Made by a program: the position numbers and the translations under genes. A stretch of 37,059 bases of DNA from Alphaproteobacteria bacterium (GTDB lineage: Bacteria; Pseudomonadota; Alphaproteobacteria; Micropepsales; Micropepsaceae), in assembly GCA_015654705.1 (NCBI GenBank), contig JAATGL010000214.1, positions 1 to 37,059 on the forward strand, given 5' to 3'. The notes under the pieces are model-generated. The model was not told the DNA's origin, searched no databases, and was given only the letters and a program-made list of their open reading frames with translations. The number at the start of each line of letters is the position of its first letter. The stretch's first letter is position 1. This document shows positions 1 to 37,059 of this stretch, one piece after another.

Positions 1-1185
1 GATGCCGTCCAGCGAGATGGTCAGCATGGCGACGAAGAAGGTGCTCATGGCGATGCCTTGCACCATCAGAGGCCAGACGAAATCCCAGAAGCCGGCGTCG
101 TTGGTGTAGCCCGCGCGCATGAAATACGAGACCGCGAAGGCGCCGAAGGCGACGGTGGCGAGGATCCGCGCATCGACCCGCGACATGAAGCGCGCCGCGA
201 TGGGCGTGAGCAGCACGGCCACCACGCCGCTGGGCGCCGCCACCAATCCCGCCCAGGTGGCCGTGTAGCCGACATTGGTCTGGAGCCAGAGCGGCAACAG
301 CAGAATGTTGGCGAAGAACACCGCATAGCCCAGGCACAACGCGATGTTTCCCAGCGCGAAATTGCGGTTGCGGAAAAGCGTGAGATCGACGACCGGATTC
401 GTCTCGGTCAGTTCCCAGATGATCCAGGCCACGCAGGAGATGGCGGCGACGATGGCGAGGATCACGATCTGCGGCGAGGAAAACCAGTCGGCGTCCTTGC
501 CGGTGTCCAACATCACCTGCAGCGAACCGACCCAGATCGCCAGCAGCGCCAGCCCCATGCGGTCGATCGGCAATTTCCGCGTCGGCGTTTCGCGGTCGGA
601 GAGATTGGTCCAGCACAGGAAGCTCGCCAGCAATCCGACCGGCACGTTGATCAGGAAGATCCAGCTCCAATGGACGTTGTCGGAGATGTAGCCGCCCATG
701 ATCGGGCCCACGATCGGCGCCACCAGCGTCGTGATCGACCAGATGCCCAAGGCGGTCGCGCGCTTTTCCGGCGGGAAGATCGCGATCAGCAGGGCCTGCG
801 AGCCGGGGATCATCGGCCCCGAAACCGCACCCTGCAGGATGCGGAACACGATCAGCGCCGGCAGGCTCCAGGCGATGCCGCAGAGAAAGGACGCGAAAGT
901 GAAGAGAAGGACGGAGAGCACGAAGGTGCGCACCACGCCGAAGCGGCCCATCAGCCAGCCGGTCAGCGGCACGGCCACGCCGTTCGACACCGCGAAGGAG
1001 GTGATGACCCAGGTGCTCTGGTCGGTGCTGGCGCCCAGATTGCCGGCGATGGTCGGCAGCGAGACGTTGGCGATGGTGGTGTCGAGCACCTGCATGAAGG
1101 TGCCGAGCGCCAACGCGATCGACGTGACCGCGAGTTGCATGCCGATCAGCGGCTTCTGCGGCGGCGCGGCGCCGGGCCCGCTCAT
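1..1185 (-). CDS. emrB: EmrB/QacA-type MFS drug transporter (DHA2), partial
   Basis: Inner-membrane proton-driven multidrug exporter of the 14-helix DHA2 family, the pump of an EmrAB-TolC-type tripartite system. The reading frame stays open from ATG at 1185 to the left edge, giving 395 codons; family members are about 500 residues, so the C-terminus is missing from the window. Visible signatures are the first-helix motif LDTTIANVSLPTIAG (about residues 26-40), the GWLMGRFG loop (about 67-74) and repeated hydrophobic helices. The start lies 3 bp after the emrA stop, so the two are translationally linked. Order marR-nodT-emrA-emrB on one strand supports a complete efflux operon. Substrate cannot be read from the sequence. 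Confidence 0.93.
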   Translation of the reverse strand, partial: MSGPGAAPPQKPLIGMQLAVTSIALALGTFMQVLDTTIANVSLPTIAGNLGASTDQSTWVITSFAVSNGVAVPLTGWLMGRFGVVRTFVLSVLLFTFASFLCGIAWSLPALIVFRILQGAVSGPMIPGSQALLIAIFPPEKRATALGIWSITTLVAPIVGPIMGGYISDNVHWSWIFLINVPVGLLASFLCWTNLSDRETPTRKLPIDRMGLALLAIWVGSLQVMLDTGKDADWFSSPQIVILAIVAAISCVAWIIWELTETNPVVDLTLFRNRNFALGNIALCLGYAVFFANILLLPLWLQTNVGYTATWAGLVAAPSGVVAVLLTPIAARFMSRVDARILATVAFGAFAVSYFMRAGYTNDAGFWDFVWPLMVQGIAMSTFFVAMLTISLDGI

Positions 1186-1188
1186 CGC

Positions 1189-2340
1189 TCAGGCGCCGTT
1201 CTGCGCGAGGATGCGCGCGATAACTTTGTCCGCTTCGGCGGCGCCGTCATCGTCCAGATTGCCGCGCATTTCCCGGAACGGTACGGTCGAGCCCGCGGTC
1301 GAGCCGGAAGTGTCGCGCACATCGGCGCTCACATCGACCGAGAAGCCCAGGCGCAGCGGGTGGTCGCGCAGTTCCTTCGGATCGAGGGCGATGCGCACCG
1401 GCGCGCGCTGCACGATCTTGATCCAGTTGCCGGACGCGTTCTGCGGCGGCAGCAGCGCGAAGGCGCTGCCGCTGCCGGCGCCGAGACCCACGATCCTGCC
1501 ATGATAGGTCACGCCGCCGCCGTAGAGATCGGCGGTCACCGTCACCGGCTGGCCGACGCGCATGTCGCGCAGCTGCCCCTCCTTGAAGTTGGCATCGACC
1601 CACACCGCGTCGAGCGGCACCACCGCCATCAGCGGCGTGCCCGGCGCGATCTGCTGGCCCAGCTGCACCGTGCGCTGTGCCACCACGCCGGCGACCGGCG
1701 CGCGAAGGCGCATATGCGCCTGCACGATGGAGGCTTGGCGAAGCGCGGCGATCGCTGCCAGCACGTCGGGATTGGTGGCGACGGAGGTGCCCTGCACCGA
1801 TGCCAGGGCCTCGCCGAGGGCGCTTTCGGTCGCCTGTACCGATGCCGCGGCCGCCGTCACGGCGTCGCGCGCATGGGCGAGTTCCTCGTGCGAGACCGCA
1901 TTGCCCGCCTCGCCGCGGCGGCTGTAGTCGCTTTTGGCCTGCGCCAGGTTCACCCGCGCCGCCGCCAGCTGCGCGCGCAATTCGCTGACCTTGGAGAATT
2001 TGCCGCGCACGGCGCGGATGCTGCGCGCCAGCTCGGCCTCCGCCGCCCGCATCGCCACATCTGCCTTGACCGGATCGAGTTCGACCAGAAGCTGGCCGCG
2101 CCGCACGCTTTGGGTGTTGTCGGCATGCAGCGCCACGACCGTGCCCGCCTCGCGGCTGGTGATCGCGACGATATCGCCGCTCACATAGGCGTCGTCGGTG
2201 CCGACGAAATGGCGCGCATAAAGCAGCCAGTAAAGGCCGTAGACCACGGCCGCGACCACGACAACGGCGCCCAGGCCGGTAAGCCAAAGCCGGCGCCTGC
2301 GGCGATTGGCTTCGGGTGCGTGTTCCGCCGCGTCAGTCAT
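1189..2340 (-). CDS. emrA: EmrA/HlyD-family membrane fusion protein
   Basis: Periplasmic adaptor joining the EmrB pump to the outer-membrane channel. The 383-residue protein has a short basic cytoplasmic tail, one membrane anchor (about residues 19-41), then the EmrA-type barrel/lipoyl segment starting FVGTDDAYVSGDIVAI and a long alanine-rich helical hairpin (about 95-215). A second half-lipoyl and barrel region follows (VAGVVAQRTVQLGQQIAPG). The ATG at 2340 was chosen because it overlaps the nodT stop by 8 bp and is preceded by a purine-rich GGGA; an in-frame ATG at 2349 is an alternative. The stop is 3 bp before emrB. Confidence 0.93.
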   Translation of the reverse strand: MTDAAEHAPEANRRRRRLWLTGLGAVVVVAAVVYGLYWLLYARHFVGTDDAYVSGDIVAITSREAGTVVALHADNTQSVRRGQLLVELDPVKADVAMRAAEAELARSIRAVRGKFSKVSELRAQLAAARVNLAQAKSDYSRRGEAGNAVSHEELAHARDAVTAAAASVQATESALGEALASVQGTSVATNPDVLAAIAALRQASIVQAHMRLRAPVAGVVAQRTVQLGQQIAPGTPLMAVVPLDAVWVDANFKEGQLRDMRVGQPVTVTADLYGGGVTYHGRIVGLGAGSGSAFALLPPQNASGNWIKIVQRAPVRIALDPKELRDHPLRLGFSVDVSADVRDTSGSTAGSTVPFREMRGNLDDDGAAEADKVIARILAQNGA

Positions 2341-3769
2341 GTGCGCCATCCCGCTTCGAATTGAGCTCGCCTGGATTCCCATTCGTCGGCGCGAAGCCGC
2401 CGCCGATCGCCATCAGCAGCGTGACCCGCGCGGATGCCGTGTCCGCGGACAGCGCCGCATCGTCGCGGCGCGCCCGGATCAGCAGATCCTCGGCATCGAA
2501 CACGTTGAGCTGGGGGCTGAGGCCGCTGCGATAGCGCCGCAGCGAGAGATCGAAACTGACCTGCGTCGCTGCGAGCGCCCGCTTTTCCTGGACAGCCCGA
2601 TTTTCCACCGCGCGCAATTCGCTGAGCGCGTCGGCAGTCTGCTTGACCGCGCCGACCACGGCCTCGTTGTAATCGGCGACCGAACGGTCCAGATCCGCCG
2701 TGGCGCCTGCGTAATTCGCGCGCAGCGTTCCGGCATCGAAGACCGGCAGATGGACGGCCGGCCCCGCGCCGTATTGCAGCGAGGAGGCGGACAGCATCGG
2801 CGCCAGCCCGATGGCCGCCCAGCCCGCCAGGCCGATCAGGTTGACATCGGGATAAAAGGCCTTGCGCGCCGCCTCGCGACCCGAAAAGGCGGCCGCAATG
2901 CGCGCCTCGGCGCCCGCGATATCGGCACGCCGCGCCAGCAGATCGGCCGGCAGTGCATCCGGGAGCGCCAGCGCCGCCCCGTTCAGACGCGGCCGCGAAA
3001 TATCGTAGGCATCGGCACCGCGCCCGATCAGCGCCGCGATCTGGTGCACCGCAAGGTCGCGGTCGGCCCTGACCCGGATCAAATCCTCCTGCGCCGTCGC
3101 AAGCAGTGCTTCCGCCTGCTTGGCCGAAGCGTCGCTGTCGAGCCCGGCGCGCACGCGGCCCGACATCAGTGAAAAGACACCCTGTCGCTGCTTCACGGCA
3201 TCGTCCGCCACGTCCCCCAGAACGTAGGCGCGCGAAAGCGCGATATAGGCCTGCGTCACCGCCCCCGCCAGCGCGAGCCTGGCCGCCGTGGCATCGAGCG
3301 CGGCAGCCTCGGCGGTGGCATGAGCCCGGTCGATCGCGGCCTGCTCCTTGCCGAAAAAGTCGAGCGACCAGGAGAAATTGGCCTGGACCGTTCCGATCCA
3401 GCGCGTCGTGCCGGCATAGGGCGGCGGATAGATGTAAGTGTTGCTGAAGCGCTCGCGCTGTTCTTCGGCGTCGAAAGTGACTTGCGGATAGGTCGCGGCG
3501 CGGCTGGCGGAAAGTTCGGCCTGCGCCTGACGCATGCGCGCCAGCGCCGAAGCGAGGCTCGGACTGCCGTCGAGCGCGCGGTCCACCAGCGCGTCGAGCT
3601 GGGGATCGCCGAACGCCTTCCACCAATCGTCCGCGACCGGCGGCGCCGCGGCCACGCCGAGGCCCAGGGTGTCAGGCTTGTGCGCGGTTTCGCGCGGCGT
3701 CGTCGAGGGCGACGAGACGCAGCCGCCGAGAACCGCCGTCAGCAGAAGGAAAGCCGGCCCGCGTCTCAT
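2333..3769 (-). CDS. NodT-family outer membrane efflux lipoprotein
   Basis: Outer-membrane channel (TolC/OprM fold) completing the Emr efflux complex. The 478-residue product starts with a lipoprotein signal, lipobox LGGC with the acylated Cys at residue 17. Two OEP repeats follow, with the usual WWKAFGDPQLDALVDRAL opening at about 55-72, the SWSLDFFGKE segment, and LPADLLARRADIAGAEARI starting the second half. Length fits the NodT/RND outer-membrane family. The ATG overlaps the marR stop (ATGA), and the stop overlaps the emrA start, so translation is probably coupled through the whole operon. Confidence 0.94.
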   Translation of the reverse strand: MRRGPAFLLLTAVLGGCVSSPSTTPRETAHKPDTLGLGVAAAPPVADDWWKAFGDPQLDALVDRALDGSPSLASALARMRQAQAELSASRAATYPQVTFDAEEQRERFSNTYIYPPPYAGTTRWIGTVQANFSWSLDFFGKEQAAIDRAHATAEAAALDATAARLALAGAVTQAYIALSRAYVLGDVADDAVKQRQGVFSLMSGRVRAGLDSDASAKQAEALLATAQEDLIRVRADRDLAVHQIAALIGRGADAYDISRPRLNGAALALPDALPADLLARRADIAGAEARIAAAFSGREAARKAFYPDVNLIGLAGWAAIGLAPMLSASSLQYGAGPAVHLPVFDAGTLRANYAGATADLDRSVADYNEAVVGAVKQTADALSELRAVENRAVQEKRALAATQVSFDLSLRRYRSGLSPQLNVFDAEDLLIRARRDDAALSADTASARVTLLMAIGGGFAPTNGNPGELNSKRDGAHD

Positions 3770-4263
3770 TCCGCCGCCCCCGCCTTTGCCACCGCGCCGC
3801 GCGGCACGACGGGTTCCGCTTCCACCCGGTCGCCGAGACGTTCGAGCATGTCGAGCAGGGTGGAAACGTCGGCGGCCGGAAAATCCGCGAGCATCTCGTT
3901 CCAGAATGCAACGATGCGAGGCGCCAGCGCCTTGGCGAGGGCCTTGCCCTGCGGCGTCAGCTTCAGATGGACCACGCGCCGGTCCGACTCGCTGCGCGAC
4001 CGCGTCACCAGGCCGCGACGTTCGAGCTGGTCGACCAGCCGCGTCGTGGCGCCGGTGTCGTGATTGAGATGGCGCGCGATCCCGGCACAGGTGTCGACCA
4101 GGCCGTCGCGCAGGCCCATGAGCGCCACCCATTGCGTGAAGGTGATCTCGGCATCGGCGAACAGCGCTTCGGCGCGCTCCTGCAGCAGGTTGTGCAGCCG
4201 CCGCACCATGTAGCCCGGCGAGCGCTGCGCGTAGAGTATTTCGAGCTGAAAAGGCTTGCTCAC
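3766..4263 (-). CDS. MarR-family transcriptional regulator
   Basis: Winged-helix dimeric regulator, most likely the ligand-responsive repressor of its own efflux operon (inference from position as first gene). The 165-residue protein has the MarR core: the FTQWVALMGLRDG helix, a recognition helix around HDTGATTRLVDQLERRGLV and the wing SESDRRVVHLKLTPQG, which is the family's DxRxxxLxLTxxG signature. The start is a GTG at 4263; no good upstream ATG exists and the N-terminus SKPFQLE-LYAQRSPGY fits the family. The stop overlaps the next start. A sigma70-like promoter with an embedded inverted repeat lies directly upstream. Confidence 0.92.
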   Translation of the reverse strand: MSKPFQLEILYAQRSPGYMVRRLHNLLQERAEALFADAEITFTQWVALMGLRDGLVDTCAGIARHLNHDTGATTRLVDQLERRGLVTRSRSESDRRVVHLKLTPQGKALAKALAPRIVAFWNEMLADFPAADVSTLLDMLERLGDRVEAEPVVPRGAVAKAGAAE

Positions 4264-4290
4264 CGCCCGCCCCTCTTATCCACTGCTGAG

Positions 4291-4318
4291 ACAATATCTG
4301 CCCAGGCAGCGATGTCAA
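4291..4318 (-). promoter_or_regulatory. marR-efflux operon promoter with palindromic operator
   Basis: On the minus strand a -35 TTGACA (4313-4318) and -10 TATTGT (4291-4296) are separated by 16 bp. The spacer contains the inverted repeat CTGCC-N2-GGCAG (4298-4309), flanked by GACA and TGTC. A repressor bound there would cover the whole promoter, the usual geometry of MarR autorepression. The operator assignment is an inference from position and symmetry. Confidence 0.65.
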
Positions 4319-4434
4319 CTGCAACGGCGCCGGTTTCCGTGGGGCGGCAACGGTTCCTTTATCTCTTCGAAACCTGTGGTTCTTAATCTTCCCTGGGCGT
4401 CCGCCTGCGTGGCGCGAAGTTGCAGGGCTCGCCG

Positions 4435-5193
4435 ATGCGCCAAGACGAATGTCCCGCCGCTCTCGAGATCAAGGGCCTCCGGAAGCGCTTCGAGCGGCCG
4501 GCGGTGGATGGCCTGGACCTCCATGTCCGGCCGGGCGAGTTCTACATGCTCCTTGGCCCCAACGGCGCGGGCAAGACTACGACGCTTCGGATGGTGAGCG
4601 GATTGCTGCGGCCCGACGAAGGCACCATAGCGGTGTTCGGCATCGATGCGCTCGCCGATCCCATCGCCGCCAAGCAGATCACGGGCTGGCTGTCGGACGA
4701 GCCGATGATCTACGACAAGCTGACGCCGCTCGAATATCTCGAATTCGTCGCCGGGCTCTGGAATGTCGAAACCGCCGTCGCCGACGCCCGCGCCCGCGAT
4801 CTCCTGCAATGGCTGGGACTCGAAAAGCACGCGGATGAGCGCTGCGAGCAGTTCTCGCGCGGCATGCGCCAGAAGGTGGCGCTGGCCGGGGCGCTGGTGC
4901 ATGAGCCCAGGCTCATCATTCTCGACGAGCCACTGACCGGCCTGGATGCCGGCAGCGCGCGTCTGGTCAAGAACGTGCTGGCGGCGCGCGTCCGCGCGGG
5001 CGGCACCGTCATCATGACGACGCACATCCTGGAGATCGCGGAACGCATGGCCGACCGCATCGGCGTGATCGCCGGCGGGCGGCTGATCGCGGAAGGGACG
5101 CTGGACGAACTGCGCGGCCGCATCGGCAGCGGCGACGCGAGCCTCGAGGACATGTTCCTCGCCATCGTCGAGCAGGATCTCACGGCTGCATGA
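4435..5193 (+). CDS. ABC transporter ATP-binding protein (ABC-2 exporter type)
   Basis: ATPase subunit of an exporter, working with the membrane protein encoded directly downstream. The 252-residue protein (ATG at 4435; a TTG at 4420 is in frame but less likely) shows Walker A GPNGAGKTT, the Q-loop region, a variant ABC signature FSRGMRQK in place of LSGGQ, Walker B LIILDEPLTGLD and the H-loop TTH. The C-terminal domain is short, as in NatA/CcmA-like exporters. Its stop overlaps the permease start (ATGA). The pair is divergent from marR, and the shared 171-bp intergenic region could let MarR influence both. Substrate unknown. Confidence 0.92.
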   Translation: MRQDECPAALEIKGLRKRFERPAVDGLDLHVRPGEFYMLLGPNGAGKTTTLRMVSGLLRPDEGTIAVFGIDALADPIAAKQITGWLSDEPMIYDKLTPLEYLEFVAGLWNVETAVADARARDLLQWLGLEKHADERCEQFSRGMRQKVALAGALVHEPRLIILDEPLTGLDAGSARLVKNVLAARVRAGGTVIMTTHILEIAERMADRIGVIAGGRLIAEGTLDELRGRIGSGDASLEDMFLAIVEQDLTAA

Positions 5194-6722
5194 GCACGGC
5201 GGGATCGCTCACCTGGTTCGCGCAGCATGAGTCGCGGCTCGCCTGGCGCGACATGCTGTCGATGCTGGCAGCCGGACGGCGCGGACGCGAACGCCAGATC
5301 GCGGTCGGCGTCGCTGTCTTCGCAGGGTTCATGCATGTGGTGGCGTTCTTCGCCCTGGGCGGGGCTGGAAGGCTGGGGCTCCATCCCGATCTGCCGACCT
5401 TGCTGACCATCACGGCCGGCGCGCTTCTGTCCGGCTCGGCCATGCTGTCCCAGGCGATGGAGAGCGTGACGCGCACCTTCTACACGCGGTCCGACCTCGA
5501 ACTGATCCTGAGTTCGCCGACGCGGGCGCGAAGGCTTTTTGCCGTGCGCATCGGCGCGATCGCCGCGACCGTGAGCCTGATGTCCCTGCTTCTGCTCGGC
5601 CCGTTCATCGACGTGCTGGCGTGGCGGGGCGGTTTGCGCTGGCTCGGCGGTTACGGCCTGATCGTCGCGGTTTCGCTGGTAGCGACCGCGCTGGCAGTGA
5701 TCCTCACGACGTCCCTGTTTCAGACGATCGGGCCGAAGCAGACGCGTCTGGCGGCCCAGATCGCCGCCGCCCTGATCGGCGGGCTGTTCGTGATCGGACT
5801 GCAGATGGCGGCGATGTTCTCGACCGGCACGCTATCGCGCCTCGCCTTCCTGCGCTCGCACTATGTCCTGGCGCATGTGCCCGACATCCATAGCGCGGTG
5901 TGGTGGCCGGCCCGTGCCGCGCTCGGCGATGCAGGGTCCCTTGTAGCAGTTCTCGCGGTGAGCCTGCTGCTGTTCCTCGCGGTCACCGCGCTTTATGCGC
6001 CGCGCTTCGCCAATTATGCCGTCGCGGCCTCCGGCGTCTCGCACGGCTCCGCGCGCCGCCGCCGCGGCAGCCACACCCTGCGCGTCCGAACGGCGGCGGC
6101 AACGATGCGCCACAAGGAGATTCTCCTCCTGATCCGCGATCCTTGGCTGATGTCGCAGTCGCTGATGCAGCTGCTCTATCTTCTGCCGCCGGCCGCGCTG
6201 CTGTGGCGCAGCTTTGCTTTCGGCGGACATGCCGCGGTCGTCATCGTGCCCGTGCTGATCATGGCGGCCGGCCAGCTTGCCGGCGGCCTTGCATGGCTGA
6301 CGATCTCCGGCGAGGACGCGGCTGATTTGGTGTTGACGGCGCCGATCGCGCAATCGCGCCTGCTGCGCGCCAAGATCGAGGCGGTGCTGGAATGCATTGC
6401 CATCATGTTGGGACCGTTCGTCCTGGGCCTCCTGCTGTTCTCCCCCGCCCTCGCGTTGATCGCGGCCTGCGGCATCGTCGCATCCGCGGCATCGGCGGCG
6501 ACGATACAGCTATGGTTCCGCGCCCAGGCCAAGCGAAGCCAGTTCCGCCGCCGCCACACCGCATCGCGCATCGCGACCTTCTCGGAAGCGTTCACCTCGA
6601 TCGCCTGGGCGGCAACGGGTGCCGTCGCGGCGGCGGGTAGCTGGCTGGCGGCCATCGTCGCCTTGATCGCCATCGCAATCCTGGCCGGCGTGCGGCTTTT
6701 TAGTCCCGCGCGCGCGCGATAA
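5190..6722 (+). CDS. ABC-2-type exporter permease
   Basis: Integral membrane partner of the preceding ATPase, 510 residues with about twelve hydrophobic stretches. I recognise it by its context and by an internal duplication: DLELILSSPTRARRLFAVRIGA (near residue 102) and ADLVLTAPIAQSRLLRAKIEAV (near 375) are two copies of the cytosolic motif D-L-x-L-x-x-x-P-x-x-x-x-R-L-x-x-x-K/R seen in fused two-half export permeases of the YhaP/ABC-2 kind. The start overlaps the ATPase stop. No TMD-ABC fusion and no signal peptide. The transported compound cannot be inferred. Confidence 0.82.
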   Translation: MSTAGSLTWFAQHESRLAWRDMLSMLAAGRRGRERQIAVGVAVFAGFMHVVAFFALGGAGRLGLHPDLPTLLTITAGALLSGSAMLSQAMESVTRTFYTRSDLELILSSPTRARRLFAVRIGAIAATVSLMSLLLLGPFIDVLAWRGGLRWLGGYGLIVAVSLVATALAVILTTSLFQTIGPKQTRLAAQIAAALIGGLFVIGLQMAAMFSTGTLSRLAFLRSHYVLAHVPDIHSAVWWPARAALGDAGSLVAVLAVSLLLFLAVTALYAPRFANYAVAASGVSHGSARRRRGSHTLRVRTAAATMRHKEILLLIRDPWLMSQSLMQLLYLLPPAALLWRSFAFGGHAAVVIVPVLIMAAGQLAGGLAWLTISGEDAADLVLTAPIAQSRLLRAKIEAVLECIAIMLGPFVLGLLLFSPALALIAACGIVASAASAATIQLWFRAQAKRSQFRRRHTASRIATFSEAFTSIAWAATGAVAAAGSWLAAIVALIAIAILAGVRLFSPARAR

Positions 6723-6858
6723 CCGGACGCAACGGCCTTTCCTCGTCATTCCGCGCCGAGACCGCTTCACGAAAGGCGCATTCTGGACGCCAATTTATTG
6801 CATGTCGCGTCATCGACAACGGTCGATGCGCCGGCGGGAGATCTGGACGATCAACGTA

Positions 6859-6883
6859 GATCCGGCAGCGCGGGTGCCGGATC
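6859..6883. other. Inverted repeat in convergent intergenic region
   Basis: The 258-bp space between the permease stop (6722) and the dioxygenase stop (6981) has no credible gene. It contains a perfect 8-bp inverted repeat GATCCGGC / GCCGGATC with a 9-base loop. No T-run follows on either strand, so a classical intrinsic terminator is not supported; a hairpin that slows convergent transcription is possible. Confidence 0.35.
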
Positions 6884-6980
6884 GCCGGCGTCCGAGCCCA
6901 GGCGATCACAGATACCGATCCTTGTTGGATCAGCATGAACGATAACCAACTATTAAGATGGCGGTGGTCGCGTGCTTTTC

Positions 6981-7889
6981 TCAGGCCACGCCCGAGGCGC
7001 GGAAAAGCTCGCCGAACGGGTCGTCCTTGACGAGAGGCGCCGCGCCTTCGCGCACGGTCGTGCGGCGCATGTCGCGCCGATAGGCGAGTTCGTCGAAATT
7101 GCCGCCGCGATGCATGCTGCACAGATTGTCCCAGACGACCAGATCGCCGACACCATATTTGACGCTGAAGACAAATCTCGGCTGCGTCGCGAATGCGATG
7201 AGCTCGGCGAGGAGCGCGCGGCCCTCCTCCGTCGGAAGTTCCGGGATGCTGCGGGCGTGCGCGGCGACGTAAAGCGCCTTGCGTCCCGACCCGCTATGGA
7301 CATGGACAAGGGGGTGACGTGCGCTCGGCCGCGTCGAAATTTCCTCTTCGCTCAGCGGAAATCCGGCCATCTTGCGGGACCACCACAGCGAATGCTCGGC
7401 CGTGAGGTTCCCGATCCTGTCCTTCATCGCCTGGGGAAGCTCTTCATAGGCGCTGCGGGTGTCGGCGAACCAGGTCTCGCCGCCTTCGGGCGGCACTTCA
7501 TGCGCCAGCAGCAGCGAATAGGCGGAGCGCAGCGCAATGAAGGAGGAATCGGTGTGCCACAACCGGTCGCCCTTCTTGTGCAGCCGGATGAGTTCGTCCT
7601 GGATGATATTTCCCTCTGCGTCGAGATTTCCAGCATCGAACAGTTCCGGATGGGCGTGGCGCGGCCGGCGGTCCTTTATCCGGGGCGCCGTCTCCAAATG
7701 GCCGAAGATCCGGCTGAACGCGATGTGGCCCTCGTCGTCGAGACCGGTGTTGCGATAGACCGTGACGCCATACTTGTCCTGGGCGGCGATGATCTCGTCG
7801 CGCACATCAGGCGGGATCGGTGCGGTGAGATCTACCCCCGATATTTCCGCGCCAAAGCGCGGCAGGATCGGCTTGATGGTCAGCGGCAT
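6981..7889 (-). CDS. TauD/TfdA-family Fe(II)/2-oxoglutarate dioxygenase
   Basis: Non-heme iron oxygenase that couples 2-oxoglutarate decarboxylation to substrate hydroxylation, often cleaving ether or sulfonate bonds (family knowledge). The 302-residue protein keeps the iron triad: H112 and D114 in WHTDSS and H260 in MHRGGNFDE. The arginine-rich RRDMRRTTV after it supplies the 2-oxoglutarate carboxylate contact. The N-terminus (GAEISGVDLTAPIP) and overall length match TfdA, the 2,4-dichlorophenoxyacetate dioxygenase group, more than TauD. It is the last gene of a leftward cluster with amidohydrolase and aldehyde dehydrogenase, suggesting O-dealkylation or hydroxylation of an aromatic acid; substrate unproven. 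Confidence 0.9.
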   Translation of the reverse strand: MPLTIKPILPRFGAEISGVDLTAPIPPDVRDEIIAAQDKYGVTVYRNTGLDDEGHIAFSRIFGHLETAPRIKDRRPRHAHPELFDAGNLDAEGNIIQDELIRLHKKGDRLWHTDSSFIALRSAYSLLLAHEVPPEGGETWFADTRSAYEELPQAMKDRIGNLTAEHSLWWSRKMAGFPLSEEEISTRPSARHPLVHVHSGSGRKALYVAAHARSIPELPTEEGRALLAELIAFATQPRFVFSVKYGVGDLVVWDNLCSMHRGGNFDELAYRRDMRRTTVREGAAPLVKDDPFGELFRASGVA

Positions 7890-7958
7890 GGCAACTCTCC
7901 GGCCTCTTTCGAAGGCCCATGATGTTATCGCCCTCGCGCATCCTCTCGCAGGCGATTT

Positions 7959-9101
7959 TTACAGCGTGATCCCGTAGAGCTTCGCGGCATTGCTGCTCGT
8001 CAGTTTGCGAACGGTTTCCGGCGGCAGATGGCCCATGGTTTCCTGCGCGATCGCGCGGGAGTTCGGCCAGATGCTGTCGGGATGCGGATAATCCGTCGCC
8101 CACAGAAGATTGTCTTCGCCGTAGAATTCGATGAGGCGCATGCCGACCGGGCTTTGCTGGAAAGTGGCGAAGACCTGCCGCTTGAAAAGCTCGGACGGCT
8201 TGAGCGCATGATGAATGCCGCCCTTGTCATCCCAATATTCCTTCGCTTCCCACAGCCGCCAGTGGCGGTAATCGAGTTCCTCGATCACCCAGGGAAGCCA
8301 GCCGACGCCGGATTCGGCGATGACGATCTTCAATTTCGGATGGCGTTCGAGGATGCGCCAGGCGAACAGGTCGACGAACGGGTCGAGGAATTGTTCGACG
8401 AAGGATTTGGCATGGAGGAACGTCGCGCCGGGGCTTCCGCGCAGCGGATCGAACGCCGCGCCGGCGGAGGCGAACACGGTCACATGGAACGACAGGATGA
8501 TGCCGGTTTCCTCGAGCGCGGTGAACAGCGGTTCCCAGCGCGGGTCGCTGATCTTGGGCTCGGCCACGTCGATCTGCAGGTTGGCCTGGCGGAAGCAGCC
8601 CATCTTGGCGAGGCGCAGCAGTTCCGCAGTGGCGGCTTCCGGAAACGGCGGCAGCATGGGGACGCCGATCAGCCGGTCCGGTGCGACGCTGCAGAATTCG
8701 GCGAGCCAGTCATTGTAGGCGCGATAACAGGCGTCACGCAGCTTCTCGTCGTCGAGCTTGATCGAGGTCACCGGCCCGAAGATCACATGGGCATAGACGC
8801 CGTCGCGATCCATGTCCGCCAGCCGGAGGCGCGCCACGCCGGGCCGCCGCTCCGTCTGGTCGACGATGCCGCCGCGATCGAGCGCGGTGAAGATCGGCTT
8901 CGGCTTGTTCGAGGGCATGGCGGCGCCCGACCATCCGCCCCAAACCTGGTCTTCGCAGACCCAGACGGCGCGGCCGTCCCGGGTTTCGATATGCGGAGCG
9001 CGCGAGGCGAGATCGACCGGCAACCCCTGCGTCCACAAATCCGCCGGCAGGTTGTTGAGGTCGAGATGGTCGTCGCAGGAGATGAGCTTGTAGTCGAGCA
9101 T
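7959..9101 (-). CDS. Amidohydrolase-2 family metal-dependent hydrolase/decarboxylase
   Basis: TIM-barrel enzyme of PF04909, the family that includes ACMSD, LigW, gamma-resorcylate decarboxylase and LigJ. The 380-residue protein starts with CDDHLDL (H12) in place of the usual HxH, then has H206 in LSFHVTV, an ESGVGW segment (E263) where ACMSD has a histidine, and ATDYPHPDS with the catalytic Asp D337. ATG at 9101 was chosen because the family N-terminus is right at MLDYKLISCDDH; the frame extends 20 codons further upstream without family-like sequence. Hydrolysis, decarboxylation or hydration cannot be told apart from sequence. It lies between aldehyde dehydrogenase and TfdA-like genes. Confidence 0.87.
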   Translation of the reverse strand: MLDYKLISCDDHLDLNNLPADLWTQGLPVDLASRAPHIETRDGRAVWVCEDQVWGGWSGAAMPSNKPKPIFTALDRGGIVDQTERRPGVARLRLADMDRDGVYAHVIFGPVTSIKLDDEKLRDACYRAYNDWLAEFCSVAPDRLIGVPMLPPFPEAATAELLRLAKMGCFRQANLQIDVAEPKISDPRWEPLFTALEETGIILSFHVTVFASAGAAFDPLRGSPGATFLHAKSFVEQFLDPFVDLFAWRILERHPKLKIVIAESGVGWLPWVIEELDYRHWRLWEAKEYWDDKGGIHHALKPSELFKRQVFATFQQSPVGMRLIEFYGEDNLLWATDYPHPDSIWPNSRAIAQETMGHLPPETVRKLTSSNAAKLYGITL

Positions 9102-9218
9102 GTTGCCAAGTGCCCTTTTTCGTTCAGTGCCGGCCGCAAACCAAGATTGCGCCGGCCTCAAGCATTATAACGCGCGTCCCACATCTCTTGCCAACGCATC
9201 GGCCGCGATTTGCCGCGG

Positions 9219-10637
9219 TCAAGCGAGGGGCACCTTGACGACCTGCGGCTCCATGTAGGACGCAAGGCCCAGCATGCCCAGTTCCCGGCCCAGGCCGGAT
9301 TGCTTGAACCCGCCGAACGGCATGTCGGCTTCGCTCCCGACATGGTGATTGATCCAGACGGTGCCGGCCTCGATCTGCCTGGCGATCTCGGCGCCGCGCT
9401 CGAAATCCTTGGTCCAGACCGATGCGCAGAGGCCGAACGGCGAATCATTGGCGCGGCGAACCGCGTCATCCACATCCGTGTAGCGCAGCACGGGCAGCAC
9501 CGGGCCGAACTGCTCCTCGCGCACCAGGCGCATGTCGTCATCCGCGTCGGCCACGACGGTCGGCGCGATGAAATAGCCCGGCCGGTTGAGCGAATGCCCG
9601 CCTGCCGTGATCCGCACGTTCTTATGCCGCTTGGTGTCCTCGATCAGATCCATGACCTTGTCGAACTGCATCCTGTTCTGCAGCGGCCCCATCTCCGTGT
9701 CCGGCTCCATGCCGTCGCCCACGCGGTGCGTGCGCGCCAGCTTGGACAGCCCTTCCACCAGCGGCTCATAGAGCTTTTCCGGCGCATAGATGCGCTTTAC
9801 CGCCATGCAGATCTGGCCCGCGTTGAGGAAGGCGCCGCGGAACAGGCTGGGGGTAATCGCCTCGATGTCCGCGTCTTCCAGGATGATTGCGGGATCGTTG
9901 CCGCCCAGTTCCAGCGTGACGCGCTTGAGCGTGCCGGCGGCGCTTGCCATGACGCGCTTGCCGGTCGGCACCGAACCCGTGAAGGAAATCCGGTCGATGC
10001 CGGGATGCTCCGTGATCCAGGCGCCGAGATCGTTTCCGCCGGCCAGCGTGTTGAGGACGCCCGGCGGCAGCGTGTCGCGCGCCACTTCGCCCATCAGCAG
10101 GGTCGCCAGTGGCGTGTAGGGCGATGGCTTCAGGACCATCGTGTTTCCGGCATAGAGCCCATGGGCGATCTTGTGCGCAGCCAGGATGATGGGAAAATTC
10201 CACGGAGCGATCGCGCCCACCACGCCGAGAGGGTGATAGATCAGCTCGATGCGGTGCTTGCCGTCATTACGCAGCACCTCCGGCTTGAGTTCCATGTTGC
10301 ACATGGCTTCCAGCTCATGCGCCGCGCCGCCGATTTCCCACTTGGCCTGGCCGAGCGGCTTGCCCTGCTCCTGCGTGAGAACCGGGCCGATTTCGTCGAT
10401 CCGGGCGGCGAGGCCGTGCGCGAAATCGGTGATGGCCCTGCGGCGCTCGGCGAAACTCTTGCGTTTCCACGGCCCGAACGCTGTTCGCGCCGCCGCGACC
10501 GCACGGTCGAGCTGTTCGCGCGAGGCGTCGGGACATTTCGCGAAAGGCTGCGCCGTCGCCGGATTGATGACGTCGAAGCTCGCTTTGCTCGTTTCGGCCT
10601 TCCCGTCGATCGTATGGGTGAACGTCAGCTCCGACAT
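9219..10637 (-). CDS. NAD(P)+-dependent aldehyde dehydrogenase
   Basis: Cytosolic enzyme oxidising an aldehyde to its acid, 472 residues, full family length. All key residues are visible: N147 in APWNFP, K170 in LKPSPYTP, the general base E243 in LELGG, nucleophile C277 in NAGQIC, and EEQFGPVLP near 374. The Rossmann SFTGSVPTGK motif is intact. The sequence resembles the AldA-like ALDH subgroup rather than a classical vanillin dehydrogenase, so the substrate is open; an aromatic or side-chain aldehyde made by the neighbouring lyase or dioxygenase is a reasonable guess. The gene is 54 bp downstream of the tandem NTF2 gene and probably co-transcribed. Confidence 0.92.
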   Translation of the reverse strand: MSELTFTHTIDGKAETSKASFDVINPATAQPFAKCPDASREQLDRAVAAARTAFGPWKRKSFAERRRAITDFAHGLAARIDEIGPVLTQEQGKPLGQAKWEIGGAAHELEAMCNMELKPEVLRNDGKHRIELIYHPLGVVGAIAPWNFPIILAAHKIAHGLYAGNTMVLKPSPYTPLATLLMGEVARDTLPPGVLNTLAGGNDLGAWITEHPGIDRISFTGSVPTGKRVMASAAGTLKRVTLELGGNDPAIILEDADIEAITPSLFRGAFLNAGQICMAVKRIYAPEKLYEPLVEGLSKLARTHRVGDGMEPDTEMGPLQNRMQFDKVMDLIEDTKRHKNVRITAGGHSLNRPGYFIAPTVVADADDDMRLVREEQFGPVLPVLRYTDVDDAVRRANDSPFGLCASVWTKDFERGAEIARQIEAGTVWINHHVGSEADMPFGGFKQSGLGRELGMLGLASYMEPQVVKVPLA

Positions 10638-10691
10638 TTCAGGCTCCTTCTCTCACGATATCCCTTCCGCAGAAGGATCGCAGGTCCGCAC

Positions 10692-12128
10692 TCATTTTCC
10701 AATATAGGCACTCATCGGCGCCACGCCACCGGCGGCCGGGTTCGGAGGAGGCGCCGCCTTGCCCGTCACCGGATTGGGGTAGTGGAAGGGCGTGGCGTAG
10801 AAGCTGGGGTAGGTGAGATAGGCCGTTGTCGGCGGAAGGTCCGGCGGCGGCGGGAAACTGTCTGGCCGCGTGTTCGGCGTGGCGGAATCCTTCCAGCCGC
10901 CCTTATAGGGCGCATACATGTTGAAGGGGCCCCTGATGCTCCTTGCCTTCCAGACGCCGTTTTCCTTGATGTAGGTATTCTCGTAATAGCAGTCGCCCCA
11001 GCCGGCCGCGTGCGGCCCGCCGCCCATGACAAAGGCCGTCCAGCGGCCCTTGGCGGTCTTGCCGTCCGGCGCCACGTCGACGATGCCTTGGAACTGCTGG
11101 TGGTTGATCACCACGCCTTCCCGCGTGGACATGCCGATGGGGCCGAGGCCGACGACGAGATACTCAAGGACCCGCTTGGGCCCGATGAATACGCCGCGGC
11201 CGCCGATTTCGTAGGTGCCGTTTTCCGCAAAAAGCTGGGAAATATCGGGCCATTGCGCCTTGTCCACGTAATAGCCGTAGGCGCGCTGCAGCTTCTCGAT
11301 CTGCGCGTGGTCCTTCAGCAATTCGACCTTGTGGGCGAGCGTGTTGGCGTTCGTCTGCAGGGCCGCCAGATCCGCCGGCAAACCCGCCGGACCGCTGACA
11401 TGCGCCTCGAAGGAGGGCGTCACCGTCGTCACGGGGTTGCCGTAGTGATAGGCCGGCGTATAGACGCTGGGCAGGGATTGATAGACCTCGCTCGGCGGAC
11501 GATCCGGCGGCAGCGCCGCGCTCGGTCCGCTCATCGGGATCGGACCCGCGCCCCAGCCCAGATCGTAATCCGCGAAGAACGTCTCATAGAAGTGCAGCTT
11601 GCTGATCTTCCAGGTGCCGTGGTCGTTGACGTATTCGTTCTCGTATTCGCCCTCGCCGATTTCGCCCTTGCCGCCATCGGCAAGGAAGGAATCGCTGCGC
11701 CAGCGCGCCTTGGCCGTCATGTTGTCCGGGGCCACGTCGATGATCGGCTGGAGCATCGGATAGTCGTTGAGCTGGCCCTGCTTCAAGCCGTCCGGCCCGA
11801 ACAGGCCCAGCGCCTTGCGGATATGATCGCGCCCCACATAGACGCCCTGCTGGCCGTATTCGTAGGTCGCGTCGTCCGTGAACAGGGCGGCCGCCTCGTC
11901 CCAATGGCCCTTGTCGATGTAGTAGCCATAGGCGGCCTGGAGGTTCTCGATCGCATCGTGCGATTTCAGGACCGTGAGATCGTGCTCGGCATGAGAGGCC
12001 AGGGCCTGCAGTTCGGCGAACTCGCGATCCGAATCGGGCTTTGCGGCCAGCGCGCCCGACGCGAAGATGCAGCCGAAGGCCAGAGCCACGGCCGCAACCG
12101 CCCGGCGACTCGAAATGATCATGGGCAT
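10692..12128 (-). CDS. Exported tandem NTF2/SnoaL-like domain protein
   Basis: A 478-residue protein with a Sec-type signal peptide (residues 1-29, ending GALAA) and two successive SnoaL_4-type alpha+beta barrels, about 55-195 and 273-415. Each begins with the same motif, LQAAYGYYIDKGHWDEAA and LQRAYGYYVDKAQW, and each is followed by a proline-rich tail ending in HY-x-NPVT (near 227-234 and 448-456). NTF2 folds can be cofactor-free lyases, isomerases or hydratases; no function is assignable. The ATG at 12128 follows a GGGAGGGGAGC ribosome-binding site. The gene starts 14 bp after the related single-domain gene, which suggests duplication and fusion within one operon. Confidence 0.85.
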   Translation of the reverse strand: MPMIISSRRAVAAVALAFGCIFASGALAAKPDSDREFAELQALASHAEHDLTVLKSHDAIENLQAAYGYYIDKGHWDEAAALFTDDATYEYGQQGVYVGRDHIRKALGLFGPDGLKQGQLNDYPMLQPIIDVAPDNMTAKARWRSDSFLADGGKGEIGEGEYENEYVNDHGTWKISKLHFYETFFADYDLGWGAGPIPMSGPSAALPPDRPPSEVYQSLPSVYTPAYHYGNPVTTVTPSFEAHVSGPAGLPADLAALQTNANTLAHKVELLKDHAQIEKLQRAYGYYVDKAQWPDISQLFAENGTYEIGGRGVFIGPKRVLEYLVVGLGPIGMSTREGVVINHQQFQGIVDVAPDGKTAKGRWTAFVMGGGPHAAGWGDCYYENTYIKENGVWKARSIRGPFNMYAPYKGGWKDSATPNTRPDSFPPPPDLPPTTAYLTYPSFYATPFHYPNPVTGKAAPPPNPAAGGVAPMSAYIGK

Positions 12129-12142
12129 GCTCCCCTCCCGCG

Positions 12143-12949
12143 TCATTGGCCGGTGACCGGATTTTTATAGTGATAGGGCGGCGTGAAATTGTCCGGGAAC
12201 GGCTGGTAGGTGACGGTCGGCGGACGATCCGCCGGAAGCGCCTTGCCCGTGGCGGACTTCCAGTCGCCGCTGACCGGTGTCAGCTTGGCCCAGCCGCCTT
12301 CATAGGGCGCCACGAAATTCGGGAAGAAATGCATCTTGGCGATCTTCCACACGCCGTTCTGCTTGACGTAGTCGTTCTCGTAGATGCCGGTGCCCCATTC
12401 CGCGTCCTGGTGGAAATGGCCGAGCAGCGCGATCTCGCGCCAGCGCCCCTTGGCCGTCCTGCCGTCGGCGGCCACGTCGACTTCCGGCTGGAGCTGCATG
12501 TGATGGTTGTACTGGCCATAGGGCAGGCCCGGGCCGGGGTTGCCGCCGCCATCGGCGATCAGCCGCGCCCGGATATGGGCATTGCCGACATAGACGCCGT
12601 CGACGCCGACTTCGAGGGTCGCATCGGCCGCGAACAGGTCGGCCGCTTCGTCCCAGAAGCCCTTGTCGAGATAGTAGCCGTAGGCCCGCTGCAGCTTTTT
12701 GATGTCGTTTGCATCATTGATGCGGTCCGCCTCGGCGGAGAGCGCGGCGATCTTCGCCTTGAGCGCCGCGATGTCGGACGCGCTGGCGGCCAGCGCGGGC
12801 GAGGCGGCGGCCATCGCCACCGCCAGCAAGACCGGCAGCATCACGCTTCGTCCATGCGACCGTGACAAAGGCCTCGACCGACATGCGGCAGAATTCGAAA
12901 GACCGCGCGGCACAAAAGCCGACGCACCAGATAATTCAATATCTCGCAT
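12143..12949 (-). CDS. Exported NTF2/SnoaL-like protein
   Basis: Single-domain relative of the downstream tandem protein: LQRAYGYYLDKGFWDEAADLFA at about residues 86-107 and the tail PPYHYKNPVTGQ at the very C-terminus. A hydrophobic export signal LPVLLAVAMAAASPALAA is seen at about 38-55. Two starts compete. ATG at 12949 has a strong AGGGAGG ribosome-binding site 5 bp upstream but gives an unusually long n-region before the signal; ATG at 12841 gives a compact signal peptide but has only a weak site. I keep 12949 because of the ribosome-binding site. It is probably the first gene of the leftward catabolic operon. Enzymatic role unknown. Confidence 0.82.
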   Translation of the reverse strand: MRDIELSGASAFVPRGLSNSAACRSRPLSRSHGRSVMLPVLLAVAMAAASPALAASASDIAALKAKIAALSAEADRINDANDIKKLQRAYGYYLDKGFWDEAADLFAADATLEVGVDGVYVGNAHIRARLIADGGGNPGPGLPYGQYNHHMQLQPEVDVAADGRTAKGRWREIALLGHFHQDAEWGTGIYENDYVKQNGVWKIAKMHFFPNFVAPYEGGWAKLTPVSGDWKSATGKALPADRPPTVTYQPFPDNFTPPYHYKNPVTGQ

Positions 12950-13273
12950 CTTGCCTCCCTAGGATGAATCACCTTCGCCCGATCCGGCCAGCGTCCGCGC
13001 GGCGCGGAACCAGGCCCGTCAACGGCAAATGCCTTTGTGATTCGTCTCTTGTAGCGTTTCCCTGCCCGATTTTCTTTTACGTCTAACGGTATCGAACGCC
13101 CGCCGCGTCCGTCCCGATGCACGCCCTGGACCACCAACTTGCGCAAGTTCGGCCCTTTACACAGCTTAAGCATACACCCGATATTCTTGGGTTTCTGGAC
13201 CAGGCTGGCGAGGCTTGTTGATCGCCATGGAAGTGCGTCATCGCCCGCCGTCGGTCGGGCACGCCGGGATCGT
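12950..13273. other. 324-bp intergenic region upstream of the NTF2-led operon
   Basis: No credible coding sequence; open frames across it are extensions of shadow frames. It holds a strong ribosome-binding site at its left end, a perfect 14-bp palindrome at 13136-13149 and a short GC-rich inverted repeat (GCCCG/CGGGC, 13243-13260) just after the hydratase gene. It must contain the promoter for the five-gene operon reading left, but no convincing -35/-10 pair stands out. Confidence 0.5.
13136..13149. promoter_or_regulatory. Perfect 14-bp palindrome, candidate operator
   Basis: AACTTGCGCAAGTT is identical to its reverse complement. It lies about 190 bp upstream of the first NTF2-like start and about 125 bp downstream of the hydratase/lyase stop, inside non-coding DNA. 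Size and symmetry suit a TetR/XRE-type dimer site, but the cognate regulator is not evident and the assignment is only positional. Confidence 0.4.
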
Positions 13274-14104
13274 TCAGCGCCGCTTGGACTTGTCGTAGGC
13301 GCCGAGACCGGGCTTGTAGGATTTGTCGTCGATGAACTGCTTGATGCCTTCCTTGCGGCCATTGTTGTCGAAGCTGTTGGCGGCTTCCTGGGCGCGGATG
13401 AGATAGTCCTCGGCATTCTCGTAGGTCATCTCGCGGACGCGGCGGACGGCATCCTTGGTCGCCTTGAGCGCCACCGGATTCTTCTGCAGGAGCACGTTTG
13501 CCACCTCGCGCACGCGCGCCTCGAGTTGCGCCGGCGGAACCGCCTCGTTGACGAGCCGCCATTCGGCCGCCTTCCTGCCGTCGATCAATTCGCCGGTGAG
13601 CGCGTGGTACATCGCATCGCGCATCGAGAGCAGTTCGGTCGCGACCTTGGTCGCGCCGCCGCCCGGCAGGATGCCCCAATTGATCTCGCTGAGGCCGAAC
13701 TTCGCGTCTTCCGCCGCGAAGGCCAGGTCGCAGGCAAAGAGCGGACCGTAGCCGCCGCCGAAGCACCAGCCATTGACCATCGCGATGGTCGGCTTCTGAT
13801 ACCAGCGCAGCCGGCGCCACCAGGTGTAGGCATCGCGCTGCGCGCGGCGCGTGGCACCGAACCCCTTGGCCTCGGTCTCGCGAAAATATTCCTTGAGGTC
13901 CATGCCGGCGCTCCAGGCCTCGCCCGCGCCGCTGAGCACCAGCACGCCGACATCGTCGCGAAATTCGATCGAGTCGAGAAGCTCCGCCATTTCCCGGTTC
14001 AGCGTCGGGTTCATGGCGTTGCGTTTTTCGGGCCGGTCGAACCGGACCCAGGCGATGTGATCCTCGATCGTATGGGAAACGGTGGACCATTGAGATTTCG
14101 ACAC
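13274..14104 (-). CDS. Hydroxycinnamoyl-CoA hydratase/lyase-like crotonase (HCHL family)
   Basis: Crotonase-fold enzyme closely resembling p-hydroxycinnamoyl-CoA hydratase/lyase, which converts feruloyl- or coumaroyl-CoA to vanillin or 4-hydroxybenzaldehyde plus acetyl-CoA. The 276-residue protein shares long signatures with it: NPTLNREM, SGAGEAWSAGMDLKEYF, KPTIAMVNGWCFGGG, FGLSEINWG with the catalytic Glu (E140), and a C-terminal KPGL-AY. Compared from memory with the Pseudomonas enzyme, Y75 is kept (Y73), but S123 is Gly (G120) and Y239 is Ile (I236). The phenol-binding site is therefore altered and the substrate may differ. No CoA ligase gene adjoins it. It follows the XRE-type regulator by 59 bp on the same strand. 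Confidence 0.85.
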   Translation of the reverse strand: MSKSQWSTVSHTIEDHIAWVRFDRPEKRNAMNPTLNREMAELLDSIEFRDDVGVLVLSGAGEAWSAGMDLKEYFRETEAKGFGATRRAQRDAYTWWRRLRWYQKPTIAMVNGWCFGGGYGPLFACDLAFAAEDAKFGLSEINWGILPGGGATKVATELLSMRDAMYHALTGELIDGRKAAEWRLVNEAVPPAQLEARVREVANVLLQKNPVALKATKDAVRRVREMTYENAEDYLIRAQEAANSFDNNGRKEGIKQFIDDKSYKPGLGAYDKSKRR

Positions 14105-14163
14105 GGATAATTCCTCCTCAAGCAGATGTTTGGCCGTCGAGCACCGCTATGACGCCCACCGTA

Positions 14164-15015
14164 TCATACGGCGACGAGCCGCCGCACCGGTTCCTCGTGG
14201 GCCAGCTGGGCGACTTTCCGCGCGCTTTCGGCGTCGTATGGCGCGAATATCACGACCCGGAGCGTCGGGATGCCTTCGACGACGTAAGAGGTGTGTTCGA
14301 AGGTGATTCCGCCGAGCTGCGGGTGCTTGAGCAGATGCACGCCTTCGGAGCGGTCGCTCACCTCCGGGCTTCGCCACAGCGCCCGGAACATCGGCGAAAC
14401 CTCGCTCATCTCCCGGATCAGTGCATCGAAATCGGGGTCGTTCGCCGCCTGGCTGTAATCGACGCGCAGCTTCGCGACGATGCGCCGCGCCAGCGTTTCG
14501 AATTCCGATGCGTTCTCCCGATATTCCGGGCCGGTCATCAGTATGCGGAAGAGATTGCGCCGCTCCGCCGGCATCGCATCGTAGTCGCGGATGCAGCGCT
14601 TCACCATCCGGTTCCAGAAAACCACGTCCCAGCGCGGCGTGATCATCTGCGCCGGAACGTTGAGCGCGTCCAGCGTGCGCTTGACGGTGTCGGGAACATG
14701 CGCGACGGGCGGCCCCAGGATCGGCGCCGGTCGGTTCTGCGCGAGAAGGAAAAGATAATCCCGTTCCGTGGCCGAGAGCCGCAATGTCTGGCTCAGCTTT
14801 TCGAGGACGCGGTCGGATGCGCGCACGTTGCGGCCCTGCTCCAGCCAAGTGTACCAGGTCGAGGACAGACCGGCCAGGCTGGCAACGTCCTCGCGGCGCA
14901 GCCCCGGCGTGCGTCGCCGCTTTCCGCTCGGCAATCCGATCTCGGAGGGCGACAGTCGCGCGCGGCAGCTGCGAAGGAATTCCGACAGCTGTGCGCGCTG
15001 ATTTGCACCGCTCAT
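14164..15015 (-). CDS. XRE-family regulator with MmyB-like ligand-binding domain
   Basis: DNA-binding protein of 283 residues: an N-terminal helix-turn-helix (about 20-90, with RTPGLRREDVASLAGLS and WYTWLEQGRNV), then the MmyB/MLTR-type ligand-binding domain (about 110-275, with PRWDVVFWN and HPQLGGITFEHTSY). Such regulators often control a neighbouring oxidoreductase or catabolic gene and are thought to bind small hydrophobic ligands. ATG at 15015 matches the family N-terminus; the frame stays open upstream without homology. It precedes the HCHL-like gene by 59 bp, so they may be one transcript. A palindrome and an extended -10 lie upstream. Confidence 0.88.
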   Translation of the reverse strand: MSGANQRAQLSEFLRSCRARLSPSEIGLPSGKRRRTPGLRREDVASLAGLSSTWYTWLEQGRNVRASDRVLEKLSQTLRLSATERDYLFLLAQNRPAPILGPPVAHVPDTVKRTLDALNVPAQMITPRWDVVFWNRMVKRCIRDYDAMPAERRNLFRILMTGPEYRENASEFETLARRIVAKLRVDYSQAANDPDFDALIREMSEVSPMFRALWRSPEVSDRSEGVHLLKHPQLGGITFEHTSYVVEGIPTLRVVIFAPYDAESARKVAQLAHEEPVRRLVAV

Positions 15016-15045
15016 CGTGGCGACGTCCTGAGGAAACTCTCCATT

Positions 15046-15097
15046 AGCATAACACGTTGCGGTTCCAACTTCGATTCCGTCATTGGCCGGGGCCAAT
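15046..15097 (-). promoter_or_regulatory. Putative promoter and operator of the XRE-HCHL unit
   Basis: On the minus strand an extended -10 (TG-T-TATGCT, 15046-15054) has no good -35. About 30 bp further upstream is a symmetrical element ATTGGCC-GG-GGCCAAT (15082-15097), itself framed by TTCGATT and AATCGAA (15070-15076 and 15096-15102). A weak -35 with an upstream palindrome is the arrangement of an activated promoter, so the XRE/MmyB-type protein may activate itself. This is inferred from geometry only. Confidence 0.5.
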
Positions 15098-15154
15098 CGA
15101 AATCCTTCATGCAAGGAGCCAGCGTCGCATGGCCGCCGCATGCCGCGCGGCTCG

Positions 15155-16186
15155 CTAATCGGCGTATTTCTGTCGCACCTCGCGCGCGCCGTCGGCCATC
15201 GCCTTCATCTTGGCGAAGGCGACATCGCGCGGCAGATATTTGAGGCCACAATCCGGCGCGACGACGATCCGCGCCGCGTCGACATAAGGCAGCGCCCGTT
15301 CGATCCGCTCCGCGACCATCTGCGGCGTTTCCACCGCGTGGGTGGAGAGATCGAGGACTCCCAGGATGATCGTCTTGCCTTTGAGCGTTTCCAGCACTGC
15401 ACAGTCCAGATTGGACTGCGCCGTCTCGATGGAAATCTGCTTGACCGAGGTTCCCGCGAGTTCCGGAAGAAAGGAGTAGCCGCTCGGCCGCTCGTGGATG
15501 ATTGCCGCATATCCGAAGCAGATGTGCACCGCCGTCGTGCCTTCCACGCCATCGAGCGCCCGCTCCAGTGCCAGGATACCGTATGCGCGGGCCTTTTCGG
15601 GCCGTGCCTGCATATAGGGCTCGTCGATCTGCACCACGTCGGCGCCGGCTGCGAACAAATCCTTGATCTCCTCATTGACCGCCGCCGCATAGTCCAGCGC
15701 CAGTTCCTCTTCATGCGCATAGAAATCGTTCTGCGCCTGCTGCGACATCGTAAACGGCCCGGGCACCGTGATCTTGACGGGCTTGTCCGTGTTGGCCTTG
15801 AGGAATTCCAGATCGCGGACTTCGACCGGGTTGCGCCGCCGGATCTTGCCGGCCACCCGGGGCACCGGATTGGGATGACCGCTGCGGTCCAGGGCGGTCC
15901 CCGGATTGTCGAGGTCGATGCCCTCGAGTTCCGTCGCGAAACGGTTGGAATAGCTCTCGCGGCGGATTTCGCCGTCCGTGATGATGTCCAGCCCCGCCCG
16001 CTCCTGATCCAGGATGGCCAGGCGCGTCGCATCGTCCTGCGCCTCCGCCAGCCATTGGGGATCGACGCGCCACAACTCGGCGGCGCGAACGCGGGGTGGA
16101 AATCGCTTGGCCAGTTTCGAGCGGTCGAGCAGCCAGTCCGGCTGGGCATACGACCCCACGAGACTGGTGGGCAGCATTGGTAGCAT
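15155..16186 (-). CDS. MetE C-terminal-like (cobalamin-independent methionine synthase II family) protein 1
   Basis: A 343-residue TIM-barrel protein matching only the catalytic C-terminal half of MetE. The zinc/thiol-activating ligands are conserved: H221 and C223 in VHICFGYA, E254 in SIETAQSN and C313 in PDCGLKYLP. The N-terminal half needed for folate binding in true MetE is absent, so methionine synthesis is unlikely; relatives include epoxyalkane:CoM transferase and other thiol alkyltransferases. ATG at 16186 has a GAGAGGA ribosome-binding site; longer frames lack one. It is divergent from iclR with an operator pair between them, so IclR control is likely. Thiol acceptor and donor unknown. 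Confidence 0.87.
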   Translation of the reverse strand: MLPMLPTSLVGSYAQPDWLLDRSKLAKRFPPRVRAAELWRVDPQWLAEAQDDATRLAILDQERAGLDIITDGEIRRESYSNRFATELEGIDLDNPGTALDRSGHPNPVPRVAGKIRRRNPVEVRDLEFLKANTDKPVKITVPGPFTMSQQAQNDFYAHEEELALDYAAAVNEEIKDLFAAGADVVQIDEPYMQARPEKARAYGILALERALDGVEGTTAVHICFGYAAIIHERPSGYSFLPELAGTSVKQISIETAQSNLDCAVLETLKGKTIILGVLDLSTHAVETPQMVAERIERALPYVDAARIVVAPDCGLKYLPRDVAFAKMKAMADGAREVRQKYAD

Positions 16187-16241
16187 TGTCTTTCCTCTCC
16201 ATGGTAAGACGGCCGGTTCCAGCGCCATCGATGTTAGAGAA

Positions 16242-16275
16242 TTTCTATACTCGGTGGCATCTTCGAATTCCGAAA
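16242..16275. promoter_or_regulatory. Bipartite IclR-type operator A (metE-like 1 / iclR)
   Basis: Two 15-bp units, TTTCTATACTCGGTG (16242-16256) and CTTCGAATTCCGAAA (16261-16275), are separated by 4 bp. The same layout occurs at three other promoters in this window. A TATACT hexamer (16246-16251) inside the first unit could be a -10 for iclR, and its complement TATAGA (16243-16248) a -10 for the leftward gene. Lying between the regulator and its divergent neighbour, this is the expected place for autoregulation. Confidence 0.7.
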
Positions 16276-16302
16276 ACTGGGGACATCCACGGATAGCCAC
16301 CG

Positions 16303-17187
16303 ATGAAAAAACGCGAAATGACTTCCGCCGAGCCGCGGCGCGGCGCGCGCCGTCAGCGCAAGCCGGCGCCCAAAGGCGAAGCGGAAGAACGGGAAAGTCC
16401 GGATACGGAATACCTTTCGACCCTCGATCGCGGGCTCTCGGTGCTGCGCGCGTTCGGCCGCGAATCCCCGCAGATGACGCTGAGCGACGTGGCCGCGGTC
16501 ACCAGGCTTTCGCCCGCGGCCGCGCGGCGCTGCCTCAACACGCTGGTGAAGCTCGGCTATGTCGCCAAACACCATCGTCATTTCCTGCTGCGCCCGGAAG
16601 TCATGAGCTTCGCGTCCGCCTATCTCGATTCCATGAGCCTCGGCGAACTCGTGCGTCCCCATCTGCAGGCGGTGCGCGACGAAACCGGCGACAGCTCCTC
16701 CCTCGCGGTGCTCAGCGGCTACGACATCCTCTACCTGGTGCATGTCTCCACCAACCGGATGGTCCGCCTGGCCGCCGGCATCGGCACACGCTATCCCGCT
16801 TTCGCGGCCTCCATGGGGCGGGCGATCCTGGCCTTCGAGGCAGAGAGCGTGCGCGCACACTATCTCAACACGGGCGCCTTCAAAGCGTTTACCGAACATA
16901 CCGTCACGTCAAAGACCGAGCTCAAGCGCATCCTCGCGGAGGTCCGCAAAAACGGCTACGCGGCGGTCCAGGACGAACTCGACTACGGTCTCGTCTCGTT
17001 GTCCGTTCCCATCCTCGACGAAAGCGGCAGGTCGATGGCGGCGATAAATTGCTCCACCTCCACCGCACGCGTGCGAAAGGAAGAGTTGATCCGCACGCGC
17101 CTTCCGGTCCTTCGCAGTGCCGCGCAATTCATCGAAGCGGCGCTCCGCCGCCAGCCCTATCTCCTGCGTTCCGTCCATCCCGATTGA
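16303..17187 (+). CDS. IclR-family transcriptional regulator (PcaR/PobR-like)
   Basis: A 294-residue regulator with a basic N-terminal extension, a winged HTH at about 40-100 (LDRGLSVLRAFG, MTLSDVAAVTRLSPAAARRCLNTLVKLGYV) and a GAF-like effector domain (about 115-285, with GIGTRYPAFAASMGRAILAF and DYGLVSLSVPILD). It most resembles the PcaR/PcaU/PobR branch that senses aromatic acids. It sits beside four copies of a shared bipartite operator and is the only IclR in the window, so it is the natural candidate to bind them. The effector is unknown and may be the acid handled by the neighbouring CoA transferase and lyase. The stop is 11 bp from the convergent TonB receptor gene. Confidence 0.9.
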   Translation: MKKREMTSAEPRRGARRQRKPAPKGEAEERESPDTEYLSTLDRGLSVLRAFGRESPQMTLSDVAAVTRLSPAAARRCLNTLVKLGYVAKHHRHFLLRPEVMSFASAYLDSMSLGELVRPHLQAVRDETGDSSSLAVLSGYDILYLVHVSTNRMVRLAAGIGTRYPAFAASMGRAILAFEAESVRAHYLNTGAFKAFTEHTVTSKTELKRILAEVRKNGYAAVQDELDYGLVSLSVPILDESGRSMAAINCSTSTARVRKEELIRTRLPVLRSAAQFIEAALRRQPYLLRSVHPD

Positions 17188-17198
17188 TCGCCGCGCCT

Positions 17199-19490
17199 TT
17201 AGAACTTCTTGGTCACTTCGAAGCCCCAGGAAAGCGGCTGTCCTTTGAAGAGGAAGCCGCCGGTCGAATATTCGGTGTTGTATTTCACGTCGAAGAGGTT
17301 CTTCGACCACACCGTGAAGCGCCAACTGTCCCGTTCGAGGCCCATCCGCAGATCGACCAGATTGACGGGGTCGCGCGCGATCGGATGCGGTTCGCTCACC
17401 ACCGGGATCACGAAGGTCGTCGGCCCGATGATGTTGTAGTCGAGCCGGGCGAAGAAATTGGTCTCCTCGGTGAGAGGATGGTCGAATTGAAGACCGATAT
17501 TGCCGGTGTAGTCCGAGACCAGCGGCGCCCGCGCGCCGATCGCGCTGGGCGTCGCGGGCGAGCTGGTCGGGAATTGCCGGATATCGCTGTCAGTATAGCC
17601 GAAGCCGGCGTTCAGGGCGAGGTGTTCATCCAATCGCGCGGTCAAATCGAGGTCGAAACCCGCGAACTGCACCTTCTTGATATTGCCGAGGTTTTGGGTC
17701 GAGTTGGAGGCGAGGAACACGAAGTAATAATCGTTGTGATCCTCCGTCAAATAGGCACTGCCGTTGAGCAGGAGCCGGTCGTCCAGCCAGTGGCTCTTGA
17801 ACCCGGCTTCATAGGTGTCGGCGATCTCGGCATTGAAAAGATCGCCGACATTGTCGAAGTTCGCCGCCGCCGCGGCCTGTGCGACGCCGGTCTGGTTGAA
17901 GCCGCCGCTGCGGAAGCCCCGGCTGTAATCGGCGTAGAGATTCATGTTGTCGGTCGCCTGCCAGCGCAGGATGAACTGCGGCTGGAATGCGGACCAGGTG
18001 TGCGCCCGTTTCTCGCCGGTGGTCGCCGGGATGGCCGCGCGTCCCGTGATGGGATTGGCGTCCAGGAATTCCTGGGGCGTCAATGTCGTGTTCACGCGGT
18101 GGTCGCTGTCGTAGCGCATGTTGACGGAGAGTTCGAGCGCGTCGGTGATGTCGTACGACATGTCGACATAGCCGGCCCAGGCGAACTGATTCTGGTCGTC
18201 CGCCAGGAAGCTGACCTGCGACAGCGGCGCAAAGGAATCAATGCCGAATTGCGGATTCGGCGTGCGGAAGATCGGCTCCACGCCCGCATCTGCGGTGCCG
18301 TCGTACATGTTGCCGGTCGAGATGTAGCGCTGGGTGTCGAAAATCTCGGCGCCGGCGATATAGCGGAACCGCTGATCGGCCGCCGAGGTGTAGCGCACCT
18401 CCTGGCTGAACGTTTTCACGTCCAGGAACTGGGCCTGGCCGTAGTCGAAGCCTACGTCGGATTGGCCGAACGGATCGAAGCCATAGCCGTCGCCGGTGAG
18501 AATTTCCCACACGGTGCTGTAACCCGTGATCGAGGACAGCGTGCCGCCCTGCACCTCGTAACTCAGCTTGAGCGCCGCGGCGTAGATCTTGCGGTCGTCC
18601 AACCCGGAATTGTTCAGATTGATCGGCTGTGACGTGAAGTTCGGATCGTTGAAATGCGGCGAACCGAAGGGCGGCACGACGTAGTAGAGGCCCCGCGTGG
18701 TCAGAAGATCGGTCGACAGCCTCAGATCGGCGGTGAAATCGCCATCCGGCGTCCACAGGAACGACACGCGGCCGCTGAAATCCTGGACGGGATCGGCATT
18801 GCGCCGCGCGGACGGGTCCTTCGTGTCGACGTTGGTCAGCAGGCCGTCGGTGTTGAGATAGGACGCAGCCGCGCGCATCTTCAGCGTGTCGGTCAGCGGG
18901 CCGCTGATCACCCCGTCGACATTGCCGCCGGGCCCGTTGTCGTAGCCGGCCGTGAACGCCTCTTCCCAGCTATCGCCCGGCTGCTTGGTGGTGATCAGGA
19001 TGGCGCCGCCGATGGCGTCGCGGCCGTAGAGAGCACCCTGCGGCCCCTTCAGCACCTCGATCTGCTGGATATCGAGCAGGTTCTGGTTGAACTCGGCGGG
19101 CTGGGTCATCGGCACGCCGTCGACCACGATCGCAGCGGAGGGTTCGCTGTTGCGCGCCTGGGAAATGCCGCGCATGACGATGAAACTCGTGCCGGAATTC
19201 TGTGTGGAAATGAACGTCACATTCGGCACGGCGCTGAGGAAGTCGGCCGGGCTCTTGATGCCCTTGGCCTCGATCGCCTCGGCCGTGAAGGCGGTGACCT
19301 GCGCGGGCACCTTCTCGATATCTTCCTTGCGCTGGCGTGCGGTGACGACCACCGTCTCGATCGTATCGGTGCTCGCGCCGTTCGCCTGTGCGTGGACGGG
19401 CGCCGCACTCCACAGGCAGCCGGCAAGCGCCGAACACCCCATGAGCGTCTTGACGACAAGGTTCGAACGACCTGAACCGGTCCGTGACAT
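17199..19490 (-). CDS. TonB-dependent outer membrane receptor 1
   Basis: A 763-residue outer-membrane active transporter. It has a signal peptide (to about residue 36, VHAQ), a TonB-box-like segment DTIETVVVTARQR, a plug domain (about 55-165, with the LKGPQGALYGRDAIGGAILITTK region) and a 22-strand barrel ending in aromatic F (VTKKF). A GGGGGGA ribosome-binding site precedes the ATG. No siderophore-specific motif is evident; in this kind of bacterium such receptors often import plant- or lignin-derived compounds. The promoter, 160-190 bp upstream, carries the same operator pair as iclR, so uptake is probably co-induced with the CoA transferase and MetE-like genes. Confidence 0.93.
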   Translation of the reverse strand: MSRTGSGRSNLVVKTLMGCSALAGCLWSAAPVHAQANGASTDTIETVVVTARQRKEDIEKVPAQVTAFTAEAIEAKGIKSPADFLSAVPNVTFISTQNSGTSFIVMRGISQARNSEPSAAIVVDGVPMTQPAEFNQNLLDIQQIEVLKGPQGALYGRDAIGGAILITTKQPGDSWEEAFTAGYDNGPGGNVDGVISGPLTDTLKMRAAASYLNTDGLLTNVDTKDPSARRNADPVQDFSGRVSFLWTPDGDFTADLRLSTDLLTTRGLYYVVPPFGSPHFNDPNFTSQPINLNNSGLDDRKIYAAALKLSYEVQGGTLSSITGYSTVWEILTGDGYGFDPFGQSDVGFDYGQAQFLDVKTFSQEVRYTSAADQRFRYIAGAEIFDTQRYISTGNMYDGTADAGVEPIFRTPNPQFGIDSFAPLSQVSFLADDQNQFAWAGYVDMSYDITDALELSVNMRYDSDHRVNTTLTPQEFLDANPITGRAAIPATTGEKRAHTWSAFQPQFILRWQATDNMNLYADYSRGFRSGGFNQTGVAQAAAAANFDNVGDLFNAEIADTYEAGFKSHWLDDRLLLNGSAYLTEDHNDYYFVFLASNSTQNLGNIKKVQFAGFDLDLTARLDEHLALNAGFGYTDSDIRQFPTSSPATPSAIGARAPLVSDYTGNIGLQFDHPLTEETNFFARLDYNIIGPTTFVIPVVSEPHPIARDPVNLVDLRMGLERDSWRFTVWSKNLFDVKYNTEYSTGGFLFKGQPLSWGFEVTKKF

Positions 19491-19652
19491 GGACGATCCC
19501 CCCTTTTTGGCGGCATCGTCTGGCGATGCCGTCGCGCCTGATCCGCATTACGGTCCTTTTGGACTCGCTACGGGACGCCCGCCGCAGGAGACACAAACGC
19601 CGAAGCGCTCGGTCGGGCGGGTCACCCGCCATGCGGACTCCTCCTGGCGGTA

Positions 19653-19697
19653 AATCTAGGGTGTTTCGATTTGCGAAGTCAATTTCGATATATGGAA
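19653..19697 (-). promoter_or_regulatory. Bipartite operator B with promoter of TonB receptor 1
   Basis: Units TTTCGATTTGCGAAG (19664-19678) and TTTCGATATATGGAA (19683-19697) are separated by tcaa. On the minus strand the -35 TTGACT (19677-19682) falls across that linker and the -10 TAGATT (19653-19658) follows after 18 bp, so a bound regulator would overlap the -35 on both sides. The receptor start is 163 bp downstream of the -10. The rest of the 232-bp gap (19491-19722) shows no gene. Confidence 0.68.
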
Positions 19698-19722
19698 GGT
19701 CACAGATTGCGGCGCGGTGCGG

Positions 19723-20901
19723 CTATTCTGCCGCATTGGCGGGCTTCGCCTCTTCGACGCGCCAGACATGCCCCGTCGGCGCTTTGCGGATTTGGTCGTT
19801 GTGTTCGCCGAGCGTCGGCGGCGCCTTGATCTCCGACAGGCGCTGGCCGTCGAAATTGACCGGAAAGCGCACGGTGCGGAAGCGCCCCATCGTGGGATGA
19901 TGGGTCTCCACTTCGATGCCCAGATGCTTTGCCTGACGATCCTCCAGCGCCTCGCTCGAATCGTACACCGGCGCAAAGGGAACGCCGCGCACATCGAGCG
20001 CCGCACACCATTCCGCGCGCGTCTTGCCCTTGAAAATCGGGGCCATCAACGCGATCAGGTCTTCCTGATGCGCGATGCGGCCCGGCCGGTCGGAAAAACG
20101 CGGATCCCTGAAGAGGTCGGCGCACCCGATCGCCTGCGCCAGACCTTCCCAGAACTTCAGGGGAGACGACATGTGCAGCGCGATCCATTTCCCGTCCAAA
20201 CATTCGAAGACATAGGATTGCGACACGCTGGGGCGGCTATACGGGCCCATGATCTCGTCGGCCGAGAAGTAATGCGTGAAATCGTCGAGATTGAAGTGGC
20301 ACATCGCCTCCAGCATCGAGATGTCGACGCGCCGTCCGCGGCCGGTTCGCGCACGTTCGTAGAGCGCGCCGAGCGCGCCGAACGCCGCATAAAATCCCGT
20401 CGTCGCATCCGCGATCGCCGGACCCACCACGCGGGGATTTGCGGGATTTATCAGCAGGCGCAGCCAGCCGCTCGCGGCCTGGGCAACGGTGTCGTAGGCG
20501 GGGCGGCCGGCGTCTGGCCCGGTCTGTCCGAAGCCGGAAATGCTGCAATAGATGAGTGAAGGATTGATCTTCTGCAGCCGCTCCGCGCCGACGTTCAAAT
20601 CCTCGGCGACGCCCGGGCGGAAATTCTGGATGAAGATGTCCGCTTCCGAAATGATCTGGTCGAAGAGCTTGAGATCGTTCGCGTCGCGGCTGTCCAGCGT
20701 GACGCTGCGCTTGTTGTGATTGTAGGTCTGGAAATGCGCACTGTAGAGACCGCCCTCGAAGGCGCGGAACGGATCGCCCGTCTCGGGGCGCTCCACCTTG
20801 ATGACGTCGGCGCCCATATCGGCGAGATACATCGCGGCGGCAGGGCCGGTGATGAACGTGCCCATCTCGACAACCCGGACACCGTCGAGGACTTTGATCA
20901 T
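19723..20901 (-). CDS. CaiB/BaiF-family (class III) CoA transferase
   Basis: Transfers CoA between carboxylic acids in the cytosol via an aspartyl anhydride. The 392-residue protein shows the family landmarks: LDGVRVVEMGTFITGPAAAMYLADMGADVIKVE at the N-terminus, HFQTYNHNKRSVTLD, FIQNFRPGV, and catalytic D137 in RPAYDTVAQAASG. ATG at 20901 has a GGGAG site 5 bp upstream. The divergent neighbour is a citrate-synthase-fold lyase homologue, and both are read from a region holding the IclR-type operator. By analogy with itaconate-type pathways, the pair could activate an acid and cleave the CoA ester; the substrate is not identifiable. Confidence 0.91.
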   Translation of the reverse strand: MIKVLDGVRVVEMGTFITGPAAAMYLADMGADVIKVERPETGDPFRAFEGGLYSAHFQTYNHNKRSVTLDSRDANDLKLFDQIISEADIFIQNFRPGVAEDLNVGAERLQKINPSLIYCSISGFGQTGPDAGRPAYDTVAQAASGWLRLLINPANPRVVGPAIADATTGFYAAFGALGALYERARTGRGRRVDISMLEAMCHFNLDDFTHYFSADEIMGPYSRPSVSQSYVFECLDGKWIALHMSSPLKFWEGLAQAIGCADLFRDPRFSDRPGRIAHQEDLIALMAPIFKGKTRAEWCAALDVRGVPFAPVYDSSEALEDRQAKHLGIEVETHHPTMGRFRTVRFPVNFDGQRLSEIKAPPTLGEHNDQIRKAPTGHVWRVEEAKPANAAE

Positions 20902-20987
20902 CTTTTCTCCCAGCCGCCTGGCGCGGTTGCCGCGCGGGACCAAGCCATCCTCGGCCTCGGGCTGGCGATGCGAATACCCGGCCGGCA

Positions 20988-21031
20988 GACTAAGTTTTTC
21001 CGGATGTCGAAGTCAATTTCGATATTCGGTA
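20988..21031. promoter_or_regulatory. Bipartite operator C between CaiB and citryl-CoA-lyase-like genes
   Basis: Units TTCCGGATGTCGAAG (20998-21012) and TTTCGATATTCGGTA (21017-21031) are separated by tcaa, as in operator B. On the minus strand -35 TTGACT (21011-21016) and -10 TTAGTC (20988-20993) are 17 bp apart, giving a transcript start about 80 bp before CaiB. A plus-strand promoter for the divergent lyase-like gene must lie in the same stretch but is not clear. Confidence 0.68.
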
Positions 21032-21116
21032 ATTGCCCTTGCAAACCCGAAGGACCGAAGTAAACACTCCTTGTTCGGATTTTGCGCGGCCGCGGCCGCG
21101 AGCGGGGAACAATCGG

Positions 21117-21905
21117 ATGCGGATCGGCAAGCAGGATGCTCCATACACGGCCATCTCCACGGCGGACGCGGCGTCGATCACGGTGCGCGGGCGCGATCTG
21201 TGCCGCGACCTCATCGGGAAGATCGATTTTGTCGATTACTTCTTCCTGCTGCTGATGGGCGAGGAGCCTACGGCAACCCAGCGGTTTTTCGTCAATGCGC
21301 TATTGGTCGCAATCGCCGAGCACGGGCTGGTGCCGAGCATCCAGGCGGCGCGCATGACCTATGCGGCGGGCCCGGAGGCGATCCAGGGCGCGGTCGCGGC
21401 CGGCCTGCTCGGTTCCGGCTCCGTGGTGCTCGGCAGCGCCGAGACCGCGGGTCAATTCCTGCACCAACTTGTCGAGGCGTCGCGCGGACATGACGCGGCG
21501 ATCATCGCGGCGGAGCGCGTGCGCCAGATGCGCGCGACCAAGACCGCGATTCCGGGGTTCGGACATCCGCAACATTCCGGCGGCGATCCCCGCGCGAATG
21601 TCCTGCTGTCGCTGGCCCGGGACCACGGTCTCGCCGGTCCCTATATCGACATGCTGCGGACGGTCGAGGCCGTGCTACCGCAAGCGCTGGGGCGCTCCCT
21701 GCCGATCAATATCAACGGAGTCGTTCCCGCGATCCTGCTGGAGATCGGGTTTCCGGTCGGCGCCTTGAAGAGCATCTCCATCCTTGCGCGCACGGCCGGC
21801 CTTCTGGCGCATCTGCGGGAGGAAGCCGAACGCCCCATCGGCTTCATCATGTCCCATGCCGCGGCTAGCGCGATTTCCTATGACGGCAGGCAGAGCACAG
21901 AATAG
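21117..21905 (+). CDS. Citryl-CoA lyase / citrate-synthase-like protein
   Basis: A 262-residue protein with the small citrate-synthase fold used by citryl-CoA lyases and the C-terminal part of ATP-citrate lyase; it would cleave or form a C-C bond next to a CoA thioester. Recognised by GFGHPQHSGGDPRA (the conserved His and substrate-binding Arg region) and ARTAGLLAHLREE near the end. The segment that normally reads N-V/I-D carrying the catalytic Asp is N198-I199-N200, so Asp is replaced by Asn. ATG at 21117 fits the family length; an open extension upstream runs into the operator. It is divergent from CaiB. Citrate as substrate is not proven. Confidence 0.82.
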   Translation: MRIGKQDAPYTAISTADAASITVRGRDLCRDLIGKIDFVDYFFLLLMGEEPTATQRFFVNALLVAIAEHGLVPSIQAARMTYAAGPEAIQGAVAAGLLGSGSVVLGSAETAGQFLHQLVEASRGHDAAIIAAERVRQMRATKTAIPGFGHPQHSGGDPRANVLLSLARDHGLAGPYIDMLRTVEAVLPQALGRSLPININGVVPAILLEIGFPVGALKSISILARTAGLLAHLREEAERPIGFIMSHAAASAISYDGRQSTE

Positions 21906-21926
21906 CGGCGCGGTTTTCGCGAAGTC

Positions 21927-21988
21927 TTTACAAGCATGGCGCATAGCGGATAATCTAAGACTCTCGAAAATATTTTCGATATACGAAA
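21927..21988 (+). promoter_or_regulatory. Promoter and bipartite operator D of metE-like 2
   Basis: A promoter TTTACA (21927-21932), 18 bp, TAATCT (21951-21956) is followed at the expected transcript start by units CTAAGACTCTCGAAA (21955-21969, only its right half matches) and TTTCGATATACGAAA (21974-21988, the best copy in the window). The overlap CGAAAATATTTTCG (21965-21978) is a perfect palindrome. Unlike B and C the operator lies over and after +1, fitting repression by blocking. The second unit ends 6 bp before the ATG, and no Shine-Dalgarno is visible. Confidence 0.68.
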
Positions 21989-21994
21989 TCGGCG

Positions 21995-23173
21995 ATGCAG
22001 CGCAGCACGGATCGCTTTCTGACGACGCACACCGGGAGCCTGCCCCGGCCCGACGACCTCGTGCGCCTGATGTTCGCCAGGGAAGAAGGCGTCCCCATCG
22101 ATGCGGATGCGCTCGACCGCCGCGTGCGCGAAGCGGTCGGCGAGATGGTCGCCCGGCAGGTTGCGGCGGGCATCGATATCGTCAATGACGGCGAGATGTC
22201 GAAGCCGAGCTACGCGACCTATGTGAAGGACCGCCTGGACGGCTTCGGCGGCAGCGGGAACAGCTACGTCTTCCAGGACCTCGTCGATTTCCCGAGGAGC
22301 GCGGCGCGCGTTTTCGGCGATCCCGGACGCAAGGCCCGCCGGGCGCCCGCATGCACCGGCCCGATCGCGTTGAACGACCGGCGATCGCCCAGGCTGGACA
22401 TGAACAATCTCGTCGCCGCCGCGAGCGGAAAGAAAATCGAAGGCCTTTTCTCGAGCGCGGCTTCGCCGGGGGTGATATCGCTGTTCTTCCGCAACGACTT
22501 TTACAAGACGCATGAGGAATACCTTTTCGCCATCGCCGAAGCGATGCGGTACGAATACGAGACGGTCGCCGAAAGCGGCGCCACGCTGCAACTGGACTGC
22601 CCGGACCTCGCCATGGGCCGTCACGTCCAGTACGCGGATTTGAGTCTTGCGGAATTCCGCAATCGCATGCGCCTCCATATCGAGGCGCTCAATCACGCGG
22701 TGCGCAACATTCCCGCCGACCGTTTGCGCATGCATATGTGCTGGGGCAATTATCCCGGCCCGCACCATTGCGACGTTCCCTTCGCCGATATCATCGATGT
22801 GCTGGCCGTGGCCAAGCCGTCCGCGGTGCTGTTCGAGGCGGCCAATCCACGCCATGCCCATGAATGGAAGATGTTCGAGGAGGTGAAGCCGCCCGAGGGC
22901 AAGGTGTGGATTCCAGGCGTCATCGAATGCCAGTCGAATTACATCGAGCATCCTGAACTGGTGGCCCAGCGCATCGAACGCTATGCTAATCTCCTGGGGC
23001 CGGAAAACGTGATGGCGGGCGTGGATTGCGGTTTCAGCATTCACGTCGGCCAGGGCGGCGTCGATCCGGACGTGGTCTGGGCCAAGCTCGCGGTCCTGGC
23101 GGAGGGCGCGCGGATCGCCTCCGCAAGGGTCTGGCGGACAACAAACAAGGTTGCGGCAGCGGCAACCGAATGA
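21995..23173 (+). CDS. MetE C-terminal-like (cobalamin-independent methionine synthase II family) protein 2
   Basis: Second zinc methyltransferase-like TIM barrel, 392 residues, only distantly similar to the one at 15155. It starts with the common FLTTHTGSLPRPDDLV motif and keeps the metal ligands H247 and C249 (HMCWGN), E281 (FEAANPRH) and C345 (VDCGFS). It lacks the N-terminal half of true MetE. The family includes epoxyalkane:CoM transferase and many uncharacterised alkyl transferases near degradation genes. It carries operator D directly in front and is followed 18 bp later by the VOC gene, so they form an operon. The reaction, perhaps removal of an alkyl or methoxy group to a thiol, is a guess. 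Confidence 0.87.
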   Translation: MQRSTDRFLTTHTGSLPRPDDLVRLMFAREEGVPIDADALDRRVREAVGEMVARQVAAGIDIVNDGEMSKPSYATYVKDRLDGFGGSGNSYVFQDLVDFPRSAARVFGDPGRKARRAPACTGPIALNDRRSPRLDMNNLVAAASGKKIEGLFSSAASPGVISLFFRNDFYKTHEEYLFAIAEAMRYEYETVAESGATLQLDCPDLAMGRHVQYADLSLAEFRNRMRLHIEALNHAVRNIPADRLRMHMCWGNYPGPHHCDVPFADIIDVLAVAKPSAVLFEAANPRHAHEWKMFEEVKPPEGKVWIPGVIECQSNYIEHPELVAQRIERYANLLGPENVMAGVDCGFSIHVGQGGVDPDVVWAKLAVLAEGARIASARVWRTTNKVAAAATE

Positions 23174-23191
23174 ACAGGCAGGAACGCACCG

Positions 23192-23728
23192 ATGAACACG
23201 GAAACGAAACTCCCTAGCCGCCTCCATCACACCGCCTATGTCACCAACGACATGGAGGCGACGCGCAAATTCTATGAGGAGGTGATCGGGCTTCCTCTGA
23301 TCGCGACGTGGAGCGAGGGCGACGATCTGTTCGGCGCCAGGCGCATCTACTGTCACTGCTTTTTCGGATTGGGGGATGGCGGCGCACTGGCGTTCTTTCA
23401 ATTCGCCCATCCCGAAGATCAGGAACAGTTCGGGCCCAAGATGCCCTTCTCGCCCTTCCACCATATCGCGCTCAATGTCGACGCGGAGACGCAGAACGGC
23501 ATCGAAGAACGGCTCAAGGCGGCCGGCTACAGGGAGCCGGAGAGCTATGTGCTGGAGCACGGCTATTGCCGATCCGTTTATGCCACGGATCCCAACGGGA
23601 TGATCGTGGAGTTTACGCTGGATGCGCCCAATGCGGCGGAGATCAACAAAACGCGACTCGCCCATGCGCATCAGGAACTCGCGCGATGGCTGAGCGGCGA
23701 TCACACCTCGAACAACACCTACCGCTGA
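23192..23728 (+). CDS. VOC-superfamily (glyoxalase/bleomycin resistance/dioxygenase) protein
   Basis: A 178-residue protein with paired beta-alpha-beta-beta-beta modules: LHHTAYVTNDMEATRKFYEEVIGL at the start and FHHIALNVDAE in the middle. It ends with DPNGMIVEFTLD, whose Glu, with the His residues of the two modules, forms the usual metal site. VOC proteins may be isomerases, lyases, ring-cleaving dioxygenases or binding proteins; this one is too short for a typical two-domain extradiol enzyme. It is 18 bp downstream of metE-like 2 with an AGGAA ribosome-binding site, so it likely serves the same pathway. Confidence 0.88.
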   Translation: MNTETKLPSRLHHTAYVTNDMEATRKFYEEVIGLPLIATWSEGDDLFGARRIYCHCFFGLGDGGALAFFQFAHPEDQEQFGPKMPFSPFHHIALNVDAETQNGIEERLKAAGYREPESYVLEHGYCRSVYATDPNGMIVEFTLDAPNAAEINKTRLAHAHQELARWLSGDHTSNNTYR

Positions 23729-23829
23729 GGAGAGGCCGGCCATGGCGGCCGTCCTGCAATCGCCGCGGACTGTGCCGAAGAACCGTTTGGCAAACCCCTG
23801 AAAATCGATTGAAGGTGCTGCGCGCCATC

Positions 23830-25263
23830 ATGGATACGGAAACGTTGCTCCAGGAAATTTCGCGCTATTGCCGGAGCGCCGGAATGGCCGAGTCGACATT
23901 CGGCCGGCGCGCGGTGAATGACGGCAAATTCGTTACCCGCCTGCGCCATGGCGGCCGAGTTACGACCTCCACCATCGAACGCGTCCGCGCATTCATCGAT
24001 GCAAATACCATGGGGGAGGCAGGCAATTCAGCAAACGGTCGGGCCCCGGGCGGCGGCCGGCCCATGGTGGTACCGTTGCCGACGTCCTCCGGCCCGCGCG
24101 ACACGGCGCAACACGAAGTCGCCAGCCCGGAGCACAATTTCCGCTTCTTCGACAATCGCCAGAAATACCTGATGTTTGTCAACACCTGCAGCGAGAAATG
24201 GGTGGTGGCTGGCCGCGTCGATCTGGAACTCGCCAATCTACGGCCCCAGCCTCCGGCGATCCGCGTCTTCGATGCGGGTGTCGGCGACGGGACGGTGCTG
24301 ACGCGCGTCATGCGTTCGCTGCACCGCCGTTTCGAACACCTGCCCTTCTACATCGTCGGAAAGGAAATCAGCCTCGAAGACGTGCGGCTCGCACTGGAAA
24401 AGCTGCCGGACCGCTTCCAGGAGCACCCCGCGACCGTCTTCATCATGACCAACCTGCACTATGCGGAGGCACCCTGGCTGCTGCCGGACCAGCCGGCGGC
24501 CGCGGCCGACCTTGTCTGGCATGAGGTGAAATTGCATGGCGATAAGGCCGCGGAGTTCGACGAGCAGATCACGGAGCTTCAGCCGTTCCTCGCCGCCAAC
24601 TGGCGCGCTCGGGTCAGCCGGAAGAGCGGCAATCCGATCTATGAAAAGCCCGTCGTCCTCGTCATCTATCGCGAGGACCGCGGATTTCTGCTCGACCGCG
24701 TGCTGCCCGAGCGCAGCGCCATCCGTGCGGACTACGATCTGGTGATCGCCTCGCAGCCCTATCGCGCGCGCGCGTCCGTCGAATTCAAGGCGAGGCGGGT
24801 GATCGCGCCGCTGGTGCGCAGCCTGGCGCCGGACGGACGGCTGATCGGCATCCACTCGTTTGGACACGATCCGGGGATGGAGATCGTTCAGCACGTCTGG
24901 CCCGGCGAAAATCCTTTCCAGACGAGCCGCCAGGAACTGCTGCAGGTCACAAAGGAAGAACTCGGCCAGACGGCGCACCGATACGATTTCCACGCTTATA
25001 CCGACGAACGTGCGATCTTCCGCTACGACATGCACACGCTGCCCGGCGAAATCGACTCGAGCGCGGCGTCCATCGGCACCTCGAGGCTGTTCGCGGCCTG
25101 GAACGCCGCCACCTATGTGGCGCAGATCGAGGATCAGCGCCTGACCGAAGCCATGACCAATGACGGCTATCTCGAGGCGACCCGGGAGGTTCTGCGTGCG
25201 CGCAACGGTCTGTGGTTTCTCGACGAGTCCTTCGTCATATCGCGCAGCAACACGTCTCCCTAG
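23830..25263 (+). CDS. SAM-dependent methyltransferase-like protein with N-terminal HTH
   Basis: A 477-residue protein. Residues 1-58 look like a small helix-turn-helix (STFGRRAVNDGKFVTRLRHGG, then VTTSTIERVRAFI), followed by a proline/glycine linker. A class I methyltransferase domain starts with motif I, IRVFDAGVGDGTVL, at about 144-157. The remainder (to about 470) is longer than a minimal methyltransferase fold and has no motif I recognise; acceptor residues cannot be named. The start is ATG 23830; further upstream the frame overlaps the VOC gene out of phase and is not coding. The gap to the VOC gene is 101 bp. It may methylate the pathway substrate, or sense it through the HTH; function unknown. 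Confidence 0.78.
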   Translation: MDTETLLQEISRYCRSAGMAESTFGRRAVNDGKFVTRLRHGGRVTTSTIERVRAFIDANTMGEAGNSANGRAPGGGRPMVVPLPTSSGPRDTAQHEVASPEHNFRFFDNRQKYLMFVNTCSEKWVVAGRVDLELANLRPQPPAIRVFDAGVGDGTVLTRVMRSLHRRFEHLPFYIVGKEISLEDVRLALEKLPDRFQEHPATVFIMTNLHYAEAPWLLPDQPAAAADLVWHEVKLHGDKAAEFDEQITELQPFLAANWRARVSRKSGNPIYEKPVVLVIYREDRGFLLDRVLPERSAIRADYDLVIASQPYRARASVEFKARRVIAPLVRSLAPDGRLIGIHSFGHDPGMEIVQHVWPGENPFQTSRQELLQVTKEELGQTAHRYDFHAYTDERAIFRYDMHTLPGEIDSSAASIGTSRLFAAWNAATYVAQIEDQRLTEAMTNDGYLEATREVLRARNGLWFLDESFVISRSNTSP

Positions 25264-25297
25264 CCGAAGGGACAAGCATGCCCCAGATCGGCCGGCG

Positions 25298-26008
25298 TCA
25301 GCCCGCGTCCTGCGGCACGATGGGCTTTCCGGTCACCGGATGCGGACAGTGGAACGGCACGACGCTCGTCTTCGGCCACAGCACGCGATGCGGCTCGGTC
25401 GCAAGCACATCGGGGCCGATGGGGTCTTCCGGATATGTCTTGCTGAAGAACGGCACGAATTCAGCCGGCGTATGCGCCCAGCCCTTCTCGAAGGTGGCGT
25501 GCCAGACCGGATTGTAGTCCAGCACCTTGATCTTCCAGATTCCGCCCTCGCGGACATATTCGTTCTCGTAGACCCCGCCTTCCCACCATTGGCGCGGCAA
25601 CTGGCCTTGTGCCGTCGCGCTCTCGTGCCGGCCGGCCTGCATCATGCTGCGGGCGCGCGCCTTGGCGGTCTTGCGGTCCGGAGCCACGTCGATGACGTCC
25701 TGGATCTGCGGATGGTCGAGCAGGAAGCCGAACACCGGACCGTTGATGTCGTTGGTGAAGTTCTTGCGGAAGCGGCCGACATAGAGCCGGCGCACGCCGG
25801 TCTTGCCCTTGAAGATGCCGCCCATGAAACGCACCTCGCCGTCATCGGCAAACAGATCAACGGTCTCGTCATAGAGGCATTTGTCGATGAAGTAGCCGTA
25901 GAGATGCTGCAGCCGCCGGATCGCATGGATGTCTTCGAGAACGCCGATCTGGCGCATCAGGCTTGCGACGTGATTTTCGAGCTGTTCGATTCTCTGTTCC
26001 GCAGTCAT
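25298..26008 (-). CDS. NTF2/SnoaL-like protein (cytoplasmic type)
   Basis: Third member of the local NTF2-like family, 236 residues, with no signal peptide. An N-terminal heptad-like helix (RIEQLENHVASLMRQIGVLED) precedes the domain signature RRLQHLYGYFIDKCLYDETVDLFADD, and the C-terminal tail PFHCPHPVTGK repeats the NPVTG-type motif of the other two proteins. ATG at 26008 has GGGAG 8 bp upstream; an ATG 15 bp earlier has no ribosome-binding site. It lies 116 bp downstream of TonB receptor 2 on the same strand and is probably co-transcribed with it. It converges on the methyltransferase gene. Catalytic role unassigned. Confidence 0.85.
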   Translation of the reverse strand: MTAEQRIEQLENHVASLMRQIGVLEDIHAIRRLQHLYGYFIDKCLYDETVDLFADDGEVRFMGGIFKGKTGVRRLYVGRFRKNFTNDINGPVFGFLLDHPQIQDVIDVAPDRKTAKARARSMMQAGRHESATAQGQLPRQWWEGGVYENEYVREGGIWKIKVLDYNPVWHATFEKGWAHTPAEFVPFFSKTYPEDPIGPDVLATEPHRVLWPKTSVVPFHCPHPVTGKPIVPQDAG

Positions 26009-26124
26009 TTCCAAGTCTCCCATATGTTTTTCGCCGGCAGTTTGAAGGAACGCCCTTTATCAAAGAATGGGGCGCAGACAACGTGTCGCCACGCCGTCCG
26101 CGCCCCCTTGATGACCGGAGTTTC

Positions 26125-28827
26125 CTAAAAATTCTTCCTCAAGGTGAGCGACCATTCGCGCGGCGCGCCCGGTTGCGCCTCGACCGTGCCCTCTCCGAAG
26201 ATCGCGAAATCTTCCATGTCGAGGAAGTACTTCTTGTCCGTCAGGTTGGTGACGGCGGCCGACACCTGCCAGCCGCCCGCCGGAGCGTCCCAGGTCAACC
26301 GTGCATTCAGCAATCCGCGGGCCGGAATGTCCGTGTAGGGATTGTTGTTCGCATCCTCGTAAATGGTCGACTGCCAGCTGTAGTCCAGGCGCGGCGTCAG
26401 CGAGCCGAGGGACGTGCCGACATTGATGGTGTACTGCGCGCCGACATCGAAGGTCTGGGAGGGGAACAGGATCGGATTGGTGCCGATCCTCACTGTGCCC
26501 GGTGCCGCCTGCGGGCAGATGCCGGCGGTCACCGCCGCCGGCGTACAGCCGTCGAGATAACCGGGCACCGCCCCCGGAACCGGATTGCCGCGGAAATTCA
26601 CATAGGAATAATTGGCGGTGATCAGCATGTTGTCGATCGGCGCCGCCTGGCCTTCCAGCTCGAATCCCTTGTCCTTCGAAGAACCCAGGTTAACGTAGAG
26701 CACTTCCGGCAGCGGGAAGCCGAGGCTGGTGTCGGTCTCGGCGAGCGGCGTGATCGTATTGGTGTAGTCGGCCAGATAGAACGCCGCATTGAACCGCAAA
26801 CGATGGTCGAACCAATCGGTCTTGGCACCAATTTCATAGCTCTTGATCTCTTCCGGTCCGTAGCTGTTGAGCTGGTCGGGCGCGAAGGGGCGCGAGTTGG
26901 TGCCCCCTGTCCGATAGCCGGTCGAAAACTGGAAGTAGCCCATGACGTCGTCGGTCACGTGATAGTCGAGCCCAGCGCGCCAGTCTGGCCTGTTTGTGCG
27001 CGAGGTGTGCGGCGTGAGCGCGGGATGGATGCTGTGGTCGCAGAGATGGCCCGCGAAGATGTTGCAGTCGAGGGCTGGATCGACCGTCGCGCGGAAGAAG
27101 CCGCTGCCAGGATAGCCCGGAACCTCACCCGAATGGTCGAAGTAATACGTCTTGGTTTCCCGCGTGTAGCGGAAGCCGCCGAAGAACTCCAGATTATCCC
27201 AGAGATGATAGATCAGATGGAGATAAGCCGACTTGTTCTCGGTCTTGTAGGTGTCGTTCTGCTCGAAGACCAGGAAGGAATTGCCCTCGTCCCAATCGGC
27301 ATCCAGGATGACAGGACCGCGCGCGTGGTTGGTGCGGTCGTAATAGAATACGCCCGCCGTCCAATCGAGGTGATTGTCGAACAGCTCACCGGTGAAGCGT
27401 CCTTCCTGCTGGAACTCACGGTTCTGGGGATAGGTGGTGGTGAGCTGGTACGACATCGGAGAGACGTCCGAGTCGTTCGAGTAGCCGCCCAGGTAATAGC
27501 GATAGCCGGTGATCGATTTGAAATGGATGCCGTCCGTGATGTCCCAGTCGAACAGATTGGTGACGCCCCAGGTGTGCAGTTTTTCTCCCTCGGTATAGCG
27601 CAAGCCGTTCTGGCTCGTGTACGTGCCATAGGTCTCCGTATACGGATGGGTCGGAATGAAGCGCTGATCCCACGGGATGCCGTATTGTGCGAGCGGTCCA
27701 GATCTCGGCAGAGTCGCATAATTCAAGCATTGCGTGTAGACGGCCTGATTGGCGCCCGCGCAATTCCACACCGGAATGCCGGACGCGGCAGCCGGAGCGC
27801 CGGCGGAATTGAGGCCGACGAATTGCCCGCGTGGAACAGACTGCAGGCCGTTGCCGCGATTGTAATAGGCCAAGCCCGTCGTGCCCGAAGGATCGCCGAA
27901 CGTGCCCGGGTCGGCGGCATAGAGCACATCGGGGGTCAACTCGGAGTTGTCTCGGATCACATCGACGGAGAGATTGTCCTCGATGTGTTCGTTTATCTCC
28001 CCGCGCAACGCGAGACGGCCGCCGGCGACGTCGGTGCCGCCCTGCGTGCCGATCTTGCAGTCCGGCCGAGTCGTGAGAACCGGCAGGCTTCCCGCGCCGG
28101 TCGGTCCGGTGCCCGATCCAAACCGGCAGGCATAATCGATCACGTCGACATAGCCGTCCTGGTTGCGTGAGGCCGCCGACACGCGCAGGAACAGGTGATC
28201 GGGCACGACCGTCAGGTTCATCGCACCCTTGACGTTGATCTCGTCGAAGGAGCCGTAAGTGCCTTCCAGATAGCCGCTGTTGTCGTCCGTCGGCTTCTGA
28301 CTGATCATGCGGATCGCGCCGCCGATGTCGTTCTTGCCGCCCAGCACGCCCTGCGGACCCTTGAGCACCTCGATCCGATTGAGGTCGAGCAGGTCCATCA
28401 CCGTGCCCGACATCGTGCCGTAATAGATGTCGTCGATATACATACCGACGCCCGGCTCGCTGGCGAACGCCGTGTCGTATTGACCGATGCCGCGGATGTA
28501 GGTCTGCACGCCGTTGCCGAACGCGGCGGGCGCCTTGTTCAGCATCAGGCCGGGCACGCTGGTGCCGATCTGGGAGAGGTCCTCGATCCCGCGCTGCTGC
28601 AGGTCCTGCGCCGTCACGGCGGAGATGGCCAGAGGCGTCGATTGCAGGTTTTGCTCCTTGTACTGTGCCGTCACGACGACGGTTTCGATGCCCCCTGTGG
28701 TGTTCGCGGCGACCTGCGTCTGCGCCGACGCGGCGTTCGCCAGCACCGTGGCCAGGGCCAATATCGACGCCGTGGCCGTGAGATTGCGATTTCCCCGCGC
28801 GTTTCGGCTAACTCTTGAACTGGTCAT
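26125..28827 (-). CDS. TonB-dependent outer membrane receptor 2
   Basis: A 900-residue outer-membrane receptor, larger than receptor 1. Signal peptide to about residue 36 (ASAQ), TonB-box-like GIETVVVTAQYKEQ, plug domain with IEVLKGPQGVLGGKNDIGGAIRMIS, and a barrel ending LRKNF. An insertion-rich extracellular part around residues 310-400 contains several Cys-flanked loops. ATG at 28827 follows GGAGAGGGGACAG; an upstream in-frame ATG at 28854 lacks such a site. Its promoter region (28828-29080) is shared with the divergent LuxR-type regulator and lacks a clear copy of the IclR operator, so this receptor appears to be under separate control. Confidence 0.92.
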   Translation of the reverse strand: MTSSRVSRNARGNRNLTATASILALATVLANAASAQTQVAANTTGGIETVVVTAQYKEQNLQSTPLAISAVTAQDLQQRGIEDLSQIGTSVPGLMLNKAPAAFGNGVQTYIRGIGQYDTAFASEPGVGMYIDDIYYGTMSGTVMDLLDLNRIEVLKGPQGVLGGKNDIGGAIRMISQKPTDDNSGYLEGTYGSFDEINVKGAMNLTVVPDHLFLRVSAASRNQDGYVDVIDYACRFGSGTGPTGAGSLPVLTTRPDCKIGTQGGTDVAGGRLALRGEINEHIEDNLSVDVIRDNSELTPDVLYAADPGTFGDPSGTTGLAYYNRGNGLQSVPRGQFVGLNSAGAPAAASGIPVWNCAGANQAVYTQCLNYATLPRSGPLAQYGIPWDQRFIPTHPYTETYGTYTSQNGLRYTEGEKLHTWGVTNLFDWDITDGIHFKSITGYRYYLGGYSNDSDVSPMSYQLTTTYPQNREFQQEGRFTGELFDNHLDWTAGVFYYDRTNHARGPVILDADWDEGNSFLVFEQNDTYKTENKSAYLHLIYHLWDNLEFFGGFRYTRETKTYYFDHSGEVPGYPGSGFFRATVDPALDCNIFAGHLCDHSIHPALTPHTSRTNRPDWRAGLDYHVTDDVMGYFQFSTGYRTGGTNSRPFAPDQLNSYGPEEIKSYEIGAKTDWFDHRLRFNAAFYLADYTNTITPLAETDTSLGFPLPEVLYVNLGSSKDKGFELEGQAAPIDNMLITANYSYVNFRGNPVPGAVPGYLDGCTPAAVTAGICPQAAPGTVRIGTNPILFPSQTFDVGAQYTINVGTSLGSLTPRLDYSWQSTIYEDANNNPYTDIPARGLLNARLTWDAPAGGWQVSAAVTNLTDKKYFLDMEDFAIFGEGTVEAQPGAPREWSLTLRKNF

Positions 28828-28975
28828 CTGTCCCCTCTCCTGCTTCGACGGCATTTGCCGTTCGCTCAGCCGATGCGCGGAAGCGACACCGGCTTTTTTG
28901 TCCGCAGACTGAAAATTCTTCGAAGTTCTTGGCCTGCCTGTTCGTCGAAGCTACTATTGGTCGAAAAAACGTTCA

Positions 28976-28991
28976 TCTATCGAAAGATAGA
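28976..28991. promoter_or_regulatory. Inverted repeat between TonB receptor 2 and LuxR-type gene
   Basis: TCTATC-GAAA-GATAGA is a 6-bp inverted repeat with a GAAA loop; allowing a two-base bulge it extends to CATCTATC / GATAG-AG-ATG. It sits near the centre of the 253-bp divergent region, about 90 bp from the regulator start and 150 bp from the receptor start. It could be the regulator's DNA site or an RNA hairpin in one leader; sequence alone does not decide. Confidence 0.4.
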
Positions 28992-29080
28992 GATGGCGGC
29001 GAAACAGGCCTGAACCAGCGGCGAACTTGGAGAAATATATAATTATTACAGCTTCTTAGAAGAAGTCATCTCTCGTCTCG

Positions 29081-31855
29081 ATGTACGGACCGGTACCGGA
29101 AATGAGCTTTTCGTGCCACGCGGAAGGGGAAAAAAATCAACGCCGTGCGAGCGCGCGGTTGTCCGCTCAGTGGCGCGACCTTGTTGCAAGACCGAGGTTG
29201 CTGAATTTCCTGGCCGAAGTGAGAGCCTCGCGAATCACGATAGTGCAAGCGCCTGCCGGCTACGGAAAATCCAGCCTCTTGCTGCAATGGCACGACGCCC
29301 TGGCGGGCGAGGGAGCGCTGGTGATTGCGGTGCAATTGGAAGCCATCCATCGCGAGCCGATGGAATTTGCCCGCCATCTGGCGAGGCTGTGGCAAGCGAA
29401 TTTCAGTTGTCTCTCACCAGTCTTCGCCCTCTCTGGGCACGATACACGCGCAACAGCCGAGCAACTCGCTTGCCAGATGGCCGCAGCTTTGTCCGACCCA
29501 CCGGCGCCGGTCTTTCTGCTGCTGGACGACGCCCAATTGCTGGCAGGCACGGATTCGATTCGCTTCCTCCATTCGCTGGTCGAACATGTGCCGCCGCTAC
29601 TGCATATCGTTGTTGCGTCGCGCGAAAGACTTGCGCTGCCCATGGCACGCTGGCGCGCGCGCGGCGAATTGGCGGAGATCACGCTGGCCGACTTGCGATT
29701 CTCTGCGGATGAAACGCACGCGCTTCTCGCCAAAGCCGGTCTGGACGACTTATCGGCCGACGAGATCCGCGCGCTGGACGAACGCGTCGAGGGCTGGGCC
29801 GCGGGTCTGCGGATCGCCCTTCCGATTCTTTCATCTGCCGACGATCATTCCGAAGGGCTAAAGAGCATTTCCGGCGAGCGCCGGGAGCTACGAGATTTTT
29901 TCGCCGAAGACCTGTTTGCCGGCCAGCCTGCTCAGGCCCAGCAAACACTTCTGAGAATTTCGCTGCTGCAGAAATTCTGCGCCCCGCTCTGCGAGGCGAT
30001 CACCGGGCTCCCGAACGGGCGACGGGTGCTCGACTGGTGCGAGAACGCGGGCCTGTTCGTCATAGCGCTCGACGACACTAGGACCTGGTATCGCTTTCAC
30101 CGGCTTTTTCAGGAGTTCTTGGTCCGAACCTTCGCCGATCAGCATGCGGAGGACAGCGACAAACTGCACCGCCGGGCGACCGACTGGCATATCGCGCAAG
30201 GGATGGTCACCGACGCATTCGAACATGCCTTGGCGGGCAACGATCCAAACCGCGCCGCCGGCGTTTTGGATGAGCACCTCGACAGGTTGTTCGGCGCCGG
30301 TCAGGCGCATCTCGTGCCCGTGCTTGCCGCTCGCGTCCCCCCCCATATTCGGACCTTTTATCCTCGTATCATGCTGGCCGCGGCTTGGCCATTATCGATG
30401 CACTGGGAATTCGCCGAAGCGCAGACTCTTCTGGCCGCGAGCAGGTCACGCATTGCGGATATGGAGCGCCAGAGCGCGGCGGCGAAAAGCGATATCCAGG
30501 CGATCCGGCTGCAACTGGCGCATGGTGAAATGATGCTCGCCCAATTCCAGGACGATATGCCGACCGTCGAGCAACTTGGCATCACGCAGATGCGGAATTG
30601 CCAGGCTGCCCGGCCCTTCGTGGCGGGCAGCATCTACTCGGCGTTCCTCAACAGCCAGCGCGAGCAGTTCAAGCTGAACGACGTGGACCGCCTCGATTTC
30701 ACCGCCACCCGATACCTCGACCAATGCGAAGGCCGGCAGGTCCATATTGCGCACGAGGCGGTGGCCGGGCTCACGCGGTTCCTGATGGGCGATTCCGGCG
30801 GAGCCATCGAACGGCTGCGCAACGGGCTCGCGATCACCACCCGGATATTCGGCGACAAGACACCGCTCTGCGCCATGACGGCCTTGCCGCTGGCCGCGGT
30901 GCTATACGAGCGCAACGCGGTCAAGGACGCAGACGCGCTGATCGAGACCTTTCTTCCGCTCGCGGACACGTTGGGGTTTGTCGACCAGCTCATCGACGGC
31001 TGGCTGACCCGGTCGCGCATTTTGCGTTTGCGGGGAGACCCCGACACCGCCCTTCAGGCGCTTTCAAGCGCCGGTGCGATCGCCGCAAAGCGCGGCTTCG
31101 CGCGCCTGGCGCTGCACTGCGCAGAGGAACGCGCGCGGCAATTGCTCCGCTCCGGACGGTCGGACGAAGCGGCGCGCGCGGCACGGCCCGCCTGCATGAA
31201 CCTCACGCTTGAGGCGGTCCTGCCGACGGGTGCGATCACCTCGTCCGACGAAATTGTCGCCATGATGTGGGCGACGTGGGCCGAATGCAAAAACCGCCTT
31301 CCCGACGCCCTGCAGGTCTGCCGGCAATGGCGCAGTTACGCCGCCGCCGCGGGCGCGATACGCTCGGTCATTCGCTGGGACGCCAGAATTGCGCATCTCG
31401 CTCTGCAAACCGGCGATCTTCGAAGCGCGAAGCGAACAATGCGCCGCGCCGTCGCGCTGGCGGCGCCGGGACGCTACATGCGGAGCTTTCTCGACGAACC
31501 GGCGCTGGCGGCCACGTTGCAGGCTCACGCACCCGGCGGGATGGAGCGGAACGGCGCGGCCGAAACGTTCGCCGCCGACCTGGTCCGCGAATTCACGCTG
31601 GAAGGCGCGAAAGACCCGACGGGTCCGGATGTCGACGAGCCCGACCGAAGCTATCCGCGCGGTGCGCTGAATTCGCATGAGCTTGAGGTCCTCAAACTGA
31701 CCGCGACCGGGCTGAGCAACCGCGAGGTCGGCGAGCATCTGGGGATGACCGAGGGTTCGGTCAAATGGGATCTGCAACAGATCTACAACAAGATGGGCGT
31801 GCGCCGGCGCATCCTGGTGGTCGAACGGGCCCGGCAACTGGGGCTGATCCACTGA
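29081..31855 (+). CDS. MalT/LAL-type LuxR-family transcriptional regulator
   Basis: A 924-residue signal-transduction ATPase regulator. Walker A APAGYGKSS (about 57-65) and Walker B VFLLLDDAQLL (about 143-153) define the NTPase; a winged-helix region with RFHRLFQEFL lies near 340. A long helical, TPR-like sensor region (about 400-800) follows, and a C-terminal LuxR HTH (LNSHELEVLKLTATGLSNREVGEHLG, then NKMGVRRRILVVERARQLGL). Length matches large ATP-binding LuxR activators. ATG 29081 is the longest start; ATG 29102 is also possible. It is divergent from TonB receptor 2 and probably controls it together with the NTF2-like gene; the inducer is unknown. Confidence 0.9.
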   Translation: MYGPVPEMSFSCHAEGEKNQRRASARLSAQWRDLVARPRLLNFLAEVRASRITIVQAPAGYGKSSLLLQWHDALAGEGALVIAVQLEAIHREPMEFARHLARLWQANFSCLSPVFALSGHDTRATAEQLACQMAAALSDPPAPVFLLLDDAQLLAGTDSIRFLHSLVEHVPPLLHIVVASRERLALPMARWRARGELAEITLADLRFSADETHALLAKAGLDDLSADEIRALDERVEGWAAGLRIALPILSSADDHSEGLKSISGERRELRDFFAEDLFAGQPAQAQQTLLRISLLQKFCAPLCEAITGLPNGRRVLDWCENAGLFVIALDDTRTWYRFHRLFQEFLVRTFADQHAEDSDKLHRRATDWHIAQGMVTDAFEHALAGNDPNRAAGVLDEHLDRLFGAGQAHLVPVLAARVPPHIRTFYPRIMLAAAWPLSMHWEFAEAQTLLAASRSRIADMERQSAAAKSDIQAIRLQLAHGEMMLAQFQDDMPTVEQLGITQMRNCQAARPFVAGSIYSAFLNSQREQFKLNDVDRLDFTATRYLDQCEGRQVHIAHEAVAGLTRFLMGDSGGAIERLRNGLAITTRIFGDKTPLCAMTALPLAAVLYERNAVKDADALIETFLPLADTLGFVDQLIDGWLTRSRILRLRGDPDTALQALSSAGAIAAKRGFARLALHCAEERARQLLRSGRSDEAARAARPACMNLTLEAVLPTGAITSSDEIVAMMWATWAECKNRLPDALQVCRQWRSYAAAAGAIRSVIRWDARIAHLALQTGDLRSAKRTMRRAVALAAPGRYMRSFLDEPALAATLQAHAPGGMERNGAAETFAADLVREFTLEGAKDPTGPDVDEPDRSYPRGALNSHELEVLKLTATGLSNREVGEHLGMTEGSVKWDLQQIYNKMGVRRRILVVERARQLGLIH

Positions 31856-31905
31856 CATGGGAGAACGCGCCGCGCACGTCGTGGCGCCGCAAATCCCGAT
31901 GACGC

Positions 31906-32517
31906 TCAATAAGCGATCGTGAAGCGCCGCTTGATATGTTGCGGCCGCTCCAATTCGTCGACCAATGCGATCGCATAGTCGTCATAAGAGATGCGGCTTT
32001 TCCTGTTCGCGTCGACGACGAGCTGGTCGCCGCCGAGGCGGAACTGGCCGGTGCGCTCTCCCGGCCCGATCTCAGCGGCGGGCGAGAAGAACGTCCAGTC
32101 GAGTTCGTCCTCGGCGCGCAGCCGGTTCAGCGAGGCGGTGCCTTCCTCGATGATCTGGCGCACCGCGTCGGGCAGCGTCAGCGTATCCTTGAGCAGCTTG
32201 CCCGGCGCCACTTCGAGCGAACCGGCGCCGCCGACCATGATGTAGCGCTTCACGCCCGACTGCTTGACCGCCGCGATCAGCGCGCTCGAAAGCCCGGGCG
32301 CGAAGGGCACTGAGCTCACGATCGCGTCGTGACGCTTCAGCAGCGTGGCCAAAGCCGCCACATCGCTCGCGTCGGCGGTTTCCGTACGCACCGCGCCCGA
32401 GGCGGGAACCTTTTCCGGATTGCGTGCGATGGCGGTCACGGAATGTCCGCGCGAGACGAGTTCAGCGAGGATTTTGCTGCCGATGTTTCCGGTGGCACCG
32501 ACGAGAGCGACGTTCAT
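31906..32517 (-). CDS. NAD(P)-binding NmrA-like protein
   Basis: A 203-residue atypical short-chain dehydrogenase with the N-terminal dinucleotide motif GATGNIGSK (residues 7-15) and the family segments AIARNPEKV, YIMVGGAGSLEV and DWTFFSPAAEIGPGERTG. It resembles YwnB/NmrA-type NAD(P)H-binding proteins (PF13460), which are often reductases or redox-sensing regulators. It lacks the YxxxK dyad of classical SDRs. ATG 32517 has a GGAGA site; it is 16 bp downstream of the SDR remnant, so it belongs to the MFS-led transcript. Its stop faces the LuxR-type gene. Confidence 0.88.
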   Translation of the reverse strand: MNVALVGATGNIGSKILAELVSRGHSVTAIARNPEKVPASGAVRTETADASDVAALATLLKRHDAIVSSVPFAPGLSSALIAAVKQSGVKRYIMVGGAGSLEVAPGKLLKDTLTLPDAVRQIIEEGTASLNRLRAEDELDWTFFSPAAEIGPGERTGQFRLGGDQLVVDANRKSRISYDDYAIALVDELERPQHIKRRFTIAY

Positions 32518-32533
32518 GTGTTTTCTCCTGAAC

Positions 32534-32866
32534 TCAGGGTTTGCGTTTCTCGCTGAAGATCGGGTTGCGCAGCAGGAACGGCGCCGCCGCCACCAGCGCA
32601 TCACCGCGTTCCCGGATGCCGGGCCCGAATTCGCTGTGGGTGAAGATATAGAGCCAATTCTTGCGAACGCCTTCGAGAATCAATTCCCCCACCGCGACCG
32701 GATCCATCCATAGCCGCGCATTGGAATTCGCCGCGCGGCGCTTGTCAAATTCCGCATAGCCCGTGTTGGCGAGATGCTCCGGACGGGTCTCGGCGCTCTT
32801 GGAGATCTGGCTCTGCACGCGGGCGCCGCCGGTCACAAACGCGACTTTGCCTTCCACCGGCTCCAC
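32534..32866 (-). pseudogene. Short-chain dehydrogenase remnant with internal in-frame deletion
   Basis: A 110-codon frame opens with a normal SDR beginning (EPVEGKVAFVTGGA) and jumps at about 32815-32824 straight into a typical SDR C-terminal region (RVQSQISKSAETRPEHLANTG, MDPVAVGELILEGVRKN, YIFTHSEFGPGIRERGDALVAA). The rest of the glycine-rich cofactor loop, the NNAG region and the catalytic Ser-Tyr-Lys triad are absent, about 160-170 residues by comparison with the usual 270-280. The GTG start with GGGAG in the end of the MFS gene is intact and the frame is preserved, so a small protein could still be made, but it cannot be a working dehydrogenase. Confidence 0.83.
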
Positions 32867-32870
32867 GGGC

Positions 32871-34268
32871 TTAGCTCCCTGTTTTGTGCGCGCGCGCGAC
32901 CGCCACGCCATAGGCCTTAAGTCCCCACCAGATCGAGAACGCGGACAGAGGCCCCAGAATGATCGCCGCCGTCGACAGGGCATAGCGAAGCTGGGCTTCG
33001 GCGCCAAAAACATAGTCGGTGAAGACCGCGATCAGCGTCGGCCCCAACCCATAGCCCAGCACGTTGATGATGAAGATGGCGAGCGCGGTGATCTGGCCGC
33101 GCATTTCGTTGGGCGTGACGACCTGGATCGCCGCGTTCTGCGGGCCCAACACCCAGGCGGCGAAGAACCCCTGCAGGACGGAGATCGCCACGGAATATTC
33201 CGGCCTCGGCATCAGCGGGAACAGCACGTGGCAGGGCACGATCAGGATGATCGCCCACATCGTCACGCGCATATTGGCGTCGTCATGGCCCTGGCGCTGC
33301 CAGCGTTCGGCGAGCCAGCTGCCGAACATCGCGCCCACCGGCCAGACGACGAGAATGACGAGCCCGGAGATCACGCCCACCTGGGTCATCGACCATCCGA
33401 AGGTGCGGCCATAGAACGCCGGCCCCCAACTCAGCGAACCGATGGAGAGGACGGTGTTGAACGCCAGGCCCAGCATCATGGGGCCATAGACGCCACGATT
33501 GTCATAGAGAAAGCGTAGGACCTCGCGGACCGGAACCGACGCGAGCTGACCGTCCTTCCCGCCAGTCTTCATCAGTCGGCCCCGGCGGAACGGCTCCTTG
33601 AGCGTGAAGACGAGGGCCGACACCACAAGCCCCGGCAATCCCACCAGCAGGAACGTCATCTGCCAGGTCTTCAACGTGCCGATGACGGGCAGATGAAGCG
33701 GCGGGACATTCTCGAGGAAATGGATGATCGCGCCGCCGATGATCAGCGACAGGCCGGTCCCCGCCATGAAACCGAAGCTCATCACGGCGATGGCGCGCGG
33801 CAGCTTCTCGCGGGGAAACAGATCGGCCAGCATCGAATAGGTCGCCGGCCCGTTGCAGGATTCGCCGACGCCCGTTCCGACGCGGCAGAGAAAGAGCTGC
33901 CAGAAATTCTGCGCCAGCCCGCACAAGGCGGTGGCCGCGCTCCACAAGGCGATGCCGATGCCGATGATCGTGCGCCGCGGTCCGACATCCGCGAACCGCG
34001 CAACCGGGAGGCCCAGAAAGACATAAAAGAAGATGAAGGCGAAGCCGATCAGCAGGCTCATCTGGAAATCGGAAAGCTGAAGGTCCGCCTTTATGCTGGG
34101 CACCAACAGCGTGATGATCCCGCGATCCAGGAAATTGATCATCAAGGTGAGCGAGAAGATGAAGACCGCATACCACGCCACGCGCGGGCTGGGCCAAGGC
34201 ACGCTTGTCGCGGGTGCCGAAGGCGGCGCTGAGGGAAGCGCGGCGTCCGCCAGCGGTTCGAATGTCAT
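32871..34268 (-). CDS. MFS transporter, spinster-like
   Basis: A 465-residue 12-helix permease: the first helix region is VFIFSLTLMINFLDRGIITLLVPSIKADL, followed by the MFS motif in the 2-3 loop (GLPVARFADVGPRRTIIGIG) and GVGESCNGPATYSMLADLFP, which is typical of the spinster-like/ACS-related branch. The ATG at 34268 follows GGGAGG by 6 bp. Downstream genes (SDR remnant, NAD(P)-binding protein) are nearly contiguous, indicating one transcript. The other side is divergent to a second MFS gene across a 214-bp region where I see no clear operator. Likely importer of an organic acid or aromatic compound, not determinable. Confidence 0.9.
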   Translation of the reverse strand: MTFEPLADAALPSAPPSAPATSVPWPSPRVAWYAVFIFSLTLMINFLDRGIITLLVPSIKADLQLSDFQMSLLIGFAFIFFYVFLGLPVARFADVGPRRTIIGIGIALWSAATALCGLAQNFWQLFLCRVGTGVGESCNGPATYSMLADLFPREKLPRAIAVMSFGFMAGTGLSLIIGGAIIHFLENVPPLHLPVIGTLKTWQMTFLLVGLPGLVVSALVFTLKEPFRRGRLMKTGGKDGQLASVPVREVLRFLYDNRGVYGPMMLGLAFNTVLSIGSLSWGPAFYGRTFGWSMTQVGVISGLVILVVWPVGAMFGSWLAERWQRQGHDDANMRVTMWAIILIVPCHVLFPLMPRPEYSVAISVLQGFFAAWVLGPQNAAIQVVTPNEMRGQITALAIFIINVLGYGLGPTLIAVFTDYVFGAEAQLRYALSTAAIILGPLSAFSIWWGLKAYGVAVARAHKTGS

Positions 34269-34482
34269 CTCGGCCTCCCGGACGCTTTTGTTATTGTTGG
34301 GTTTGAGCATCTTTGATTTGACGCCCGCGATCTACTCCACTGCCGGCGAAGCCGAAGGCGCGCTTCCGGGAAGCCATTAATTTCGCTGCGGAATCTCTTC
34401 GAAAGGCCGGCGCGTGGCGCTACAGTCGCGGCAACGGCACACGGGATGGTTCGATTCCGCATGAGGCCGACAGGAGGGAGAC

Positions 34483-35832
34483 ATGGTCAACATCGCGGAA
34501 GCGGAACTGGTCGAAGGCGTCCTCGCAATTCAAACCGAGCCGCAGATCGAGCGCGATTTCTCGCCGCGCAAGATCAAGATCGCGGCCGGCATCCTGTTCG
34601 GCCAGAGTTTCGGCACGAGCATTCTTCCCTACAGCGCATTGATGCTGATGCTGATGCCGCTGACCAGGGAGTTCGGCTGGACAGCGGCGCAGTTTTCGTG
34701 GGCGGTGACCTGCCTTTTCGTCTCCGGCGCGATCAGCCTGTGGCCGATCGGCCGTCTGGCCGACAAGGTGGGCGTGCGTCCGGTGCTTCTCGTCGGCACC
34801 ATCATGGTCGGCCTCGTCACGCTGGGGATGTCGTTCCAGACAGCGAGTCTGTGGCAGTTCTACGGCTATTACGCGCTGCTGGGCATCTTCGGTTCGACCG
34901 GCGTCACCTACACCAAGGTGGTCGCCGCGCTGTTCACCCAGCATCGCGGCAAGGCGATGGCGATCCTCACCGCCGAGACCACGCTGGCGCGTGCCGGCGT
35001 TCCGCTGGTGGTGAACTGGCTGCTGCTGAATGAAGGCTGGCGCACCATGTACCTGGTGTTCGGCATCGTGATCCTGGCGATGGTGCCGATCCTGTTCTTC
35101 ACCATCGAGGAGCCGGGACTGACCGGCACGGCCGGCAAATTGTCCTGGCGCAGGCGCAAAATCGCGGCGCGGGACGCAGCCTCGCCGCCCAAGGCCGCGC
35201 TTCCCGGCATGACGATCTGGGAAGCGCTGCAGGATCCGGTGTTCTGGCTTTCCACGCTGGCCGCCTTCATCGGGCTGTTCATCTTCAACGGCATGTTTCC
35301 GCATATCGTGCCCGCGCTGGTCGACAAGGGCTTTTCGCAAACCACGGTCGTCGCGTTGCAATCGACCGCGATCCTGATCTCGTTCGCCGGCGCGCTGGTC
35401 GGCGGCTGGGCGGTGGACCGCTTCCAGACCGCGAAGATCGCGGTGCCGATTTCCCTGGTCGCGTCCGTGGGCGCATTCCTGACGCTGGTCGTGTCGCCGA
35501 CGCTGGGCGGCGTTCCGCTGCTTGCGGCGATCCTGGTTCTGGGAACGCTGTCGTTCAACGCCCTGTTCCCGATGGGCACCTATTTCGCGACGCGGTTCTT
35601 CGGTCTTGGTTCGCTGGCCGAGATCGTCGCGGTGCAGTTCGCCGTCACGAACATTTTCGCAGGCCTTGGGGCGCCGCTGTTCGGCTGGATCTTCGACACG
35701 ACCCATTCCTATAACATCGTGTTCATGATCACGTCGGCGCTGAACCTCGTGGTCGCCGCGATCTGGTTTGCCTTGCCGAAATACCGCTACGCGGCCAACA
35801 TCGGCCAGATGCCGGCGCCGACGAAAGGCTAG
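34483..35832 (+). CDS. MFS transporter, monocarboxylate/oxalate-formate-antiporter-like
   Basis: A 449-residue 12-helix transporter: LFGQSFGTSILPYSALMLMLMPLTREFGWT at the N-terminus, the PIGRLADKVGVRPVLLVG loop motif, and a central cytosolic loop of about 40 residues (ASPPKAALPGMTIWEALQDPVFW). The FGWTAAQFSWAV segment and the trailing C-terminal helix pattern are typical of the MCT/OFA branch that carries monocarboxylates. A strong AGGAGGGAG ribosome-binding site precedes ATG 34483. It is followed by a convergent CoA-transferase pair, so uptake of an acid and its activation may be linked; this is inference. Confidence 0.9.
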   Translation: MVNIAEAELVEGVLAIQTEPQIERDFSPRKIKIAAGILFGQSFGTSILPYSALMLMLMPLTREFGWTAAQFSWAVTCLFVSGAISLWPIGRLADKVGVRPVLLVGTIMVGLVTLGMSFQTASLWQFYGYYALLGIFGSTGVTYTKVVAALFTQHRGKAMAILTAETTLARAGVPLVVNWLLLNEGWRTMYLVFGIVILAMVPILFFTIEEPGLTGTAGKLSWRRRKIAARDAASPPKAALPGMTIWEALQDPVFWLSTLAAFIGLFIFNGMFPHIVPALVDKGFSQTTVVALQSTAILISFAGALVGGWAVDRFQTAKIAVPISLVASVGAFLTLVVSPTLGGVPLLAAILVLGTLSFNALFPMGTYFATRFFGLGSLAEIVAVQFAVTNIFAGLGAPLFGWIFDTTHSYNIVFMITSALNLVVAAIWFALPKYRYAANIGQMPAPTKG

Positions 35833-35840
35833 CGCGCGAT

Positions 35841-35855
35841 TTTCGCTTTACGAAA
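35841..35855. promoter_or_regulatory. Isolated TTTCG-N5-CGAAA element
   Basis: TTTCG-CTTTA-CGAAA matches the unit consensus of operators A-D exactly at its ten arm positions, but it lies alone between convergent stops (MFS at 35832, CoA transferase at 35871). No second unit is found 19 bp away on either side. With flanking bases it could form a weak 7-bp hairpin (one bulge), so a bidirectional termination role or chance is as likely as a regulator site. Confidence 0.35.
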
Positions 35856-35870
35856 TCGATTGGGCTTGCC

Positions 35871-36518
35871 TCACGCGAAGGTGCCGGCGTCGAAATCCGC
35901 GTCAGTTTTCTGCCTGACGTCGTCGAGGCTCACATCGGGTGCGAGTTCGATCAGCGTCAGGCCGCCCTTGCGGCGGTCCACCTCGAACACCGCGAGATCG
36001 GAAATCACCAGGTCGATGCAGGCGCTGCCGGTCAGCGGCAGCGTGCATTTTCTGAGGATCTTGGACTGGCCGGCCTTGTTGGCATGTTCCATCACGACGA
36101 TGACGCGCTTGACGCCCGCCACCAGGTCCATCGCGCCGCCCATGCCCTTGACCATCTTGCCGGGAATGGTCCAGTTGGCGATATCGCCGGCCTGCGAGAC
36201 TTCCATGGCGCCCAGAACCGCCATGTCGATATGGCCGCCGCGGATCATCGCGAAACTGTCGGACGAGGAGAAAAAGCTGGAGCCGGGAAGTTCGGTGACC
36301 GTCTGCTTTCCGGCATTGATCAGGTCGGGGTCTTCCTCGCCGTCATAGGGAAACGGCCCGATGCCCAGCATGCCGTTCTCGCTCTGCAGCGTGACCTTCA
36401 TCCCTTGCGGAATGCAATTGGCCACCAGGGTGGGAATGCCGATGCCCAGATTGACGTAATAGCCGTCGCGCAACTCGCGCGCCGCGCGTGCGGCCATCTG
36501 CTCGCGTGTCCAGGGCAT
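35871..36518 (-). CDS. 3-oxoacid CoA-transferase subunit B (class I)
   Basis: Beta subunit of a heteromeric CoA transferase of the Sco/Pca/Cat type, which moves CoA from succinyl-CoA to a 3-oxoacid. The 215-residue protein starts [17 protein letters not shown] and shows [10 protein letters not shown], the catalytic glutamate E47 in [10 protein letters not shown], and the [16 protein letters not shown] and [14 protein letters not shown] segments. Its ATG overlaps the subunit A stop (TAATG), as is normal for the pair. The gene is intact. Subunit A upstream has a premature stop in this sequence, so a functional enzyme would need readthrough, a correct base elsewhere or a second A subunit. Confidence 0.93.
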
Positions 36519-37059
36519 TATGCGCTCTCCTTGCGCCGGGCGGCATCCGGCCGTGGCCGGACGGTGCGGTGCTCGATCTTCTTCAGATAGTCGGTGCCCT
36601 GGAAAATCCGGTTGACGAAGATGCCGGGCGTGTGGATGCCGTCGGGCGGCAGCGCGCCGGTTTCGACCAGTTCCTCGACCTCCGCGATCGTTACCTTGCC
36701 GGCCGTCGCCATCATCGGGTTGAAGTTGCGCGCGGTCTTGCGGAACACCAGGTTTCCCTCCGGGTCGCCCCGCCATGCCTTGACGATGGCAAGGTCGGCG
36801 CGCAGCCAGGTCTCGCGGACATAGATCTCGCCTTCGAAAATCTCGGTCGGCTTGCCTTCGGCTACGACCGTGCCGACGCCCGTCTTGGTGTAGAACGCGG
36901 GAATGCCGGCGCCGCCCGCGCGGATCCGCTCGGCCAGGGTGCCTTGCGGGTTCCGTTCCAGTTCGAGCTGGCCCGACAGGTAGCGGCTTTCGAACAGCTT
37001 GTTCTAGCCGACATAGGCGGAGATCATCTTGTCGATCTTGCCCTTGTCCAGCAGCATCC
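36518..37059 (-). pseudogene. 3-oxoacid CoA-transferase subunit A, partial, interrupted by an amber codon
   Basis: Read leftward from the right edge, the frame gives [16 protein letters not shown], then TAG (37004-37006), then [42 protein letters not shown], and continues without another stop to TAA at 36518-36520. Homologues have Glu (GAG) at the TAG position (YVGEN), so a single base change explains it. All later family motifs are intact, including NFNPMMA, and there is no frameshift. The 5' end lies outside the window. Either a very recent nonsense mutation or a sequencing error; selection on the rest of the gene appears undisturbed. Confidence 0.85.

Follow-up and report, generated by a model that had tools for sequence, protein, structure and literature searches.

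In Sphingobium SYK-6, O-demethylation proceeds by a LigM/DesA-MetF-PurU system, in which LigM is an established O-demethylase, and the ring is cleaved by LigABC. Itaconate degradation relies on a CoA transferase, a hydratase and a CitE-type citramalyl-CoA lyase. In enzymes of the citrate-synthase fold, an Asp is a catalytic member of the active-site triad. MesD of Sphingomonas koreensis, as described by Price et al. (2021, PMC7857596), makes methionine without folate. Here we analyzed a 37,059-nucleotide stretch of alphaproteobacterial DNA (hereafter the window), which contains a gene block that shares elements with each of these systems. Sequence comparisons lead us to propose, tentatively, that the block could well serve, under IclR control, in the catabolism of a methoxylated hydroquinone- or quinone-type aromatic, with ring fission; the substrate would probably be lignin-derived.

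The open reading frames of CaiB, the lyase, MetE2 and the VOC protein are real, and profile matches bear out the positions given to them in the initial annotation. MetE1 falls outside the range 19723-23728. CaiB matches PF02515 over its full length (residues 19-382, profile positions 1-366 of 366) and probably starts at the ATG at 20898, whereas the lyase start conserved among relatives is the ATG at 21117 rather than 21033. An open reading frame at 13083-14090 on the minus strand was rejected as a wrong frame of the hydratase-lyase gene. WrbA and hydrolase genes, which occur in related blocks, are absent from the block in the window; the genome to which it belongs is 75.6% complete.

Features of the block and its neighbours, with positions in the window
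Feature	Position	Strand	Support or remark
p-Hydroxycinnamoyl-(feruloyl-)CoA hydratase/lyase	13274..14104	-	NF006588, 473.2 bits (cut-off 276); neighbour outside conserved block
MetE-like 1 (MetE1), methionine-synthase catalytic fold without folate domain	15155..16300	-	PF01717, 117.2 bits
IclR regulator, PcaR/PcaU/PobR-like	16303..17187	+	PF01614, PF09339
TonB-dependent receptor 1 (TonB1)	17199..19490	-	PF00593, PF07715
Operator-like site upstream of TonB1	19674..19697	+	Repeated sequence
CaiB/BaiF family III CoA transferase (CaiB)	19723..20943	-	PF02515, 363.9 bits
Operator-like site in CaiB/lyase gap	21008..21031	+	Site in 23/24 loci tested
Citrate-synthase-fold lyase, 'citryl-CoA lyase' subfamily	21117..21905	+	NF004868, 306.5 bits (cut-off 193)
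Operator-like site before MetE2	21965..21988	+	Repeated sequence
MetE-like 2 (MetE2)	21995..23173	+	PF01717, 36.2 bits (cut-off 21)
One-domain VOC protein	23192..23728	+	PF00903, 45.9 bits (cut-off 20.6)
g19, no family assigned	23830..25263	+	In 7/25 block loci
SnoaL-like protein (g20), neighbour	25298..26023	-	PF13577
TonB-dependent receptor 2 (g21, TonB2), neighbour	26125..28854	-	PF00593

Of 195 related genomes, the same 8 contain orthologues of MetE2, the lyase and the VOC protein (at least 77% identity), and because of this co-occurrence the association of the three is above chance. The order IclR-TonB1-CaiB-lyase-MetE2-VOC is kept in all seven genomes of the same genus that carry a MetE2 orthologue. 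The block recurs with reshuffled gene order in sphingomonads, Marinicaulis, Hyphomonadaceae and Niveispirillum, and a genome scan of the best 80 of 567 relatives yielded 13 new loci with CaiB and the lyase in other orders, as well as one locus (L063) in which the block is cut by a contig end. One contig that was recovered twice (L051 and L037, both 170626 bases) was treated as a duplicate. Among 25 block loci picked for holding several block genes, CaiB, the lyase, VOC and TonB1 were each found in 24, IclR in 23, a hydrolase in 20, WrbA in 15 and MetE1 in 13; MetE2 is present by construction in 22 of them, as these were found via MetE2 searches. The additional partners in other genomes are the WrbA quinone reductase (at L110:8793-9395, 317.8 bits to TIGR01755 against a cut-off of 132.5) and enol-lactonase-like or esterase-like hydrolases. 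Named hosts include Sphingobium phenoxybenzoativorans SC_3, Sphingorhabdus rigui DSM 29050 and Marinicaulis flavus SY-3-19. The block occurs in many soil and water bacteria. A description of this block was not among the matches listed from the open-licence literature, within which the route may not have been described.

A sequence of the type CGAARTCAATTTCGATAT is present at 19674, 21008 and 21965, preceding TonB1, the CaiB/lyase pair and MetE2. The shared operator proposed in the initial annotation is thus real as a repeated sequence. Searched for in the genome of the window (G000) with up to 3 mismatches allowed, the pattern matched 5 times and the reversed-pattern control 0 times. In the CaiB/lyase gap the site beat all 50 shuffles in 23 of the 24 loci tested; the sole failing gap was that of L139, whose 20-kb stretch contains no IclR gene. 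The site also lies directly before MetE2 in 7/7 same-genus loci. The IclR regulator scored 258.7 bits with TIGR02431 (PcaR/PcaU/PobR), below the cut-off of 284.75. One shared regulator probably switches the block, with IclR as the predicted protein that would bind the site. The genes are linked and share an upstream site, and the catabolic unit with a TonB receptor that had been suggested for this DNA is conserved and apparently co-regulated. A lack of conserved neighbourhood in other genomes, named in the initial annotation as grounds for rejecting that suggestion, was not observed. The alternative that these genes are chance neighbours without shared function, for which no evidence was found, is left with next to no probability by the co-occurrence of MetE2, lyase and VOC in the same genomes, by their linkage in other orders in other families and by the shared site. 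In G000 the same site precedes another TonB gene that neighbours LigAB genes; an opposite open reading frame separates LigAB from this site, and LigAB are not read from it.

CaiB contains an AIADATTG motif, which may hold the catalytic Asp of family III CoA transferases, and it is close to formyl-CoA and succinate-hydroxymethylglutarate CoA transferases. In the alignment, the lyase has NING where solved enzymes have NVDG, placing an Asn at the position of the catalytic Asp. This position is never Asp in 20 aligned lyases; it is Asn or Ser, except in those of L180, L195 and L196, which have Gly/Ala/Thr-type replacements. For lyase relatives of at least 46% identity outside the block, CaiB was nearby at 11 of 15 loci and a ring-cleaving dioxygenase at 9 of 15; the latter was not found at the other 6, nor at any of four loci with relatives at 38-43%. 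The lyase matched in 94 plasmid records; 18 of these were examined via that match and another, R. rhodochrous, via its VOC match. Six unannotated lyase stretches were read by tblastn. Other lyase-CaiB clusters contain intradiol or LigB enzymes or an ATZ-like amidohydrolase, and one substrate cannot fit all of these clusters. R. rhodochrous BX2 has a lyase (40%), CaiB and VOC (61%) together with Rieske and VanB-type genes. LigA and LigB genes precede the block in Niveispirillum. We rejected the idea that CaiB and the lyase replace LigK in this organism, since LigK itself is encoded further upstream (TIGR02798, 405.8 bits against a cut-off of 304.5); judging from their sequences, the genes adjoining LigK may be LigJ- and LigC-like, the LigJ-like protein having no NCBIfam model match.

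An aliphatic hydroxy-diacid route would explain some of these features. In such a route, an acid that resembles citramalate or citrate and bears an alkyl or methoxy group would be activated by CaiB and then cleaved by the lyase; VOC would act as a glyoxalase or an epimerase, and ring opening would play no part. The 'citryl-CoA lyase' subfamily of the lyase, the nearest relatives of CaiB, the glyoxalases among the VOC matches and the LeuCD-type hydratases within some lyase clusters all agree with such a route. We nevertheless consider it unlikely, given the dioxygenases at 9 of the 15 outside loci, the presence in 15 of the 25 block loci of WrbA, which suits quinones, the PcaR/PcaU-like regulator and the lack of the citrate-synthase Asp in the lyase. 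The initial annotation had suggested import and breakdown of an alkylated or methoxylated acid by itaconate- or citramalyl-type logic. A methoxylated substrate gained support from the neighbouring genes described below; the itaconate-type logic did not, because of the ring-cleaving dioxygenases near lyase-CaiB pairs, the resemblance of VOC to a ring-cleaving enzyme and the missing lyase Asp.

The AlphaFold model of VOC (pLDDT 88.8) matched homogentisate 1,2-dioxygenase (9u42) with an E-value of 1.3e-12 at 26% identity, with glyoxalases close behind in the same list of structure matches. H12, H13, H91 and E140 are invariant in 15/15 sequences and are predicted to include the metal ligands; glyoxalases share such a two-His-one-Glu site. 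From this model, the one-domain VOC protein is a probable ring-cleaving dioxygenase. In four alphaproteobacterial stretches (L141-L144), and likewise in Streptomyces SAT1, VOC relatives of 49-55% identity are accompanied by neither a lyase nor CaiB. Of the four plasmid VOC records, two were examined via the VOC match and Niveispirillum via the lyase, and Paraburkholderia FT54 was left out.

In MetE2, the putative zinc ligands H247, C249, E281 and C345 are invariant in 11/11 MetE2-type sequences, and the His and both Cys residues align with 1ypx. Block copies account for 24 of the 27 leaves under their common ancestor in the MetE2 tree, and when the genes surrounding non-block relatives of MetE2 were clustered, no clear partner emerged among the largest clusters. 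On plasmid pUSP2 of Aminobacter MSH1, a MetE1-like protein (70% identity) adjoins a lyase, CaiB and a LigB-type extradiol enzyme. At E ≤ 1e-20, MetE1 had no match in two genomes (G010 and G025). Because Niveispirillum has the core block without a match to MetE1 or MetE2 at this threshold, the scheme does not depend on the MetE proteins. A GST gene lies near MetE2b in the genome of the window. DMSP cleavage (DddD) and an epoxyalkane transferase were considered as candidates and set aside.

If MetE1 and MetE2 were methionine synthases, or took part in a MesD-like methyl salvage, the operon would couple catabolic methyl groups to methionine supply. The best-scoring models of MetE1 are PRK09121 'methionine synthase', which corresponds to MesD, and PRK04326. 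However, the score of 257 bits is below the curated cut-off of 392 (PRK09121; NF006589). Conservation of the putative zinc ligands of MetE2 fits the proposal, as does folate-free methionine synthesis in S. koreensis (PMC7857596). Of 11 genomes searched, 9 had a MetH that exceeded its cut-off and G000 had MetH in two contig-broken pieces; it was missing only from G336. Since MetH is present, methionine synthesis is unlikely as the main role of the block. MesX had no match in any of the 11 genomes, and control genomes were equally silent. Overall, we judge a role in methionine supply to be distinctly improbable.

Another alternative is that the MetE-like proteins catalyse thiol addition to an epoxide or quinone, in the manner of epoxyalkane:coenzyme M transferase, and that VOC isomerises or cleaves the adduct. 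This enzyme, as we assume, belongs to the same catalytic fold family (PF01717), and WrbA in relatives and the GST gene would suit electrophile chemistry. However, an FAD monooxygenase, one of the additional genes that were traced, turned up at a single block locus (L102), and the MTHFR genes near g19 speak for methyl groups. We therefore give thiol addition little weight.

Neighbouring genes may link the block to methoxylated aromatics and one-carbon metabolism. A feruloyl-CoA hydratase-lyase gene, whose product matches feruloyl-CoA hydratase/lyase (PDB 7xwc) with an E-value of 1.3e-126, lies 1.1 kb from the block; it may be there by chance, as no such gene was seen in those flanking stretches that were fetched for relatives. 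An MTHFR gene is present in at least 5 of 12 stretches of 12 kb fetched around g19 in other genomes. The AlphaFold model of g19 itself is poor (pLDDT 57.7) and had no PDB match at E 0.001. Homologues of g20 (74%) and g21 (73%, cut by the stretch end) are carried by a LigM/PurU cluster in genome G027. The hydratase-lyase, the LigAB-adjacent TonB gene with its site, the MTHFR neighbours of g19 and the LigM/PurU cluster favour a methoxylated aromatic as substrate. Because LigM is already present in G027, the MetE proteins need not demethylate.

In the pathway that we propose for such a substrate, TonB1 would import the methoxylated aromatic, as its family suggests. MetE1 and MetE2, as putative zinc enzymes without a folate domain, would transfer the methyl group or groups to a thiol and from there to one-carbon metabolism, and WrbA, in relatives, would keep the ring reduced. 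VOC would then open the ring, and the hydrolase that accompanies most block loci elsewhere would open a lactone or ester. CaiB would place CoA on the resulting oxo or hydroxy diacid, which the lyase would cleave into an acyl-CoA and an oxo acid. A more specific version is possible but doubtful: the MetE-fold pair would be new corrinoid-free, folate-domain-free zinc demethylases acting on activated methoxy groups, of the vinylogous-ester or enol type, that quinones or ring-fission products carry, in a ring-cleavage route ending with a CoA transferase and an Asp-less citrate-synthase-fold lyase in place of an aldolase or thiolase. If true, the proposed pathway would be an unrecognised way in which several families of Alphaproteobacteria consume methoxylated aromatics from plants, and a function could be assigned to members of two protein families that carry no annotation beyond 'methionine synthase II' and 'citryl-CoA lyase'. 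The question can be tested directly by way of the block, its shared site and the named hosts.

Each part of the block resembles a described system and departs from it. MetE1, a catalytic domain without a folate domain, resembles MesD in size and best models, but it scores below the curated cut-off and lies in a catabolic block, with MetH in most of the genomes. The lyase belongs to the citrate-synthase C-terminal fold family, as do citryl-CoA lyase and the CCL module of ATP-citrate lyase (6hxp, 6nzy and 6qcl), and two conserved His positions (AEHG and PGFGH) align with these enzymes; it differs in the NING motif. VOC shares fold, length and HHE-type residues with VOC-type homogentisate 1,2-dioxygenase (9u42) and L-DOPA dioxygenase (6on1), although its identity to 9u42 is low and no gene seen in the block encodes a maleylacetoacetate isomerase or a fumarylacetoacetase. 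The block shares the logic of CoA transferase plus lyase with itaconate degradation, but its lyase is of the citrate-synthase family rather than CitE, and the outside relatives of this lyase lie near aromatic ring-cleavage genes. As for the SYK-6 system, the one-carbon genes near g19, the G027 LigM cluster with its g20 and g21 homologues, and the LigAB genes adjoining a TonB gene with the block's site in the window's genome are points of likeness. Neither a GcvT-fold demethylase nor a LigK-type aldolase was seen among the block genes; instead, the block has MetE-like enzymes, VOC, CaiB and a CoA-type lyase.

The initial annotation had proposed a degradation route built on a CaiB-type CoA transferase, a citrate-synthase-fold lyase, MetE-like proteins and a VOC protein. 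We found the genes in the window as it described, and the observation was strengthened. The stretch from CaiB to VOC is flanked on the left by a TonB-dependent receptor gene (TonB1), an IclR regulator and a first MetE-like gene (MetE1), and on the right by g19, which encodes a protein without known family. A single gene separates MetE1 from a hydroxycinnamoyl-CoA hydratase-lyase gene 1.1 kb away; no such gene was found in the relatives' flanks that were fetched. An alpha/beta hydrolase stands near MetE1 or IclR in all seven same-genus relatives, and its place in the window is occupied by an XRE/MmyB-type regulator (14164-15141). Close to the right edge is a PcaJ-type 3-oxoacid CoA-transferase subunit B (35871-36776; TIGR02428, 331 bits, cut-off 243.55).

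Core genes of the block in the window
Feature	Position	Strand
CaiB	19723-20943	-
Citrate-synthase-fold lyase	21117-21905	+
MetE2	21995-23173	+
VOC	23192-23728	+

MetE2 matches (E <= 1e-20) occurred in 40 of 195 related genomes, and orthologues (at least 78% identity) in only eight, all of one genus and including the window's own. Exactly these eight hold the lyase (at least 77%) and VOC (at least 78%) orthologues. The order IclR-TonB1-CaiB-lyase-MetE2-VOC is kept in all seven further genomes of the genus; MetE1 is present in five, and the other two (92% and 82% complete) gave no MetE1 match at E <= 1e-20. When a collection of 84,980 species was scanned with a MetE2 alignment, CaiB and lyase were found in the fetched stretches of 14 loci among the best 80 of 567 relatives (one, L051, being on the same contig as L037). 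At L063 the block is cut off by the contig end, and the other 65 loci carry MetE2 without the block. The genes stand in other orders in the CaiB-plus-lyase loci, an argument that their linkage is under selection. In a midpoint-rooted tree of 101 sequences, block MetE2 copies (24 loci) made up 24 of the 27 leaves under their common ancestor.

Partners were counted in 25 chosen block loci. CaiB, lyase, VOC, TonB1 and MetE2 were each present in 24, IclR in 23, WrbA in 15, MetE1 in 13, g19 in seven and a PNPOx-like protein in five. The one WrbA scanned (L110) was an equivalog-level match. One of three alpha/beta hydrolases occurred in 20 loci, the window being among the five without; the two types scanned scored best against 3-oxoadipate enol-lactonases, though far under cut-off. 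Niveispirillum cyanobacteriorum (plasmid NZ_CP025613.1) carries the block, and neither MetE2 nor MetE1 matches were found in its genome at E <= 1e-20. The MetE enzymes thus look like an entry step rather than part of the lyase chemistry.

Between CaiB and lyase, where a shared operator had been noted, lies an operator-like site, and near-identical sites precede TonB1 and MetE2. We built a matrix from the three sites and scored the CaiB/lyase gaps of 24 loci with it; the best score (19.9 to 39.3 bits) exceeded all 50 mononucleotide shuffles of the same gap in 23, the window's own gap, which trained the matrix, counting as illustration only. In the L139 gap the best score was 1.7 bits, and L139 is the only one of the 24 loci without IclR in its stretch. 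We infer that IclR binds this site. Across 11 genomes, every match with at most one mismatch lay inside a block except one on another contig of the window's genome (C263:14640). Nine more out-of-block matches had two or three mismatches (reversed-pattern control, two in total); one with two mismatches is G034:C8:150707-150730.

The C263 site stands upstream of another TonB receptor gene. Across promoter, site and leader this gene matches TonB1 at 74% identity over 330 bases (L043:6350-6760 versus window 19300-19760), a pattern that looks like promoter capture. Both leaders contain a short perfect inverted repeat, GGCATCG...CGATGCC, between site and start codon (window 19510-19535; L043 6480-6505). 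Nearby are LigA, LigB, a SnoaL-like protein, a second MetE2-family protein (48%), a beta-keto acid cleavage enzyme and a GST. LigAB is transcribed toward the TonB gene and an opposite ORF separates it from the site, so the regulon count takes in only the TonB gene and possibly this ORF.

MetE1 and MetE2 share only 26% identity over 340 positions and match different models. The putative zinc ligands of MetE2 (H247, C249, E281, C345) are kept in 11 of 11 aligned sequences. Four MetE2-type matches (59-61%) lie in tandem at L125:8066-12300, in an alphaproteobacterial MAG labelled Baikal-deep. In other alphaproteobacteria (L042, L048, L049) MetE2-family genes adjoin HisD/HpsN-like dehydrogenase, SDR and LacI-type genes (named by reading), so its members may belong to different pathways.

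An MTHFR gene shares a 12-kb stretch with g19 in at least five of 12 loci fetched around g19; block locus L034 and, by a weak match, L063 carry one too. A cluster in genome G027 (L230; C1:2780001-2800000) combines two MTHFR-like genes, representing both kinds, with LigM (NF047885, 742.7 bits, cut-off 580), PurU (342.6 bits, cut-off 285.95), a lignostilbene-dioxygenase-like gene (503.9 bits, under the cut-off of 800) and homologues of the window's SnoaL-like protein (g20, 74%) and second TonB receptor (g21, 73%). MetH scored above cut-off in nine of 11 genomes searched, was split across two contigs in the window's genome and was not found in G336; its presence argues against a housekeeping methionine role for the MetE-like proteins. 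Together, the g19-MTHFR linkage, the LigM cluster, the hydratase-lyase and MetH make methyl removal from lignin-type aromatics the favoured reading. That the MetE-like proteins themselves carry out demethylation has roughly an even chance.

The VOC model (pLDDT 88.8) matched 9u42, titled homogentisate 1,2-dioxygenase from Acinetobacter (E 1.3e-12, TM 0.72 by query, 26% identity), followed by GloA2 glyoxalase and L-DOPA dioxygenase. All 15 homologues compared share H12, H13, H91 and E140. More distant relatives (49-55%) occur in four alphaproteobacterial stretches and in Streptomyces where neither lyase nor CaiB was seen; one adjoins Rieske oxygenase subunits and another a MetE1-like and a fumarylacetoacetase-family protein. 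One of these four stretches, a second G027 cluster (L144; C1:704001-724000), holds a VOC (53%), a MetE1-like protein (49%), a fumarylacetoacetase-family hydrolase, an esterase-like protein and a regulator read as LacI-type. Overall, the block probably serves aromatic ring-fission catabolism; methoxyhydroquinone or methoxyquinone as substrate is a guess, and an unlikely one. No description of the block was found in the open-licence literature searched.

Among 15 outside-block lyase relatives of at least 46% identity, CaiB was near 11 and a LigB-type or intradiol dioxygenase near nine (one match, in C. necator, at only 28%). Neither was near any of four relatives at 38-43%; a Rhodococcus rhodochrous lyase (40%), with CaiB and a VOC (61%) beside it, stands as an exception. 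Immediately ahead of lyase, CaiB and a LigB-type enzyme in Aminobacter sp. MSH1 sits a protein 70% identical to MetE1 and annotated as a URO-D-family member. This cluster gives independent support, from outside the block, for a link between MetE1, CaiB, lyase and ring cleavage. When aligned with solved CCL modules, the window's lyase shows Asn where they carry an Asp that we take to be catalytic, a substitution that makes plain citryl-CoA cleavage doubtful.
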